Notes under the pieces: generated by a model
What the model was told of the DNA's origin: nothing
Seen by the model: the letters and a program-made list of their open reading frames with translations, nothing else
Databases searched by the model: none
Assembly (NCBI RefSeq): GCF_019048065.1
Contig: NZ_CP077291.1
Location: forward strand, 2,790,001-2,854,000
DNA length: 64,000 bases
Direction of reading: 5' to 3'
Origin: Citrobacter farmeri
GTDB lineage: Bacteria; Pseudomonadota; Gammaproteobacteria; Enterobacterales; Enterobacteriaceae
Shown here: positions 1-64,000 of the stretch, piece after piece
Numbering within the stretch: the stretch's first letter is position 1
Layout: each line of letters starts with the position of its first letter
Program-made: the position numbers and the translations under genes

Positions 1-1354
1 TCTGGATGCACAGGGGCGTCCGATTCCACTGATCGCTGAAACGGGCGGCATGAACGCGATGATCGTTGATTCGTCCGCCCTCACCGAACAGGTGGTGGTC
101 GATGTGCTGTCCTCGGCGTTTGATAGCGCCGGGCAGCGCTGTTCCGCCCTGCGCGTGCTCTGTCTGCAGGATGATATCGCCGACCACACGCTAAAAATGT
201 TGCGTGGCGCGATGGCAGAATGCCGGATGGGCAATCCCGGACGTCTGACGACCGATATCGGTCCGGTGATCGACAGTGAAGCCAAATCCAACATTGAACA
301 TCACATTCAGGCTATGCGGGCGAAAGGTCGTTCTGTGTTCCAGGCGGCGCGTGAAAACAGTGAAGATGTCCGGGAATGGCAGAGCGGCACATTCGTTGCG
401 CCAACCCTGATCGAACTGGAAAGCTTTGACGAGTTGCAAAAAGAGGTCTTCGGTCCGGTTCTGCACGTCGTACGTTACAATCGTAACAACCTGGACGCGC
501 TGATTGCGCAGATCAACGCCTCCGGTTACGGCCTGACGCTGGGCGTTCACACCCGTATTGATGAAACCATCGCCCAGGTCACCGGTTCGGCGCACGTGGG
601 CAACCTGTACGTCAACCGTAATATGGTGGGAGCGGTCGTCGGTGTACAACCGTTCGGCGGCGAAGGGTTGTCGGGTACCGGTCCGAAAGCCGGTGGGCCG
701 CTTTATCTCTATCGGTTGCTGGCAAACCGTCCGGAAAATGCGCTGTCCATCACCCTGGCGCGTCAGGATGCGGACTACCCGGTGGACGCCCAACTCAAAT
801 CCGTGCTGACCCAACCGCTGGAAGCGCTCAGCGAGTGGGCAACCGATCGTCCGGCGCTGCGCCAACTCTGCCAGCAGTTTGGTGAACTGGCACAGGCCGG
901 TACGCAACGCCTGCTGCCGGGTCCTACCGGGGAACGTAACACCTGGACGCTGTTACCGCGTGAGCGCGTACTGTGTATCGCGGATGATGAAGAGGATGCA
1001 CTGGTGCAACTTGCCGCCGTCACCTCGGTCGGTAGTCTGATTTTGTGGCCTGACGATGCCTTCCATCGTGACCTGGCGAAACGTCTGCCAGCACCGGTTT
1101 CCGCCCGCATTACGTTTGCGAAAGCCGATGGTCTGACGACACAGCCGTTTGATGCGGTGATCTTCCACGGCGATTCCGATCAGCTTCGCGCCCTGTGCGA
1201 AGCGGTTGCAGCGCGTGAAGGCGCTATTGTCTCGGTGCAAGGTTTCGCCCGTGGCGAAAGCAATATTCTGCTGGAGCGATTGTACGTCGAACGCTCGTTA
1301 AGCGTGAACACGGCCGCCGCCGGAGGGAACGCAAGCCTGATGACAATTGGCTAA
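1..1354 (+). CDS. putA: Bifunctional proline dehydrogenase/P5C dehydrogenase, C-terminal part
   Basis: The reading frame is open from base 2, so the gene begins before the window; about 450 C-terminal residues are present. PutA oxidises proline to glutamate at the inner membrane and represses put genes when proline is scarce. This part is the aldehyde dehydrogenase half: the AGQRCS motif with the catalytic cysteine (codon at 140-142) is followed by the conserved EVFGPVLHV and PFGGEGLSGTGPKAGG segments. The tail ending in MTIG fits the C-terminal domain of long PutA proteins. It lies next to rutR as in E. coli and is followed by a clear terminator. The identification is firm; only the N-terminal regulatory and proline dehydrogenase domains cannot be checked. 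Confidence 0.95.
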   Translation, partial: LDAQGRPIPLIAETGGMNAMIVDSSALTEQVVVDVLSSAFDSAGQRCSALRVLCLQDDIADHTLKMLRGAMAECRMGNPGRLTTDIGPVIDSEAKSNIEHHIQAMRAKGRSVFQAARENSEDVREWQSGTFVAPTLIELESFDELQKEVFGPVLHVVRYNRNNLDALIAQINASGYGLTLGVHTRIDETIAQVTGSAHVGNLYVNRNMVGAVVGVQPFGGEGLSGTGPKAGGPLYLYRLLANRPENALSITLARQDADYPVDAQLKSVLTQPLEALSEWATDRPALRQLCQQFGELAQAGTQRLLPGPTGERNTWTLLPRERVLCIADDEEDALVQLAAVTSVGSLILWPDDAFHRDLAKRLPAPVSARITFAKADGLTTQPFDAVIFHGDSDQLRALCEAVAAREGAIVSVQGFARGESNILLERLYVERSLSVNTAAAGGNASLMTIG

Positions 1355-1368
1355 GGCTGTGGTTAATT

Positions 1369-1394
1369 AAAGCTCCGGAAACGGAGCTTTTTTT
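1369..1394 (+). terminator. Rho-independent terminator of putA
   Basis: An AAGCTCCG/CGGAGCTT stem with a GAAA loop is followed by a run of seven T residues, 15 bases after the putA stop codon. This is a classic intrinsic terminator on the plus strand. Confidence 0.9.
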
Positions 1395-1412
1395 ATGGAT
1401 CCAGAGGGAATG

Positions 1413-1829
1413 ATGAAACGAATACTACTCACCTGCGCTGCGCTGTTGCTTAGTGGTCAGGTGCTGGCCGATGATTGCGCAAATGCCAGCACGCAAACGG
1501 AAATGAACACCTGTGCCGTCAACCAGTACCAGGCGGCAAACAAAGAACTGAATGAGACGTATCAGAATGCGCTGAAACGCGCAGCCCCGACGCAGCAGGC
1601 ACTGCTGAAAAAGGCGCAGACCGCGTGGATCGCCATGCGCGATGCCGACTGTGCGCTCATCAGCTCCGGCACAGAGGGGGGTAGCGCTCAGACGATGATC
1701 GCCAACCAGTGTCTGGCGGATAAAACCGCCGAACGTGAAGCGTTTCTCGCCTCGCTGCTACAGTGTGAAGAAGGCGATATGAGCTGCCCACTGCCCCCGC
1801 CAATTAACGGACGCGAATCCCCTCAATAA
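1413..1829 (+). CDS. Exported DUF1311 (LprI-like) cysteine-rich protein
   Basis: This 138-residue protein begins with a signal peptide (MKRILLTCAALLLSGQVLA) and has a small mature domain with six cysteines, including CANAS, NTCAVNQ, DCAL, NQCLAD and the CEEGDMSC tail. The pattern of N-terminal DC...TQ.EMN.CA and central AW...RDA.C is that of DUF1311, the family of the lysozyme inhibitor LprI; the role here is unknown. Two ATG codons lie at 1410 and 1413. The second is chosen because the GAGGG ribosome binding site is too close to the first. The 3' end overlaps the convergent rutR by 26 bases. Confidence 0.75.
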   Translation: MKRILLTCAALLLSGQVLADDCANASTQTEMNTCAVNQYQAANKELNETYQNALKRAAPTQQALLKKAQTAWIAMRDADCALISSGTEGGSAQTMIANQCLADKTAEREAFLASLLQCEEGDMSCPLPPPINGRESPQ

Positions 1830-2442
1830 TCATACGTTGAACGTTCTCAACCGTCTGATTAAAAAAGGTTTCGTCACGCAGCGTTGCGCCCGTTACCGCT
1901 TCAATCTGAGGTGCGAAATCGGCGTAATGCTGTGTTGAAGCCCAAATCATGAAGATCAGATGGTGCGGATCGACTGGCGCCAGTTTGCCGCTCTTCACCC
2001 ACCCGGCAATCAGCATAGACTTCTCATCTATCAGCGCTTTCAGATCGCCGGTCAATTCATCCATTAACAACGGCGCGCCGGCCAGCATCTCCATGCAAAA
2101 AAGGCGTGAAGCCTGCGGATAGTCGCGGGACACCTCCAGCTTTAAGCGGATGTATTCTTCAATGGCGGCCAGCGGTGCAAAATCTTCACGAAACGCTTTC
2201 AGGGGGGCCAACCAGATATGCAGAATCTGTCGCAGCACCGCCACATACAACACCTCTTTTGACGGGTAGTAATAAAGGAGATTGGTTTTGGAGACCCCTG
2301 CCTGCTCGGCAATTTGTTCAATGCGCGTGCCGTGAAAACCATATTGTGAAAACGTATTCAATGCAGCCGTCAGGATCGCCTCGCGTTTCGCGCTGACCGC
2401 CTGCGAGCGTTTACCTGTTTTTTTCTCTGCACGTTGAACCAT
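1804..2442 (-). CDS. rutR: TetR-family pyrimidine regulator RutR
   Basis: This 212-residue TetR repressor is nearly identical in pattern to E. coli RutR: KTGKRSQAVSAKREAILTAAL, then the helix-turn-helix IAEQAGVSKTNLLYYYPSKE, and a highly conserved C-terminal ligand domain. In E. coli it binds uracil or thymine and controls the rut operon and carAB. The start at 2442 is preceded by AAGGAGA at good spacing; the open frame runs 19 codons further upstream, but these lack a ribosome binding site. The rutABCDEFG operon that normally sits beside it is absent, so the next gene is ymdF. Confidence 0.93.
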   Translation of the reverse strand: MVQRAEKKTGKRSQAVSAKREAILTAALNTFSQYGFHGTRIEQIAEQAGVSKTNLLYYYPSKEVLYVAVLRQILHIWLAPLKAFREDFAPLAAIEEYIRLKLEVSRDYPQASRLFCMEMLAGAPLLMDELTGDLKALIDEKSMLIAGWVKSGKLAPVDPHHLIFMIWASTQHYADFAPQIEAVTGATLRDETFFNQTVENVQRMIIEGIRVR

Positions 2443-2519
2443 GCGCCTCTCCTTGTCCCGTGAATCTGGCAATGGCGCATAGTCTGCGGGGCGTTTCATT
2501 TCAGTTCAACCTGACAGAC

Positions 2520-2545
2520 AAAAAAACCGCCGGAAGATCCGGCGG
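2520..2545 (-). terminator. Terminator of ymdF
   Basis: A perfect 8-bp stem CCGCCGGA/TCCGGCGG with a three-base loop is followed on the minus strand by seven T residues. It lies between the ymdF stop and the rutR start and should end ymdF transcription. Confidence 0.85.
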
Positions 2546-2611
2546 CGATGACATCATCACGCAGAGATGGGATGCTTTCGTGATGAGTTTTCGGGGTAGC
2601 AGGCCTGGTCG

Positions 2612-2785
2612 TTACGAGTTACGATTGCCGTGGCTACTTTTGCCCCCTTTCTTACCGGCTTCAGATGCACGCTGTGGGTCATTCTTGAAATTCCCCCCGC
2701 TGTGCTGACCACCTTTACGACCTGCTTCTGATGCTCTTTCACGGTCTTCGGCAAAATTGCCGGAGCCGCCTCGATGGTTTGCCAT
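2612..2785 (-). CDS. ymdF: Small KGG-repeat stress protein YmdF
   Basis: This 57-residue protein carries two copies of the con-10/KGG repeat: (D)RERASEAGRKGG and (D)PQRASEAGKKGG, each after a GG.F.(E/N)D segment. It is very close to E. coli YmdF and related to YciG. The family is linked to general stress and sigma-S control; the biochemical role is unknown. The start ATG has a GGAGG site upstream. The position between rutR and the divergent wrbA matches E. coli except for the missing rut genes. Confidence 0.9.
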   Translation of the reverse strand: MANHRGGSGNFAEDRERASEAGRKGGQHSGGNFKNDPQRASEAGKKGGKSSHGNRNS

Positions 2786-2829
2786 TACTGACCTCCGTCA
2801 TTGATTAGACATCGTCGTGCCCAGGTGTC

Positions 2830-2878
2830 GGGGAGTCTCCCCTCGCGGCGGATGGCCCTTGCCATCACGATCGCCGCG
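2830..2878 (-). promoter_or_regulatory. Strongly structured leader upstream of ymdF
   Basis: Two stem-loops lie back to back 45 to 93 bases upstream of the ymdF start: a 6-bp GGGGAG/CTCCCC hairpin at 2830-2842, and a composite stem at 2844-2878 (outer arms CGCGGCG/CGCCGCG, inner arms GATGGC/GCCATC, loop CCTT). This could be a 5' untranslated leader or a small RNA. Only the pairing is seen; function is inferred. Confidence 0.4.
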
Positions 2879-3110
2879 TGGAACTAAGCATAGTGAACAC
2901 CGACCGTTTATGAGGAGTTTCGTAATATTCTGTAATATCTTTACCCGCGTATAACGTTATCGCGAGAGACAAACCGCATAATTGTTTCTTATGGCAAAAG
3001 AAAGCCTGAACAGAAAAAATGTATCATGATAATTCAGAATGCGCCGTCAGCAGGGAACCGCTAAATTTCATGATTAAATTTATTATAAATCAAAGAAATG
3101 TTTCTAAGGC

Positions 3111-3138
3111 TTGCACTCTCGTCGACACGTCTTATCTT
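3111..3138 (+). promoter_or_regulatory. Probable wrbA promoter
   Basis: TTGCAC (3111-3116) and TATCTT (3133-3138) are separated by 16 bases, about 50 bases upstream of the wrbA start. The -10 element is preceded by CT, compatible with sigma-S control as known for E. coli wrbA. The 270 bases before it, back to the ymdF leader, show no gene. Confidence 0.4.
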
Positions 3139-3158
3139 TAAATAAGTGCAGCAATTAG

Positions 3159-3785
<627 letters not shown>

Positions 3786-3805
3786 TCTTCAACGGGAGGA
3801 TAAGA

Positions 3806-4033
3806 ATGCCAACTCAAGAAGCGAAAGCTCATCACGTCGGTGAGTGGGCAAGTCTGCGCAATACATCGCCAGAAATAGCCGAGGCCATATTTGAAGTTGC
3901 CGGATATGACGAGAAGCTGGCAGAAAAAATTTGGGAAGAAGGCAGCGATGAAGTACTCATTAAAGCCTTTGATAAAACAGATAAAGACGCGCTCTTCTGG
4001 GGCGAACAGACCATCGAACGCAAAAACGTTTAA
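3806..4033 (+). CDS. yccJ: YccJ family protein
   Basis: A 75-residue acidic protein ([20 protein letters not shown] start, E/D-rich helices after it) matching E. coli YccJ in length, sequence and position. It has a GGGAGG ribosome binding site and is cotranscribed with wrbA at a 20-base spacing. Its function is unknown. A bidirectional hairpin follows. Confidence 0.9.
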
Positions 4034-4040
4034 TCAGTCA

Positions 4041-4064
4041 ATTCCCCCGCTTGCGCGGGGGAAT
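4041..4064. terminator. Bidirectional hairpin between yccJ and agp
   Basis: A perfect 10-bp inverted repeat ATTCCCCCGC/GCGGGGGAAT with a TTGC loop lies between two convergent genes. There is no strong T run, so efficiency on either strand is uncertain. Confidence 0.65.
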
Positions 4065-4069
4065 CTCGC

Positions 4070-5311
4070 TTACTTCGCGGCTGCATTCAGCAGCGTGTCA
4101 AACTTATCTATCGGACAGAAACCATTCGCATCAATCGGACAGCCTTTCAGCTCCAGCGTCACTCGCTGCGCCGGTGCTTTCAACGTCAGCACATCCGCAT
4201 TACGCAGTTGGTCTGAACTCTGATACACATACTCGATTTTCATCAGATCGTGGTTGGCTTTCGTGTCATGCCAGCGCTGGAACACAATTTTGCCCCCGAT
4301 CGGCGTACGTTCGTTCTGATCGTGTAGCTGATAGGGTTTGAACTCCAGTGCGGAGAGCAGCGAGGCGATGTTCGAGTCATGCCCCACCAGCACGGTAATT
4401 TTCGGGGCTTTTGCCTGTTCGGTTACCAGCGTTTTGTCGATGTATTTCACCAGCGGTTTCGCCACATTACGCGCGACTTCCGCAGAGGTAAACAGACTGT
4501 CCTGATAGCCGTTTTTCAGTTTCGACAACACCTTCCACTGCTGATCGGATTTAATTTCCCCCCAGGCCACCTGATCCATCGGGAATCCTTCGTAATATTG
4601 CAGCGTGAAGGCATCCACCAGCGAGTTACCCACTTTTAGCGGTCCGGAGACGCCCGGCTCCTGCTCATAATTCGCGCTGAAGGTGTCTTTGGCCTCAGTC
4701 AGGGAACACTGCTGTTTCTCTTTGCACGATGGTGAGTCTTTGTAGTTAATCATCTGCTCCAGCAACTTGTAGCTGTCATCAAGCTGCATCTGGCTGCGCT
4801 CTTTTTCCATCGCCTGCACGGCTTTCTCACGGAAGGCCGCCGAGTCATCAGTGATCACCGGGTTAAAGGTCGGGTCCATGGTGCCCATTTTTTCCTGGTG
4901 ATGTACCGGGACATCGCAGCCAGGGAACGCGCCGGTGATAAAGAACTGGGCGGTCGCAACCGTACGTTGCAGACTGTTGGCATAGGTATAGACCGTCTCC
5001 GGTTCCGGACATTCGCCGGACTTCACCATCCCCTGCTCTGCCAGCCATTCACGCATGTAATGGCCCATATACACTTCCAGCACGCCACCTTTGGTGGTGA
5101 GCTGTCCGCCCGGCACATCCCATTCAGGCCATTTATTCGGAGTGGACTGCTCCAGCACGCTGCCATTATTCGCCAGCGGCGCACGTAAGTTGTGTCGACT
5201 CATCATCAATACTTGCTGTAGCTGATAGCCTTCCGGCGCGGTTTGCGCCTGTGCTGCAGAAGACAACATCACAACCCCTGCCACAGCGGCGGCAATTAAC
5301 GATTTGTTCAT
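4070..5311 (-). CDS. agp: Periplasmic glucose-1-phosphatase
   Basis: Agp hydrolyses glucose-1-phosphate (and phytate) in the periplasm, releasing glucose for uptake. The 413-residue protein has a 22-residue signal peptide ending AAQA. It shows the histidine acid phosphatase signature RHNLRAP at 39-45 with the nucleophilic histidine, and the HD proton-donor pair in VLVGHDSN near residue 310. The RHNLRAP form, in place of RHG.R.P, is typical of Agp. Cysteines for several disulfides are present. It is convergent with yccJ as in E. coli, and an inverted repeat lies just upstream. Confidence 0.95.
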
Positions 5312-5344
5312 CCCTACGACCTCGTGTTGTTATTCGTCATTTAT

Positions 5345-5368
5345 AAGTGTGACAGATATATGACACTT
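5345..5368. promoter_or_regulatory. Inverted repeat upstream of agp
   Basis: AAGTGT and ACACTT flank 12 bases (GACAGATATATG) 34 to 57 bases upstream of the agp start. E. coli agp is reported to be CRP-dependent, but the site has only one good TGTGA half at CRP spacing, so assignment to CRP is doubtful. Confidence 0.3.
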
Positions 5369-5397
5369 TTCCGGGAACGAGACCGCAAAACCGGGAT

Positions 5398-6105
5398 TCA
5401 GCTCATCATATTGATGCCAAATATCATTTGCAGCTTGCGGACCCCGGAAGGCGTGAAGGTGACCTGGCGGCTTCCCGGTACTGTTTTGATCCACCCCCGG
5501 CCGGAAAAACAGGTCAGCAGCGCCGCGCCGAGCACGCCGCCCAGATGATAACGTCGTTCACTCCAGTCCAGACAGCCGCAGCTAAATTTCCGTCGCGACG
5601 TGCCAGCCTGTACCACAACACCCAGTTCCGACAGTTTTTCCTCACCCAGAGGCGTCAGCGTTTCGCCATCCGCCGTCAGCCATTGGCGGGAAACCAGCGT
5701 ATCAAACAGCATCACGGCCACTTCTCCCGCCAGATGGTCATAACAGGTCCGGGCCTGGCGTAAACTCAGCGGCGTGCTGATTTTTCGCGAAGCCGTTGAT
5801 GCCCAGGCCACGCCCATCAGGCGCTCCAGCAGTTCAGCAATGTCTGCCCCTGCCAGACGAAAATAGCGATGTCTTCCCTGGGCGAGGGAAACCACAAACC
5901 GCTGTTCGCACAGACGGGCAAGATGCGCACTGGCGGTGGAGGCCGAGATATCCGCCACCGCGCTCAGCTCCGTCGCCGTCCATGCCCGACCGTCCATCAG
6001 CGCACACAGCATCCGGGAGCGCGATTTGTCAGCCATCACCGCAGCCGTCAGCGCCATTCGCGACTCCAGTTCGCCTTCCTCTTCATTCACGACTACTGAC
6101 GTCAT
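5398..6105 (-). CDS. ArsR-type winged-helix regulator
   Basis: A 235-residue regulator. Residues 20-95 form an ArsR-like winged helix (MADKSRSRMLCALMDGR.W, ELSAVADISASTASAHLARL, GRHRYFRL). The C-terminal half has the CGCLDWSERRYHLGG.LGAAL motif seen in a family of ArsR-like repressors that often sit beside transporters. The cysteine pair could bind a metal or thiol reagent, but this is not shown. The ATG at 6105 is preferred to one 13 codons upstream because it has a GAGAGG site. It follows the TauE-type gene by 54 bases on the same strand, suggesting it controls that transporter. Confidence 0.75.
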   Translation of the reverse strand: MTSVVVNEEEGELESRMALTAAVMADKSRSRMLCALMDGRAWTATELSAVADISASTASAHLARLCEQRFVVSLAQGRHRYFRLAGADIAELLERLMGVAWASTASRKISTPLSLRQARTCYDHLAGEVAVMLFDTLVSRQWLTADGETLTPLGEEKLSELGVVVQAGTSRRKFSCGCLDWSERRYHLGGVLGAALLTCFSGRGWIKTVPGSRQVTFTPSGVRKLQMIFGINMMS

Positions 6106-6159
6106 ACAAACCTCTCTGCCTCGGAGATGATTTAACGATGGCACGAATTTGCCATTAAG

Positions 6160-6927
6160 TCACAGCGCGGATGATGTCGCCCGGAGCATCATTTCCACGC
6201 TCAGTCCCATCAGACAAAACAAAAAGCAGCGTTTAAAGACAACGGGCGAGATCCTCCGCCGGATACGGGTACCTGCCCACTGGCCGATCAACGCCGGTAT
6301 GATGGCGAATGCCGACAAGCTCATCGACTGCACGGGCAGCGCGCCGTGCCACCACAGTCCAAGTGCTAACGCCAGCGTGGAAAAGGTAAAAGAGATACCG
6401 AGCGCCTGCACCAGTTCATCCCTCCCGAACCCCAGCGACTGGATCCACGGCACCGCCGGCATCACAAAAACGCCCGTTCCGCCTGTCAACAACCCCGTGG
6501 CAAAGCCGACAACCAGCGAGACTGGCTTTTCACGCTGGGGTGAAACCGCGATGCGTTTTCCCGCCAGCGTCCAGAGCGCATATATCATCAACGCCAGCCC
6601 CAGCGCAAACTGAGTACGGGAGGTATCGCCGCCCGTGATCCAGGCGCTTGCCAACAGCGTAGCGATCACCACGGTAAATAGCATCGGCCATAACCGTTTC
6701 AGCAGTGCCCGGGTATTCCCGCCACCACCAAACTGAAACAGATTACTGACCAGCGAAGGCAACAGCAGCATGGCCGCCGCCGCGACCGGTGAGATCAGCG
6801 AGCCGAGGATCCCCATCGCCACGGTGGGCAACCCCATGCCGGTGACGCCTTTCACCATTCCGGCAAGGACAAAGGTCATGGCAATCATGACTATCTGATC
6901 GAGTTCGAACGCAAAAAGAAGGGTCAT
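6160..6927 (-). CDS. TauE/SafE family anion exporter
   Basis: A 255-residue polytopic membrane protein with about eight hydrophobic segments. It shows the family hallmark GMVKGVTGMGLPTVAMGILG near residues 22-41 and the repeat GFATGLLTGGTGVFVMPAVPW around 135-155. TauE/SafE proteins export sulfite, sulfoacetate or related organic anions; the substrate here cannot be read from sequence. It shares a strand with the ArsR-type gene downstream and the iron-uptake operon upstream, with 88 bases to the previous gene. Confidence 0.8.
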   Translation of the reverse strand: MTLLFAFELDQIVMIAMTFVLAGMVKGVTGMGLPTVAMGILGSLISPVAAAAMLLLPSLVSNLFQFGGGGNTRALLKRLWPMLFTVVIATLLASAWITGGDTSRTQFALGLALMIYALWTLAGKRIAVSPQREKPVSLVVGFATGLLTGGTGVFVMPAVPWIQSLGFGRDELVQALGISFTFSTLALALGLWWHGALPVQSMSLSAFAIIPALIGQWAGTRIRRRISPVVFKRCFLFCLMGLSVEMMLRATSSAL

Positions 6928-7015
6928 ACTTCATTTTTCCTGTCAGGTGAAGATGACCCATCCTGAATGCTGGCGATGACGCTTGCTTCGTCAGCCAGCG
7001 AAATATGGCTTCAGG

Positions 7016-7504
7016 CTATTCAGAGATAATGACCTCATGGCGGATGTTACGCGCGCAGTAGGCAGTCCCGTCTTTGAGATACAATTCCTGGTAACGGGTC
7101 TTATCCGCCACCTGCTGTTGCAACGTTCGTTCAGTATCGACAAACTCCTTTTGCACGCGGTAATGCACCGCATCCTGCGTTTCAAAAACGATAAACTCGC
7201 GGGTGGCGTAGGGCTTATGCTTCAGTTTGACATAGACGATATACTGTACCGTGCTAAACGTAAGTCCAGTCCGCGCGGCAATCTCCTTCATGGTCAGCGG
7301 TTCCGGAGATTCATACAGCGCCCGTACCTGTTGAAGTCTCTTCTGGTTATAAGCCGACACGCGCAAACTGAGTTTCAGCCGGTAAGCCATATTGCGCACC
7401 ACCGTCACGTTGGTGCACAACAGCTGCGCAATGTTTTGCGTCGAGAGGACGCCCGCGTTTTCTCGCAGGAGCGCCAGGCTCTCGTCGTTCCAGATAAATG
7501 CCAT
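7016..7504 (-). CDS. Uncharacterised HTH-containing protein
   Basis: A 162-residue soluble protein that I do not recognise. Two helix-turn-helix-like stretches can be read: LSTQNIAQLLCTNVTVVRNMAYRLKL (about 20-45) and LTMKEIAARTGLTFSTVQYIVYVKL (about 70-95). A charged C-terminal half follows with a CARN motif. Its ATG has a GGAGGG site at 9-base spacing. It begins 24 bases after the TlpA-like gene of the iron operon on the same strand, so it is probably cotranscribed. It may be a regulator, but that rests on the HTH pattern alone. Confidence 0.6.
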   Translation of the reverse strand: MAFIWNDESLALLRENAGVLSTQNIAQLLCTNVTVVRNMAYRLKLSLRVSAYNQKRLQQVRALYESPEPLTMKEIAARTGLTFSTVQYIVYVKLKHKPYATREFIVFETQDAVHYRVQKEFVDTERTLQQQVADKTRYQELYLKDGTAYCARNIRHEVIISE

Positions 7505-7528
7505 CAGCGGTATCCCTCCACCGAAAAC

Positions 7529-8014
7529 TTATTGCGCCGCGAGACGGGCGAACGTGGCGGCTAATTCCGCCGGTTTACGCATTCCCTGATGCCATTCCAG
7601 TACCCGGCCTTGCGGGTCAATCAGAACCGAGGTCGGCGTACCGATAACCTGATATCGCTCCTGGGTGATTTTCATCTGATCGCGAAGGACCGGATACGAC
7701 ACCTGATGCTTCGCCAGCAGCGCATCCAGGCTGACCGCTGCTGGGTCAGTATTCACCGCCACCACCACTACGCTATCGCCCCATTTCTGGCTGAGCGTTT
7801 CCAGCGAATCCATCTCCGCCAGACAGCCGCCGCAGCCCGCTGACCAGAAGTTCAGGTAGACCGATTTCCCCTGCCAGCGATCAAGCCCGGACTCATTGCC
7901 CTGTAAATCGAAGGCCGCCAGCGCCGGAGCCGTTTCTCCCACCGCCAGTTTTTCCTCTTTGCAACCACTGAGCAGCACCGCCAGTGAGAGAATGCAGACG
8001 TTAAGCCAGCGCAT
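7529..8014 (-). CDS. TlpA-like thioredoxin-fold lipoprotein of the iron-uptake operon
   Basis: A 161-residue predicted lipoprotein: signal sequence with lipobox LLSGC (Cys18), then a thioredoxin fold with the redox motif CGGC at 61-64 and the cis-proline segment GTPTSVLID. Proteins of this type end the P19/FTR1 operons (for example in Campylobacter jejuni), where they are thought to handle thiols or electrons in the periplasm. The start at 8014 overlaps the ATPase gene by 14 bases, a sign of translational coupling; a longer frame upstream is rejected because the lipoprotein signal would be internal. Confidence 0.8.
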   Translation of the reverse strand: MRWLNVCILSLAVLLSGCKEEKLAVGETAPALAAFDLQGNESGLDRWQGKSVYLNFWSAGCGGCLAEMDSLETLSQKWGDSVVVVAVNTDPAAVSLDALLAKHQVSYPVLRDQMKITQERYQVIGTPTSVLIDPQGRVLEWHQGMRKPAELAATFARLAAQ

Positions 8015-8696
8015 GATGCATCGCCTCCTCTCCCTGATACTTACCGTGTTGCAGGCGCAAAATGCGATCGGCAAATTGCCCAAGCGCCGGGTTATGCGTC
8101 ACCATCACTATCGTGCGCCCCTGGCGATGTAGATCGGTAAGTAGATCCAACACCCGCTGTTCATTCTCTTCATCCAGGTTGCCCGTCGGTTCATCCGCAA
8201 AAATGACCGGCGGCTCATTCACCAGCGCTCTGGCAATACAGACACGCTGCTGTTCCCCGCCGGAAAGCTGGCTCGGTAAATGGGTCACGCGGTGCCCAAG
8301 CCCAACCTGTTCCAGCACTTTCCTGGCCGCCGCCTCGTCCACCACGCTGTGGTAATGCTGCGCCAACATGATATTTTCCAGCGCGGTTAAAAAGGGAATG
8401 AGATGGAATTGCTGAAATACCAGGCCAATCTTCTCGGCGCGAAAACGGCGACGCCCCTCTTCGTCCAGCGCGGCGGCGTCTGTGCCGTCAAGAAACACCT
8501 GACCTTCCGTAGCGGTGTCCAGACAGGTGAGAATGTTCATTAACGTCGTTTTCCCGGAACCGGAGGCCCCCATAATGGCGACAAACTCTCCTTGTGTAAT
8601 CCGCAGGTTAATATCATCCAGGGCGGTAACGTCGCCGAACCGTTTATAGAGGTGACGCGTTTCGATCGCCACCTGTGGAATTTGCGTCACAGACAT
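8001..8696 (-). CDS. ABC transporter ATP-binding protein (MacB/LolD type)
   Basis: A 231-residue ATPase with Walker [10 protein letters not shown] at 43-51, Q-loop [11 protein letters not shown], signature LSGGEQQR and Walker B/D-loop [13 protein letters not shown]. It belongs to the MacB/LolD class, which works with FtsX-type permeases by mechanotransmission instead of substrate translocation. It is encoded directly after two such permeases. In P19/FTR1 iron operons this module is conserved and proposed to support iron delivery or periplasmic redox, but its substrate is unknown. Confidence 0.88.
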
Positions 8697-8700
8697 GGCG

Positions 8701-9831
8701 CTACTCTCCTTTCAGCACTTTAGCGGGTTCGACGCTGACCGCGCGTCGTACCGGAACAATCGCCGCCAGAATGGCGACCAGTAAAGACAATACCAGGGTG
8801 ACAGGCAGCACCGGCAGACGTAGCGAAATAGTCGCGTTAAATACCGTCAGCCCCAACAATTGCGCCAGCAAATAACCCAGCACCCAGCCGCATACCACGG
8901 CCGCGAGAGCGATAATGCAGGTTTCCAGCAAGATTTGCCGCACGATGTCGCCATTGCTGGCACCCAGCGCTTTTTGCAGGGCGAACTCGCGGGCACGCTC
9001 GCCCACTATCGCCATCAGGGTGGTATTCACGCACAGGGAAGAGAGCGCCAGAATCACCAGCGATACCAGTCCCATTAGCCCTTTAATTTTATCTAGCACC
9101 TGACCTTCAGAGGCGGATACCTTACGCACCGGACGAATCTCCAGATCCGGATACTGGCTTTGCAGGCGACTGGCATAGCGATCGACCTGGCCGACATCGT
9201 TACTCACGCTCAACAGGCCGTGGCTGATTTTTCCCGGCTGATGTAGCCAGGCCTGCGCCACGTCGAGACTGACGATCAGCATGTTGTCCGTCGCGTCACC
9301 CGCTTCGACAATGCCTTTAATCTGTAAATTTTTTCGCTGGTTATGATCGACCAGCGTGACGCTATCGCCGGGCTGAACGTTGAGGCGCTCCGCCAGCTTG
9401 ACGCCCATCATCGCGTTACGATCGTCAAAGCTGACGCCAATCCAGCTCCCCTGCACCTGCCAGTACGGCACCAGTTTTTGCAGGGACTCAAACCAGACGC
9501 CGACGATCACCACTTTTTCCAGTTCGGTACGCGCCATGCCGTACAGCCACGGACTGGCGCCGTGAACCAACCCCTGCGGCGCATCATCCAGAATCGTCTG
9601 TAGCGCCTGCTGCGGCATGCTTGCGCCATGCCCCGGTCCGATGTAGAAATTGGCGCCAAAGGTACGCAGCTCTTCACTCATTTTGGTATTGATGTCGAAC
9701 CATACCGCGCTCAGCGCCGTCACGATGGTCGCCCCTACCATCAGCGCGGCAAAAACCACGCTAACCCGCTGAAAGCGCAGACGCAGCGCCCGCCACACCA
9801 GCAACCAGAGCATGGTCTGTTTAGCGGCCAT
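8701..9831 (-). CDS. FtsX-type ABC permease, second copy
   Basis: A 376-residue permease with one N-terminal transmembrane helix, a large periplasmic (MacB-like) domain, and three C-terminal helices containing ERAREFALQKALGASNGDIVRQILLE, the FtsX coupling motif. The start at 9831 has a GGAGG site six bases upstream and overlaps the previous permease by 11 bases; ten extra codons of open frame upstream are rejected. It probably forms a heterodimer with the 9821-11104 product and uses the 8001-8696 ATPase. Confidence 0.85.
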   Translation of the reverse strand: MAAKQTMLWLLVWRALRLRFQRVSVVFAALMVGATIVTALSAVWFDINTKMSEELRTFGANFYIGPGHGASMPQQALQTILDDAPQGLVHGASPWLYGMARTELEKVVIVGVWFESLQKLVPYWQVQGSWIGVSFDDRNAMMGVKLAERLNVQPGDSVTLVDHNQRKNLQIKGIVEAGDATDNMLIVSLDVAQAWLHQPGKISHGLLSVSNDVGQVDRYASRLQSQYPDLEIRPVRKVSASEGQVLDKIKGLMGLVSLVILALSSLCVNTTLMAIVGERAREFALQKALGASNGDIVRQILLETCIIALAAVVCGWVLGYLLAQLLGLTVFNATISLRLPVLPVTLVLSLLVAILAAIVPVRRAVSVEPAKVLKGE

Positions 9832-11104
9832 ACAGCACCTCCACAGGATACAGTCGCGCAATGCGCCGGGCCGGGAACCAGGTCCCTATCAGGGCAATCA
9901 GCACCGCGACCACGAGTACGCATGGCACTACAATCCAGGCGAAATCGAGCGGCGCGTCGAACAGCATCACGCCAATTGCTTTCGCCAGCCCCCATCCGGC
10001 AACGCATCCCAACGCCCCGCCAGCCAGTCCGCTGGAGGCGGCTTCCAGGTAGAACAGCAGCATAATCTGCCACTGCCGTGCGCCGAGCGCCTTCATCAGG
10101 CCAATCTCTTTCGCGCGCTCCATAATGGTGCTGGTCATCAGTGACGCAATCCCCATTGCCGACGCCGCCAGCGCGGCAATTGTCACCACCGCCATCAGCA
10201 ACTGAATTTTATCGATCACCACCCCTTCAGACGCGGCGACCTGCCAGACCGGGCGCACCTCCGCTCCGGAGATCGCCTCTTCCAGTTGGTGGGCAATTGA
10301 AGAAACATAGGCAGTGCAGTACCAGAGGTCGTACTCTTCCGCATTCAGCGCATCCAGGTTTTCCCGCGCGCGACGCGAAAGCTCATTTTCCGGCACCGTC
10401 AGCGCAGAAACGCGAATAGCCTGCACCTTTCCGGGCAATCCCAGCAGCGTCTGCGCAATCGCGAGCGGCATCACCAGTTGGCTATCCTCCTCGCCGCCGC
10501 TGGAGAGGATCCCGCTGACAGTGACATGGATTGTCGTATCCGCGTTGTTTAATACCAGCGTATCCCCCACTTTCCATCCTGTTTGTCGCGCCAGGGCGTG
10601 TCCCACCAGCGTTTGTGGTTTACTGTTCTCACCCTCCTGCGGCCAGTCGCCGGTCACCTGCCAGAACGGACTGACCGTCTTCTGCCCGGTTTCATATCCC
10701 TCTTCATCAGGAATATCGACCGGTTGACTGAAGAAGGTCCCCAGAATGCGCACCGCGTTACCGTTAGCGGTGACCTCACCGCCCAGCATCGGCGCAAAAC
10801 CGACAATGTTATTGCGCCAGAAAATATCTTTGATATTCGGCAATTCGGCTTCATCAAGGAAATCCTGTCCCGAGAGCGGATTGCTGCTTTCGCTGAACAA
10901 TGCAGGTAATGCCGCCTGTCCGGCAGGCTCAATCAGGATGTTCGCGCCATAGGATTTGAGTTCACGGGACATTTTGTCGCCGATGTCGATAGACACCGCC
11001 AGCAGCGCCGAGATCAGGCTGGCCGCAAGAAACACGGTGACAATCGCCAGACCTTTACGCCGCAGGTTACGTCCCCAGGATTGTCGTAACATTCGCCATA
11101 GCAT
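9821..11104 (-). CDS. FtsX-type ABC permease, first copy
   Basis: A 427-residue permease with the same plan as its neighbour: N-terminal helix, periplasmic domain of about 250 residues, and three C-terminal helices with the coupling motif MERAKEIGLMKALGARQWQIMLLF. The pair is diverged, which suggests a heterodimer, not a recent duplication. It starts two bases after the stop of the FtrD-like gene. Confidence 0.85.
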   Translation of the reverse strand: MLWRMLRQSWGRNLRRKGLAIVTVFLAASLISALLAVSIDIGDKMSRELKSYGANILIEPAGQAALPALFSESSNPLSGQDFLDEAELPNIKDIFWRNNIVGFAPMLGGEVTANGNAVRILGTFFSQPVDIPDEEGYETGQKTVSPFWQVTGDWPQEGENSKPQTLVGHALARQTGWKVGDTLVLNNADTTIHVTVSGILSSGGEEDSQLVMPLAIAQTLLGLPGKVQAIRVSALTVPENELSRRARENLDALNAEEYDLWYCTAYVSSIAHQLEEAISGAEVRPVWQVAASEGVVIDKIQLLMAVVTIAALAASAMGIASLMTSTIMERAKEIGLMKALGARQWQIMLLFYLEAASSGLAGGALGCVAGWGLAKAIGVMLFDAPLDFAWIVVPCVLVVAVLIALIGTWFPARRIARLYPVEVLYGR

Positions 11105-11106
11105 CG

Positions 11107-12486
11107 TTACTCCTCCCTCAGTTCAGCAGGAACAAACGATTCCGGCGTCTTGCGAAAGCGGTCATAGTTGGCTTCGGATGAGAAGAACCAGGTCTTACCA
11201 CCGTAGCTGTATTTGAAGTCTGCCGACGTATTGGTCAGCGTTGAACCGTCAACCGGATCGGTCACCTGAATGGTCATCACCGTCGAGAAGTAGTTCACGC
11301 CAGCGGCCAGTTCTTTACCGGGGATCACCAGCTCTTTTTCATCGTTGTGCCAGTTTTCAATCGGCACCGGGTTGCAGCCGCCGGGTTTTCCAATGGAAGG
11401 GATAAAGATGTGTACCCCGCAGGCGACGCAAATCACCTGATTGCCTTCCATCACATAGCCCTGGTCGCCGCACAGTAAACAGGCGTCGAACACCACGCCA
11501 AAGCGCAGTTTGTCGGGATAACGGTTGATGATGAAAAAGCGCACCGCTTTGCCATCGTCAGCCACCCAGACAAAGCGATGCAGCTTACCGTCGCGGAGTT
11601 GTTCAACCGGCAGATGGACACTGCCGTCGCTGGCCAGCGTCACCGGGATCGCTTGCGAAAGCTGCGGCGGCTGAGAAGCGACGTTGTCCCACCACAGTTG
11701 TCCGGCAATCACCACTACGGCGCAGCCGAGGGTGACCAGCCAAAGTCGTAGCGCATTACGCCGCTGCGCCAGCGCCAGGCGATGGGGAATCGGTTCTTCT
11801 GTTGCTCGCGTCTGTCGGTGAGCGCTCAGTAGCGACGGCAGCCAGCACAGGGCCAGAAGCAGCAGTAATCCCACCGCCATCCAGTTGTAGGCCGGGGCGT
11901 TATTAGTGACTTTCGCCACAAAGCTCAGCAGCGATTTTTCCAGTGGCAGTACCTGCAGTTTCATCAGCAGCAACAGCAGATTGCCGCTTAACGGCAGCCA
12001 CATCATCACCAGGAGAATGAGGGTAAACGGCCAGAACAACACGCGGATACGGCGCAGCAGCATGGCGCAAAGTACGCCAGCCAGACAGAGGATCGCGAAG
12101 GCGAGGACCACCGCCGTCAGATTCAGCAGCAGTTCAGTATTCAGGACATGTGTGCTGGTTAAGCCGCCGAGATTCGGGTCGAGCGCCCAGTGACGCGCCG
12201 CGCCAAAAACCAGAATCCCCTGCCAGAGATAGCGCACGCGGTTGCCCACCCACCAGAAGCTGAGCACAAACAGCAGCGTGACCATCACTTCCGTGCCCAC
12301 CAGTAACAACTGTACCGGTTGTGAACCCCGGAGCGTCAGTCCCGCCAGCACGCCGGTCGCCAGACCGACTACCAGCGTCCAGCCCAACGGGCGCAGTGAG
12401 GGAGGATCGTTTCGACTCCAGAGAACACCGGAGAGTAGCGCGATGCAGAAAAAGACCTGTAGCGTGGTGACGAAAAAGTAACTCAT
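11107..12486 (-). CDS. FtrD-like Fe-S membrane protein (DUF2318)
   Basis: A 459-residue protein with about eight to nine N-terminal membrane helices and a C-terminal domain (from about 290) carrying CLLCGDQGY and CVACGVHIFIPSIGKPGGCNP. These four or five cysteines are the proposed Fe-S ligands of the DUF2318/FtrD-like family. Such proteins accompany P19 and FTR1 in several iron-uptake systems and may pass electrons across the membrane for iron redox cycling. It lies between the P19 gene and the ABC permeases, the usual order. Confidence 0.85.
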   Translation of the reverse strand: MSYFFVTTLQVFFCIALLSGVLWSRNDPPSLRPLGWTLVVGLATGVLAGLTLRGSQPVQLLLVGTEVMVTLLFVLSFWWVGNRVRYLWQGILVFGAARHWALDPNLGGLTSTHVLNTELLLNLTAVVLAFAILCLAGVLCAMLLRRIRVLFWPFTLILLVMMWLPLSGNLLLLLMKLQVLPLEKSLLSFVAKVTNNAPAYNWMAVGLLLLLALCWLPSLLSAHRQTRATEEPIPHRLALAQRRNALRLWLVTLGCAVVVIAGQLWWDNVASQPPQLSQAIPVTLASDGSVHLPVEQLRDGKLHRFVWVADDGKAVRFFIINRYPDKLRFGVVFDACLLCGDQGYVMEGNQVICVACGVHIFIPSIGKPGGCNPVPIENWHNDEKELVIPGKELAAGVNYFSTVMTIQVTDPVDGSTLTNTSADFKYSYGGKTWFFSSEANYDRFRKTPESFVPAELREE

Positions 12487-12552
12487 GACATCGACTCGGA
12501 ACAGCGGATTGACTCAGCCGGGACGAGCATTCATCCCGGCGCATCGGTTTTC

Positions 12553-13080
12553 TTAGTTCAGACCGACGTATTTAAATTCGTAGCTCACATCAAACGGTTT
12601 CCACCAGCGACCAACCCCGGTGTCACTGTCGGTGTGACGGTGCATACCCGCTTTTGACGGTGGTTCAATGTGGTAAGTCACTTTGTAGTTGCCCACACCC
12701 ATCATCTTGACGTTCGCGCCATAGTGCGGGCCATCGCTGGCGACCATCGGCATAAACGTCCCTTCCTGTTTTTCACCGGTATCGCTGTTGACCAGGGTAT
12801 AGCTGATCGTCAGATACGGGATCCACTCACCTGCGCCAAAACCGTTTTTACTGCCTTCGACCGCGTGAATATCCGCCTCAAGGTGAATATCGGCTTTCGC
12901 TGCCGGTAAGCCCATACCGCGCGGCTCCATGTCGATCGGCTGCAGGTAAACGGCGGCCAGCTCCATTTCATTCATCACGACAGGCTCGCCCGCCGGGTAC
13001 TCTTTAAAGGCGAACGCTGCCGGTGCGGTGAAAATTCCGGCCATCACTGCGCTGGCAATCAGGGTTTTCTTCATGGTCAT
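12553..13080 (-). CDS. P19-family periplasmic iron-binding protein (FetP-like)
   Basis: A 175-residue periplasmic protein with a signal peptide ending PAAFA, followed by FKEYPAGEPVVMNEMELAAVYLQPIDMEPRGMG. It contains the histidines HLEADIHA and MHRHTDSDTGV that ligate metal in the P19/Tp34 family (FetP of uropathogenic E. coli, P19 of Campylobacter). It binds iron and copper as a dimer and hands iron to the FTR1-type permease encoded 30 bases upstream. The start at 13080 is preferred to an upstream frame that overlaps the permease gene. It is well conserved, including the C-terminal GRWWKPFDVSYEFKYVG. Confidence 0.92.
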   Translation of the reverse strand: MTMKKTLIASAVMAGIFTAPAAFAFKEYPAGEPVVMNEMELAAVYLQPIDMEPRGMGLPAAKADIHLEADIHAVEGSKNGFGAGEWIPYLTISYTLVNSDTGEKQEGTFMPMVASDGPHYGANVKMMGVGNYKVTYHIEPPSKAGMHRHTDSDTGVGRWWKPFDVSYEFKYVGLN

Positions 13081-13109
13081 CAGACATATCCTCTCGTCTA
13101 AAATCACAA

Positions 13110-15071
13110 CTACAGAGTGTTTTTTATTGTTTCCCCGGGAACGGTGCTTTTTCGCCGCATCACCCACAGCGCAATCAGCGCAGCGAGCAGTAATACCGCC
13201 TGCGGTAACAGCGTTTCCACATAGGGATAAATCCCCAGCCAGCTGATTTCCGGGAAGCCGTTAATCAACGTTGGCTGGAACAGTTTGCCTTCCACCAGTT
13301 CCAGCACGCCTTTGCCCGCAAACACGAAGGCCATCAGGTACATGAAACTGCCGGTAAACATAAAGAAGGGTTTCAGCGGCAGACGCACCACCGAGTAACG
13401 CATAATCAGCCATGCCGCCAGTAACACAACACAGCCAATAACAAAGCCCGCGCCGATCGCCATGTGTCCAGCGACATCGTTGGCATCACCGATCAGGGCG
13501 TAGTAGAACAGAACCGTTTCGGCGCCTTCGCGATAGACCGCGAGGAAACTGGTCAGCCACAGCCCCACCAGGGAACCTTTCGACAGTGAATGAGACAGTT
13601 TGCCTTCCAGCCAGGCCTTCCAGTGTCGGGCTTCAACTTTGGACAGCAGCCAGTAGCTCATGAAGAACAGCATCACGACCGCAATCAGCATCGTGATGCC
13701 TTCCAGCAGTTCACGGCTGGCGCCCGAGTTGGTAAACAGCAACTGGAAAATCACAGCGGTTATCACGCTGGCGACCAGTGCGACGATCACCGACTGGCGA
13801 ATCAGCGGCAGCTTATCCTGATGATTGTTTTTCACCATGTAGGCGACAATCGCCGCCACGATTAGCAGGGCTTCCAGCCCTTCACGGACGATGATCATCA
13901 GGCTATAGAGCAGCAGGCTCCACTGCGTCTCTTCCCCTTCGCCGAGCATCGTCACCGCTTTTTGCAGATCCTGTTCGAGCGCACTGGCTTCTGACTGAAG
14001 TCTTTCCACCGGTTGACCGGCCTTCATCAGACTGACCAGACGGGTAAAATAGGCCTCCAGCGCGGTTTTAAACGCCGAATCACGGGAGCCGATTTTGTTC
14101 TCCATGCCGCTGGCTTCGAATCGGTCGAAATAGCTGTCCTGAACATCCAGAATGGCGTTCTGCGCTTCGCCGCGCTGATACCGCGCGATAGCCTCCTGAA
14201 TACTCTGATTGATGCCATCCGCCACTTCACCCCAGTTTGCGCGGGTACTCTCCTGTGCCGTCGCCGGACCGTTGTCCGCAGTTTGCGGTGCAGCAACCTG
14301 CTGTTCGTCGCGGGTTGTCGGCAGGCCAGGCAGAATATCCTCGATATCCTGTAACAGCGTGGTGACCTGGTAGGAGACGTCGTTAAGGCGATCCGGTTGG
14401 GCGGCAAGGGCAATCAGCGCGGAAAATTGTTGGTTAATGGCGGCGGCATCTTTGGCCGAGCGATTCTGTCTGACCGACATTTCCATCTCAGAGTTTTTGA
14501 ATCCCTGATAGTGCGCCTGTTGAACGTGCTGACTGGCCGTGGCGTAGTTCCCGGACTGATAGTCGTTCACCGCCTGGGCCAGTAGATCGTCGATCGTACG
14601 GAAGCTCTCCTGCCAGTGGACGGCGATATCCGTTCGGGTGAGCGCGCTGTGCTGTTCTTCCGCGACCAGTCTGTGTCCACCGTCCAGCACCGGTTCGACC
14701 TCGCGTAGCGATGCCTTCAGCCAGTCAATTCTCGACTGCACCTCTGCGATCGGTTTTTTCTCGCCAATCATCCGCCGGATTTCACCGAATGCGCTCTCCA
14801 TCTCGTAACTTTTGCTGGCAGAGATGTTGATACGGATGGGACCTTCCAGGTTTTCGAACACCTCGAAGTAGGCCATTTGCACCGTGCGGCGCGCCTCATC
14901 GGTTTGTTTTTGAGAATAAAGTTCTGCTGTTTTATCAAGGCGTTGCTCAATATCCTCAATAAACGGAGCATAGTTTGTCGTGGCCCATACGCTAACGCTT
15001 ACGAGCAGACTAAAGAGAGTCACCAGCAGTGAGAGGCAAAACTTACGCACGTTACGCACCAAAGAACACAA
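13110..15071 (-). CDS. FTR1-family iron permease with periplasmic domain (FetM-like)
   Basis: A 653-residue permease: signal or anchor segment (about 10-30), a long periplasmic alpha-helical domain (about 31-390), then seven hydrophobic helices of the FTR1 fold. Both iron-binding R-E-x-x-E motifs are present, REGLEAL in the first and REGAETV in the fourth membrane helix. It imports ferrous or ferric iron across the inner membrane with P19. The longest frame begins at a TTG; GTG codons at 15059 and 15050 are alternatives and none has a clear ribosome binding site, so the exact start is uncertain. A Fur box lies immediately upstream. Confidence 0.9.
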   Translation of the reverse strand: MCSLVRNVRKFCLSLLVTLFSLLVSVSVWATTNYAPFIEDIEQRLDKTAELYSQKQTDEARRTVQMAYFEVFENLEGPIRINISASKSYEMESAFGEIRRMIGEKKPIAEVQSRIDWLKASLREVEPVLDGGHRLVAEEQHSALTRTDIAVHWQESFRTIDDLLAQAVNDYQSGNYATASQHVQQAHYQGFKNSEMEMSVRQNRSAKDAAAINQQFSALIALAAQPDRLNDVSYQVTTLLQDIEDILPGLPTTRDEQQVAAPQTADNGPATAQESTRANWGEVADGINQSIQEAIARYQRGEAQNAILDVQDSYFDRFEASGMENKIGSRDSAFKTALEAYFTRLVSLMKAGQPVERLQSEASALEQDLQKAVTMLGEGEETQWSLLLYSLMIIVREGLEALLIVAAIVAYMVKNNHQDKLPLIRQSVIVALVASVITAVIFQLLFTNSGASRELLEGITMLIAVVMLFFMSYWLLSKVEARHWKAWLEGKLSHSLSKGSLVGLWLTSFLAVYREGAETVLFYYALIGDANDVAGHMAIGAGFVIGCVVLLAAWLIMRYSVVRLPLKPFFMFTGSFMYLMAFVFAGKGVLELVEGKLFQPTLINGFPEISWLGIYPYVETLLPQAVLLLAALIALWVMRRKSTVPGETIKNTL

Positions 15072-15073
15072 AT

Positions 15074-15092
15074 GATAATTATTATCATTATC
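15074..15092 (-). promoter_or_regulatory. Fur box heading the iron-uptake operon
   Basis: The minus strand reads GATAATGATAATAATTATC, which matches the 19-bp Fur consensus (GATAATGATAATCATTATC) at 18 of 19 positions. It lies right before the FTR1-type gene, so iron-replete Fur should repress the whole operon. A TTGACA element on the minus strand at 15132-15137 with an imperfect -10 (around 15108-15114) could be the promoter. Confidence 0.88.
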
Positions 15093-15190
15093 GATTTTTG
15101 CTGGCGCTGTACATGACCTGGATCATAAAAATGTCAACGGGTGACAAGTTATGTAAATTTATTTCACCAATATGTGATGAAGGGCGAAAT

Positions 15191-15223
15191 CTGACGGTGG
15201 GTAATACACCGACTCACCGTCAG
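15191..15223. terminator. Inverted repeat downstream of the NqrC-like gene
   Basis: CTGACGGTG and CACCGTCAG form a 9-bp stem around a 15-base loop in the 240-base gap between the NqrC-like gene and the iron operon. There is no T run, so a role as terminator is only possible. Confidence 0.3.
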
Positions 15224-15313
15224 GAATTGAATGATGGCATTGCGTAAATCCGCAATGTATTAATGATGCTGCACCCGCTCACTTAAATAAAATTATCCGC
15301 AGGCGCAAATTAC

Positions 15314-16066
15314 TTAGCGATTCAACATCTCTGGATCCTGTTTTAACCGCTGCAAAAATGGGCCATAGCCCTGTTCACTGACCCAATAATTAATACTCTT
15401 TTCAACGCCCGTTGACGTCAGCGTCGCGCCTGAAATGCCATCAACGGTATATGCATCATTCTTATCTGATTTTTCCTGAACTATTTTCAGTGCAGGCATT
15501 CCCTTGTCATCTGCCACTTTTTTCCCCGGCCATTGTTTACGCCAGTTCTCATCCTGCACTCTGGCTCCCAGAAATGGCGTCTCTCGCTGCTGGTAATAAT
15601 ACAGATTATTCACCGTACGGCCGTCCAGTCCCAGAGAGAGAAACGCGTGCATCATCGATTTCGCGCCTTTGCCGGAAACAGGAATGATAACCTGCTGAAT
15701 CTTATTATACTTATCTTTTACCAGGTAAACGTCTGCCCGCGTACAGCGCTGGCGAATTTGTGCAGGGTCATGGTCCGGAGTGAGTTTTTTACATCCTTGT
15801 GCGGTCGTTTTATCCGTCGCCCACTCGCCGGAATCCAGATTCACCGAGCGCACGATAATCGAACGCTGATACAGGTTCTCTCTCGATTTTTTATCCAGAG
15901 AATCCGCTTTAAGTAAGCCCGCGGCCTGTAAAACAGCGGCATTTTTTTCTTCCGCCGTCGGTTCCGTCATTTCCCCCTGAAACAGCATAAACCAGGCAAT
16001 GGCGATCAGAAAAATAAGAACACAAAGCACCATCATCGATGCAATAATAACTTTACCCTTGCGCAT
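15314..16066 (-). CDS. Stand-alone NqrC-like FMN-binding membrane protein
   Basis: A 250-residue protein with one N-terminal membrane helix (about 6-30) and a periplasmic FMN-binding domain ending in SGATLTSTGV. Thr217 in SGATLT (212-217) is the expected site of covalent FMN attachment by ApbE. The overall pattern, including GLDG near 146, is that of NqrC of the sodium-pumping NADH:quinone reductase. No other nqr gene is adjacent. It sits between the Fur-controlled iron operon and scsABCD on the same strand, with its own upstream gap and only a weak ribosome binding site. I infer a role in periplasmic electron transfer. Confidence 0.8.
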   Translation of the reverse strand: MRKGKVIIASMMVLCVLIFLIAIAWFMLFQGEMTEPTAEEKNAAVLQAAGLLKADSLDKKSRENLYQRSIIVRSVNLDSGEWATDKTTAQGCKKLTPDHDPAQIRQRCTRADVYLVKDKYNKIQQVIIPVSGKGAKSMMHAFLSLGLDGRTVNNLYYYQQRETPFLGARVQDENWRKQWPGKKVADDKGMPALKIVQEKSDKNDAYTVDGISGATLTSTGVEKSINYWVSEQGYGPFLQRLKQDPEMLNR

Positions 16067-16233
16067 TTCTTTATAATTCCCGTAAGCATTAACATTGTTA
16101 TATCGCCACCAGATATGCCACCACTTATACCTGTTTGCAATGATAAAAACAGAGAAAATATAATCTCACCACCATTTAGTTTTCACTTTAAATATCTGAA
16201 TCATGAGTGGTTACGGCTATTTCGTGACGTAAA

Positions 16234-16255
16234 AAAACCGGGTTTCCCCGGTTTT
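16234..16255 (-). terminator. Terminator of the scs operon
   Basis: An AAAACCGG/CCGGTTTT stem, followed on the minus strand by further T residues (seven-base A run on the plus strand at 16231-16237), lies three bases after the scsD stop codon. The 160 bases between it and the NqrC-like gene hold no gene and presumably its promoter. Confidence 0.8.
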
Positions 16256-16257
16256 AT

Positions 16258-16764
16258 TCAACTGACTTTCGCCCACCATAGCCGCAGGAGCATCCCCCAG
16301 TAGCTGGTCCAGCCGCTGGTTGTTGAAACGACCTCCCCTTTCGACACTACGATCAGCGTGGGGGTGACGCTGATATCCCAACGACGGGAAAGTGCGCCGC
16401 TGGCATCGTTGACCACCGGGAAGGAGAACCCTTTGCGCGCCAGCCAGTGCGTGAGCGTCGGCTCATCTCCCGAGCGCAGCGCGATGGTCAGTACATTCTT
16501 CCCTTGTGCCTGCAAGCGGGCAACGTCCGGTGTGGTATAGCGGCAAACGCCGCACCAGGTGGCCCAGAAATAGATGAGGAGCGGTTCTTCCTCGCTTAAT
16601 GCCGCCAGGATCACCCGTTCGCCATCCAGCGTGTAAAGCGGTGTACTGTCGAAAGCAACCGGTGCCTGCGGCGCGCGCCAGGCATCCATTAGCCACATCA
16701 TGCCCGCCAGCAGGCTCAGAAGAATCAGTCCTTCGCGCAGCCAGCGCCGCAGCTTATTGACCAT
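16258..16764 (-). CDS. scsD: ScsD, TlpA-like membrane thioredoxin
   Basis: A 168-residue protein with an N-terminal membrane anchor (about 11-27) and a periplasmic thioredoxin fold with WCGVC (redox cysteines 71 and 74) and cis-proline segment SVTPTLIVV. In Salmonella ScsD belongs to the suppressor-of-copper-sensitivity system, linked to periplasmic thiol balance under copper stress. The start at 16764 overlaps scsC by 11 bases; an open frame 12 codons longer is rejected. Confidence 0.92.
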   Translation of the reverse strand: MVNKLRRWLREGLILLSLLAGMMWLMDAWRAPQAPVAFDSTPLYTLDGERVILAALSEEEPLLIYFWATWCGVCRYTTPDVARLQAQGKNVLTIALRSGDEPTLTHWLARKGFSFPVVNDASGALSRRWDISVTPTLIVVSKGEVVSTTSGWTSYWGMLLRLWWAKVS

Positions 16765-17377
16765 TCGCCACCGCCAGTTTTTCTTTGACGACCTCTTCAA
16801 GCACTTCCCAGGAAACGGCGCCGGGGATCAGCTCATCGCCAACGATCGTCGCAGGCGTGCCCTGGATGCCAATCAGTCGCGCCAGTTGGAGATTGGTACT
16901 CAACGTTTCATTGCTTTTCTCATCCAGCACGACCGGACTGGAGCCCGATTTTTCCTGTGCCTGCTTAATGCTGACGTCGGTGTGATAGCCCTTCTTTTGC
17001 ATCAGCTTTTCATGCAGCGCAAGGAACTGTTGCGGATGCTCACGCCAGGTGATAAGCGCCGTCCGCGCAGACAATACCGAGCTTTCTCCTTTGAACGGCA
17101 GCGGTTTAATAACCACCGCCACGTCAGGATACTTCGTCACGATTTTCGCCAGCAACGGATCAAGCTGTTTGCAGTACGGACAGTTGTAATCTGTGAAGTT
17201 TACCAGCGTCAGTGTTGCCTGTTTTGCACCAATGCGCGGACTGTCTGGATCGTTAAACAGCGCCTCCTGAATAAGAGCTTCGATCTGTTTTTCCTGCCCG
17301 GGAGTAAACGGCGCACCTTCATTGGCGAAGCTGAACGCACTGAACAAGGAAAATAACAGGATGATCAGAGATTTCAT
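16754..17377 (-). CDS. scsC: ScsC, DsbA-like periplasmic disulfide protein
   Basis: A 207-residue protein with a signal peptide ending FSFA and a thioredoxin/DsbA fold with catalytic CPYC at 66-69 and the cis-proline GTPATIV. ScsC is kept reduced by ScsB, and in Salmonella protects against copper and oxidative stress. It overlaps scsB by four bases (ATGA) and scsD by 11, so the three are translated as a unit. Confidence 0.94.
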   Translation of the reverse strand: MKSLIILLFSLFSAFSFANEGAPFTPGQEKQIEALIQEALFNDPDSPRIGAKQATLTLVNFTDYNCPYCKQLDPLLAKIVTKYPDVAVVIKPLPFKGESSVLSARTALITWREHPQQFLALHEKLMQKKGYHTDVSIKQAQEKSGSSPVVLDEKSNETLSTNLQLARLIGIQGTPATIVGDELIPGAVSWEVLEEVVKEKLAVANGQ

Positions 17378-19254
17378 GGTGTTTCTCCTTTCGCTGCGGT
17401 CAGCGCGTTTAACAGACCGTCGCGAGTTAATAACGTCGGCAGCGCCTGACCTTTCGGTAAGCCGGGGCCATAAATTTGGTTATACGGTACGGCAACCTGG
17501 CCGCGTGATTTCAGAAACGCCGTGATGTCATCAGACGGCAACGTCCAGTCGCCGCGCAGGGCCACCACATCCGGTTCCTGTAGCGCCACCTGTACCGCTT
17601 CGGTATTCAGTACGTTGTATTTATTGACCTTGCAGGTGATACACCAGTCGGCGGTCACATCGATGAATACGCGCTTATGCTGCGCAAGCGCATCGGCAAT
17701 CGCCTGTTCGCTGAGCGGTTGCCAGTGGACGCGCTCTTTCACCGCACTTTGAGGAGTAATACCCAGATGAGGCAGGAGCAGCGTTGCCAGCCAGAGAGCC
17801 GACCCGAGCATCATCAGGCCGAGCAGGCGTCGCAATCCGTTCATCCAGCGCCCCGGCTTCGGCAGACGAAGCGCCAGACCCGGACGCAGCGCGACCAATA
17901 GCCATGGCAGACTCATCCCGACGCCGAGCGCGAAGAAAAGTCCCCACAGGACAGGCAGCGACGCCGTCAATGCTACCGCCACCGCCGTGCCGAGAAACGG
18001 CGCGCTACACGGTGTTGCCAGCAGCGTGGCGAACGCGCCCTGCCAGAAATGCCCTGCCAGATTGTTGCCGCCGTAAGTCGCCAGTCGGGTGGTCATTGAT
18101 GACGGCAGGCGGAATTCAAACAGACCAAACAAACTGGCGCTGAACGCCAACATCACCAGCGCCATCCCACCGATAAACCACGGATTCTGGAACTGGATCC
18201 CCCAGCCCAGCGCCTGATTGCTCAGTCGTAGCACGGTCATCAGCAGCGCCAGCGCCATGAAGGAGAGCAGAATACCGCCCACCGAGGCGAGAAACTGGCG
18301 TCGTATTTGCCTACGGTTTTTCTCTTCGACGAGCAGAATTGAACCCAGTTTCATCCCCAGCACCGGCAGCACGCAAGGCATCAGATTGAGGATCAATCCG
18401 CCCACCAGCGCCATAAGGACCACCTGCCAGAACGGGAGTCCGGCGCGATCGGCCACCGGCTCATCGCCAACGTTAAGCTGGCTCTCCTGCGCCACGCCGT
18501 TATCCGCCAGTACTATCGTAAGCGATTTGCCGCGCAGATTCGGCGCCCCTTCTCCCCAGCTATCGTTAACCGGCACCGTCGCGCGAAGTCTGTCGCCGTC
18601 GACCCGGATAAGCGGTTTGGCGAAATCCGCATCCTCTACGCTATCAAGAAATAACGCTGGCGAGATCCAGCCGCCGCTGCGCTGCGCCTCGACGATCAGC
18701 TCACCGTTACGCGCGCTGGCACTCAACGTTTGTGTCAGACCTTGCGTCAGGGGTACGCGTCCCATCGCCTGCGCATAGTCATGCGCAAACCCGGCATCCT
18801 GTTGAGAGGGGGTGAGCGAGAACGGATAGTCGGTCAGCAGGCACACGTTGCTACAGGTGGAGAGCGTCAGCACGCCAGCGAGGCGAGCGGGTGCAGTCCC
18901 CCGAACGGTCAGCGGAAACGCAACCTGCTGGTGATAGCCCTGGGTGGTGATACCGGCGACGTCAAAACGGGTCGGCGTCGGCCAGAACCAGTCCACCGCA
19001 GGCATCTCTCCTTTCCAGGCGATTGAAGGCGCAACGCCACCTTCCCCCGGCGAGCGCCAGTACGTCTTCCAGCCGTTTTCCAGTTTGACGTCAATCAGCA
19101 GGCGGGTTTCATCCTGCGCGGACGTATCGGCTCGCAGTCGGACGCTGGCATGATCGTTCTCCGGGGAACGCAGCCAGCCGCTCTCTGCTGCCCATGACGC
19201 GGGCAGCCAGAGTAATAACAGGCAGATCAGTCCCTGCCTGAAGGCATAAATCAT
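17374..19254 (-). CDS. scsB: ScsB, DsbD-like transmembrane reductase
   Basis: A 626-residue protein in three parts: a signal peptide and periplasmic domain (about 20-260) with CSNVC redox cysteines, an eight-helix membrane domain with the LMPCVLPVLGMK and ATPCSAPFLGTA cysteines, and a C-terminal thioredoxin domain with DWCITCKVNK. By the DsbD mechanism it carries electrons from cytosolic thioredoxin to ScsC. It is the central gene of the copper-response operon, after scsA. Confidence 0.94.
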   Translation of the reverse strand: MIYAFRQGLICLLLLWLPASWAAESGWLRSPENDHASVRLRADTSAQDETRLLIDVKLENGWKTYWRSPGEGGVAPSIAWKGEMPAVDWFWPTPTRFDVAGITTQGYHQQVAFPLTVRGTAPARLAGVLTLSTCSNVCLLTDYPFSLTPSQQDAGFAHDYAQAMGRVPLTQGLTQTLSASARNGELIVEAQRSGGWISPALFLDSVEDADFAKPLIRVDGDRLRATVPVNDSWGEGAPNLRGKSLTIVLADNGVAQESQLNVGDEPVADRAGLPFWQVVLMALVGGLILNLMPCVLPVLGMKLGSILLVEEKNRRQIRRQFLASVGGILLSFMALALLMTVLRLSNQALGWGIQFQNPWFIGGMALVMLAFSASLFGLFEFRLPSSMTTRLATYGGNNLAGHFWQGAFATLLATPCSAPFLGTAVAVALTASLPVLWGLFFALGVGMSLPWLLVALRPGLALRLPKPGRWMNGLRRLLGLMMLGSALWLATLLLPHLGITPQSAVKERVHWQPLSEQAIADALAQHKRVFIDVTADWCITCKVNKYNVLNTEAVQVALQEPDVVALRGDWTLPSDDITAFLKSRGQVAVPYNQIYGPGLPKGQALPTLLTRDGLLNALTAAKGETP

Positions 19255-19302
19255 AATTTTTCTCCATGAATGATTAGCTAACGGTACGAAACAGCTGCTT
19301 TG

Positions 19303-19665
19303 TCATTCGCGGAAAACACAGAATCTGAGATGGACACGAAGTCCGGGCGGGGAGATAACGCGCTGCGGGAGGAACGGTAGGCGTATCGTCCTGAGCGGGG
19401 TTAACAAAGCGAGGAGTAAACAGAGCGCAAGAATCGCCCCCTCAAAAACAACCGGCGGCGCGGTCAGCAGCGATTTTGCGCTGAGCTCGCATGGGGTTAC
19501 GGGTGACGTTTCCTCTGCCACGGAGGTCGGAGACGGCGTTGCCGTGACGACGGTTGTCTCCATCTGCAACGCATGCAGACCCGCCATGCGCTGCGCGGTA
19601 CAGACTATCACCACGACACATGCCAGGCAGAGAAACCACCATCCCATCCGTTGACGTTTCGCCAT
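19303..19665 (-). CDS. scsA: ScsA, small membrane protein
   Basis: A 120-residue protein with two hydrophobic segments (about 8-25 and 75-95) and a threonine/serine-rich middle, matching Salmonella ScsA in length and sequence. The start at 19665 (MAKRQRMGWW) is preferred to one five codons upstream because it gives the family length and has a GAGGG site. ScsA is reported to relate to hydrogen peroxide and copper tolerance; its biochemical role is unknown. A possible promoter, TTGCGT-16-TAAGAT on the minus strand, lies about 40 bases upstream. Confidence 0.88.
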   Translation of the reverse strand: MAKRQRMGWWFLCLACVVVIVCTAQRMAGLHALQMETTVVTATPSPTSVAEETSPVTPCELSAKSLLTAPPVVFEGAILALCLLLALLTPLRTIRLPFLPQRVISPPGLRVHLRFCVFRE

Positions 19666-19779
19666 TACACCCTCACTCATTGACGCGAGTTATCTTAGCG
19701 GCTCACGTGTTTTACGCAACCTCCGGGCTGTAAAGTTATGTTGTCCCGCAGGTTGGCATTCTTTCGCGACAGGATTACC

Positions 19780-19788
19780 CTACACTTA
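19780..19788 (+). promoter_or_regulatory. Sigma-S-type -10 element of cbpA
   Basis: CTACACTTA fits the sigma-S -10 consensus (CTAYACTTA) exactly and lies about 60 bases upstream of cbpA, which is sigma-S dependent in E. coli. No good -35 is found at 17-base spacing, consistent with sigma-S promoters. Confidence 0.6.
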
Positions 19789-19846
19789 CTGGTGACACCT
19801 TTTCAGGGATCCCTTCAGCCTGTATTGATTAACCCGAGAGAACGCT

Positions 19847-20767
19847 ATGGAATTAAAGGATTATTACGCCATCATGGGCGTGAAACCGACGGACGATCTC
19901 AAGACTATCAAGACCGCTTACCGCCGACTGGCCCGCAAGTATCATCCCGATGTCAGCAAAGAATCCGACGCCGAAGCCCGCTTTAAAGAGGTCGCCGAAG
20001 CCTGGGAAGTGCTGAGCGATGAACAGCGACGCGCCGAATACGATCAGCTCTGGCAGCACCGCAATGACCCACAGTTCAACCGTCAGTTCCAGCAGGGCGA
20101 GAACCAGAGTTACAACGCCGAAGACTTCGACGATATCTTTTCCTCCATTTTTGGTCAGCACGCACGTCAGTCGCGCCAGCATCGTGCCAGCCGTGGACAT
20201 GATATTGAAATTGAAGTCGCGGTTTTTCTTGAAGAAACGCTCGCTGAACACAGCCGTACCATCAGCTATAACCTGCCGGTCTACAATGCTTTTGGCATGG
20301 TTGAACGTGAAATCCCGAAAACCCTTAATGTGAAGATTCCGGCGGGTGTCGGCAATGGTCAACGCATTCGCCTGAAAGGCCAGGGTACGCCCGGTGAAAA
20401 TGGCGGACCAAACGGCGATTTGTGGCTGGTTGTCCACATCGCGCCGCATCCCTTGTTTGATATTGTTAACCAGGATCTGGAAATTGTCGTACCGCTCGCC
20501 CCGTGGGAAGCCGCGCTGGGCGCGAAGATTGCCGTCCCCACACTGAAAGAGAGCATTCTTGTCACCATCCCCCCCGGCAGCCAGGCCGGACAACGATTAC
20601 GCATCAAAGGTAAAGGTCTGGTCAGTAAAAAACAGACCGGTGATTTGTATGTCGTACTTAAGATAGTGATGCCGCCGAAACCGGATGAACGCGCAACTGC
20701 GCTGTGGCAACAACTGGCAGAGGCACAGTCAGGATTTGATCCGCGCAAAGATTGGGGGAAAGCATAA
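19847..20767 (+). CDS. cbpA: Curved DNA-binding protein CbpA (DnaJ paralogue)
   Basis: A 306-residue co-chaperone: J domain at 1-70 with the HPD motif at 33-35, a linker rich in Gln and Asp/Glu, then two DnaJ-type C-terminal substrate-binding domains ([19 protein letters not shown], then [19 protein letters not shown]). It stimulates DnaK and binds curved DNA in stationary phase. It shares a TAATG junction with cbpM, its inhibitor. Confidence 0.95.
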
Positions 20768-21072
20768 TGGCTAACGTCACCATCACCTTTACGGTTACCG
20801 AATTTTGTCTGCGCACCGGCGTGACGGAGGAAGATCTGAATGAGATCGTGGGGCTGGGCGTCATCGAACCTTATGCCGAAACGGCGGATAACTGGCAGTT
20901 TGACGATCATGCGGCCACCGTGGTGCAGCGCGCCCTGCGACTACGTGAAGAACTGGCGCTTGACTGGCCGGGGATCGCCGTGGCGCTAACGCTACTGGAA
21001 GAGAACACCCGTTTGCGCCAGGAAAATCGCCTGCTGCGACAACGACTCGCGCGATTTATCACTCATCCATAA
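20767..21072 (+). CDS. cbpM: CbpM, inhibitor of CbpA
   Basis: A 101-residue protein of the MerR-like/CbpM fold ([64 protein letters not shown]). In E. coli CbpM binds the CbpA J domain and blocks its co-chaperone and DNA-binding activities. The start at 20767 overlaps the cbpA stop by one base (TAATG), fixing the ratio of the two proteins; an upstream in-frame ATG inside cbpA is less likely. Confidence 0.94.
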
Positions 21073-21193
21073 ATTCAGGGCAGCGAGCGTAAGCTGCCCA
21101 TTTATCAGGCGATGATATAAATCAACGCTGGCTCAAAGGGATAGCCGTAAGATAGTGGTATTAGAAATGCCACTTTATGGAAGTCAGAAGGCA

Positions 21194-22273
21194 ATGAGCG
21201 AAAAAAGCAGAAAGCGCTGGCAACGCCGCCCTGGAACGACGGGCGGCAAATTGCCATGGAATGACTGGCGTAATGCCTCCACCTGGCGCAAAGCCACACA
21301 GTGGCTGCTGCTGGCGATCAATATTTACATTGGCGTGACGTTTTACTACTGGGTGCGTTATTACGAAACCGGTGGATCCAGTCTGTACGTTCCCCGACCT
21401 GGCGGCATTGAGGGCTGGCTACCCATCGCGGGTCTGATGAATCTGCGCTACACGCTGGAAACCGGCACTCTGCCCCCTGTTCACGCCGCCGCCATGCTCC
21501 TGCTGGTCGCGTTTATGCTGATCGGTCTGCTGCTCAAGAAATCGTTTTGCTCATGGCTGTGCCCGGTGGGTACGCTGTCCGAACTCATCGCCGATGTGGG
21601 TAAAAAATTATTTAGTCGCAACTTTTCGCTACCTCGCTGGCTGGATATCCCCCTGCGCGGCCTGAAATATTTGCTGCTGGCCTTTTTTCTCTATATTTCA
21701 CTGTCGATGCCGGCCCAGGGCATTCAATATTTTCTGATGTCGGCCTACGGCATTATTATCGATGTGAAGATGCTCGATTTCTTTCGCAATATCGGTACGG
21801 TCACGCTGCTGAGCGTCGCCTTACTGGTGGTGATAAGTCTGTTCATTCGCAACGCGTGGTGTCGTTATTTGTGTCCCTATGGCGCCCTGCTCGGCCTGCT
21901 TTCCCTGCTCTCACCATTCAAAATCCGCCGCAATGCGCAAAGCTGTATCGACTGCGGGAAATGTGCCAAAAACTGCCCGTCGCGCATCCCGGTGGATAAG
22001 CTGATTCAGGTGCGAACGGTTGAATGTACCGGCTGTATGACCTGCGTGGAATCCTGCCCGGTGGCCTCAACGCTGACATTTTCCCTGCACACACCAACGG
22101 GGAAGGCAGAAACGCGCCGGGGGACGCTGTCGGGTATGGCGATGACGCTGCTGGTACTCGGCATCCTGTTCACCCTCATTGCATTCGCGATGCTGATGGG
22201 CATTTGGGACAGTCCGGTGCCGGAGCAGCTTTATTTCCGTCTGATTCCTGAGGCAAGGACAATCGGACATTAA
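21194..22273 (+). CDS. yccM: Polyferredoxin-like membrane protein YccM
   Basis: A 359-residue NapH/CcoG-type membrane protein with five or six helices, two C-x3-CP motifs at helix ends (FCSWLCPVG and WCRYLCPYG), and two C-terminal 4Fe-4S clusters (CIDCGKCAKNCP and CTGCMTCVESCP). Such proteins carry electrons from quinol or cytoplasmic donors toward the periplasm. It resembles E. coli YccM over its length. The ATG at 21194 matches the family N-terminus; a GTG at 21155 would add 13 residues. The tor genes found beside yccM in E. coli are missing. Confidence 0.9.
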   Translation: MSEKSRKRWQRRPGTTGGKLPWNDWRNASTWRKATQWLLLAINIYIGVTFYYWVRYYETGGSSLYVPRPGGIEGWLPIAGLMNLRYTLETGTLPPVHAAAMLLLVAFMLIGLLLKKSFCSWLCPVGTLSELIADVGKKLFSRNFSLPRWLDIPLRGLKYLLLAFFLYISLSMPAQGIQYFLMSAYGIIIDVKMLDFFRNIGTVTLLSVALLVVISLFIRNAWCRYLCPYGALLGLLSLLSPFKIRRNAQSCIDCGKCAKNCPSRIPVDKLIQVRTVECTGCMTCVESCPVASTLTFSLHTPTGKAETRRGTLSGMAMTLLVLGILFTLIAFAMLMGIWDSPVPEQLYFRLIPEARTIGH

Positions 22274-22274
22274 C

Positions 22275-22311
22275 AACCACCGGATGGGGCATCCGCCGCC
22301 ATCCGGTGGTT
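22275..22311. terminator. Bidirectional terminator yccM / AI-2E protein
   Basis: A 13-bp inverted repeat (AACCACCGGATGG/CCATCCGGTGGTT) with an 11-base loop sits one base after the yccM stop and six bases before the stop of the convergent gene. Confidence 0.75.
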
Positions 22312-22316
22312 ATCGA

Positions 22317-23432
22317 TCACTCCGGTTTCTTGTCCTCGTTGATGCCATCCTCAATAAAATCTTTATCGAGTTCTTCGGCATTCCCTGCGTGGTCACGCCC
22401 GGAAAGAATATTCCAGCAGGCAATAAACAGCGCGGCGACGAGCGGACCAATAACGAAACCATTGATGCCATAAATCTCCATTCCGCCCACCGTAGTGATC
22501 AGAATCAGGTAATCAGGCATTTTGGTATCTTTGCCGACCAGAATGGGGCGCAGAATATTATCCACCAATCCCACCACCACCACGAAGAAGCCGACGATGA
22601 AAAAGCCCTGCCACAGTTGCTGTGTCGAAAAGAGATAAATGGCCGCCGGCACCCAGATAATGGCGGAACCCACGGCGGGGATCAGTGACAGGAACGCCAT
22701 CAATGCCCCCCACAGAATGCTGCCATCAATACCGACAATGTAAAACGCAATCCCGCCCAGCGTCCCCTGGACGATCGCCACCACAACCGTGCCTTTCACC
22801 GTCGCCCGGGAGACCGCTGCAAACTTCGCAAACAGATGCTGCTTAACGAAATTCGACAACGGCAGCGAGTCAAGGATTTGTCGAACCAGAAACGGTCCAT
22901 CTTTGAGCAGGAAAAAGAGCAGGTAGAGCATGATGCCGAAACTGATCGCGAAACCAAAGGTGCCTTTGCCTATCAGGAAGGCGCTTCCGGCCAGATATTG
23001 CCCGCCCTTTAATGCCGCATCGGACAGTTTCTGCTGGATTTTAGCCGCGTTATCGAGATCGTGGTCGGCAAGAAACGAACGCGCCCACTCTGGCATATGC
23101 GCAAACAAACTGGCCACTACTTCCGGGAACTGAGCGTCGTTATGCTGCAGCTTGTTGTAAACCACGTTCAGTTCAACGGCAAGCGAGGAGAGGATCAGCA
23201 TTAATGGGATGAACACAATCAGGCAAATGATGCCCAGCGTCAGTAGAGACGCCACCCCGTTACGCTCCCCCAATGCCGAACGCAGCTTGTTTTTCACCGG
23301 GTAGAAGATAACCGTCAGTATCGCGGCCCATAAGATGGCGGAAAAGTACGGCGACAGCACATCGAAGAAAGCCCATGTCACCATGGCGAGAAGAAAAAGG
23401 AAAAAACCTTTATTCAGTCCGTTAAAACGCAT
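22317..23432 (-). CDS. AI-2E family (UPF0118) transporter
   Basis: A 371-residue polytopic protein with about eight helices and the family-specific C-terminal motif GLVDNILRPILVGK followed by ...GGMEIYGINGFVIGPLVAALF. The family includes TqsA, linked to autoinducer-2 export, and sodium/proton antiporters; paralogues such as YdiK and YhhT have no settled substrate. It is a single gene, convergent with yccM; its upstream gap of 215 bases is shared with the divergent sugar-acid operon. Confidence 0.85.
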   Translation of the reverse strand: MRFNGLNKGFFLFLLAMVTWAFFDVLSPYFSAILWAAILTVIFYPVKNKLRSALGERNGVASLLTLGIICLIVFIPLMLILSSLAVELNVVYNKLQHNDAQFPEVVASLFAHMPEWARSFLADHDLDNAAKIQQKLSDAALKGGQYLAGSAFLIGKGTFGFAISFGIMLYLLFFLLKDGPFLVRQILDSLPLSNFVKQHLFAKFAAVSRATVKGTVVVAIVQGTLGGIAFYIVGIDGSILWGALMAFLSLIPAVGSAIIWVPAAIYLFSTQQLWQGFFIVGFFVVVVGLVDNILRPILVGKDTKMPDYLILITTVGGMEIYGINGFVIGPLVAALFIACWNILSGRDHAGNAEELDKDFIEDGINEDKKPE

Positions 23433-23603
23433 TAGAGGATCCTGTAAACAAAGAAACTCTGTGGACTATAGGACTGATTGCGGATTTTACAAAGCCGACA
23501 GGCAGAAAACCCTCTGCCGGGGCTCCACCGTCAAAGTGTGATAGTGCTCATTGTTTCGCCAAAAGGAATTGCTTTTAGCTTAAGAATAGATCAATCATAA
23601 TCA

Positions 23604-23636
23604 TATACACGAACACAGTCCGTATATACGAACAAA
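23604..23636. promoter_or_regulatory. Repeat-rich operator-like site before the sugar-acid operon
   Basis: Two direct copies of ATATAC(AC)GAACA (about 23604-23615 and 23623-23634) and a perfect 10-bp palindrome CGTATATACG at 23621-23630 lie just before the ribosome binding site. This is a plausible binding site for the IclR regulator encoded at the other end of the locus. Confidence 0.4.
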
Positions 23637-23647
23637 ATGGAGAAATG

Positions 23648-24802
23648 ATGAGCGCTTTCGATTACAGCAACCCGGTTAAGTTTTATTTTGGGGCAGGTAA
23701 ATTCAATCAGTTAGGTGAGATAGCCTCGACACACGGGCGCAAAGTGTTGCTGGTCGTATCTGACAGCACTAAACACACGGGCCAACTTGAACGCGCGCAA
23801 CTGGCGCTTTCTGAAGCCGATATCGCCTTTGCCATTTACGATCGCTTTATGCAGAATCCGCTTTCGACACTGGTTGAAGAAGGTGCGGCGCTGGCCAGAG
23901 ACGAACGCTGCGATCTGGTCATCGGGATCGGGGGCGGTAGCGCAATGGACATGGCCAAAGGCATCGCCTTCTGCGCCTGTAATGAAGGGAGTATCTGGGA
24001 CTATGTGTTTGGCAAAAAACAGGCCCAGCACGCGTTGCCGGTGATATTAATCCCTACCACTGCCGGTACCGGCAGTGAAGCGAACCGGACTGCTGTGTTC
24101 ACCAACCCGCAAACGCATGACAAAAAGGGACTGGTCAATCCCCTGATTTATCCTGTCGCCGCCATTATCGATCCCGAACTGATGCTCACTCTGCCCAAAC
24201 GCGTTATCGCCGGTCCGGGTGCAGACGTCCTCTTCCATGCCCTGGAATCCTATATCTCGCGCAACGCCAATCCATTCAGTGAGATGCTTTCCCTGCAGGC
24301 CATTCGTCTGCTGGCAAAAAACCTGCCACGGGTTTATGCGGACGTGAACTGTCTGGAGGCGTGGGAAAAAGTGACACTGGCCAGCACACTCGCGGGAATG
24401 GCGATTGACTGTGCGGGAACGACATTGCCGCATGCGCTGCAACATCCAATGGGCGGGTTGCTGGATGTGGTGCACGCAGAAGGGATTGCCGCCGTCTACC
24501 CGGCCTTTCTTGAATACACCTGGTCCGCCTCTCCAGAGAAGTTTGCCGCCATCGCGCACGCAATGGGCGTTAACACGCAGGGAATGACCACCGAACAGGC
24601 GGCACAAAGCAGTGTCTCCGCCGTGACCGATTTCCTGAAAGGCATCAATATGCTGCCGACGCTGAGCGAACTTGGCGTGAAGGAAGAACATTTCGACTGG
24701 ATCATTAATAACGTGCTAACCACGATGAATGTGGTTTTAAACAATAACCCACGCGTGCCTGATGCGAAGACGCTTCGCGATCTTTTAACCCGTAGCCTTT
24801 AA
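23648..24802 (+). CDS. Iron-containing alcohol dehydrogenase
   Basis: A 384-residue group III alcohol dehydrogenase. It has the NAD-binding GIGGGSAMDMAK motif (about 95-106) and the likely iron ligands in GADVLFHALESY, LPHALQHPMG and DVVHAEG. TAGTGSEANRTAVF replaces the more usual TAGTGSEVT. The substrate is not readable. Being first in an operon with 2-keto-3-deoxy-sugar-acid kinases and an aldolase suggests a sugar or sugar-acid carbonyl. The second of two adjacent ATG codons (23645, 23648) has the better spacing to GGAG. Confidence 0.85.
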   Translation: MSAFDYSNPVKFYFGAGKFNQLGEIASTHGRKVLLVVSDSTKHTGQLERAQLALSEADIAFAIYDRFMQNPLSTLVEEGAALARDERCDLVIGIGGGSAMDMAKGIAFCACNEGSIWDYVFGKKQAQHALPVILIPTTAGTGSEANRTAVFTNPQTHDKKGLVNPLIYPVAAIIDPELMLTLPKRVIAGPGADVLFHALESYISRNANPFSEMLSLQAIRLLAKNLPRVYADVNCLEAWEKVTLASTLAGMAIDCAGTTLPHALQHPMGGLLDVVHAEGIAAVYPAFLEYTWSASPEKFAAIAHAMGVNTQGMTTEQAAQSSVSAVTDFLKGINMLPTLSELGVKEEHFDWIINNVLTTMNVVLNNNPRVPDAKTLRDLLTRSL

Positions 24803-24819
24803 ACGATAAAGGAATAGTC

Positions 24820-25830
24820 ATGTTCATTATTATTGACTCTGGCTCGTCGGCAACACGATTGTATCTTATTGATTCGGGCGACCTCCGCGTCATTGACAGG
24901 TCGGTTATCCAGATTGGCGTCAATTCCACCATTGATAAGGGAAGCAATGAATTTCTGAAAACAGAGATGGCTTGCGCAATAAAGGCGTTACTCGACAGGC
25001 ACTCACTGTCGACTGAGGAAATTGAATTTATTATTGCCTCAGGAATGATTACTTCTAACCTGGGACTTTACGAAATACCGCACCGGGAAGCGCCTGCCAG
25101 TATTGAACAACTGGCTAAACATGCCGTACATTTCGCGAGCCATACCCTTCTGCCGGTGAATATCCCGGTGATACTGATCCCGGGGATAAAAAATAAAACG
25201 ACGGCTCAGTGGGAAGATCTGAGCGGTATCGACCTCATGCGCGGGGAAGAAACGCAGGCCGCAGGCGTATTATTAGCCTGGAAACCCACATTGCCCTGCA
25301 CGCTGATTGAACTTGGCTCAACGACTAAACTGATATCCATCAACGAAAAAGGCGAAATTGCTGGCAGCATTACCTCACTCAGCGGTCAGGTTTATGCCGC
25401 TATTCTGAAACAGACATTCGTTGCGTCCAGCGTAGAAAATGCCGAAGACGCTGTTTTAGATGAAACGGTTATTGATGCGGCGTACCGTTCCATTTCACAA
25501 AGCGGTTTCCTGCGCACAATATTAATGACGCGCTTCTTACAATTTTCCTTACCGACCACAGCAGCACAGAGAAAACTATTTCTTGAAAGCGCAATGGCCT
25601 GCGACGATCTAAAACTGCTGTCAGATGCCCAACGCCAGGGATTTAATCTCAACGGTGACGTCTATCTCATTGGGAATAAATCACGCTGCACCTTATATCA
25701 CTATATCTTTTCACATTATGCAGAACGTAATGCGCACTTCCATATTATTTCCGATGCGGAAAGTATCGACATGCTGGCGATAACCGGAGCGAGCGCCATT
25801 GCCCGCGCGATACAAAATAACCCGCAATAA
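24820..25830 (+). CDS. 2-keto-3-deoxy-galactonokinase-like protein, divergent copy
   Basis: A 336-residue DgoK-family protein (ASKHA fold). The phosphate-1 loop DSGSSATRLYLID (6-18) and MRGEETQAAGVL (about 140) are conserved, and IIASGMITSNLGLYEIPH matches its neighbour. However, the usual LPG.HSK.V segment reads ELGSTTKLIS, so the acceptor site is altered. DgoK phosphorylates 2-keto-3-deoxy-galactonate at C6. It follows the dehydrogenase by 17 bases and precedes a second DgoK-like gene by 12. It may have another substrate, form a heteromer, or be inactive. Confidence 0.75.
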   Translation: MFIIIDSGSSATRLYLIDSGDLRVIDRSVIQIGVNSTIDKGSNEFLKTEMACAIKALLDRHSLSTEEIEFIIASGMITSNLGLYEIPHREAPASIEQLAKHAVHFASHTLLPVNIPVILIPGIKNKTTAQWEDLSGIDLMRGEETQAAGVLLAWKPTLPCTLIELGSTTKLISINEKGEIAGSITSLSGQVYAAILKQTFVASSVENAEDAVLDETVIDAAYRSISQSGFLRTILMTRFLQFSLPTTAAQRKLFLESAMACDDLKLLSDAQRQGFNLNGDVYLIGNKSRCTLYHYIFSHYAERNAHFHIISDAESIDMLAITGASAIARAIQNNPQ

Positions 25831-25842
25831 GGTGAAAACAAT

Positions 25843-26832
25843 ATGATCATTATTACCATCGATACAGGAACAACGAATACCCGCGTCTGCGCCTGGCAGG
25901 ACGGCGCGTTACTCGCAGAAGCGGCGCGTGCCGCAGGCGTTCGGGACACCGCTATTACCGGCAGTACGGCCACGTTGATGCAGGGTGTCAGCGACGCCGT
26001 ACTGGAGGTAAAGCAAAAAGCCGCTATCCCTTGCGACGCGAAGGTAGTTTACCTCTCCGCCGGGATGATTACCTCTAATGTGGGCTTATTTGAGATCCCC
26101 CACCTCGTCGCCCCCGCCGGATTAAAAGAACTGGCGGAAGGGATGACGCCCGCGCATCTGCCAGAGATTAGCGATGAACCCATCTGGTTTGTTCCTGGCA
26201 TACGTAATCACAAAGATGACGTCTCACTCGATAACGTTGAGCAGATGGACATGATGCGTGGCGAAGAAACGGAAGCAATTGGCGTACTCAGTAGCCTTGA
26301 TATCCGTGGACCTGCGCTGATCATTTTACCCGGTTCGCATTCCAAATTTGTCAAAATTGATGCGCAAAACCGCATTGAAGGTTGTGTGACCACCATGGGC
26401 GGTGAACTTCTGGAAGTGATTACCCGACATACGATCCTGGCCAGCTCTTTACAGCATCAATTTGCGACCCGCATCGACAGTCCCTCGTTATTACAAGGGG
26501 CCCGCCAGTGCCTGCAAACCGGGCTTTCCCGCACCTGTTTCTCGGTTCGCGTGCTGGACATGTTTGCTTCCTTAACACTCAACCAGAAAGCGAACGTACT
26601 GCTTGGCGCCGTTTTACAGGATGATCTTCAGGCCGTTAAAAACAGTCGGGCATTTGACTGTCCGTCGGATACGCACATCGTGGTATGCGGTAAGGAAGTT
26701 CTCAAATTCGCTTTCGCCACCTTAATCGATCATGACCCGTGGTTTAACGGAAAAATAACCGTCGCGCCGGAAAATAAATCCTTATCCGCAGAGGGATTAC
26801 TGGCGCTGGCGAAACGGAAAAACATTATTTAA
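25843..26832 (+). CDS. 2-keto-3-deoxy-galactonokinase (DgoK family)
   Basis: A 329-residue kinase with all family marks: DTGTTNTRVCAW at 6-17, GMITSNVGLFEIPH, MRGEETEAIGVL, and the LPGSHSKFVKID substrate loop. It would phosphorylate a 2-keto-3-deoxy sugar acid in the cytoplasm for cleavage by the aldolase encoded two genes downstream. It differs from the copy immediately upstream over most of its length, so the duplication is old. Confidence 0.85.
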   Translation: MIIITIDTGTTNTRVCAWQDGALLAEAARAAGVRDTAITGSTATLMQGVSDAVLEVKQKAAIPCDAKVVYLSAGMITSNVGLFEIPHLVAPAGLKELAEGMTPAHLPEISDEPIWFVPGIRNHKDDVSLDNVEQMDMMRGEETEAIGVLSSLDIRGPALIILPGSHSKFVKIDAQNRIEGCVTTMGGELLEVITRHTILASSLQHQFATRIDSPSLLQGARQCLQTGLSRTCFSVRVLDMFASLTLNQKANVLLGAVLQDDLQAVKNSRAFDCPSDTHIVVCGKEVLKFAFATLIDHDPWFNGKITVAPENKSLSAEGLLALAKRKNII

Positions 26833-26868
26833 CTCCTTTGTACCCTACAAAAAATAAAGGTTTAATTT

Positions 26869-28176
26869 ATGAACACAACCGTAAAAGAAAGTGCCGTAGT
26901 CAAAAAAAGAGGCGGTAAAAGATGGTTTGTTGTTTTCCTCTTATTAATCGGCGGGATTATTAACTATCTGGATCGTGCAAGTTTATCCATTGCCGCGCCG
27001 GATATGATGAAAGAATTGAATCTGTCTAACACGGATATTGGGCTTCTGGGTTCGGTATTCGCGCTGATTTATGCACTGTGTCAACTCCCGGCCGGTTTTC
27101 TGGTTGATCGCTTTGGTCCTAAGAAAGTGTATGGTTGGGCCGTTGCATTATGGAGCGGTGCCACCATGCTGACAGGGGCGTGCAGCAATATGATGACCCT
27201 GATTTTCGCACGCGGCATTTTAGGGATTACCGAAGCCCCCTGTTGGCCCGGCGCGGCCAAAATCACGGCCTCATGGTTCCCTAAGAAAGAGCGCGCGCTG
27301 GCGACAGGTTTCTGGGATGCCGCGTCAAAATGGGGGCCGGCCATTGCTCCACCGATTCTGGTCGCCATCATTGTACCTTTTGGCTGGCGTTCTTTATTTT
27401 ATATTGCCGGTGCGATTGGTCTGGTCTTTGTGGTGTTCTTTATTTTTGCTTACCATCAGCCGGAAAAACACCCAAGTATTACTAAAGAAGAACTGGATTA
27501 CATCAAGGAAGGCGGCGGTGGCACTGCGGAAAAACTGACCGGTGATGCAGAGAAAATTAGCTGGGGTGGATTATTCAAATACCGTTGCATCTGGGGAATG
27601 ATATTAGGCTGGTTTTGCTATGTGTGGATGATGAATATTTTCACGACATTCCTGCCCCTTTATTTGATGAAAACCCAGAACATTCAGCTTAAAGAGTTAG
27701 GGATCTATGCCAGTATTCCTTATTTCGGCGGTATTGTCGGCGCCATTATGGGGGGATATATCTCCAAATGGTTAATCGATAAAAATATCTTTACCGACTC
27801 ACTGAAAGCAAAACGCGTCACCATCAGTATCTCGGCATTACTCGCAGGGATTGCGGTCATTGCCGTGCCGATGGTGGATGGTCTGTTTGCCACATTAACG
27901 TTGCTGGTGATTGCCATGGCGCTGCTTTCCGCGCTCTCCGCGACCGGTTGGGCGCTGCCTGGCGACGTTGCCCCCTCCTCCATGGTGGCGTCAGTAGGGA
28001 GTATCCAGAACTTCGGCGGCTATTTTGCCGGATCGCTCTCTCCCCTTGCCACCGGCTTGATCGCCGATGTCACCGGATCTTATACCCTCGCTTTCGTCAG
28101 CGGCGGGATCATCGCAGCCTGTGCTGCACTGTGTTACTGGTTCATCGTAAAAGAGCCGGTGAAAGTTGAAGAATAA
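26869..28176 (+). CDS. MFS sugar-acid transporter (ACS family, DgoT/GudP-like)
   Basis: A 435-residue twelve-helix permease. The first helix carries NYLDRASLSIAAPDM, then GLLGSVFALIYALCQLPAGFLVDRFGPKKV, both marks of the anion:cation symporter family that takes up galactonate, glucarate and hexuronates with protons. The position in the operon makes a sugar acid or a 2-keto-3-deoxy acid the likely substrate. It has an AAAGG site upstream. A hairpin with four T residues follows it, before the aldolase gene. Confidence 0.85.
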   Translation: MNTTVKESAVVKKRGGKRWFVVFLLLIGGIINYLDRASLSIAAPDMMKELNLSNTDIGLLGSVFALIYALCQLPAGFLVDRFGPKKVYGWAVALWSGATMLTGACSNMMTLIFARGILGITEAPCWPGAAKITASWFPKKERALATGFWDAASKWGPAIAPPILVAIIVPFGWRSLFYIAGAIGLVFVVFFIFAYHQPEKHPSITKEELDYIKEGGGGTAEKLTGDAEKISWGGLFKYRCIWGMILGWFCYVWMMNIFTTFLPLYLMKTQNIQLKELGIYASIPYFGGIVGAIMGGYISKWLIDKNIFTDSLKAKRVTISISALLAGIAVIAVPMVDGLFATLTLLVIAMALLSALSATGWALPGDVAPSSMVASVGSIQNFGGYFAGSLSPLATGLIADVTGSYTLAFVSGGIIAACAALCYWFIVKEPVKVEE

Positions 28177-28180
28177 TACC

Positions 28181-28206
28181 GTCAGGGAGAAATCTCCCTG
28201 ACTTTT
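28181..28206 (+). terminator. Intra-operon hairpin between permease and aldolase genes
   Basis: A perfect 10-bp stem GTCAGGGAGA/TCTCCCTGAC with a two-base loop is followed by TTTT. With only four T residues it may be a partial terminator or an mRNA-stabilising hairpin that lowers aldolase expression relative to the upstream genes. Confidence 0.6.
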
Positions 28207-28220
28207 AACCGAGGTTATCA

Positions 28221-28868
28221 ATGATTAAACATCGCGTTATTCACGCTATAGAACAGACCGGGCTTATTGCAATCGTGCGCGGTATCGAGCCTGAATCTGT
28301 TTTGCCTTTGGCTGAAGCGTTATATGCAGGTGGCGTTGAGGTGATAGAGGTGACGTGCAATTCCACACGTTATCTGGAAAGTATCACCGCGCTAAAAATG
28401 AAAATGGGAGACAAGATGAAGGTGGGCGCAGGTACCGTCATCAATCCCGTTATGGCACAACTGGTGATCGATGCAGGCGCTGATTTCGTGTTGTCGCCCG
28501 ATTTCAATCCCGACGTCGTCTCTATGGTACATGAGAAGCAACGACTGATGATCCCGGCGGTGATGACGCCATCCGAAACCCTCCAGGCCTGTCGCCTGGG
28601 CGTGGATTTACTGAAGCTTTTTCCGGCAAACAGCCTGGGCATCGATTATCTGAAAGAGATCCAGGGGCCGTTGGATAATCTCGCGCTGATTCCGGTAGGC
28701 GGCATCACGCTTGAAAATACGGCAAGCTTTGCGCAAGCAGGCGCGTTTGCTGTCGGCGTCGGAAGCGCACTGACAAACAAACAGTGGGTAAAAGACGGTG
28801 AATGGGGAAAAATCACCCGTCAGGCAGAGGCATTTATCCAGGCTTTTCACGATAACAAGCACCGATAA
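28221..28868 (+). CDS. KDPG/KDPGal aldolase
   Basis: A 215-residue class I aldolase of the Eda/DgoA family. It cleaves 2-keto-3-deoxy-6-phospho sugar acids to pyruvate and glyceraldehyde-3-phosphate. The Schiff-base lysine is Lys132 in DLLKLFPAN; the catalytic glutamate lies in EVIEVTCNSTR and the phosphate-binding loop is GGITLENTASF. It is the logical next step after the DgoK-type kinases. KDPG and KDPGal cannot be told apart from the sequence alone. Confidence 0.9.
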   Translation: MIKHRVIHAIEQTGLIAIVRGIEPESVLPLAEALYAGGVEVIEVTCNSTRYLESITALKMKMGDKMKVGAGTVINPVMAQLVIDAGADFVLSPDFNPDVVSMVHEKQRLMIPAVMTPSETLQACRLGVDLLKLFPANSLGIDYLKEIQGPLDNLALIPVGGITLENTASFAQAGAFAVGVGSALTNKQWVKDGEWGKITRQAEAFIQAFHDNKHR

Positions 28869-28874
28869 ATGACA

Positions 28875-28898
28875 CAGGCTTCATGCCTGCGCGTTTTT
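28875..28898 (+). terminator. Terminator after the aldolase gene
   Basis: CAGGC/GCCTG stem with a TTCAT loop followed, after CGCG, by five T residues. A longer pairing of GGCTTCATG (28877-28885) with CATGAAGCC (28912-28920) is also possible. Confidence 0.6.
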
Positions 28899-28966
28899 CC
28901 TTCATTGTGTTCATGAAGCCCGCCTGGCTATACTGCGGCTCATTAAAACTACAGTGAGGGAAGAAC

Positions 28967-29764
28967 GTGTCTGAGAAGATTAACCGCTCTGTCGCGCGGG
29001 CACTGGAAATCATGGAGCTGATTGCGCAAAGCAAAGAAGATCTCACCATTTCAGAGATCAGCAAATCTCTGGCTATCCCAAAAAGTACAACTTTCGATAT
29101 TCTGTATACCCTTCTGGAAAAAGGATATCTGGAGCAGACCAGCGAAAAGCAGAAAACGTTCAGACTGGGCATGAAGCTGTTCCAGACCGGCGCCCACTAC
29201 CTCGACAGAACGCCTTTTCGCGATGTCGCCCATGCCACGCTGGAAAACCTGGTTGAAACCGCCGGTGAAACGGCCTTCCTCGCGATTCTGAACAAAGATG
29301 AACTGGTATATCTGGACAAGGTAGAAAGCCCCAATTCCGTCAGAACCTCGGCACGTATTGGTTCCAGTAATCCGCTTTACTGCACCGGTCTGGGTAAAGC
29401 CATTCTCGCCACCCTGCCCGATGATGAAGTGCGCGCGATATTAAAACGAACCGGTGGCCTGCGTCCCGTCACTCCCTATACCATCACTGACGAAGCACAG
29501 TTTATGTCCATCCTCGCCCAGGCCAGACAGCAGGGTTATGCGATCGATGACAGGGAACATAACAGCGAAGTCTTTTGTCTCGCCGCGCCGGTGTACAATC
29601 TCCACGGGCACGTAAGTGCGGCTATCAGCGTGGCCAGTTTATTTTCCAAAGTGAAAGACGATCGGCAAAAAATTGAGGTGCTGGGTAAAATGATCTCTGC
29701 CGCTGCGCTGGAGCTTTCACACCGAATTGGCTATCGGGGTCATTCACTTTATGTGAGTGGATAA
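28967..29764 (+). CDS. IclR-family regulator
   Basis: A 265-residue regulator: N-terminal winged helix (RSVARALEIMELIAQ, LTISEISKSLAIPKSTTFDILYTL) and a C-terminal effector domain with GLGKAILATLPDDEV and the AAPVYNLHGHVSAAISVAS segment. It starts with GTG at 28967, preceded by GAGGGA. Its position after the sugar-acid operon suggests that it controls that operon, with the pathway substrate or keto acid as ligand. It resembles KdgR-type regulators in size and layout. Confidence 0.88.
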   Translation: MSEKINRSVARALEIMELIAQSKEDLTISEISKSLAIPKSTTFDILYTLLEKGYLEQTSEKQKTFRLGMKLFQTGAHYLDRTPFRDVAHATLENLVETAGETAFLAILNKDELVYLDKVESPNSVRTSARIGSSNPLYCTGLGKAILATLPDDEVRAILKRTGGLRPVTPYTITDEAQFMSILAQARQQGYAIDDREHNSEVFCLAAPVYNLHGHVSAAISVASLFSKVKDDRQKIEVLGKMISAAALELSHRIGYRGHSLYVSG

Positions 29765-29775
29765 TGTCACCGTCT

Positions 29776-29804
29776 GTTCGTCTGATAGAAACGATCAGAC
29801 GAAC
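29776..29804. terminator. Hairpin after iclR-type gene
   Basis: An 11-bp perfect stem GTTCGTCTGAT/ATCAGACGAAC with a seven-base loop lies 11 bases after the stop codon. No T run follows, so termination is only likely. Confidence 0.55.
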
Positions 29805-30098
29805 CAACTGGATATTTCTCTCGTCAGTATAATAGCCATTCCTTCTGCAGGATGCGCAAATCAATCACGTTAATAATAAATCACATTTCGGATTTATATT
29901 CACAGAAGATATACTCCCAACAAATTCATCATTTTTATTTTTACATTGAAGATAAATTGTACCACTACGATTCAATTCCGCCCTGGCACATAAAGCAAGC
30001 CTGATGTCGAATCAAAAAAACAATATTTCACTTTGCCGAATGAATAAAGTCACCGATAATGCGCCCGTTCGTCTCTTCAAAATGGCGGTATATTCCCT
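29805..30098. other. AT-rich non-coding gap before the phosphate transporter
   Basis: About 294 bases without a credible gene. The stretch is AT-rich and should hold the pit-type promoter. I could not assign a convincing -35/-10 pair or a Pho box. Confidence 0.5.
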
Positions 30099-31601
30099 AT
30101 GCTACATTTATTTGCTGGTCTGGATTTATATACCAGTTTGATGCTTTTACTTGCGCTGGTCTTTGTCCTGTTTTACGAAGCGATTAACGGATTTCACGAT
30201 ACCGCTAATGCGGTTGCGACCGTTATCTATACCCGTGCTATGCAACCCCAGTTGGCGGTGATAATGGCTGCGGTCTTCAACTTTTGTGGCGTTCTGCTCG
30301 GAGGCCTCAGCGTCGCGTATGCCATTGTGCACATGCTACCTACGGATTTACTGCTCAATATGGGCTCGTCGCATGGCCTCGCGATGATTTTTTCTATGTT
30401 ACTGGCGGCGATAATCTGGAACCTGGGAACCTGGTATTTCGGTTTGCCCGCTTCCAGCTCCCATACCCTGATCGGCGCGATTATTGGCATTGGGTTAACC
30501 AACGCGCTGATGACCGGAGCCTCGGTAGTCGACGCGCTAAACATCCCGGCGGTGGGCAATATTTTTGCTTCGCTGCTCGTTTCTCCCGTCGTCGGAATGG
30601 TCATTGCTGGAGGTCTTATCTTCCTGCTACGCCGCTACTGGAGTGGGACGAAAAAACGCGATCGCATCCACCGTCTCCCTGAAGAGCGAAAAAAGAAGGG
30701 GGGAAAAAAGAAACCGCCTTTCTGGACGCGTATTTCCCTTATCTTCTCCGCGGCTGGCGTGGCTTTCTCTCACGGCGCGAATGATGGTCAGAAAGGGATC
30801 GGTCTGGTAATGCTGGTTCTGGTGGGGATCGCACCGGCCGGATTTGTGGTGAACATGAGCGCGTCTGGTTACGAAATCACCCGCACACGCGACGCGGTCA
30901 ACAATCTTGAAGTTTACTTCATGCAGCATCCCGACTCGTTAAAACAGGTCGCCGACAAGACTCAACCGATTGCTCCCCCTCCGACAGCGGATACCACACC
31001 AGCGCCGGAATTTCATTGCCGCCCGGCGAACACAATGGAAGCGCTTGATCGCGTCAAGACATTGTTGCCAGCCAACCTTGAAAGTTACGACACATTAAGC
31101 GTGCCGCAACGCAGTCAGTTGCGACGCATCATGCTCTGCATCTCTGATACGGCAGATAAAGTGGCGAAACTGCCGGATAGCAGCCGGAGCGATGTGCATC
31201 TGCTGAAGAAACTGAAGACCGATATGCTGAGCACGATTGAGTATGCGCCTGTCTGGATAATCATCGCGGTCGCGCTGGCGCTGGGTATGGGAACCATGGT
31301 TGGCTGGCGTCGCGTGGCAACCACTATTGGTGAAAAAATTGGTAAGAAAGGCATGACCTATGCCCAGGGGATGTCGGCGCAGATCACGGCGGCAATCTCA
31401 ATCGGTCTTGCCAGTTATATCGGGATGCCAGTCTCTACTACGCATGTACTCTCTTCTGCCGTTGCAGGCACGATGATTGTCGACGGTGGTGGATTGCAGC
31501 GAAAAACCGTCACCAGCATTGCGATGGCCTGGGTATTTACGTTGCCTGCGGCAATTCTGCTGTCGGGAGGTCTGTACTGGGCTTCCCTGCAATTTCTCTG
31601 A
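30099..31601 (+). CDS. pitA: Low-affinity inorganic phosphate transporter, PitA type
   Basis: A 500-residue permease very close to E. coli PitA/PitB ([45 protein letters not shown]). It has about ten helices and the duplicated phosphate-binding motifs GFHDTANA and [12 protein letters not shown]. It imports metal-phosphate complexes with protons. In E. coli pitA lies elsewhere, so this is either a relocated gene or a second copy; the symbol gives the family, not proven orthology. It stands alone with its own hairpin after it, next to the lipid locus. Confidence 0.88.
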
Positions 31602-31640
31602 GCCAACTGACGGTTCAGGCAGAGCAGGATACGCGTGAAA

Positions 31641-31665
31641 ATGCCCAGTTAACCAGACTGGGCAT
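31641..31665. terminator. Bidirectional terminator after the phosphate transporter
   Basis: A 9-bp perfect stem ATGCCCAGT/ACTGGGCAT with a seven-base loop lies between the convergent pit-type gene and the first kinase-like gene. Confidence 0.7.
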
Positions 31666-31671
31666 AAATGC

Positions 31672-32406
31672 TTACTGAGGGTATAGACCCGATACAGTTT
31701 GATGACTGGCGCGGTGATGGTAGCCACGGGTAGCCATAAACTCCGTTATTGCTTTTTCCACATCCACCAACACCTCATCCAGCGGTTGATTTGCATTGAT
31801 ATCGACCAGTGGCGCGCCGCCAAAGGTCAGTTGCGGTGTTATCGCTATTTTTTGTGCCAGCGCTTCTCTACGGTGATCGGGTTTACGGGCACAGGCAACA
31901 TCAAGATCAACATTCAGCTTTATCACTAAATCCGGCACGTGGCTGGCCATCCAGCTAAACGCCGCGCGTTCCTGTTCGGCCAACCAGGAAACGAAGCGAC
32001 TTCCGCCTGCATTAGCAGGAAATACGGTGCCATCATAGGCTCCGGGAATTTGCATTTGAGGGTATCGATCGGCTAATACAATTAACCCACGACGTCGACA
32101 CGCCAGCATACGACGAAAGCGCAATAACCGACGGACCACAAAGGACATAATCACTAACGCGGGTACAGGACCAGGTAATTTTTTGGCTGTTTTGACTTTA
32201 TTGCGCTCAATGGTTTTACCTAATGACTTTCCCATTAACGGTAATTTAACCACGGCACGTCCCACATTTCCTGCCTGTTTACCTAAATGCACTTTTTCTG
32301 CCGGACCATATTTCTGCAAACAGTTCAGAAGATGTTCACAGACCGTTGTTTTCCCCGAGCCATCACTGCCGATGACGGCTATTAGCGGAGGCTTTATTGA
32401 CTCCAT
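31672..32406 (-). CDS. Thymidylate-kinase-like P-loop protein, copy A
   Basis: A 244-residue P-loop kinase: Walker [10 protein letters not shown] at 13-21, DRYPQ motif near 112, and a [10 protein letters not shown] lid-like segment near 195. Three paralogues sharing GxDG(S/T)GK(S/T)T, DRYPQ, RKPDH and the [12 protein letters not shown] segment lie side by side (this one on the minus strand). They belong to the thymidylate kinase superfamily but are longer, with a basic insert ([21 protein letters not shown], including a hydrophobic stretch), unlike the housekeeping Tmk. The substrate is unknown; a lipid or sugar head group is inferred from the neighbourhood. The ATG has an AAGGA site. Confidence 0.75.
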
Positions 32407-32577
32407 AAATATTCCTTTAATATAAAATTACCGCCGTGAATAATTTATTATCACAATATCCTCTCGGATATCTCTATTAATACTAAAACGACAATTACCC
32501 ATTGTCACAACTTTGTTGAACAGATATTCTGAGTTTCCATCGGCAATATACAATCATTTATTTAAACTGGATTATTC

Positions 32578-33321
32578 GTGAGTCAATATACTTTTTCTTC
32601 TATTAATCCCCCTCTTACTCGGGTGATTGCTATAGTCGGCTGCGATGGTTCAGGTAAATCAACCCTTGCGGCCAGTCTGGTCTCTCTTCTGGCAACGCAA
32701 CTGCCAACGAAGCGGCTTTATCTCGGACAGTCTTCTGGCCGCATTAGCGAATGGATCGAACATGTTCCCGTCATCGGAGCTTCGGTGAGCCGTTACCTGC
32801 GGACAAAAGCGGCACGTGTCCACCAGCAACCCTCGTCGCCGCCAGGAAATATCACAGCGCTGGTGATCTTCCTGCTCTCCTGCTGGAGAGCGTACAAATT
32901 CCGTAACATGCTGATCCAGAGCCAGCAAGGCACGTTGTTCATCGTTGATCGTTATCCCCAGGCGGAGGTGCCCGGGTTTCGCTTTGACGGTCCACAGCTG
33001 GCCAAAACGGCTGGCGGCAACGGGTGGGTGAGGCTTCTTAAAGCACGTGAACTCCAGTTGTACCAATGGATGGCTTCCTGGCGGCCTCTGCTGCTGATCA
33101 GGCTGGCTATCGATGAAGAGACCGCATTCTCACGTAAACCTGATCACCCCCTGTCCGTTCTTCAAGAAAAGATCGCGGTCACGCCGCATTTAACGTTCAA
33201 CGGGGCGACAATTCTCGAATTGAATGGCCGGGAATCAGCGGAAAAAATCCTTAGCGAGTCATTACGCTCAATTCAGTCCTCTCTTCACGATCACCGGATC
33301 GGGTTTACTCGCCCTTTTTGA
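32578..33321 (+). CDS. Thymidylate-kinase-like P-loop protein, copy B
   Basis: A 247-residue paralogue with Walker A GCDGSGKST at 21-29, FIVDRYPQAEVPGF, and FSRKPDHPL. A hydrophobic stretch (ITALVIFLLSCW) occurs at the same place as in copy A. It starts at GTG 32578, divergently from copy A across a 171-base gap that must hold both promoters. Copy C follows directly. DNA-level similarity is low, so the triplication is not recent. Confidence 0.75.
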   Translation: MSQYTFSSINPPLTRVIAIVGCDGSGKSTLAASLVSLLATQLPTKRLYLGQSSGRISEWIEHVPVIGASVSRYLRTKAARVHQQPSSPPGNITALVIFLLSCWRAYKFRNMLIQSQQGTLFIVDRYPQAEVPGFRFDGPQLAKTAGGNGWVRLLKARELQLYQWMASWRPLLLIRLAIDEETAFSRKPDHPLSVLQEKIAVTPHLTFNGATILELNGRESAEKILSESLRSIQSSLHDHRIGFTRPF

Positions 33322-33332
33322 GACGCAATGAC

Positions 33333-34085
33333 ATGGAAACAGAAAACTTGAGCTCCTTGCACGCGCCATTACCTGAATATATTCCCGGGCTTATTGCCGT
33401 AGTCGGTTGCGATGGCACCGGCAAATCCACGCTGACAACGGATCTGGTTAAAAACCTGCAAAAGAGATGGGTGACCGAGCGCCGCTATTTAGGACTGGTT
33501 TCCGGAGAGGACGGCGACAAAATTAAGCGCCTGCCGCTAATCGGTACATGGCTTGAGCGACGACTGGCGGTTAAATCGTCAAAAACGCAGAGCATGAGTA
33601 CCCGGGCTCCGGCGCTCTGGGCGGCGCTGATTATGTACGGGTTCTCGTTGCGCCGGATGGCTAATTTGCATAAAGCCCGACGACTGGCGCAAAGCGGCGT
33701 TCTGGTGATCAGCGATCGCTACCCTCAGGCCGAAGTTTCCGGCTTTCATTATGACGGGCCCGGCATTGGCGTTGAGCGAGCGACGGGCTGGGTGAAAACG
33801 CGTATGGCGAAACGCGAATCCCGCCTGTATCAGAAAATGGCGTTATACCGCCCCGAGCTCATCATTCGTCTTGATATCGATATTGATACCGCATTTTCCC
33901 GCAAGCCCGACCACGACTACAACGAACTGCGCGACAAAATCGACGTTATGGTGAAAATCACCTACAACGGCTCAAGAATTCTCGATCTGGATTCCAGAGC
34001 GCCCTACCGCGAGGTACTGGAAAAGGCGCTGGCTGCCGCATCCGTTACGGCACGGAATTCTCAGCGCAGAAGAGTGGTGTCATGA
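33333..34085 (+). CDS. Thymidylate-kinase-like P-loop protein, copy C
   Basis: A 250-residue paralogue with Walker A GCDGTGKST at 25-33, VISDRYPQAEVSGF, and FSRKPDHDYNEL. The ATG at 33333 is chosen over a TTG at 33318 that would overlap copy B; the ribosome binding site is weak in either case, suggesting translation coupled to copy B. The C-terminal tail is basic (RNSQRRR). A 117-base gap without a gene separates it from the flippase gene. Confidence 0.75.
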   Translation: METENLSSLHAPLPEYIPGLIAVVGCDGTGKSTLTTDLVKNLQKRWVTERRYLGLVSGEDGDKIKRLPLIGTWLERRLAVKSSKTQSMSTRAPALWAALIMYGFSLRRMANLHKARRLAQSGVLVISDRYPQAEVSGFHYDGPGIGVERATGWVKTRMAKRESRLYQKMALYRPELIIRLDIDIDTAFSRKPDHDYNELRDKIDVMVKITYNGSRILDLDSRAPYREVLEKALAAASVTARNSQRRRVVS

Positions 34086-34202
34086 CACTTCTGCGTCCAC
34101 CGAAGTCGGGGTGCACCCAAAGCGAAAGAATGTCTGAACTCAGGCGCTGTGCAATTTGCCAGCCTGAGATTTTATGCTGGGCGGGTTTGCTCCTGCTGAG
34201 TG

Positions 34203-35570
34203 ATGATTAACCTGCCAGACGAGTTTTCTCCCATGAAAAGGTGGTTTGCCGATGGCGCGTTTCGCACCATCATTCGTAATAGCGCCTATTTAGGCTCCAG
34301 CAATGTGGTGGGCGCCCTGCTCGGTTTACTGGCGCTCTCCTGTGCGGGTAAAGGCGTAACGCCAGCAATGTTTGGCGTGCTGGTCATCATCCAGTCGTAT
34401 ACCAAAGCCATCAGCGATTTTGCCAAATTCCAGACCTGGCAACTGGTCGTTCAATACGGAACCCCCGCGCTGGAAAGCAATAACCTGCCGCAGTTTCGCG
34501 ATGTGATCGCTTTTTCTTTTAGCCTGGATATCGCCAGCGGCGCGGTGGCGATCCTTTGCGGAATGGGATTACTGCCGTTTCTTTCGCATTCGTTAGGTCT
34601 TGATGCAGACAGCTTCTGGCTGGCAATGCTGTACTGCACGCTGATCCCCTCCATGGCGTCATCGACCCCAACGGGGATATTACGGGCGATGAATCGCTTT
34701 GATTTGATCGCCGTCCAGCAGGCGACCAAACCCTTCCTGCGCGCACTTGGCAGCGTTATAGCCTATTTCGCCGACTTCGGATTTGCCGGCTTCGTGGTCG
34801 CCTGGTACGCCTCGAGCCTGATCGGCGGCACGATGTACTGGTGGTTCGCTGCACGAGAACTGCGCCGCCGGAATATTCACGGCGCGCTACGTCTGCGCCT
34901 GTTCGGGTCGGCACGCCGTCTAAAAGACGCATGGAATTTTGTCTGGTCAACCAATGTTGCCCACACTATCTGGTCTGCACGAAACTCGTGCAGCACGGTA
35001 TTAGTAGGAGTCGTTCTTGGCCCTGCCGCCGCCGGGCTGTTCAAAATTGCGATGACCTTTTTCGATGCAACAGGCACGCCGGCGCAGTTGCTCGCCAAAA
35101 GCTTTTATCCCGAAGTGATGCGTTTAGATCCGCGTAGCAAAAAACCATGGCAGTTAGGAATGAAATCGGCACTTCTCGCGGGCGGGATCGGCATCCTCGT
35201 GGCGCTTGTCGTCGTGATTGTCGGTAAGCCTCTCATTTCGCTGGTTTTTGGCGTGAAATACCTACAGGCGTATGACCTCATCCAGATTATGCTTGGCGCA
35301 ATTATTGTATCGATGCTGGGATTTCCCCAGGAATCACTGTTACTGATGTCCGGCAAACAGCGGGCTTTTTTGACTGCGCAGATCATCGCCTCCATCGCCT
35401 ACGTTGTCCTGCTGCCGGGACTGTCGCATCTCTTTGGCGTGGTCGGCGCGGCCTTTGCCTACTTCGCCGGACAATGCCTGGATGTATTGCTTTCACTGAT
35501 CCCGACGCTACACGCTTATCGCCATCGTCGTAGGTTACCCTTTACCGCGGCCAAAGAGAGTCACTCATGA
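34203..35570 (+). CDS. Polysaccharide-type flippase (MOP superfamily, Wzx-like)
   Basis: A 455-residue protein with about twelve to fourteen hydrophobic segments, of the polysaccharide transporter branch of the MOP flippases (NSAYLGSSNVVGALLGLLALSCAGKGVTPAMFG, ...GPAAAGLFKIAMTFFDATGTPAQLLAKSFYPE). Such proteins flip lipid-linked sugars across the inner membrane. In this locus it could flip a glycosylated or phosphorylated lipid. The start is uncertain: GTG 34200, ATG 34203 and ATG 34233 are in frame and none has a strong ribosome binding site. It overlaps the next gene by four bases. Confidence 0.8.
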   Translation: MINLPDEFSPMKRWFADGAFRTIIRNSAYLGSSNVVGALLGLLALSCAGKGVTPAMFGVLVIIQSYTKAISDFAKFQTWQLVVQYGTPALESNNLPQFRDVIAFSFSLDIASGAVAILCGMGLLPFLSHSLGLDADSFWLAMLYCTLIPSMASSTPTGILRAMNRFDLIAVQQATKPFLRALGSVIAYFADFGFAGFVVAWYASSLIGGTMYWWFAARELRRRNIHGALRLRLFGSARRLKDAWNFVWSTNVAHTIWSARNSCSTVLVGVVLGPAAAGLFKIAMTFFDATGTPAQLLAKSFYPEVMRLDPRSKKPWQLGMKSALLAGGIGILVALVVVIVGKPLISLVFGVKYLQAYDLIQIMLGAIIVSMLGFPQESLLLMSGKQRAFLTAQIIASIAYVVLLPGLSHLFGVVGAAFAYFAGQCLDVLLSLIPTLHAYRHRRRLPFTAAKESHS

Positions 35571-36391
35571 CGCACCAAAAATTCTCGCCTGACGTTCTCC
35601 AGCGCCTGTTTGTGGCGGTGGAAGAAGATGACAATGTGGATCGCCATGTCGTACTGCCGGAGCGCGTGCAGATCGACTGCAGCGGGGACAATATCCGCCG
35701 CTGTTATGATTTATGCCTCCAGTTTTGGGAGGAGGGTTTTACCCGGAAGGCGTTACTGCAGCTAGTGCTGAAACAATTACGAGGCAGTAATCTGTCAGAA
35801 GACGAGCGGATACAATACAAATACATTCGTGCGCGCTATAAGCATTTACGCTTTGCTCAGCGACTTTACCGCAAAAACCATCACTCAGGTTGGTTATTCA
35901 GCAAAACTACCGTTATTCTTGGCCATTTCCAGGACGGATTTCGTCACGGAAATAAAACGATTATTGCCACTTATGGAAAGCGATTGCGTGTTTACCTGAG
36001 CCTCCCCATCTCGTGGGTCGTCCAGCTTTCCCTGCGTCACAGCCGGTTAGAGACGGCAAGCGGATTTACGACGTATTGCCAGTCGCAGATGCGCACGCTG
36101 CGAGAACTTATTGCCAGACCGCAGCTGACGGGAAGTGAATTCCACACTATGCGAAAAATCATCAGTCAGCAGGTTTCTTATTACGACACGTTACGTTCTC
36201 TCGATCCGGACAATCACGAGGCTCGCGCTATCTCTCGCTTTCTCGCGGCAATTAACGGTCTGATGGGAGACCGGCATGATGAGATGGTGGCCGATGCGAT
36301 GGAAATGAGAAAACCGTACGATGAGCCCTGCGCACTCGACAGTGATATCCGCGAACGTATAGCGCAATGGCTCGCCCGTTATCCCCTGTAG
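35567..36391 (+). CDS. Unrecognised protein with CHAD-like C-terminal half
   Basis: A 274-residue basic, helical, soluble protein. I do not recognise the family firmly. The C-terminal half (FHTMRKIISQQVSYYDTL...ISRFLAAINGLMGDRHDEMVADAMEM) resembles CHAD domains, which have conserved His/Arg helices and can bind polyphosphate. The N-terminal half (RRCYDLCLQFWEEGFTRKALLQLVLKQLRG) is also Arg/Lys rich. It is joined to the flippase gene by an ATGA overlap and ends 52 bases before the YtfJ-like gene. Confidence 0.55.
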   Translation: MTHQKFSPDVLQRLFVAVEEDDNVDRHVVLPERVQIDCSGDNIRRCYDLCLQFWEEGFTRKALLQLVLKQLRGSNLSEDERIQYKYIRARYKHLRFAQRLYRKNHHSGWLFSKTTVILGHFQDGFRHGNKTIIATYGKRLRVYLSLPISWVVQLSLRHSRLETASGFTTYCQSQMRTLRELIARPQLTGSEFHTMRKIISQQVSYYDTLRSLDPDNHEARAISRFLAAINGLMGDRHDEMVADAMEMRKPYDEPCALDSDIRERIAQWLARYPL

Positions 36392-36443
36392 ATTGCCCGG
36401 CACTGAATCCCCTATCCCGACTCAGCGAAATAAAGGATCTACG

Positions 36444-37004
36444 ATGCTGCTACGTCGATTACTGATGACTTCACTTCTGCTCTCGCCATTGCTGGCGTCA
36501 GCGCATAACTTTATCGATGGCCAGCCGGTTAAGTCGATTTTCATTTCGGATCGCGGCGAGTTGTTACTGGATAATCACGATGCATTTAGCTACCGAAACT
36601 GGAATACCGGTGAACTGGCGGGAAAAGTGCGCATTGTTCAGTATATTGCCGGGCGAAAATCCGCAAAAAAGAAAAACTCAATGCTGATTAAAGCCGTTAA
36701 GGCCGCCAATTTCCCCCTGGACCGCTTTCAACCTACGACCATTGTGAATACCGATGATGTGATCTTTGGCTCTGGTTTTTTCGTCCTTGGCAAAATAGAA
36801 AAAAACAAACGCCGCTACCCGTGGGCACAATTTATCATCGACAGCAGCGGACTGGGCCGCAGAACCTGGCATCTCAATGAGATGAGTTCGACCATTCTGG
36901 TGCTGGATAAAGAAGGCCGCGTTCTGTGGGCAAAAGATGGCGATTTGACGCCAAAAGAGGTTCATCAGGTTATCGCGATGGTACAAAAGATGGTTAATGA
37001 ATAG
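36444..37004 (+). CDS. YtfJ-family exported thioredoxin-like protein
   Basis: A 186-residue protein with a signal peptide ending LLASA, then HNFIDGQPVKSIFISDRGELLL and VRIVQYIAGRKSAKKKNS, as in YtfJ. The fold is thioredoxin-like but lacks redox cysteines. YtfJ proteins are periplasmic and of unknown function. The start at 36444 has an AAAGGA site. Its insertion between the CHAD-like gene and the lptF/lptG pair suggests a periplasmic partner of lipid transport, but this is inference from position only. Confidence 0.8.
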   Translation: MLLRRLLMTSLLLSPLLASAHNFIDGQPVKSIFISDRGELLLDNHDAFSYRNWNTGELAGKVRIVQYIAGRKSAKKKNSMLIKAVKAANFPLDRFQPTTIVNTDDVIFGSGFFVLGKIEKNKRRYPWAQFIIDSSGLGRRTWHLNEMSSTILVLDKEGRVLWAKDGDLTPKEVHQVIAMVQKMVNE

Positions 37005-37015
37005 CCGGGCCCGCG

Positions 37016-38086
37016 ATGAAATTAATTGAACGCTACATCATGACCGGTATTCAACGACTGGTAGCGACCCTCGTGGGTTTCCTTACCTTTATTTTCGCCA
37101 GCTATTGCGCACAGCGCTACCTGACCGAAGCGGCAAACGGTACATTAGCCCTGGGCGTCGTGCTGGACGTTGTCTTCTACAAGGTACTGATTGCGCTGGA
37201 AATGCTGCTCCCCGTCGGATTGTATGTTTCTGTCGGCGTTACCCTCGGTCAAATGTATACGGATTCCGAAATCACGGCGATATCTGCCTCTGGCGCTGCG
37301 CCTTCACGCCTTTATCGCGCAGTGATGATCCTCGCCATTCCCCTGAGTATTCTGGTGGCGTTACTGTCACTGTATGGCCGCCCCTGGGCTTATGCGCAAA
37401 TTTATCAGCTACAGCAACAGTCGCAGTCTGAACTGGATGTTCGTCACCTGCAGGCGAGAAAGTTTAATACCAACAACAATGGACGGATGATCATCGCCCG
37501 GCAGGTTGATCCTCACGCAGCACATCTCAGCGATGTACTGATTTATACCTCCGCAGGCAACAGGACCAGTATCTTCAGGGCGCATAGTGTTGATGTTGTC
37601 GACCCATCGCCGTCGACCCCCTCAGTGATATTGCACACCGGTACCGCCTATGTTCTGGCCCATCAGGGCAGTGATGACAACGAGCAGTTTTTTCGCAATC
37701 TCAAGCTGAACCTGAAACCATTCGACCAGAGCAATGAGGTCAGACGCAAGGCAAAATCCTTCGCAACGCTCTCCCGCTCCGCTGACCCTGCTGATACTGC
37801 CGAGCTGCAATGGCGGGAAAGCCGCGGAATCAGCGCATTATTAATGGCGCTGTTGGCGATCCCGTTAAGCCGTGTCAGACCACGCCAGGGACGATTTTCC
37901 ACGCTGCTCCCGCTCACGCTCTTATTTGTCATCATTTTTTATGGCGGCAATATTTGCCGCTCGCTGGTTGCCAACGGCGCGTTACCCGTGACTCCAGGCC
38001 TGTGGCTGATTCCACTGCTCATGCTGGCTGGCCTGTTTCTTCTGCTGATCCGTGACGGCACTCTGCAATGGAGGATTCGTCAGTGA
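37016..38086 (+). CDS. LptF-family permease, accessory copy
   Basis: A 356-residue protein of the YjgP/YjgQ family: two N-terminal helix pairs, a beta-jellyroll-like periplasmic domain (about 130-260), and three C-terminal helices. LptF and LptG form the inner-membrane channel that extracts lipopolysaccharide. The essential chromosomal pair normally lies beside pepA, so this is an extra copy. The start ATG is 12 bases after the YtfJ-like stop. GMYTDSEITAISASG.(S)R-type sequence near 80-95 (LGQMYTDSEITAISASGAAP) is the LptB-contacting coupling helix. Confidence 0.82.
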   Translation: MKLIERYIMTGIQRLVATLVGFLTFIFASYCAQRYLTEAANGTLALGVVLDVVFYKVLIALEMLLPVGLYVSVGVTLGQMYTDSEITAISASGAAPSRLYRAVMILAIPLSILVALLSLYGRPWAYAQIYQLQQQSQSELDVRHLQARKFNTNNNGRMIIARQVDPHAAHLSDVLIYTSAGNRTSIFRAHSVDVVDPSPSTPSVILHTGTAYVLAHQGSDDNEQFFRNLKLNLKPFDQSNEVRRKAKSFATLSRSADPADTAELQWRESRGISALLMALLAIPLSRVRPRQGRFSTLLPLTLLFVIIFYGGNICRSLVANGALPVTPGLWLIPLLMLAGLFLLLIRDGTLQWRIRQ

Positions 38087-39150
38087 GTATTTTCAGCCAC
38101 TACTTGATACGCAATCTGTTTTTGGGATTTGCGGCGGCTGCGGGATTATTGCTTCCCCTGTTTACCACCTTCAACCTCATTAACGAACTCGATGATGTGG
38201 CCCCTGGCGGATATCGCTGGACGCAGGCCGTGATGGTCGTGTTGATGACATTACCCAGAACCCTTATCGACCTTGGCCCGTTTATCGCGCTGCTCGGCGG
38301 TATCGTCGGGCTGGGTCAGTTGTCGAAAAACGGCGAATTAACCGCAATACGCATCACCGGCTATTCGATTTTCAGAATAGCCATGGTGACGTTAAGCGCA
38401 GGACTGATGCTAACCGTGGCCCTGGGTGCCATTGATGAATGGGTTGCCTCGCCATTGCAACAGCAGGCATTGCAGATAAAAACGCGCTATACCCGTCAGG
38501 ATGCGGCAGGAAACATTTTGTGGGCCCGGCGCAGCAATGAGTTTGTGACGGTAAAATCGCTGGACGAACATCACCAGCCATCAGGTATTGAGCTGTTTTA
38601 CTATCGGGAAGACCGCACTCTGCAACGGTATATTTATGCGCAAACGGCGACCATTTCAGATACTGGAATCTGGCAGCTTGCGGGGGTAAACCAAAAAGAG
38701 TGGGCCAACGGTAAAGAAACAACGGAGACGAAAGAGAAGCTGGCATGGTCATCTCTCTTTGCAGACATGAGCCTGCAAGAGCTCACCCTGCCCGGCAGCA
38801 GCTTTTCAGTGAAGCAACTCATGCATTATATTTCCTATCTGAAGAACACAGGTCAACCCAGCCTCGAATTTACACTGGCGTTATGGCAAAAGTTAGGACA
38901 TCCGCTTTTGATCCTGGCGATGATTTTACTGTCCATCCCTTTCACTTTTAGCGTCCCCCGCGCCCCTGGACTGGGAAGCCGCTTAGCCGTCGGCGTGGTC
39001 GTTGGATTATTGACTTACGTCTGCGATCAGATCATCGTCAACCTCGGGTTGCTGTATTCTCTTAACATGCCGATGACGACGCTCGCACCGCCGGCCTTGC
39101 TCATGACGGTAGCGTTAATCCTGGTTTTCCGATTCGATCGCCAGCCCTGA
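38083..39150 (+). CDS. LptG-family permease, accessory copy
   Basis: A 355-residue protein with the same layout as its partner: helices at both ends, periplasmic domain in the middle, and the coupling-helix segment LGQLSKNGELTAIRITGYS. The chosen start is a GTG at 38083 that overlaps the lptF-type stop by four bases and has GGAGG eight bases upstream; an ATG at 38068 would place that site inside the gene. No LptB-like ATPase or LptA/C-like gene is in this locus, so the pair may use the housekeeping LptB or another ATPase. Confidence 0.82.
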   Translation: MSIFSHYLIRNLFLGFAAAAGLLLPLFTTFNLINELDDVAPGGYRWTQAVMVVLMTLPRTLIDLGPFIALLGGIVGLGQLSKNGELTAIRITGYSIFRIAMVTLSAGLMLTVALGAIDEWVASPLQQQALQIKTRYTRQDAAGNILWARRSNEFVTVKSLDEHHQPSGIELFYYREDRTLQRYIYAQTATISDTGIWQLAGVNQKEWANGKETTETKEKLAWSSLFADMSLQELTLPGSSFSVKQLMHYISYLKNTGQPSLEFTLALWQKLGHPLLILAMILLSIPFTFSVPRAPGLGSRLAVGVVVGLLTYVCDQIIVNLGLLYSLNMPMTTLAPPALLMTVALILVFRFDRQP

Positions 39151-39192
39151 TATCACATCATCAAACAGAATAATGGGTTGGACGTTCAGAAA

Positions 39193-39227
39193 CCGCAGCG
39201 TTTATTCTCAGAGAGTAACCGCTGCGG
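39193..39227. terminator. Hairpin between the convergent lipid operons
   Basis: CCGCAGCG/CGCTGCGG (8 bp) with a 19-base interior that can pair further. It lies between the lptG-type gene and the convergent synthase gene, and TTT follows on the minus strand. Confidence 0.55.
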
Positions 39228-39237
39228 GCAGAGCCTG

Positions 39238-40410
39238 TTATTTTTTGAGCTGCGCAAATGCCTGAATAATTGCATCAATTTGCTCATGGGTATGCGCAGC
39301 ATTAACGCTGCAACGCAGTAGCGTGATTCCGGCAGGTGCTGCCGGTGGCAAAATAAGATTCACATAAACACCTGCGGCAATCAGTTCGCGCCAGACGCGT
39401 AACCCTTCTTCTTTCGCGCCGATAATGACTGGCACCACGGGGCTGATGTGCGAACTCAGCTCATAACCCAGTTTTTCAAGCCCTTCATATAATCGCACTG
39501 CGTTATCCCACAGCTTTTGACGCAACTCCGGTTGCGCAGCGATCGTTTTTAACGCGGAGCGAACGGTCGCAATGCTCGACGGAGAAGGCGATGCGGTAAA
39601 GATATAAGGGCGACTGGCGTAACGCAGAACCTCCATGCCCTGAGCACCCACGGCAAAACCGCCAATCGAAGCCAGGCTCTTACTAAAGGTTCCCACAATG
39701 ATGTCGACGTCCTGCTCCACCCCGGTCGCTTCCGCCAGTCCTCGCCCCGTAGCCCCCATCACGCCAAAGGAGTGCGCTTCATCAACGATCAAAAAACCGC
39801 CCAGCCGTTTTTTGATATCGACAATCTCGACCAGTGGCGCTATGTCGCCCAGCATACTGTAAATGCCTTCGACAATGATGATGGCATCTTTGGCGCGTTC
39901 GCCGAGACGCACCATACGCCGCTCCAGATCTTTCGCATCGTTATGGCGAAAACGGATAATTTCTGCGCCCCCTAACGCGCAGGCATCATAAATACTGGCG
40001 TGGCTGTCAGCATCCAGTAATACCACGGCATTATGATTGGCAAGCGTGCTGATTATCCCTAAATTGGCCGTGTAGCCTGTGGAGAAAACGATCGCAGACG
40101 GTCGGCCAAAAAACTCGGCTATCTCCTGTTCTAAAGCTAAATGCGGTCCATAGCTTCCGTTCGCCATCCGCGAACCGGTCGTTCCCGTCCCCTGGTTAGC
40201 TAATGCCGCCTGCCCCTCAGCAATCGCCTGCACATTAAAGGTGAGCCCCAGGTAATTATTGGTACCCGCCAGAATAACCTTTTGGCTACCAATCCGCCCT
40301 TCCGTTGCGGAAAACACTTCATCTATACAAGTGCCAAATGGGTTAATCCCCGTCATTCGAAATTGTTCCCGCTCGCTGGCGAGGCGCGAGAATTTATCAT
40401 AAAGACGCAT
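39238..40410 (-). CDS. Alpha-oxoamine synthase, serine palmitoyltransferase-like
   Basis: A 390-residue PLP enzyme of the BioF/KBL/SPT family, which joins an amino acid to an acyl thioester with loss of CO2. Key residues are visible: HAS (His137, stacks on PLP), DEAHSFG (210-216), and the PLP lysine Lys244 in TFSKSLASIGG. SRMANGSYGPHLALE differs from the TR.I.GT form of BioF and Kbl and fits SPT-type enzymes. It overlaps the acyl carrier protein gene by 14 bases, as expected for an enzyme that uses that carrier. BioF-like or 2-amino-3-ketobutyrate ligase activity is less likely in this context. Confidence 0.85.
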   Translation of the reverse strand: MRLYDKFSRLASEREQFRMTGINPFGTCIDEVFSATEGRIGSQKVILAGTNNYLGLTFNVQAIAEGQAALANQGTGTTGSRMANGSYGPHLALEQEIAEFFGRPSAIVFSTGYTANLGIISTLANHNAVVLLDADSHASIYDACALGGAEIIRFRHNDAKDLERRMVRLGERAKDAIIIVEGIYSMLGDIAPLVEIVDIKKRLGGFLIVDEAHSFGVMGATGRGLAEATGVEQDVDIIVGTFSKSLASIGGFAVGAQGMEVLRYASRPYIFTASPSPSSIATVRSALKTIAAQPELRQKLWDNAVRLYEGLEKLGYELSSHISPVVPVIIGAKEEGLRVWRELIAAGVYVNLILPPAAPAGITLLRCSVNAAHTHEQIDAIIQAFAQLKK

Positions 40411-40657
40411 TGAGACTCTCCAGACAGGGGATTAACGCTTCCATTAATTGAGCCGGCGTTTTTACATCCAACAAAATGTTAATAGGGATAGAAATATCGA
40501 ATTTATCTTCCAACAACATTAATAGATCCATAACGTGAATTGATTCCAGTCCAAGATCATTAACCAGGTCGCTATCAGGATGAATATCCACACCGCTTTC
40601 GACCATCCCCTGTAAACAGTGAAGAGTGTAATCCATTACTTCTTTATGATTTATCAT
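40397..40657 (-). CDS. Dedicated acyl carrier protein (AcpR-like)
   Basis: An 86-residue acidic carrier protein with the 4'-phosphopantetheine site DLGLESIHVMDLL (Ser39), where the housekeeping AcpP has GADSLD. It is predicted to carry the acyl chain loaded by the acyl-AMP ligase of the same operon to the synthase. The open frame extends to 40690 from a TTG; ATG codons lie at 40669 and 40657. The last gives the usual ACP length, but ribosome binding sites are weak for all. The gene lies between the synthase and the reductase-like gene. Confidence 0.85.
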   Translation of the reverse strand: MINHKEVMDYTLHCLQGMVESGVDIHPDSDLVNDLGLESIHVMDLLMLLEDKFDISIPINILLDVKTPAQLMEALIPCLESLNASL

Positions 40658-40686
40658 AGAAAATAACATACCTGTAATCTGAATAA

Positions 40687-41601
40687 TCAAAATAACCCCT
40701 GGAGTAACGCATGTTCCAGGCTAACCCTGGGGGACCAATTTATTTTCTCGCACAGACATTGATTATTTGCCGACCAGTCAGAATGAATTAACTCACAAAC
40801 CTTACTCCGGGTTAACATCGGCTCTTTTCCGGCAAACCGACTGATTAACGTACTCGCGTCGGCAAGCAATACGAGCAACGGCAGCGGAATGTTCACGGTC
40901 CGAACCGGCCTGTTACGCACCGCAGCCGCAATGTCCTGAAGACGTTGCCAGTTGTAGCCACCCGCAACGCCATCGCACAATTCGTAAGGATAAACTGGCG
41001 TCCGATCAGACATGAGCCATTGACTGACGGCCTGAGCCAGATCACTTACATGTAAAAATGACAATCGGGTATCAGCCGCACCAAATCGCGGAAGATAACC
41101 GCGCAGCATTGTGCGAAACAACGGGGTTAACTCTTTATCACCGGGTCCATACACCGCCGTAGGGCGAAAAATACCCAGCGTAATTCCGCCGGTCATCGCC
41201 GTAAGCCGTTGTTCAGCGACATACTTGGAATTTGCATACCAGGAGAGTTCAGGGTGACGTGCCGCAAGCGACGAGATGAACAGAAAGCGCTGACAACTGC
41301 CGCTCTCTTTTGCGGCCTGCATCAGTCGCTGGCTACCTTCAACATTACACCGGGTGAAGATCGCTTCTTTGTGTCCCCGAACCTGCCCAGCACAGTGGAC
41401 GACATGCTCCGCCCCAGCGACCAGTTGCGCCAGCGTTTCGCTCTCTTCCAGTGAACCCCGGATCCAGACCAGATTATTGCGCGCGTCCTGACGAAGCGTT
41501 CGGGTTAACGCCCGAACGGAAAAACCGCGGGAAAGCAGATCCTCAATGATATGTTTCCCGATAAAACCGGTCCCTCCGGTCACCGCAATCGTCGTACTCA
41601 T
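40687..41601 (-). CDS. Extended SDR / NAD-dependent epimerase family (CerR-like)
   Basis: A 304-residue extended short-chain dehydrogenase: Rossmann motif GGTGFIG at 9-15, substrate Ser in FISSLAA, and YANSK active-site Tyr-Lys. Relatives include 3-beta-hydroxysteroid dehydrogenase-like and sugar epimerase enzymes. In the Caulobacter ceramide locus an enzyme of this type (CerR) reduces the 3-keto group of the sphingoid intermediate; the gene order here (synthase, carrier, SDR, ligase) supports the same role. It overlaps the ligase gene by four bases (ATGA). Confidence 0.82.
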   Translation of the reverse strand: MSTTIAVTGGTGFIGKHIIEDLLSRGFSVRALTRTLRQDARNNLVWIRGSLEESETLAQLVAGAEHVVHCAGQVRGHKEAIFTRCNVEGSQRLMQAAKESGSCQRFLFISSLAARHPELSWYANSKYVAEQRLTAMTGGITLGIFRPTAVYGPGDKELTPLFRTMLRGYLPRFGAADTRLSFLHVSDLAQAVSQWLMSDRTPVYPYELCDGVAGGYNWQRLQDIAAAVRNRPVRTVNIPLPLLVLLADASTLISRFAGKEPMLTRSKVCELIHSDWSANNQCLCEKINWSPRVSLEHALLQGLF

Positions 41602-43340
41602 TGCACATAATCCGTCACGGGGCTCGATGAATTTAGCGACTCAGGAAAGATATTCAGATAACGTTTTTTCGCTTCCGCACGCGCCGGTTTCCCGGAGGAT
41701 GTCCGCGGAATACTGTGCGGCGGCAATAGCTCGATACTAACAGAAACGCCAAACTCACTTTGTATCCGGGCTGTCAGACTATGAACGATCTGCGCACGGC
41801 GTTCTTCACAACTGACCCGACACTGAATCTGTAAAATAATCCGCTCCTGGGACGTCACAAACGCTATCGCATCGCCAGAGTGAATTTCCGGTTCCTGTTC
41901 CGCAATATACTCAATATCCTGGGGCCAGATATTCCGACCACGAATGATGATCAGATCTTTTATACGTCCCGTCACATACAGGCAGCCATCCAACAAATAG
42001 CCCAGATCCCCGGTATCCATCCACCCTGTTGACTGGATTTCCTTTTGTGAAACCGGATCCTGAAAGTAACCGTTCATCAAGCTCGGACCTGATATACAGA
42101 TATGGCCCACTTCTCGTTCAGGAAGCGGGTTCCCGCTTTCGCCACGAATTTCAATACGGTGACCCGGAAGCGCTTTGCCGCAATTCACAAAGGTAGAAAT
42201 CGCCCGGGTGTACTTCGTTGGCGCAACCGCTTTACCCTGGTATTCGAGTATGTCGCGATCGACGTCACTCACCAGGAGACCCGACGCCTCGTCGGAAAAA
42301 CTCACCGCAAGCGCATTTTCAGCCAGCCCGTAACACGGCATGAAGGCTTTGCTGTCAAATCCCGCGCGCTGGAAACATTCGCCAAACTGATTGAGTTGCC
42401 CGGCAGAAATAGGTTCTGCTCCCACACCGGCCACCCGCCAGCAGGAGAGATCCAACCCGGCAAGTTCGTTATCATTGATGCGACGCAAGCATAAGTCGTA
42501 GCCGAAAGGCGGTGCCACGGAAACAGTGCATCGGTTCTTACTGATTAATTTCAGCCACTGTAGCGGGCGCATGGCGAAATCCTGCGTGCGCAGATAATCC
42601 ACAGATAGCTGAGTCGCCACAGGCGTTAGCAGAAATCCCACCAGTCCCATGTCGTGATAAAAGGGCAACCAGGAAACGCAGCGGTCGCTGTCGCGTAATT
42701 TGATACCATCATGGCTAATCACACGAAGATTCGACATCACTTCACGGTGGGTAATAATGACACCGCGTGGGAAACGCGTACTGCCAGAAGTGTACTGGAG
42801 ATAGGCAATATCGTCCGGAGACGGCAGTGGCAGTTCGATATCCTTTTCCGGTAACGTATTAAATTGTGCGTTGCTCAGAATATGGATTGCCGCCCCATGA
42901 TCGTTGACAACATTGATCAGTGACAACCATTGGTCGCTGCTGATAATAACCGCAGGCTGACAACTGGCTAACAGGCTCAGCAACTTAGCAGAATAAGAAT
43001 CGCGTTGCCCAACGCCCATCGGAATGGCCAGCGGTACGGCCACTAAGCCTGCATACTGACAGGCAAAAAAGGCTTCGACAAAACCTACGCTGGTTTCCGC
43101 AATCAGCGCGACACGATCGCCCTTATTGAGATTCAGCGAAAGCAATCGCCGCGCCCCGGCTTTTGCCCGGTCTTTTAGCTGGCGATACGTCAGTACAGCT
43201 TCAGGCTGGTTGCGTCGATCATAAAAATTCATTCCTGCATTTCCCAAAGCGGCATAGTCCAGAGCTTCCGCCAGGGTTGAAAAGTCAGCATAACGCATAG
43301 GAAGAGAATGCGTTGATATTCTATTGGACATATGCACCAT
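41598..43340 (-). CDS. Fatty-acyl-AMP ligase / acyl-ACP synthetase (AasR-like)
   Basis: A 580-residue adenylate-forming enzyme. Motifs: YTSGSTRFPRG (183-193, phosphate loop), PFYHDMGLVG (typical of fatty-acyl-AMP ligases), GWMDTGDLGYLLDG, and GRIKDLIIIRGRNIWPQDIE. It should activate a fatty acid as acyl-AMP and load it onto the acyl carrier protein encoded two genes downstream. It is the first gene of a four-gene operon with ATGA overlap to the next gene. The first ATG (43340) and one three codons later are both possible; neither has a clear ribosome binding site. Confidence 0.85.
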   Translation of the reverse strand: MVHMSNRISTHSLPMRYADFSTLAEALDYAALGNAGMNFYDRRNQPEAVLTYRQLKDRAKAGARRLLSLNLNKGDRVALIAETSVGFVEAFFACQYAGLVAVPLAIPMGVGQRDSYSAKLLSLLASCQPAVIISSDQWLSLINVVNDHGAAIHILSNAQFNTLPEKDIELPLPSPDDIAYLQYTSGSTRFPRGVIITHREVMSNLRVISHDGIKLRDSDRCVSWLPFYHDMGLVGFLLTPVATQLSVDYLRTQDFAMRPLQWLKLISKNRCTVSVAPPFGYDLCLRRINDNELAGLDLSCWRVAGVGAEPISAGQLNQFGECFQRAGFDSKAFMPCYGLAENALAVSFSDEASGLLVSDVDRDILEYQGKAVAPTKYTRAISTFVNCGKALPGHRIEIRGESGNPLPEREVGHICISGPSLMNGYFQDPVSQKEIQSTGWMDTGDLGYLLDGCLYVTGRIKDLIIIRGRNIWPQDIEYIAEQEPEIHSGDAIAFVTSQERIILQIQCRVSCEERRAQIVHSLTARIQSEFGVSVSIELLPPHSIPRTSSGKPARAEAKKRYLNIFPESLNSSSPVTDYVQ

Positions 43341-43722
43341 GAAAATGTTTGAATGTAAAATCGCTGGATATACAAAACGAATAATCGGCAGAGGATAATA
43401 TAAATTAAACAGTTATTAAACAGCACCTCTTTTTCTGAAAAACAGCCATCACCATTACAAATACTTTCCAGCATTTCAATATTGACGGAAATGATATTCT
43501 TTACACATATATTTCATCTCCTTTCCAGAATAAACAATTATTATTCTTTTCCATAATCATCACTATTTAACGTTTCATCTTCCCGCTTTATCGACAAGCG
43601 CATAAAGTGATAAAAGAGATAAACGGGGATTCAGTAGTTTATTTCGTTTTCGGATAACCATGTTACCTCATGGTAATAAATGTAATTATGTTTATTTCTG
43701 CACTTTTTATTTAGGGCTGTTT
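43341..43722. other. AT-rich divergent intergenic region of the lipid locus
   Basis: About 380 bases between the divergent ligase operon and the acyltransferase gene, clearly AT-richer than the coding sequence. It must carry both promoters. A TTGACG at 43482-43487 is a possible -35 for the plus strand, but no matching -10 at good spacing stands out. No gene is seen; the 21 codons open before the acyltransferase start are not supported by a ribosome binding site. Confidence 0.5.
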
Positions 43723-44847
43723 ATGATTCAGATACAAAAAGTCATGAATAAACATGACCTCAACGCCTTTATCTCTTTCCCTTCTTCACTCTATTGCGCT
43801 GACGACTGTTGGATAGAACCTTTGCATTTTGAACGCGCAGAGCATCTGTCGGCAAAAAATCCAGGGTCCGAACACATCTACTGGCAGGCATGGATCGCAA
43901 AAAAAGCGGGACGGGTTGTCGGGCGAATCACCGCGCAGATTGATACCCTGCATCGAAAACGGTACGGTGACGATACCGGGCATTTTGGCACGATCGACGC
44001 CATCGACGATCCTGAGGTCTTTAGCGCGCTGTTTGCTGCCGCCGAAACCTGGTTGAAATCCGTCGGGGCGCGAAAGATCACTGGCCCTTTTAGCCTGAAC
44101 ATTAACCAGGAAAGTGGTCTGCTGGTTGAGGGTTTCGGGACGCCCCCCTGCGCACTCATGCCACACGGTAAGGCCTATTACGGCTCCCGGGTCGAACAAC
44201 TTGGCTATACAAAAGGGATCGATCTGCTGGCCTACTGGATGCAGCGAACCGATTTATGTTTCTCGCCATCGCTGCTCAAACTGATGGATCAGGTGCGTAA
44301 AAAGGTGACTATCCGCAGCATTAATCACAAGCAGTTCAGTGAGGAAATGCAGATTCTGCGAGAAATTTTTAACTCCGGCTGGCAGCATAACTGGGGGTTT
44401 GTCCCTTTCACGGAACATGAATTCGCCACCATGGGCGAGCAACTCAAATTTCTTGTCCCGGACGATATGATTCACATTGCGGAGATAGATTCCGTCCCCT
44501 GTGCATTTATTGTTGGCCTGCCAAATATTAATGAGGCTATCACCGATCTCAACGGTCGACTGTTGCCGTTCGGTTGGGCCAGACTGCTCTGGCGACTGAA
44601 AGTGAGCGGCGTCCGTACCGCACGGGTGCCGCTGATGGGGGTGCGTCAGGAATATCAATTCAGTCGTATCGGCCCGATCATGGCTTTGCTGTTAATTGAA
44701 GCGTTACGCGAACCGTTTGCCAGACACCATATCGACGCGTTAGAGATGTCCTGGATTCTGGAATCCAATAGCGGGATGCGTGCGATCCTGGAACGCATCG
44801 GCGGGGTTGCCTACAAGCGCTATCGTCTTTACGAAAAACAAATCTGA
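43723..44847 (+). CDS. GNAT-type acyltransferase, probable bacterial ceramide synthase (bCerS-like)
   Basis: A 374-residue soluble protein with a split GNAT pattern: an N-terminal domain (WQAWIAKKAGRVVGRITAQID, HFGTIDAIDDPEVFSALFAAAETWL, GARKITGPFSLNINQESGLLVEGF) and a C-terminal domain (IAEIDSVPCAFIVGLPNINEAITDLNGRLLPFG..., ALEMSWILESNSGMRAILERIGG). Proteins of this type, often annotated as N-acetyltransferase, are found with SPT-like enzymes, and the Caulobacter member is the ceramide synthase that N-acylates the sphingoid base. The start at 43723 has an AGGG site. It faces the ligase operon across a shared promoter region, so the five ceramide functions are complete. Confidence 0.78.
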   Translation: MIQIQKVMNKHDLNAFISFPSSLYCADDCWIEPLHFERAEHLSAKNPGSEHIYWQAWIAKKAGRVVGRITAQIDTLHRKRYGDDTGHFGTIDAIDDPEVFSALFAAAETWLKSVGARKITGPFSLNINQESGLLVEGFGTPPCALMPHGKAYYGSRVEQLGYTKGIDLLAYWMQRTDLCFSPSLLKLMDQVRKKVTIRSINHKQFSEEMQILREIFNSGWQHNWGFVPFTEHEFATMGEQLKFLVPDDMIHIAEIDSVPCAFIVGLPNINEAITDLNGRLLPFGWARLLWRLKVSGVRTARVPLMGVRQEYQFSRIGPIMALLLIEALREPFARHHIDALEMSWILESNSGMRAILERIGGVAYKRYRLYEKQI

Positions 44848-45144
44848 CAGCAGCAGGAGGAGAAGGCGCGCCTGTTTGGTAAGCCTCCCCCTCTCCTGTT
44901 CTGGATTGCATCGACAGCGATGTAAGCAATGACGCTTTTCCTGCCAAAAACCATATTCTGAATAATCCTCCCCTTTCTGACGGCTTCCAGCCCCATGAAA
45001 TTGCGACTGATGTCGCAAAAATTTCACCCTGAAAATTCTGTCCATATAGCCGGGATTCTTGCCTATCACACATTTTCTGCCCTCTCCCTAAAGTAGGCCT
45101 TAGCCCATAACGTATGTTTTTTCAGCTAACAGGAGTCGCAGTAA
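44848..45144. other. Gap between lipid locus and sugar catabolic operon
   Basis: About 297 bases without a credible gene. Imperfect pairing between a GGAGGAGAAGGC stretch (44857-44870) and GCCTCCCCCTCTCC (about 44883-44897) could terminate the acyltransferase gene. The promoter of the sugar operon should lie in the right half; a TCACA half-site (about 45066-45070) has no partner at CRP spacing. Confidence 0.4.
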
Positions 45145-45846
45145 ATGATCGATTTTAATGACCCACGTCAGGTAGCCAAGGCCATTCAATTCACGAACGT
45201 CAATCCTGACCTGACCCGAGAAGGTCTGATCCAGCATCTGAATATCTGCATGGAATATCAGTTTGATGCAGCAATGATAGCCCCCTGCTGGGTCTCCCTT
45301 GCCAAAGACGTGCTGAAAGGAACAGGGGTTCGTGTCGCCACCACCGTAAACTTTCCGCAGGCTAACGACACTACCGCAATGAAAGTGGCCGTCGTGCGAG
45401 AACTGGCAAAAGAAGGTGCCGATGAGTTTGATTTCCCACCGAATCCAGGTTTTCTGTTGGGGGGCGAGGATGCGCTTTATCTCCAGGAACTGAAGGACGT
45501 CACCCATGTTGCCCATGACCTGGGAATGAAAGTCAAAGCCATGCTGGAATTTGGTTTCATCACCGAGGAAGCGATGAAAATCAAAGCCACCCGTTATGCC
45601 TATGAAGCCGGTATTGACTGGGTGAAACAGTCAAGCGGCTGGGGCAAAGGGGGTTGTGCCGCCACAGTAGAAGATGTTCGACTTCTCAAAGCGCATATCC
45701 AGGCGCCTTGCCGGGTCAAAGTCTCCGGTAAAGTGAATACGATTGAAAAAATGAAAGAGATGTTCGTAGCGGGTGCTGAATTAGTGGGGACCAGTTCCGG
45801 TCCTGAACTGGTCAAAGGACTGGTTGGCGACATCAACGCCTATTAA
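45145..45846 (+). CDS. DeoC-family aldolase
   Basis: A 233-residue TIM-barrel class I aldolase of the DeoC/FbaB superfamily. The predicted Schiff-base lysine is Lys161 in DWVKQSSGWG, the second active-site lysine Lys192 in VKVSGK, and the catalytic Asp96 lies in EFDFPPN. DeoC cleaves 2-deoxyribose-5-phosphate to glyceraldehyde-3-phosphate and acetaldehyde; the KTSTG motif is changed to KQSSG, so a related phospho-sugar is possible. It has an AGGAG site and heads the operon, followed by a PfkB kinase and an RbsD-type pyranase. Confidence 0.8.
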   Translation: MIDFNDPRQVAKAIQFTNVNPDLTREGLIQHLNICMEYQFDAAMIAPCWVSLAKDVLKGTGVRVATTVNFPQANDTTAMKVAVVRELAKEGADEFDFPPNPGFLLGGEDALYLQELKDVTHVAHDLGMKVKAMLEFGFITEEAMKIKATRYAYEAGIDWVKQSSGWGKGGCAATVEDVRLLKAHIQAPCRVKVSGKVNTIEKMKEMFVAGAELVGTSSGPELVKGLVGDINAY

Positions 45847-45854
45847 CCGAAAAG

Positions 45855-45876
45855 TGCCGCTGGCAGCAGCGGCACG
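45855..45876 (+). terminator. Hairpin between aldolase and kinase genes
   Basis: A 9-bp perfect stem GTGCCGCTG/CAGCGGCAC with a GCAG loop lies nine bases after the aldolase stop. No T run follows, so it more likely stabilises or processes the mRNA than ends transcription. Confidence 0.45.
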
Positions 45877-45904
45877 ACGCCCTGCACAATTTAAGGAGTA
45901 TGTG

Positions 45905-46837
45905 ATGAGTGTATTTATTCTCGGCAGTTATGCAAAGGCGCTGGTCATGACCGCTGAACGTATCCCGCTCGCCGGAGAAACGCTGATCGGACATAACTTC
46001 CGCCAGACATGGGGAGGAAAAGGTTCCGATATGGCGGTTCAGGCCGCTCGCCTGGGAGCCGACGTCGCCTATAGCGGCGTGGTGGGAAATGACACGTTCG
46101 GCAATGAGTTTATCGAACTGATGCAGGAAGAAGGGATCAACATTGATGCGCTGACCCTGACCAGCGAACTGCCCACTGGCGCAGGCCTGATCGTTAAGGA
46201 TGAAGAAGGACGCAATGTCATTGTCGTGGACATGGGTGCCAATAAGCTCTTTACCCCTGCTCTTGTCGATAACGCGCTGCAACAACTTAAAAACAGCCAC
46301 GTGGTGTTAACTCAATTAGAGATCCCACTTGAAACAGCGCTCTACGGTTTGAGAAAGGCCAAAGCGCTGGGTAAAACAACCCTTCTCAACCCGGCACCTG
46401 CCAGAGATCTTCGTGGACTCGATCTGAGCGCGGTTGACTTCCTGACCCCGAATGAAACGGAGGCTCGTGTTGCGCTGGGGCTGGCTCCGGACGATCCGCT
46501 CAGTAACCGCGAAGTCGCCGACAGGCTGCTGGAAACGGGATGCCGCTATGTTGTGATGACGCTGGGTGAAGCGGGCGCGGCGGTTTTCACCGCTGACACA
46601 ACGCTGGAGATACCGCCCTGTCTGGTCAAAGTCGTCGATAGCAACGGTGCCGGCGACAGTTTTAACGCCGCGCTTGCCGTAGCGCTTGACGAAGGCAAAC
46701 CCGTTAACGAAGCCGTTCTGTTTGCTAACGCCACGGCGGCGCTGTGCTGCTCAGACTGGGAAACGGTTCCCTCTTATAAATATCGCAGCGATGTCGATAC
46801 CTGGATGCAATTCAACCTGAGTCGAAGGAATCCATAA
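45905..46837 (+). CDS. PfkB-family sugar kinase (ribokinase/deoxyribokinase-like)
   Basis: A 310-residue ribokinase-family enzyme: TWGGKGSDMAVQAARLGA near 38-55, the LNPAPA and TPNETEARVALG segments, and the anion-hole/catalytic motif NGAGDSFNAALAVAL with Asp as base. It phosphorylates a free pentose or deoxypentose. The start at 45905 has AAGGAG at good spacing; an upstream frame overlapping the aldolase gene is rejected. With DeoC before it and RbsD after it, a 2-deoxyribose-type route is the simplest reading. Confidence 0.85.
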   Translation: MSVFILGSYAKALVMTAERIPLAGETLIGHNFRQTWGGKGSDMAVQAARLGADVAYSGVVGNDTFGNEFIELMQEEGINIDALTLTSELPTGAGLIVKDEEGRNVIVVDMGANKLFTPALVDNALQQLKNSHVVLTQLEIPLETALYGLRKAKALGKTTLLNPAPARDLRGLDLSAVDFLTPNETEARVALGLAPDDPLSNREVADRLLETGCRYVVMTLGEAGAAVFTADTTLEIPPCLVKVVDSNGAGDSFNAALAVALDEGKPVNEAVLFANATAALCCSDWETVPSYKYRSDVDTWMQFNLSRRNP

Positions 46838-46838
46838 C

Positions 46839-47339
46839 ATGAGACCCGACAGAATTTTACACCCCGAGCTTGCCGCAGCATTAGCCACGTTAGGCCATAC
46901 CGATATTGTGCTGGTCACCGATGCGGGATTCCCGATTCCTGCACAAGCGAACCGGATCGACCTCGGCTTCTGGCCCGGTCAGATTGACGTCCGGGAGATC
47001 CTGCGTGTACTGCGTAAGGAACTCTTTGTTGAAGAGGTGCATTTTGCCAGCGAAGTCCGTGATTGCCATCCGCAGTTGTATCGCGAAGTGCAAACGATCT
47101 ACACCGGTTCTGGCGCGGAATTCTTCGCTGCGAGTCATGAAACGCTGTGCCACGAGATTGCCCAACAGGCCAGGCTGATTATTCGCTCTGGCTCATTCGA
47201 ACCCTGGGCCAACTTCGCCCTTGTCGCCAGCACCGATCCGTTTGCCTGGTTCACTGACGCGTCAGGCGTACAGCCGCTTCCCGCCTATGTTGCACGACGC
47301 CAGCGTATTGTCGACAACATCGTACCGGAACTTAACTGA
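46839..47339 (+). CDS. RbsD/FucU-family mutarotase (pyranase)
   Basis: A 166-residue member of the RbsD/FucU family, which interconverts pyranose/furanose or anomeric sugar forms. LATLGHTDIVLVTDAGFPIP contains the catalytic His and Asp, and IRSGSFEPWANF is the conserved C-terminal substrate loop. The family is normally near 140 residues; here about 25 extra residues (DASGVQPLPAYVARRQRIVD) extend the C-terminus. It is one base after the kinase stop and supports it by supplying the right sugar form. Confidence 0.85.
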   Translation: MRPDRILHPELAAALATLGHTDIVLVTDAGFPIPAQANRIDLGFWPGQIDVREILRVLRKELFVEEVHFASEVRDCHPQLYREVQTIYTGSGAEFFAASHETLCHEIAQQARLIIRSGSFEPWANFALVASTDPFAWFTDASGVQPLPAYVARRQRIVDNIVPELN

Positions 47340-47351
47340 CAGGACATGATG

Positions 47352-48389
47352 ATGAAAGCAGCAGTAATCAGTCAGGCGCAGCCGGGCAAAGTGGAATTTC
47401 GCCATCAGGCAGTCCGGGCGTTAGCCTCCGGCGAAGCGTTGGTTAACGTTGAATGCTGCGGTGTCTGCCACACCGATTTACACGTTGTGCAGGGGGACTT
47501 TGGCCCGGTGCCAGGGCGTATCCCCGGACACGAAGGCATCGGGATTGTCAGCGCCATTGCCGACGACGTGACCAGCCTGAAGGTGGGCGATCGCGTCAGT
47601 ATTGCCTGGTTTTACGAGGGTTGTGGCGTATGCGAATACTGTGTCAGCGGGCGGGAGACCTTCTGCCGCAACGTAAAAAATGCCGGTTACAGCGTTGATG
47701 GCGCGATGGCAGAGCAATGCATCGTCAAAGCGGACTACGCGGTGAAAGTTCCGGAAGGTCTGGATCCCCTGGTGGCCAGCAGCATTACCTGCGCGGGCGT
47801 GACAACTTACAAAGCCGCTCAGGTTTCGGGAGTCCGTCCGGGGCAGTGGCTGGCAATCTGGGGTGCAGGCGGTTTAGGCAATATGGCGATCCAGTTTGCG
47901 CGCAATGTGTTTAATGCCCGCGTGATCGCCATCGATATACAGGATGACAAACTGGCGCTGGCCAAAGAAAGCGGCGCGGAAATCACCCTGAACCCCGGTA
48001 AAGAGGATGTCCCCGCTCGTATTCATGAACTGACCGGCGGCGGCGCGCATTCGGCGATCGTTGTTGCGGTGGCGCGCTCGGCCTTTAATCAGGCGGTTAA
48101 CAGTGTCAGAGCCGGGGGAAAAGTAGTTTGCGTAGCGGTTCCTGCTGGCGAGCTTTCACTGAATATTGTCAAAACGGTTCTGGATGGCATCCAGATTGTC
48201 GGCAGCCTGGTGGGAACCCGTCAGGATTTGGCGGAAGCCTTCGGACATGCGCTGGCCGGGCGCGTTCGCCCCATCGTGCAGCCTCGAAAACTGGAGGAAC
48301 TCAATGCCATTTTCAGGGAGATGGACGACGGCACAATCCAGGGAAGAATGGTGATTGATTTACGTACCGTGCAGCGCACAGAGGAGTGA
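47352..48389 (+). CDS. Zinc-dependent alcohol dehydrogenase, AdhP-like
   Basis: A 345-residue medium-chain alcohol dehydrogenase close to E. coli AdhP (MKAAVI...[39 protein letters not shown]). Catalytic zinc ligands are in CGVCHTD and GHEGIG; the structural zinc cysteines are in [15 protein letters not shown]; the NAD loop is GAGGLG. Three ATG codons lie in a row (47346, 47349, 47352); the third fits the family and the AGGA spacing. It may reduce the acetaldehyde made by the DeoC-type aldolase. Confidence 0.88.
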
Positions 48390-48393
48390 GGCA

Positions 48394-49548
48394 ATGAAAA
48401 TTACAGGCTGGCGTACGCTAACGACCTGGCATCACTGGGAGAGACCGATTGGTGATGTCAACGGTACCATCGAGTCCGGCGTGACCGAAGTGCCCATACT
48501 GATGCTGGAAACAGACGAGGGGATCACCGGCATTGGCCTGGGTGGACATGCCGACATCGAACGCGTCTTCCCGGCCATTGAAGGTGAAGATCCCCGTGCA
48601 GTAACCGCACTTTACGATCGCATGCTGGCCTGGGTTTTCAAGAGTGGTCACGCCGGTAGCACCTTCGGTGCCATTGGCGTTGTCGACATGGCCCTATGGG
48701 ATCTGAAAGCAAAGTGTGCGGGAGAACCGCTCTGGCGGCAGCTTGGCGCAAGACGTGGATTCGTTCCCGGCTACGCTTCGGGACTGGATTACCCGCTCTC
48801 ACTGGATGCGCTGGTCGCGTTGCATCAACGTTTTGCCGAACGAGGATTCAGCGCGTTCAAACTCAAAGGCGGGCTGGACGTTGAGCAGGATCGGCAGCGC
48901 TTTACGGCGGTCAGGGAGGTTTATCTGCGCAACACCCCTTCGCCAGTCATGATGCTGGACGTCAATGAATCAATGAACAGCAAACAGGCCGTCCGTTACA
49001 TCAACCGCTTGCAGGAAACGCTGGATCTGAGCTGGATTGAGGAGCCAGTCCGTCGCTGGGATGCCACCGGTCACGCCGCGATCCGCCAGCAAATCTCCTG
49101 CGCGGTGGCGACGGGAGAAAACCTGACGGGCATTGAACAGTACCTGCCATTACTGAAGGAACAGGCGGTCGATGTCCTGCAGGCGGGGATGTGCTGGGGA
49201 ATTACCCATTTTCTGCGCGTGGCGAATCTGGCACAGGCGTTTAATCTTCCGGTCAGCCCCGTCGGCTACAACGCGAATCCCGTCGCCCATGCCGCTGCCG
49301 CGGTCGCCAATCATCTGAGTTGTGAAGTGCAGGATCTGAATTTTCCGTTGGGTCTACAGGTAGATCAACGCATAGAAAATGGCGGCATCCTCTTGGGCGA
49401 TGAGCCCGGACTGGGGATTTCCATTGATGAAACGGCGATTCAGTCGCAGCAGGATAAGGGGAGCTGGACAATTGCCCGGGGCCCTCATGTCAGACCGGAA
49501 CGTGCCGGGCTAAGGCTAACGCTCCAGTCACCATTACGCGAACAATGA
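48394..49548 (+). CDS. Enolase-superfamily sugar-acid dehydratase
   Basis: A 384-residue protein of the mandelate racemase/muconate cycloisomerase group. The K-x-K motif FKLKGG (second strand) and metal ligands in MLDVNES, WIEEPV and ATGEN are visible. The usual His-Asp dyad near the end of the barrel is not: the expected QPD and PHG positions read QAG (VDVLQAGM) and PVGYN. It probably dehydrates an aldonate to its 2-keto-3-deoxy acid, using Lys as base. The start at 48394 has GAGGAG; a frame 13 codons longer overlaps the dehydrogenase gene. Confidence 0.8.
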   Translation: MKITGWRTLTTWHHWERPIGDVNGTIESGVTEVPILMLETDEGITGIGLGGHADIERVFPAIEGEDPRAVTALYDRMLAWVFKSGHAGSTFGAIGVVDMALWDLKAKCAGEPLWRQLGARRGFVPGYASGLDYPLSLDALVALHQRFAERGFSAFKLKGGLDVEQDRQRFTAVREVYLRNTPSPVMMLDVNESMNSKQAVRYINRLQETLDLSWIEEPVRRWDATGHAAIRQQISCAVATGENLTGIEQYLPLLKEQAVDVLQAGMCWGITHFLRVANLAQAFNLPVSPVGYNANPVAHAAAAVANHLSCEVQDLNFPLGLQVDQRIENGGILLGDEPGLGISIDETAIQSQQDKGSWTIARGPHVRPERAGLRLTLQSPLREQ

Positions 49549-49562
49549 TAAAGGACAAAAAA

Positions 49563-50513
49563 ATGAAAACCGTATCTCTGGGTCACACAGGAATTCAGGT
49601 ACCCGTTCTCGCGATGGGAGCGGCTTCGCTGGGTAGCATCTATCATCCCGTGTCCCAACAGCAAGCCAATGAAACGGTGGCAACCGCACTAAGTCATGGC
49701 GTGAACTATTTTGATGTTGCCCCCTATTACGGACTCACAAAAGCCGAAACGGCATTAGGCGCCGCGCTCAAGGGCGTTCGTCGTGAACGTTACACCCTTG
49801 CCACCAAGGTAGGACGCTACGGTGACAGCCTTTGGGACTTCTCGCGCGATGCCACCCTACGCAGTGTGGATGAGAGTCTCAGCCGTCTGGGGTGTGATTA
49901 CATTGATGTCATTCAGTGCCACGACATTGAATACGGGGATATGACGCAGTTGCTGGATGAAGCGCTACCAACGCTTCGTGAGCTCCGGGACAGCGGCGTG
50001 GTGCGCCACATTGGCATCACCGGATACGATCTGCCGCTGCTCGAACGCGTCGCCTGCGAGCAGAAAGTCGATACCGTCATGGCCTATTGCACATGGACTT
50101 TACAGGACCGACGACTGGGAGCCGTAGCGCAACGGTTGAACGAAGCCGGTATTGGCGTCCTCAACGCGTCTCCTCTCTCAATGGGACTGTTGACCCGTTC
50201 AGGTGCGCCGGACTGGCATCCGGCCCACGACGATGTCCAACGCGTGTGTCGCCGCGTGTCTGAACTGTGTGATAGCTATGGCGTCAACATTGCGCAGATA
50301 GCCCTGCAGTTTGCTCTGACGACCGCGGCTGAGCACGGTATCGCCTCCACCGTCATAGGGACAGCCAGTGCCGGGAACATGCTTGATAACGTCCGCTGGT
50401 CTGAGCAACCGCTCGATCCTGAACTGCTGGACAACATTAACGCCCTGATGGCACCGGTGCTAAACATCGGCTGGGATGTATTGCCGGGTAACGGCGGGAA
50501 GGCGCAGAAATGA
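49563..50513 (+). CDS. Aldo-keto reductase, L-fucose/L-galactose dehydrogenase-like
   Basis: A 316-residue aldo-keto reductase. The catalytic tetrad is visible: Asp and Tyr in NYFDVAPYYG, Lys in LATKVGRYG, His in VIQCHDIEY. The GVNYFDVAPYYG...ALGAALKGV.R segment is typical of the L-galactose/L-fucose dehydrogenase branch, which oxidises a sugar at C1 to the lactone with NAD(P). The start at 49563 has AAGGAC. It overlaps the lactonase gene by four bases (ATGA), so the two consecutive steps are translationally coupled. Confidence 0.85.
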   Translation: MKTVSLGHTGIQVPVLAMGAASLGSIYHPVSQQQANETVATALSHGVNYFDVAPYYGLTKAETALGAALKGVRRERYTLATKVGRYGDSLWDFSRDATLRSVDESLSRLGCDYIDVIQCHDIEYGDMTQLLDEALPTLRELRDSGVVRHIGITGYDLPLLERVACEQKVDTVMAYCTWTLQDRRLGAVAQRLNEAGIGVLNASPLSMGLLTRSGAPDWHPAHDDVQRVCRRVSELCDSYGVNIAQIALQFALTTAAEHGIASTVIGTASAGNMLDNVRWSEQPLDPELLDNINALMAPVLNIGWDVLPGNGGKAQK

Positions 50514-51373
50514 GAACCCTCGACAGTCATCTTCACCTCTGGGATCCGTGCTTGTTGCGCTATGACTGGCTTCGCGACCTGCCGTCATTAAACCGGACCT
50601 TTATGCCGCAGGAACTTGCCCGTCAAGTCGGCGCGCCAGAAGCGGCGATTGTAATTCAGGCCGACTGCGCCGCGGAACATGCGATTAAAGAGGTGAACTG
50701 GCTGAATCATCTGGCTGATGACAGTCCGGTCGCCGTGGCAGGTATTGTCGCCTGGGCACCTCTGGAATGCGGTAACGCCGTCATTCCTTATCTGCATCAG
50801 TTACAACAACTTCCACGTGTGGTGGGCATCCGACGTTCCCTACAGAACGAAGCGCTGGAATGGTTCTACAGCGCGGACTATCGCGCTGGTCTACTGGCCG
50901 CAGTAGAAAAAGGCTTTGTCATTGATATGTGCGTCAGAGCGGCGCAACTCCCGGCCCTGTTTGATCTGATGACATGGCTCTATGAACGGGCACCGGAAGC
51001 TCGCGTGGTTCTCGATCATATGGGCAAACCGGCCATCATCCGTAATGAATGGCAAGAATGGGCGGAGGGGATCAAGAAGTTGGCAACCTTCCCCAACCTC
51101 GTCTGCAAGATCTCTGGACTCCCGACGGAGGCCAACTGGGAAAACTGGCAACCCGAACAACTGAAGCCCTGGATACAGCAGGCCATAACCACATTTGGCG
51201 CTCAGCGCTGTTTATTTGGCGGAGACTGGCCGGTTGTTGAACTGGCCGGAGGCTACACCCGCTGGAGGAATTGCGTAACTGAAGCCATTACGTCTCTGTC
51301 GCCGGAGGAAATAAACGCAATAATGGTTGATAACGCCAGAAATATATACCTGAGCAAAGCCAAAAAAGGTTAA
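50510..51373 (+). CDS. Amidohydrolase-family sugar lactonase
   Basis: A 287-residue metal-dependent hydrolase of the COG3618 type (L-fuconolactonase, L-rhamnonolactonase). It has the N-terminal DSHLHLWDP metal motif, ARVVLDHMGKP and FGGDWPV. It would open the aldonolactone made by the aldo-keto reductase to the acid that the dehydratase then uses. The reading frame is fused to the previous gene by an ATGA overlap. The lactone identity (fucono-, rhamnono- or galactono-) cannot be fixed. Confidence 0.85.
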   Translation: MRTLDSHLHLWDPCLLRYDWLRDLPSLNRTFMPQELARQVGAPEAAIVIQADCAAEHAIKEVNWLNHLADDSPVAVAGIVAWAPLECGNAVIPYLHQLQQLPRVVGIRRSLQNEALEWFYSADYRAGLLAAVEKGFVIDMCVRAAQLPALFDLMTWLYERAPEARVVLDHMGKPAIIRNEWQEWAEGIKKLATFPNLVCKISGLPTEANWENWQPEQLKPWIQQAITTFGAQRCLFGGDWPVVELAGGYTRWRNCVTEAITSLSPEEINAIMVDNARNIYLSKAKKG

Positions 51374-51442
51374 TAAAATCGTATTCGCACTGATGTCGTT
51401 TATTTCATTTTACCCTACTGAATAAAATTTGAGGAAATAAGC

Positions 51443-52747
51443 ATGTCTGATAATATCAATTCATTGCCATCCGGGAAGGTTGCCGATAAGCATCAAGCCG
51501 ACTCTCCCGAAAGCAATATCATGGTCACCGGAAAAAAGAAAAATATATTGCTGGCCTCCCTGTTCGCCAATTTCTTTGTTCTGCTGGCCTTGTATTGCGG
51601 CGTCATTTCTGTTCTGTTGCCAAATCATGTCGCGCAAATCGATCCGGCCAATAAGGCTAACAACCTTGCCATCGTGATGACCACGGCGCTGTTGTTTACT
51701 ATTTTTGCGCAACCTATTGCCGGGGCATTATCCGATCGATGCCGTTCAACATGGGGCCGCCGCTCTCCTTTTATTGTTGGTGGTGCGCTAATTGGTGGGT
51801 TGGCGATTTTCGGTATCTCGATGATGACAACTATCGCCGGCATTGCGGTTTTCTGGCTGATGGCTGCCGTCTCTCTGAACTGTATGAACGGGCCGCTCGC
51901 GACCGTCGTGGCAGACCGATTCTTACCTGAAAACAGAGGGATAGCCTCGGGTTTCGTCGGCGCGGGATCGACGGCAGGCGGAACCGTCGGCATCATTCTG
52001 GCCGGGTATCTGGCCTGGAATCTCCAGTTAGGCTATCTGGTTTTTGCCCTGGCTATTGCAGCCTGCTGTGTCGCGTTCGTATTGATTAACCGGGAACCTT
52101 CAACGCGAAATCTGCCGGTAGAACCCTTCAAATGGGGAACATTTTTCAAAAACTTCTGGGTTAGCCCACGCCAGTACCCCGATTTCGGCTGGGCATTTTT
52201 TGGTCGCTTTGCAATGTATCTGGGCTACCAGGGCGTGGTAACCTATCAGCTGTATATCCTTCAGGATTTCATTGGCTTAAGTGTTGAAGAGTCCAATTAT
52301 GCCATCGGCACGATCTCGGTCATTACGCTGGTCACCCTGCTCTTTTCCGGTCTGGTATCCGGCATCATCTCCGATAAACTGCAACGACGTAAAATTTTCG
52401 TCTTTCTCTCCAGCATTCTGATGGCTGCTGGTCTCTGTATACCCCTGGTGATGCCGACCCTGACAGGTATGTATATTTATGCGGCGATTATGGGACTGGG
52501 ATACGGAGCATACACTTCCATTGATATGGCACTTATGACTCAGGTATTACCTGGCGGCGGTAAACAAGCGGGTAAAGATATGGGCATTCTGACGATTGCG
52601 ACAGTATTACCACAGTCGTTTAGTCCTATATTGTCGGCCTGGTTGTTAGCGACATTTAATAATGATTATTCAGCATTATTTATTGCCGCCATTATTTTTG
52701 TTTTTGCTTCATCATTCTTTGTATTACCGATTAAATCGGTTAAATAA
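51443..52747 (+). CDS. MFS sugar transporter (GPH-like)
   Basis: A 434-residue permease with twelve predicted helices and a hydrophilic N-terminus of about 30 residues. The loop motif SDRCRSTWGRRSPFIVGGALIGG resembles that of the glycoside-pentoside-hexuronide cation symporters. It has a GAGGA site and begins 69 bases after the lactonase gene, so it can be in the same transcript. It is the only sugar permease in the operon and would serve both enzyme modules, or only the 6-deoxy sugar one. Confidence 0.8.
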   Translation: MSDNINSLPSGKVADKHQADSPESNIMVTGKKKNILLASLFANFFVLLALYCGVISVLLPNHVAQIDPANKANNLAIVMTTALLFTIFAQPIAGALSDRCRSTWGRRSPFIVGGALIGGLAIFGISMMTTIAGIAVFWLMAAVSLNCMNGPLATVVADRFLPENRGIASGFVGAGSTAGGTVGIILAGYLAWNLQLGYLVFALAIAACCVAFVLINREPSTRNLPVEPFKWGTFFKNFWVSPRQYPDFGWAFFGRFAMYLGYQGVVTYQLYILQDFIGLSVEESNYAIGTISVITLVTLLFSGLVSGIISDKLQRRKIFVFLSSILMAAGLCIPLVMPTLTGMYIYAAIMGLGYGAYTSIDMALMTQVLPGGGKQAGKDMGILTIATVLPQSFSPILSAWLLATFNNDYSALFIAAIIFVFASSFFVLPIKSVK

Positions 52748-52828
52748 AAAATAACAGTTTGCAGGCGAGACCACACTCGGCAACGGGTGGGTGGACCCTC
52801 GCCTGCCCGCAACAAGAGGGACGCTATA

Positions 52829-53998
52829 ATGACGCAACGCATGATATTAAATGAAACCTCCTGGTTTGGGCGGGGTTGCCGCAGCCAGTTAATTAATGAA
52901 CTTACGCGACGGGGTTTTTCCAGAGCCCTGATCGTCACCGACAACGGTCTGGTCAAATGCGGTATCGTTGAGAAAATTACCACCCTACTTGATGAAGCTG
53001 GTTTTGCCTGGTCATTATTCGACCGTGTCGTACCGAATCCGGGTATTACCGTGGTACAGGAAGGCGTGGAGAAATTTCGTGCCAGCGGTGCTGATGTCCT
53101 TATCGCTATCGGCGGCGGATCGCCCCAGGATACCTGTAAGGCTATCGGGATCATCATTAATAATCCTGAGTTTGCAGATGTCCGCAGCCTGGAGGGGTTT
53201 GCTGAGACGACCCGTCCCTGCGTGCCCATTATTGCTCTGCCCACCACGGCAGGAACCGCAGCAGAAGTCACCATTAATTATGTGATTACCGACGAAGAGA
53301 ATCAGCGGAAATTTGTCTGTATCGACCCGCATGACATTCCGCAGGTCGCGCTTGTGGATGCGGATTTAATGGATGCAATGCCAGGTTCGCTAAAAGCCGC
53401 CACCGGCATTGATGCTCTTACCCACGCCATTGAAGGTTACATCACGCGCGGAGCCTGGGAATTACCGGATGCGCTCCATCTTAAAGCCATTGAAATGATT
53501 GCTAAATCGCTACGCAGCGCGGTTGCTGGCGATGCTGAAGCGATGGAAAAAATGGCGCTTGCGCAATACATCGCCGGCATGGGGTTTTCCAATGTGGGTC
53601 TCGGCCTCGTCCATGGCATGGCGCATCCGCTGGGGGCGTTATACAACACACCGCACGGTATCGCCAATGCCATCCTGCTACCTCAGATCATGGCATGGAA
53701 TGCGGCCTACACCGGAGAGAAATACCGCGACATCGCGCTGGCAATGGCCATTCCCGACGCCGCCACGTTACCGCTGGAGCAGGTACGACAGGCTGCTGTC
53801 GATGCGGTCTATCAGCTCAATCACGATGTCGGGATCCCCGTATCGCTGCGTGAGATCGGGATGAATCAGGACGACATTTCGCAGCTCGCACAGGCCGCCT
53901 TTGACGATGTCTGTACCGGGGGAAATCCCCGCCCGGCCACGGTGGATGAGATCGCCGCACTCTATCTGCAGGCCTTCAACGGAGTGAACGGACAATGA
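52829..53998 (+). CDS. Lactaldehyde reductase-like iron alcohol dehydrogenase (FucO-like)
   Basis: A 389-residue group III alcohol dehydrogenase with high similarity to E. coli FucO along its length: MILNETSWFGRG, IAIGGGSPQDTCKAIGIIINNPEFADVRSLEG, TTAGTAAEVTINYVITDEE, GIDALTHAIEGYITRG, GLGLVHGMAHPLGA, and DDVCTGGNPR. Iron ligands Asp, His, His, His are present in these segments. FucO reduces L-lactaldehyde to L-1,2-propanediol. Its presence argues that the pathway yields lactaldehyde, so the sugar is a 6-deoxy sugar. The start at 52829 has AGAGGGA. Confidence 0.9.
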   Translation: MTQRMILNETSWFGRGCRSQLINELTRRGFSRALIVTDNGLVKCGIVEKITTLLDEAGFAWSLFDRVVPNPGITVVQEGVEKFRASGADVLIAIGGGSPQDTCKAIGIIINNPEFADVRSLEGFAETTRPCVPIIALPTTAGTAAEVTINYVITDEENQRKFVCIDPHDIPQVALVDADLMDAMPGSLKAATGIDALTHAIEGYITRGAWELPDALHLKAIEMIAKSLRSAVAGDAEAMEKMALAQYIAGMGFSNVGLGLVHGMAHPLGALYNTPHGIANAILLPQIMAWNAAYTGEKYRDIALAMAIPDAATLPLEQVRQAAVDAVYQLNHDVGIPVSLREIGMNQDDISQLAQAAFDDVCTGGNPRPATVDEIAALYLQAFNGVNGQ

Positions 53999-54927
53999 CA
54001 CAGCCGATGCCCCAACCGCTGTTCAGCGGGGTGATTCCTCCCGTCCCTACGCTCTTTACCGCAGAGGGTGAATTCAATGAAACCGCGCAGGCCATCCTGA
54101 TCGAACACCTGATCGACTCTCCCGTGGACGGGCTCTTTTTTCTCGGCAGCGCCGGAGAGTTTGCCCATATGTCCCGCGAGATGCGCCAGGATGTCGCCAC
54201 ATTTTGCACTCGTCTGGTTGCAGGTCGAAAGCCCGTGCTTATCGGTATTGCCAGTTGTGGAACACAGGAGACTATTGAAGCTGGTCTTCATGCGCAACGC
54301 CTCGGCGCGGATGGCGTGGTCGTCGTGAATCCCTGGTACAACCCCCTCAGCGAAAGCAACCTGTTTCAGCACTTTAAAAGGGTGGCAGAGGCGCTGTCGA
54401 TTCCAGTCATTCTGTACAATTTCCCCGCGCTGACCGGGCAATCCATACCGGTACAGACTATCAAAGCCCTTGCAATCGACTGCCCGAACATCGTGGGGTT
54501 GAAAGATACGGTAGATACGCTGTCCCATATCCGGGAAACGCTGCATGCAGTCAAACCCGTGCGCCCTGATTTTGCAGTTTTTGCCGGCTACGATGAGTAT
54601 CTTCTTGGCACATTAATTTTGGGAGGAGATGGCTGTATTCCCGCCAGCGCCAATTTCGCTCCCCAACTCACCTGTGGGATCCGCGATGCCTGGTATGCGC
54701 AGGATTATTCTCGTGCCGTAGAACTGCAACAGTCCCTGTCCTGGATCCCGCCTCTCTACGGACTGGACCAGCCTTTTTATAACGCGGTGAAATATGCGCT
54801 ACAACTGACTGGTTTGGATATTTCTGTCCATTCATTGCCACCTGCGTCGCCACTGACCGCAGAAATGAAAATGGAAATTGAAAATATTCTTCAGCGTGCG
54901 GGTGTGATAAATAAGGAGAGTCAATAA
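53995..54927 (+). CDS. DHDPS-family 2-keto-3-deoxy acid aldolase
   Basis: A 310-residue TIM-barrel class I aldolase. The GSAGE signature is at 51-55, the catalytic Tyr141 in ILYNFP and the Schiff-base Lys170 in NIVGLKDT. The sequence resembles YagE/YjhH-type aldolases, not lysine biosynthesis DapA. It would cleave the 2-keto-3-deoxy acid made by the dehydratase to pyruvate and an aldehyde (lactaldehyde if the sugar is L-fucose or L-rhamnose). It overlaps the FucO-like gene by four bases (ATGA). Confidence 0.85.
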   Translation: MTQPMPQPLFSGVIPPVPTLFTAEGEFNETAQAILIEHLIDSPVDGLFFLGSAGEFAHMSREMRQDVATFCTRLVAGRKPVLIGIASCGTQETIEAGLHAQRLGADGVVVVNPWYNPLSESNLFQHFKRVAEALSIPVILYNFPALTGQSIPVQTIKALAIDCPNIVGLKDTVDTLSHIRETLHAVKPVRPDFAVFAGYDEYLLGTLILGGDGCIPASANFAPQLTCGIRDAWYAQDYSRAVELQQSLSWIPPLYGLDQPFYNAVKYALQLTGLDISVHSLPPASPLTAEMKMEIENILQRAGVINKESQ

Positions 54928-54928
54928 T

Positions 54929-55261
54929 ATGAACAAAATCCGTCGTTTTGGTTGCGTGGTGAAAGTCCGGCCGGAAAAACTGGAATATTATAAGGAACTC
55001 CATGCGAATCCCTGGCCTGAAGTCAATGCCATGATAAAAGAATGTAATCTGCGTAATTTTTCCATTTATTATAAAAACGGACTGCTCTTTAGTTATCTGG
55101 AATATACCGGCGATGACTATGACGCCGACCAGCAGAAAATGGCGGAGCATCTGAAAACACAGGAGTGGTGGCAAGAAACGTCTCCCTGTCAGATGCCGCT
55201 TGAGGGCGAACCTGAAGGAACACTGTGGGTAGAAATGGAAGAAATATACCACCTCGATTAA
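54929..55261 (+). CDS. L-rhamnose mutarotase family protein
   Basis: A 110-residue protein of the RhaM/DUF718 family: FGCVVKVRPEKLEYYKELHANPWPEV, with the catalytic His in ELH, CNLRNFSIYY, and EWWQETSPCQMPL. The family interconverts anomers of L-rhamnose, and a branch acts on L-fucose. An AAGGAG site precedes it, one base after the aldolase stop. It supports a 6-deoxy-L-sugar as the substrate of this operon. Confidence 0.88.
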   Translation: MNKIRRFGCVVKVRPEKLEYYKELHANPWPEVNAMIKECNLRNFSIYYKNGLLFSYLEYTGDDYDADQQKMAEHLKTQEWWQETSPCQMPLEGEPEGTLWVEMEEIYHLD

Positions 55262-55301
55262 TTCAAAAAAAATAATAACACTGATTCTCTGCGCTTTCTG
55301 A

Positions 55302-56873
<1,572 letters not shown>

Positions 56874-56879
56874 TAGTGG

Positions 56880-56911
56880 GCGAACGGTTTTATCGCGGTA
56901 AAACCGTTCGC
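56880..56911. terminator. Bidirectional terminator after the porin gene
   Basis: A 13-bp perfect stem GCGAACGGTTTTA/TAAAACCGTTCGC with a six-base loop lies between the porin gene and the convergent AraC-type gene. TTTTA in the arms gives both strands a T-rich side. Confidence 0.75.
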
Positions 56912-56936
56912 TTACCTGAAACGAACTGGACGCCAT

Positions 56937-57797
56937 TTACAGTTGTTTTTCCCGTCTCCGGAATTCGCTTGGCGAGACGCCAACCGCCCGATGGAACTCG
57001 CGCGAAAAATGCAGTTGATCGTGATACCCCACCTGACTGGCAATGTTTCCTATTGTGGCATCCGTTTCAACTAACAGTCGACGAGCCTGAGACAGGCGGT
57101 AGTTTTTCAACCAACGTAGCGGACTTTGATTAAACGTCTCCTGAAAGAGACGAAAAAGCTGTGATTTACTCACCTGACAATAGTGCATGAATTTATCAAT
57201 ATCCCACTCATCGTTATAATGACTGTGAATTTGATAAATCAATCGGCCTAATCCGCGGTGTGTGATCACTGGTGAGCTTTCATTTTCATGACTGCGACTC
57301 TCCAGAAGGGTATAAATTAATTTCGAGCACAGCAGGTCGCAATGCGCATCTGCGACCAGAGTATGGCTTTTCATCAGTCCAAATAATTGATGGTAAATTT
57401 CGGTTATTTCAGCGGGTGATTCAAATTCAAACACCGGTCGATGAAGAACATTGAGAAAATTCATAATATTGTCCATCTTCGAACCGTCAATTCTTAACCA
57501 CAATATCTCCCAGGGATCGGCGCTGTCCGGAAAGTGTTCATGCGGCAACCTGACAGGAAGCCAGACCAGGCACCCTTCTTTTACGTCATATTTTTTATTC
57601 TCCAGGCAAATAACGCCCTTTCCCTTGAGACAGAAAATAAGTTCATGTCCCACAACAGACTGGCGTTGGATATGGAAATTCGTCCCCGTTAATATATGAC
57701 CAGCACGCAATACCCGATAATTTACCAGCGTTGAAAAATCTTCTGATTCCCGATACCAGTTTTCAATGACCTGTGTTCGCTGCGGCAGTGAACTCAT
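56937..57797 (-). CDS. AraC-family regulator
   Basis: A 286-residue regulator: N-terminal cupin sugar-binding domain (VGHELIFCLKGKGVICLENKKYDVKEGCLVWLPVRLPHE) and a C-terminal double HTH (DIDKFMHYCQVSKSQLFRLFQETFNQSPLRWLKNYRLSQARRLL, TIGNIASQVGYHDQLHFSREFHRAVGVSPSEFR). It resembles RhaS/MelR-type activators. The start at 57797 has GGAG at eight bases; an upstream in-frame ATG at 57857 has none. It faces the sugar operon and probably activates its distant promoter in response to the sugar. Confidence 0.88.
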   Translation of the reverse strand: MSSLPQRTQVIENWYRESEDFSTLVNYRVLRAGHILTGTNFHIQRQSVVGHELIFCLKGKGVICLENKKYDVKEGCLVWLPVRLPHEHFPDSADPWEILWLRIDGSKMDNIMNFLNVLHRPVFEFESPAEITEIYHQLFGLMKSHTLVADAHCDLLCSKLIYTLLESRSHENESSPVITHRGLGRLIYQIHSHYNDEWDIDKFMHYCQVSKSQLFRLFQETFNQSPLRWLKNYRLSQARRLLVETDATIGNIASQVGYHDQLHFSREFHRAVGVSPSEFRRREKQL

Positions 57798-58359
57798 ATG
57801 CCATACTCCGAAAGAATTGGTACAATTTAGACTAATTAATTCATCGTGAGATGACAAGGGGAAATCATGAGCGGAGGTGATTTAAATCTTTGACTCAGTT
57901 CACAAGTTCAAATAACGATAAAATTAATCCGCCAACAGCCTTATGCACTATGATACCACCACTCTTCTTTTTTTAACTTCAGACCTGACTGTTCACTATT
58001 TTGCACATCAGTTTATCCCCCACAAGGCATCATCGTCAAAAATCAGATCTTATGAAATCACTCATTTGGTTTAGGATTCATTTATATTTACTTTCTTTTT
58101 GTAAATAACGTTGCAGGGCGAATTAACAAAAGTATCATTATGCTAATATTGCAACCTAACTCCGCCACTTTTTCATCTTCTTCTTTTCGCTTAAGGACGT
58201 TTACTGACAAATACCTGCGTATAATGACGTCTCCCCCCTCTGGTCTACTGTTCATTATGATGGTTTACATACGTTCATCTCCTGGTATTTCCCTCTGTCA
58301 TTCGAATCGTTATAACTGACATCATCAAAGCCCCCCACTTATCATTGAAGGAGCGAAAA
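57798..58359. other. AT-rich divergent intergenic region
   Basis: About 560 bases between the AraC-type gene and the PTS operon, with no credible gene. It is AT-rich and should hold the promoter of each. I saw no recognisable operator. Confidence 0.5.
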
Positions 58360-59877
58360 ATGAAAGTGCTAAGCAAAAGACAAATATCACTGGTCAACCG
58401 TTTAGCTCACGAGAATGGGTGGCTGACTACGGCGCAAGCCGCGAAGATACTCAATATTTCAGTTAGTACGCTCAGACGAGACGTCGAAGCCATTAATCTT
58501 TTTTTTGCAGGGAAAGAGAGCACTATACTGACCAGACCCGGTTTGGGTCTGAAACTTGATGCGCATGACATCGTATCGCTTCCGGCAACCTCCGGGGATG
58601 AGCAGGTTGCAAACATACTAAAAAGCAAAAGACTGGTCGGCATTGCGACTGATTTGCTGACACATTCCCCCTCGCCGTTATCTATCAGTTTTTTATCAGA
58701 AAAATACTTTATCAGTCGATCCTCTATTGTGGAAGATTTAAACAAGATAGAGCGATGGGTCGCGTGTTTTGCCCTGCTGATGATAAAAAATCGCACGGGA
58801 ACATTTATTGAAGGCACGGATTATGATATTCGCATGGCTCTCAAGGAGATCATTACGCATAGCGTTTTATGTAACTATCAGATGACGGACAGCAGAATCG
58901 ACAGATTCTCCCGAGTGCAGCTAATCAATGAATTTGGCCAGGACAGCGTGTCCAATTGCATCAATCTCATCACCTTTATAGAGGATGAATTAGGATGTGC
59001 CATTAGCGAACCCTATTACACCAATCTTTTCTCACATTTGCTGGTCACAATCAGACGGATAGAGAAGAGAAATAGTCGTCCGGCGAATGACCCGGTACAG
59101 GTGCATAATAATAAAGAGTGGCTGATTGCTGAAAAAGCCATCATCTGGCTTGAGCAAAAATATGCCTTCACTTTCCCGGCAATTGAAGTGAACTATATCT
59201 ATCAATACCTTGTTTCATCCGGCAAACATTCAGCGCATGCCGCGCCCTCTGCCAGAGGGTTGCAGGACAAAGAAGCACTGGATTATGCAATCAAGCTAAC
59301 CAGCATACTTTCTCAGTCACTAAAATGTGATTTGATCTCTGATCAGACCCTACTGAACTCACTGGTAATGCATATTAAACCGATGCTGAACCGCCTTTCT
59401 TTTCGGATCATCATCCACAATCCATTACTGGATGAAATAAAGAAAGAGCTTTCCCCGGTTTTTATTGCAGTCAGAGACGCAACCCTGATGATAAATAAAC
59501 GCAGTAAACACGATCCCCCTTCTGAGGATGAGGTCGCCTATTTAACCGTGTATATTCAGGCTGCCCTTGAGAAGGTCAAAGAAAATAAGAAAATTATTCT
59601 TGTCTGCTCAAGCGGCGTGGGGACATCTCAACTTCTCTACAGTCGTATTACCAAAGCCTTCCCTGACTGGGAGATTATCGATATTGTACCTGGCAGTAGA
59701 CTGAAAAAAACATTATCTGAGAAAAAATGTGACTTAATCATTTCAACGATACGGATAGAAGAAATGATGATCCCTGTTGCCTATGTTTCTGCACTGTTTT
59801 CAGCCAAAGACATAATTCGAGTGACGGAAACCTTATTTACCGAGCGCCATCCCCAGGAGAAAGAGCATGTTAGATAA
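58360..59877 (+). CDS. PRD-containing PTS transcriptional activator
   Basis: A 505-residue regulator: N-terminal HTH (LTTAQAAKILNISVSTLRRDVEAI), a second HTH (SISFLSEKYFISRSSIVEDLNKI), two PTS regulation domains with conserved His (SHLLVTIRR; LVMHIKPMLNR), and a C-terminal EIIB-like domain with VCSSGVGTSQLL. A terminal EIIA domain, common in MtlR/LicR proteins, is missing; the next gene encodes EIIA separately. Phosphorylation by PTS proteins should set its activity. The start at 58360 has AAGGAG. Confidence 0.88.
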   Translation: MKVLSKRQISLVNRLAHENGWLTTAQAAKILNISVSTLRRDVEAINLFFAGKESTILTRPGLGLKLDAHDIVSLPATSGDEQVANILKSKRLVGIATDLLTHSPSPLSISFLSEKYFISRSSIVEDLNKIERWVACFALLMIKNRTGTFIEGTDYDIRMALKEIITHSVLCNYQMTDSRIDRFSRVQLINEFGQDSVSNCINLITFIEDELGCAISEPYYTNLFSHLLVTIRRIEKRNSRPANDPVQVHNNKEWLIAEKAIIWLEQKYAFTFPAIEVNYIYQYLVSSGKHSAHAAPSARGLQDKEALDYAIKLTSILSQSLKCDLISDQTLLNSLVMHIKPMLNRLSFRIIIHNPLLDEIKKELSPVFIAVRDATLMINKRSKHDPPSEDEVAYLTVYIQAALEKVKENKKIILVCSSGVGTSQLLYSRITKAFPDWEIIDIVPGSRLKKTLSEKKCDLIISTIRIEEMMIPVAYVSALFSAKDIIRVTETLFTERHPQEKEHVR

Positions 59878-60340
59878 AATAGTCATCAGCGATTTGTTAA
59901 ATAAAGCCTGCGTTATTACTGACATGCAGGCGAACAGCAAAATTGATGTGATTGAGCAATTGACCCAGTCACTTTGCGATGAAGGTATTATTACTAATAA
60001 ACAAGGGTTTATCACCGACGTCCTTGCCCGTGAATCACTGGGGTCAACCGGTTTTGAAAACCAGATAGCCATTCCACATGGGAAATCCCGTTGGGTGAGT
60101 GAAACAAGAATAGCCGTTGCCAAACTGAAGGATAATATCGATTGGGAAACGATGGATAGTTCTGATGTGAAACTGGTTATTCTCTTTGCTGTAAAAGAGG
60201 CAGACAGCGGAGCAGGACATATAAAAGTTCTGGCTCGCATATCTATTGCATTAGGGGATGATGATGTTGTGGAGAAACTACTTAATGCCAATTCACAAGA
60301 GGAGCTGTATCGGTTAATTATTAATAATACCGGAGAGTAG
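59867..60340 (+). CDS. PTS fructose-family EIIA component
   Basis: A 157-residue EIIA of the fructose/mannitol (PtsN-like) type with the phosphorylated His71 in AIPHGKS, preceded by RESLGSTGFENQ. It receives phosphate from HPr and passes it to the EIIB domain of the next gene. It overlaps the regulator gene by 11 bases. Confidence 0.92.
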   Translation: MLDKIVISDLLNKACVITDMQANSKIDVIEQLTQSLCDEGIITNKQGFITDVLARESLGSTGFENQIAIPHGKSRWVSETRIAVAKLKDNIDWETMDSSDVKLVILFAVKEADSGAGHIKVLARISIALGDDDVVEKLLNANSQEELYRLIINNTGE

Positions 60341-60361
60341 TATCCTCACAAGGAGAATAAA

Positions 60362-61768
60362 ATGAAAATAATTGCGATTACCGCCTGTCCAACAGGCGTT
60401 GCACATACTTACCTTGCAGAAGCTAACCTTAAAAAGAGCGCACTTAAAAAAGGCATTCCTGTACTCGTTGAAACACAGGGGGCCGTTGAAAGTGAATATA
60501 TTTTTACTGACGACGACATTCGGCAAGCGGATATTGTTTTAATCGCTGCGGATAAAGTTATCGATCTTAGCCGCTTCCATAACAAAAATATTATTCGGGT
60601 CTCGGTGACGCGTGCAGCGAAAGATGCCGCAGGTTTACTGGATGAGATTATCTCCGGTGAATTACAACCAGAGCGACACCTTGAGTCCGGAACATCGCAG
60701 GAATCCCCCAAAGCGGATAATGATAAATCGTTTATTTCTCAGATTTATATTCATCTTATCACCGGCGTTAATCTGATGATCCCGTTCGTCGTCGCGGGCG
60801 GTATTCTCATCGCGCTGAGCTTTTCATTTGGCATCACCGCAGCAACGCCCGGCGATGCCAACTTTAGTCCGCTGGCAAAAATGCTGTCGGATATTGGAGG
60901 CGGTGCTGCCTTTGCGTTGATGCTCCCTGTCCTCTCGCTCGGGATCAGTAAATCGATCAGCGGAAATATGGGGATCGTGTCAGGAGCGGTCGGCGGCATG
61001 ATGGCAATACAAACCGGATCAGGTTTTCTCGGCGCTCTGCTGGCGGGTTTTTTGGCCGGGTATGTCACGCTGGTTATCGTCAAATATATTAACCTCCCCA
61101 AATCCGTCGCCGGCCTGAAGCCTATTTTGATCGTGCCATTGTTGAGCGTATTTATTACCGGCGCGCTGATGGTGCTGGTGATTGGCGAACCGATTAAGTT
61201 TCTTCTCGACTCACTGACGGCATTTCTTGAAAACCTCGGCAATACCAACGCCGCCATTATGGGATTGTTAATCGGCATGATGGTGGCCTTCGACATGGGA
61301 GGGCCTTTGAATAAAACCGTCTGCATGTTTGCTATCGGATTAATGTCGACAGGTATCTATGAACCCATTGCCGCCTGTATGGCCGCCGGGATGGTCCCAC
61401 CATTGGGCATTGCACTCGCTACCACGCTATTTGGTCGCAAATTTACCCGTCAGGAAAGAGATACCGGAAAAGTCACCTATGTTCTCGGCCTGTCCTTTAT
61501 CACCGAAGGCGCAATCCCCTATGCCGTCGCCGATCCGCTACGCGTCATTCCTGCCATTGTCGCAGGTTCCGGTCTCGCAGGCGCGCTCTCCATGGCGTTG
61601 GGATGCGCGTCAAGAGCCCCACACGGCGGCGTTTTCGTGATGTTTATTCCCAATGTGATTACCCACGTTGTGGCCTATATCGTCGCTATCGCCGCCGGCG
61701 CATTACTGACCGCCATTATTCTTCGTTTTATTAAGAAAGATTGCCCTGAAACTATACAGGAGATGTAA
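60362..61768 (+). CDS. PTS fructose-family EIIBC component
   Basis: A 468-residue membrane permease. The EIIB domain (1-105) has the phosphocysteine Cys9 in ITACPTGVAHT; a linker follows, then the EIIC domain with about nine helices (NLMIPFVVAGGILIALSF, ...GMMVAFDMGGPLNKT, SFITEGAIPYAV). It imports and phosphorylates a fructose-like ketose. The typical second EIIB domain of FruA is missing. The exact sugar is not determined. Confidence 0.92.
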   Translation: MKIIAITACPTGVAHTYLAEANLKKSALKKGIPVLVETQGAVESEYIFTDDDIRQADIVLIAADKVIDLSRFHNKNIIRVSVTRAAKDAAGLLDEIISGELQPERHLESGTSQESPKADNDKSFISQIYIHLITGVNLMIPFVVAGGILIALSFSFGITAATPGDANFSPLAKMLSDIGGGAAFALMLPVLSLGISKSISGNMGIVSGAVGGMMAIQTGSGFLGALLAGFLAGYVTLVIVKYINLPKSVAGLKPILIVPLLSVFITGALMVLVIGEPIKFLLDSLTAFLENLGNTNAAIMGLLIGMMVAFDMGGPLNKTVCMFAIGLMSTGIYEPIAACMAAGMVPPLGIALATTLFGRKFTRQERDTGKVTYVLGLSFITEGAIPYAVADPLRVIPAIVAGSGLAGALSMALGCASRAPHGGVFVMFIPNVITHVVAYIVAIAAGALLTAIILRFIKKDCPETIQEM

Positions 61769-61770
61769 CC

Positions 61771-62631
61771 ATGCTCATGAATATGAAAGATCTGCTATCC
61801 GTCGCTCAGCAACATAAATTTGGTGTCGGGGCTTTTAATATCGCGTCTGCCGAATTCGCACGAGTGGTTATCGACGCTGCAGAAAAAATGCGTTCGCCGG
61901 TTATTCTTGAAGTTCATCCGGATGAGCATGACTTCACCGGCGATGATTTTATCTACTATCTTCGGGAACTGGCCATTAAAGCAACGGTACCGGTTGTCAT
62001 TCACCTTGATCATGGGCAGACCCTTGAACAGATTATGCGAGCGATACGTACCGGCTACACGTCGGTGATGATCGACGCCTCAGCCCTTCCCCTGGAAGAG
62101 AATATTGCCATCACACGCCGCGTAACCGACGTTGCTCACGCTGCCGGTATTTCCGTTGAAGCCGAACTGGGCACCATCGGTGTGGCACAGGGCAGTGGTG
62201 AAGGTGGACATGCTGAAATACTGTATACCGATCCCCAACAAGCTGAGCAATTCGTCAACGAGACAGGGGTCGATACCCTGGCGGTGGCGATTGGCACCTC
62301 ACATGGTTTATATCCGGCAGGAAAGCAGCCAAAACTGGATATAGAACGGCTGAAAACCATTAAGCAACGATTAAGCATCCCGCTGGTTCTCCACGGCGGC
62401 TCGGGAAATAAGGACGCGGAAGTCGCAGAATCTATCCAGCACGGCATCGGCAAAATCAACATTTCCAGCGACATGAAGAAAGCATTCTTTGTTGCTCTGG
62501 AAGCAGAACTGAAATCGGGGAGTCACGAACCTAATGCGCTATTTATCAAGCCAATGGAATCAGCGAAAGCCATTGTGGTTCACAAGATGAATTTATTCTC
62601 ATCTATCGGCAAGGCCGAACTTTACCGCTAA
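61771..62631 (+). CDS. Class II ketose-bisphosphate aldolase
   Basis: A 286-residue zinc aldolase of the GatY/KbaY/Fba group: VVIHLDHGQTLEQI (catalytic Asp and a zinc His), EAELGTIG, LAVAIGTSHGLY (zinc His), VLHGGSG (zinc His) and GKINISSDM. It should split a ketose-1,6-bisphosphate to triose phosphates. No phosphofructokinase-type gene is in the operon, so either a host kinase supplies the bisphosphate or the substrate is a ketose-1-phosphate. GGAGA lies eight bases before the start. Confidence 0.9.
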   Translation: MLMNMKDLLSVAQQHKFGVGAFNIASAEFARVVIDAAEKMRSPVILEVHPDEHDFTGDDFIYYLRELAIKATVPVVIHLDHGQTLEQIMRAIRTGYTSVMIDASALPLEENIAITRRVTDVAHAAGISVEAELGTIGVAQGSGEGGHAEILYTDPQQAEQFVNETGVDTLAVAIGTSHGLYPAGKQPKLDIERLKTIKQRLSIPLVLHGGSGNKDAEVAESIQHGIGKINISSDMKKAFFVALEAELKSGSHEPNALFIKPMESAKAIVVHKMNLFSSIGKAELYR

Positions 62632-62654
62632 AAGAACAGCACGTTACGCGCGAA

Positions 62655-62678
62655 AAGGGAATCCATACGGATTCCCTT
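62655..62678. terminator. Terminator of the PTS operon
   Basis: A 10-bp perfect stem AAGGGAATCC/GGATTCCCTT with an ATAC loop lies between the aldolase gene and the convergent regulator gene. T-rich sequence follows only in part (CCCTGTTATGTTT). Confidence 0.7.
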
Positions 62679-62690
62679 CCCTGTTATGTT

Positions 62691-63275
62691 TCAGCGTCCG
62701 CTGATCATCTCATTCATTTCTGAACCTGGCGGAAAATCCGCCACAGAAAGGACAATATTCAGGCCACGCGGCCGGAATGTTGTGGAATGAATCAGCATAT
62801 ACTTATACCAGCGAAAAAATAACCGCTTATCACTTACGTTGATACGTTCAAGAATACTGTACAACCTTGAGTATATCGACTTCTGGCTTAACCCCAGATA
62901 CTGCGAAGCATCAGCATAGGTATCCAGACAAACAATCGCATTAAGCGTGTGTTTATCAGCCCTGTTCATCTTCGCCATAAACTGGCAGAACTCGCACGTC
63001 TGAACGCCACTGTTATCCTGCGCATCCTTAAGCTTTTCAATAATCAGATTTATCGAGTCACAAAAATTTATATGTTGCTTCAGAAACAAATTATCTTGTT
63101 TGTCTGAAATACTCACTAATGTATATTCAGCGACTATGGCGCAACAGCATCGTGTTTGTACCCACATTGCAGGAAGAAAGCGGAATGGTTTCCGATCTGA
63201 CGGCCTCGCTGCCCGATTTTTTATTTCACTTAGCGCAAGAGCGATCAGTGGAGAAATTTCATCTTCGACAACCAC
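62691..63275 (-). CDS. LuxR-type HTH regulator (YjjQ/BglJ-like layout)
   Basis: A 194-residue protein. The C-terminal part (ADASQYLGLSQKSIYSRLYSILERINVSDKRLFFRWYKYML) fits the LuxR-type HTH of the YjjQ/BglJ/EcpR group. The N-terminal part is not a recognisable receiver domain. Eight cysteines include CCC near 44-46 and CEFC near 96-99. Translation starts at GTG 63275, with an unusually strong AAGGAGGG five bases upstream. An ATG two bases before it opens a frame of only ten codons. Target genes are unknown. Confidence 0.65.
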   Translation of the reverse strand: MVVEDEISPLIALALSEIKNRAARPSDRKPFRFLPAMWVQTRCCCAIVAEYTLVSISDKQDNLFLKQHINFCDSINLIIEKLKDAQDNSGVQTCEFCQFMAKMNRADKHTLNAIVCLDTYADASQYLGLSQKSIYSRLYSILERINVSDKRLFFRWYKYMLIHSTTFRPRGLNIVLSVADFPPGSEMNEMISGR

Positions 63276-63913
63276 ATTATCCCTCCTTGTATCGCTATTC
63301 GCAAATATACACTTAACTTAAAAAAAACTGCCAGATGATATAACTGTTCAATCCGATACATCATGATAGGAGATAACTATCACTATTCTTATTTACATCG
63401 TCAAACCAGATCATATCATTAACAAACAAAAACAAATATCGATAAATATCAAAATGTTACAAAGCACCAAAAACGCACACAATACAACAAAAATGAAAAT
63501 AAATAGAAACAATAAATTAACTTAGTCACGTATCATTTCATTAAAAAACCAGGATTATTTAATCCATACCCAGGAAAAAAAATAATTAAAGGCATCATCC
63601 TTAGGAATTATTAAAAATACAATTTAAGATTATTCTTAAATGAGAGAATAATCTCACAAAAAGAGCGGAAGGAGAATGAAGGTTATTGCTAAAAACTATT
63701 TAACCGAATTAAAAGCAGGCCAGACCACATCCCAGATCATTAAATGATTAATTATAACTGTGTCACAAAAATAATCTACGAAGACGGTTTTAACTCTTAA
63801 TTCTGACCTGGCAGGCAAACGTCTTTATAATACGAAATGGAAGAAGATTTCAGGTGGGAGAATGTTTAATACGGGTCGTCGCTTTTCGCCATGACGGTTC
63901 TCATCTGCGGAAA
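63276..63913. other. AT-rich non-coding stretch
   Basis: About 640 bases, strongly AT-rich in 63330-63660, without a credible gene. It looks like a horizontally acquired or H-NS-bound intergenic region. A 23-codon frame at 63676-63747 has AGGAG only one base before its ATG and is not called. Confidence 0.5.
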
Positions 63914-63943
63914 ATACGGCATAGCCTAAAGGCCATGCCGTAT
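63914..63943 (-). terminator. Terminator of a minus-strand gene at the right edge
   Basis: A 9-bp stem ATACGGCAT/ATGCCGTAT extended by GCC/GGC pairs is followed on the minus strand by TTTT. It lies 20 bases after the probable stop of a gene that continues beyond the window. Confidence 0.75.
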
Positions 63944-63962
63944 CACTTACTTCATCGTGCGA

Positions 63963-64000
63963 TTAACGCAAATACGCCCCAACCGAAGTATTCCCGGGTG
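63963..64000 (-). CDS. 3' end of a gene continuing beyond the window
   Basis: The minus strand before the terminator is open to the edge in all three frames: stops lie at 63963 (TAA, product ending NTSVGAYLR), 63952 (TGA, ending GVFALIAR) and 63947 (TAA, ending CVNRTMK). The first looks most protein-like to me, but a dozen codons are too few to decide or identify the gene. The terminator nearby is the main support. Confidence 0.35.
   Translation of the reverse strand, partial: PGNTSVGAYLR

Follow-up and report, generated by a model that had tools for sequence, protein, structure and literature searches.

In Caulobacter crescentus, the ceramide genes, LptC2/F2/G2 and a potential flippase are located in one region, CC_1152-CC_1168 (PMC11324152), and the ceramide kinase is CpgB, a protein of the DAGK/LCB5 type (PMC10331486). 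A cluster of five genes was also reported in Escherichia coli B (BL21), which is listed as an SPT carrier and for which SPT, AcpR and AasR were assayed (PMC9386255). The BL21(DE3) cluster, ECD_02850-02854 (yghO, aasR, epi, acpR and spt), contains the same five genes as the locus described here; the passages of that paper on BL21 treat these five, and the kinases, the CHAD-like protein and LptF2/G2 are not met in them. In Nitrosomonas and on plasmid pPNP1 of Pseudomonas sp. JS425, yghO lies near LptF/G genes as it does here, and pPNP1 carries the spt operon too. Unlike our locus, both have genes for a lipid kinase (DAGK_cat) and an NTP-transferase, and neither YghR/S/T nor CHAD-like genes turned up in the stretches examined.

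The locus was found in 64,000 nucleotides of Citrobacter farmeri (NZ_CP077291.1, positions 2,790,001 to 2,854,000), referred to here as the window. A preliminary description had placed a ceramide gene set at 39238..44847 and regarded a ceramide-type lipid as new for enterobacteria. The five genes are there, but the interval is too narrow: the unit is an island of 13 genes (31672-44847), eight of them beyond the five-gene ceramide set. That set itself is already known in E. coli B, so the novelty does not hold at the gene level; no report of the lipid being made from native enterobacterial genes alone was found among open-licence papers. What looks new is the surroundings, namely the kinases, YghQ, the CHAD-fold protein, a YtfJ paralogue and a second LptF/LptG. 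We consider it fairly probable that the island makes, decorates and exports a sphingolipid.

The Caulobacter region likewise combines ceramide genes with a second LptF/LptG and a potential flippase. It differs in having LptC2, whereas no LptC was named in the island by Pfam/NCBIfam family scans, and in its DAGK/LCB5-type kinase and genes for phosphoglycerate-type head groups (CC_1161/1159/1158/1153/1152); the island has thymidylate-kinase-like proteins and a CHAD-fold protein. The five genes of E. coli 24AR0376 are 71-86% identical to those of the window with their order kept, and the kinase, flippase, YtfJ and LptF/G flanks are also common to both.

Core Ceramide Genes

The five core ORFs, spt, acpR, cerR, aasR and yghO, are intact at the positions given earlier, and both their family assignments and their reading as a ceramide set were supported. 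The product of spt (39238..40410, minus strand), serine palmitoyltransferase or 3-oxo-sphinganine synthase, scored 606.8 bits against the NCBIfam model NF047599 (cut-off 500), and the BioF, Kbl and ALAS models each remained under their own cut-offs. Its PLP lysine is residue 244, as first described, and lies in GTFSKS. The top matches in the PDB were SPTs (E 1e-113 to 1e-116), with the best BioF/Kbl-type chain at 1e-60. Phylogenetic analysis, run without eight near-duplicates, two very long proteins and the window's second copy (L032), places SPT in a clade with the solved and characterised SPT of PDB 2x8u (support 100/99), near which long branches were flagged; the Kbl- and BioF-like rows, so labelled by eye, stand apart. 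Membership of the BioF/Kbl clade, which the preliminary description had proposed to check, was rejected on the NCBIfam cut-offs, the PDB matches and the tree.

Directly upstream of spt, acpR (40397..40657, minus strand) encodes a distinct, specialised acyl carrier protein (PF00550), the phosphopantetheine serine of which lies in LGLES, in line with the LGLESI-type site noted before. AasR (41598..43340, minus strand), a fatty acyl-AMP ligase or acyl-AcpR synthetase, reached 852 bits against NF006624 (cut-off 600). CerR (40687..41601, minus strand) is an extended SDR (PF01370) encoded in the spt operon for which no NCBIfam model reached its cut-off, and it is a candidate reductase of ceramide or 3-oxo-sphinganine. 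The position of cerR matches that of epi in PMC9386255. The identity to the E. coli products is 86% for spt, 79% for aasR and 71% for cerR, the last figure referring to the gene at the corresponding position in E. coli.

The tight overlaps attributed to the operon were found at two junctions, spt/acpR (14 bases, 40397-40410) and cerR/aasR (ATGA, 41598-41601). The acpR ORF is open to a TTG at 40690; because the ORFs of its relatives point to the ATG at 40657 as the preferred start, which leaves a 29-base gap, an overlap between acpR and cerR is unlikely. The acyltransferase gene is divergent from the operon as stated, since aasR and yghO point apart across an AT-rich intergenic region of 382 bp (43341..43722, 30.6% GC). 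In promoter and terminator scans, the excess over shuffles was no more than mild.

YghO (43723..44847, plus strand) was named the counterpart of Caulobacter CC_1154 (PMC9386255, Fig. 9 legend). The two-lobed GNAT form expected for it agrees with the tandem-GNAT fold of its AlphaFold model (mean pLDDT 85.5), which matches tandem GNATs with a best E of 1.9e-13 and a TM of 0.61. Pfam and NCBIfam scans of YghO gave no family at a meaningful E-value, and a PDB search with the single sequence gave nothing convincing. Relatives were present in 26 loci at 45-81% identity; yghO is also close to spt in three genomes (G058, G247 and G1079) that were picked up via SPT or the kinases and not via YghO. The modelled fold supports YghO as a putative bCerS-type ceramide N-acyltransferase.

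An alpha-oxoamine synthase, an ACP and an acyl-AMP ligase together form a known start module of natural products, which would suit an operon whose product is not a membrane ceramide but a secreted natural product of the alpha-oxoamine type, or 3-oxo-sphinganine left unreduced as a signal. The main compound obtained with E. coli SPT, which migrates like 3-oxo-sphinganine (PMC9386255), would suit it as well. Such a product is nevertheless considered very unlikely, given that SPT exceeds an equivalog cut-off, that yghO is near spt in G058, G247 and G1079, and that an SPT combined with Caulobacter AcpR/AasR in BL21 also gave compounds migrating like sphinganine and ceramide (PMC9386255). A point against the sphingolipid reading is that in BL21 the TLC profile reported for SPT by itself, or for Caulobacter AcpR/AasR by themselves, resembled that of empty vectors, and the product is described there only for the combination, so the native AcpR/AasR supply of BL21 was insufficient in those assays (PMC9386255).

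Kinase-Like and CHAD-Fold Proteins

The genes yghT (31672..32406, minus strand), yghS (32578..33321, plus strand) and yghR (33318..34085, plus strand) encode P-loop proteins that resemble thymidylate kinases in motifs and weak family matches. Walker A, DR[YF]PQ and RKPDH motifs are conserved in YghR. The three proteins scored 19-29 bits against TIGR00041 (29.2 for YghR) and 14-23 bits against PF02223, under the cut-offs of 83.25 and 27, respectively. A joint profile of their families retrieved thymidylate kinases first from the PDB (E 1.8e-5), chiefly over the P-loop, and a PDB search with the single YghS sequence retrieved nothing convincing. YghR/S/T may be kinases acting on the ceramide head group, a reading against which this weak and mostly P-loop likeness counts. 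YghS and YghT carry the RefSeq label dTMP kinase; this identity was rejected for YghR/S/T because the scores are far under the cut-off and the genes track SPT in the genomes examined. Their interpretation as a plain substitute for a DAGK-type ceramide kinase is weakened because a P. veronii plasmid has both, and a DgkA-type gene further lies beside yghO on a Klebsiella plasmid (Pfam) and a Rahnella plasmid (record annotation).

The product of 35567..36391 (plus strand) was modelled with a pLDDT of 92.8, and its structural matches indicated a CHAD fold (two four-helix bundles). HxxRK is invariant in its family, among many conserved basic residues. No Pfam family, PF05235 included, matched the window protein; of 21 members of its family that were scanned, 5 matched PF05235, the best of them at E 0.001, and a PDB profile search with the family gave 0 matches. 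CHAD domains bind polyphosphate via conserved basic residues (PMC6537752); the window protein is like CHAD-domain proteins in fold and basic residues and unlike them in the missing Pfam match, and polyphosphate binding by it is putative. The named relatives of YghR and of the CHAD-like protein include Citrobacter.

Flippase, YtfJ2 and Second LptF/LptG

YghQ (34200..35570, plus strand) is a flippase of the MOP superfamily (PF01943/PF13440), and ytfJ2 (36393..37004, plus strand) encodes a YtfJ-family protein over the cut-off of TIGR01626. The adjacent lptF2 (37016..38086, plus strand; TIGR04407, 302 bits, cut-off 230) and lptG2 (38068..39150, plus strand; TIGR04408, 273 bits, cut-off 240) differ from the housekeeping copies, which are a pair of their own elsewhere in the genome. 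In the LptF/G tree, from which row G324_F2 was left out and in which long branches were flagged, LptF2 and LptG2 join Nitrosomonas LptF/G with support of 97/96 and 99/100, and recent duplication of the enterobacterial LptF/G was rejected on this basis. A single LptF/G pair, presumably serving LPS, is present in each of the three Nitrosomonas genomes searched; because they have only that pair, sphingolipid specificity cannot be read from the tree. The association of LptF2/G2 with SPT is not universal, as three other SPT-positive genomes of the order (G013, G058 and G247) have one LptF/G pair only.

Co-occurrence with SPT

A search at E 1e-120 left 354 of 392 family genomes without an SPT match, and co-occurrence was analysed in 73 family genomes, 38 SPT-positive and 35 chosen SPT-negative. 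Four LptF/G proteins, YghR/S/T-type kinases, the CHAD-like protein and YghQ were present in all 38 of the former, whereas all 35 of the latter had two LptF/G proteins and lacked the kinases, the CHAD-like protein and YghQ (Fisher p 1e-21, assuming independent genomes, which they are not). The gene order is shuffled in Serratia, Klebsiella indica and Cedecea, with the genes still together. In a sample of 398 genomes of the phylum, strong kinase matches came from six, all of which have SPT over the cut-off, and in four of them the kinases and the CHAD-like gene are far from spt. SPT occurs without YghR/S/T in the examined stretches of L026 and pPNP1, and the island is mostly an all-or-nothing unit.

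It is also conceivable that the five genes alone make a sphingolipid and that the other eight belong to an unrelated surface-polysaccharide or LPS-modification pathway, as YghQ is of the MOP/polysaccharide type, LptF2/G2 score as LPS exporters, and GT4 glycosyltransferases lie by the kinases and the CHAD-like gene in two distant relatives. This division is judged improbable, because the surroundings (kinases, CHAD-like protein, YghQ and LptFG) co-occur with SPT over the 73 genomes, the genes stay together despite rearrangement, and the kinase and CHAD genes accompany SPT even where they are not adjacent to it.

Proposed Pathway

In a pathway for the whole island, AasR would load a fatty acid onto AcpR and SPT would condense the AcpR-borne fatty acid with serine to 3-oxo-sphinganine, activities reported for the E. 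coli B orthologues and not for the window proteins (PMC9386255). Reduction by CerR and then N-acylation by YghO, both by analogy with Caulobacter, would lead to dihydroceramide. The three related kinases YghR/S/T might phosphorylate the head group of the lipid, and the CHAD-fold protein might bind the phosphate-rich head group or substrate. YghQ would flip the lipid across the inner membrane, as proposed for the Caulobacter flippase, and LptF2/LptG2 with the housekeeping LptB, LptC and LptA could feed it to the outer membrane, as modelled on Caulobacter LptF2/G2. The gene content thus suggests that the lipid is decorated and exported. A more specific and rather speculative version, to which we give little weight, is that YghR/S/T, as enzymes of the nucleoside-monophosphate-kinase type that phosphorylate an existing phosphate, extend a ceramide-1-phosphate made by DgkA- or DAGK-type enzymes to the di- or triphosphate, that the CHAD-fold protein recognises the phosphoanhydride chain, and that YghQ and LptF2/G2 then bring the product to the outer membrane. 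If this oligophosphate were real, it would be a private outer-membrane sphingolipid encoded by roughly three in four complete E. coli genomes and lost by K-12.

Carriage in E. coli, Decay and Mobility

Among 5426 complete E. coli genomes, 4022 contain 80% or more of the segment from spt to yghO and 4054 have the other half of the island, the halves being counted separately, and nearly all matches have at least 95% identity. In K-12 MG1655 the middle of the island is deleted with IS5 at the join, and the yghR/S/T genes kept without spt are a deletion remnant. E. coli K-12, which has lost the middle of the sphingolipid genes carried by about three quarters of complete E. coli genomes, serves as the reference for the membrane lipids of Gram-negative bacteria. 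A functional island would mean that the lipids listed for a major gut genus are not the full inventory, and that enterobacteria possess a second Lpt branch, one for a lipid other than LPS, and a head-group kinase cassette of a new kind; carriage by the laboratory strain BL21 makes the locus directly testable. In K-12, yghS is H-NS-associated, which may keep the locus quiet in laboratory-grown cells, and the island as a whole is probably quiet under ordinary laboratory conditions.

The large K-12 deletion could also indicate decaying cargo without present function in most carriers, and spt, yghQ, lptG2 and yghO each split over different frames in one genome (G734), together with the family genomes that have no SPT match, which include the other three of the window's genus among the 392, point the same way. 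There is only a slight chance that this applies, since each half persists, at such high identity, in about three quarters of E. coli genomes, 37 of the 38 SPT-positive family genomes exceed the SPT model at its cut-off, and none of the 13 genes in the window is broken.

A record of E. coli PN43 labelled as a plasmid was set aside as evidence of mobility, as it has chromosomal glc and hyb flanks. The complete island is present on one Klebsiella plasmid and one Rahnella plasmid, and it can probably be transferred whole from one species to another.

The ceramide core

The five open reading frames first described as a ceramide-type gene set (the operon spt, acpR, cerR and aasR and the divergent yghO, window 39238-44847) were all found intact at these positions (5/5). 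The synthase passed the curated model NF047599 (606.8 bits, cut-off 500), has the PLP-binding lysine at position 244, and had solved serine palmitoyltransferases (SPTs) in the PDB as best structural-database matches. In a tree with long branches flagged, it was grouped with PDB 2x8u (support 100/99), and two paralogues of the same genome, Kbl- and BioF-like by eye, fell apart from it. The proposed SPT-like identity with Lys244 and the position outside the BioF/Kbl clade were thus borne out. The acyl carrier protein AcpR has its serine within LGLES. AasR passed the fatty acyl-AMP ligase model NF006624, and CerR is an extended SDR that reached no model cut-off in the NCBIfam scan. YghO had no match in family scans, and its predicted model (pLDDT 85.5) matched tandem GNATs with E values down to 1.9e-13. 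The preliminary description had assigned the latter three proteins to the same families, with YghO as a two-lobed GNAT-type acyltransferase, and these assignments held.

The suggestion of novelty for enterobacteria did not hold for the genes, as most complete E. coli genomes carry it and the BL21 cluster has been published (available portions of PMC9386255). The window aasR-yghO stretch matched 4524 of 5426 complete E. coli genomes, with at least 80% of the stretch in 4031; at least 80% of the E. coli queries spt-yghO and yghT-lptG2 was present in 4022/5426 and 4054/5426, respectively. The E. coli gene is named spt, serine palmitoyltransferase, in RefSeq. According to the available portions of PMC9386255, E. 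coli B is among the listed SPT carriers, BL21 contains all five genes clustered, its SPT, AcpR and AasR were subjects of that work, and ECD_02852 and ECD_02850 (yghO) were proposed as the reductase and the N-acyltransferase. BL21 with SPT alone or Caulobacter AcpR/AasR alone had a lipid profile similar to that of empty vectors, and SPT together with Caulobacter AcpR/AasR gave 3-oxo-sphinganine-like compounds, plus sphinganine- and ceramide-like spots (same portions of PMC9386255). In searches of the open-licence PMC literature, mostly at the level of listings and with text passages of PMC11087976, PMC10191378, PMC11334938, PMC10331486, PMC8170033, and PMC8764370, neither a sphingolipid from native enterobacterial genes alone nor a description of the extended island treated below came to light; neighbouring genes may be shown in Fig. 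9 of PMC9386255.

The extended island in the family

In the window, lptG2 is adjoined by lptF2, ytfJ2, an unnamed 274-aa protein with a predicted CHAD fold, yghQ, yghR, yghS, and yghT (island, 31672-44847). This gene set also surrounds spt in loci of Escherichia, Shimwellia, Pseudocitrobacter, Citrobacter youngae, and Pluralibacter; in Serratia, Klebsiella indica, and Cedecea, its order differs. The compared loci were 10 kb stretches, with distant genes sometimes out of view; the second LptF/G pairs of Serratia and Cedecea were established from genome searches.

At E 1e-120, SPT was detected in 38 of 392 sampled genomes of the GTDB family (37 over the cut-off) and in 18 of 154 genera, and was absent from the three other listed genomes of the window's genus. 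One genome (G500:C1) has two SPT genes over the cut-off, about 1.86 Mb apart. Co-occurrence was analyzed in 73 genomes, the 38 with SPT and 35 without, the latter chosen non-randomly from two listings (12 + 23). LptF/LptG numbered four per genome in 38/38 SPT-positive and two in 35/35 SPT-negative genomes. The thymidylate-kinase-like YghR/S/T had three matches in 37 of the 38 and four pieces in the remaining one, the CHAD-like gene was present once in 36 and twice in two, and YghQ (E 1e-60) was found in 38/38, split into two fragments in G732 and G734; all three were absent from the 35 SPT-negative genomes. In 35/38, a 15-kb interval accommodates SPT, YghR and the CHAD-like gene; in the other three, some of these genes are on separate contigs.

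In K-12 MG1655 (L040, 6738-10103), an IS5 copy separates yghQ, which is truncated at its C-terminal end, from yghO, and the intervening genes are no longer annotated. This stretch is the K-12 remnant of the island and would account for the orphan y-gene status of yghO, yghR, yghS, and yghT in that strain. In G734 (L114, 1024-15476), spt, yghQ, lptG2, and yghO are each split into two or three fragments that lie in different frames, with the other genes still recognisable; this is a decaying copy. The 354-kb E. coli PN43 "plasmid" record NZ_MG591698 contains a chromosomal hyb-pitB-island-glc segment, through either integration or mis-assembly.

Occurrence outside the family and on plasmids

Three further SPT-positive genomes of the order have a single LptF/G pair. 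In two of these, G247 and G058, three kinases, a distant YghQ and yghO were found around spt; a CHAD-like gene is also present in G247 and was not detected in the G058 region. At 1e-8, the kinase profile matched 9/398 Pseudomonadota genomes. Six matched strongly (best E 1e-66 or lower), all with SPT over the cut-off, and three more weakly (1e-33 to 1e-17), none with SPT over the cut-off. In four of the six, all of one family, two kinases and the CHAD-like gene are together, far from spt. These kinases do not always accompany SPT: the alphaproteobacterial SPT stretch L026 showed none of them, and that of Pseudomonas plasmid pPNP1 showed neither YghR/S/T nor a CHAD-like gene. GT4 glycosyltransferases beside the kinases and CHAD-like gene (L093, L097) and a PAP2 phosphatase between them (L094) hint at different head-group chemistry there.

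Two plasmids carry the complete island: NZ_CP106839 of Klebsiella michiganensis, typed as conjugative, and CP042359 of Rahnella, typed as non-mobilizable. In both, a DgkA-type gene adjoins yghO (Pfam-confirmed and by record annotation, respectively); galactonate genes lie beside the Rahnella copy. On P. veronii plasmid LT599585, the spt operon, yghO and LptF2/G2 are accompanied by four kinases, a CHAD-like gene and a DAGK_cat gene, and pPNP1 has the spt operon, LptF2/G2, DAGK_cat and NTP-transferase genes. LptF/G, DAGK_cat, CDP-alcohol phosphotransferase-type and NTP-transferase genes occur at the Nitrosomonas yghO locus (L022). Across these loci, the ceramide core is thus retained and the head-group part variable.

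Proposed pathway and expression

Based on published enzymes and orthology, the core would produce dihydroceramide, which by analogy with Caulobacter may be flipped and exported through Lpt proteins; a transport role of Caulobacter LptC2/F2/G2 and CC_1166 was proposed, not demonstrated (available portions of PMC11324152). From co-occurrence and family, YghR/S/T may phosphorylate the head group together with the CHAD-like protein. If nucleoside-monophosphate-kinase-like, YghR/S/T would add phosphate to a phosphate; since a lipid kinase is also alongside on three plasmids, action after ceramide-1-phosphate is attractive. In vitro, ceramide is a substrate of E. coli DgkA.

K-12 yghS is H-NS-associated and rose 3.1-fold on slyA over-expression (available portions of PMC5797941). 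Together with the AT-rich region between the divergent aasR and yghO, this suggests that the island is quiet in laboratory culture.

Near the island, window 24820-28868 contains a KDPG-type aldolase, a transporter-like ORF and a pair of neighbouring ORFs that resemble sugar kinases by eye and had no NCBIfam match at 1e-20. A PitA/PitB-type phosphate transporter (30099-31601) adjoins yghT, as in E. coli, and lies on the opposite side, beyond yghO, in two Pluralibacter loci.
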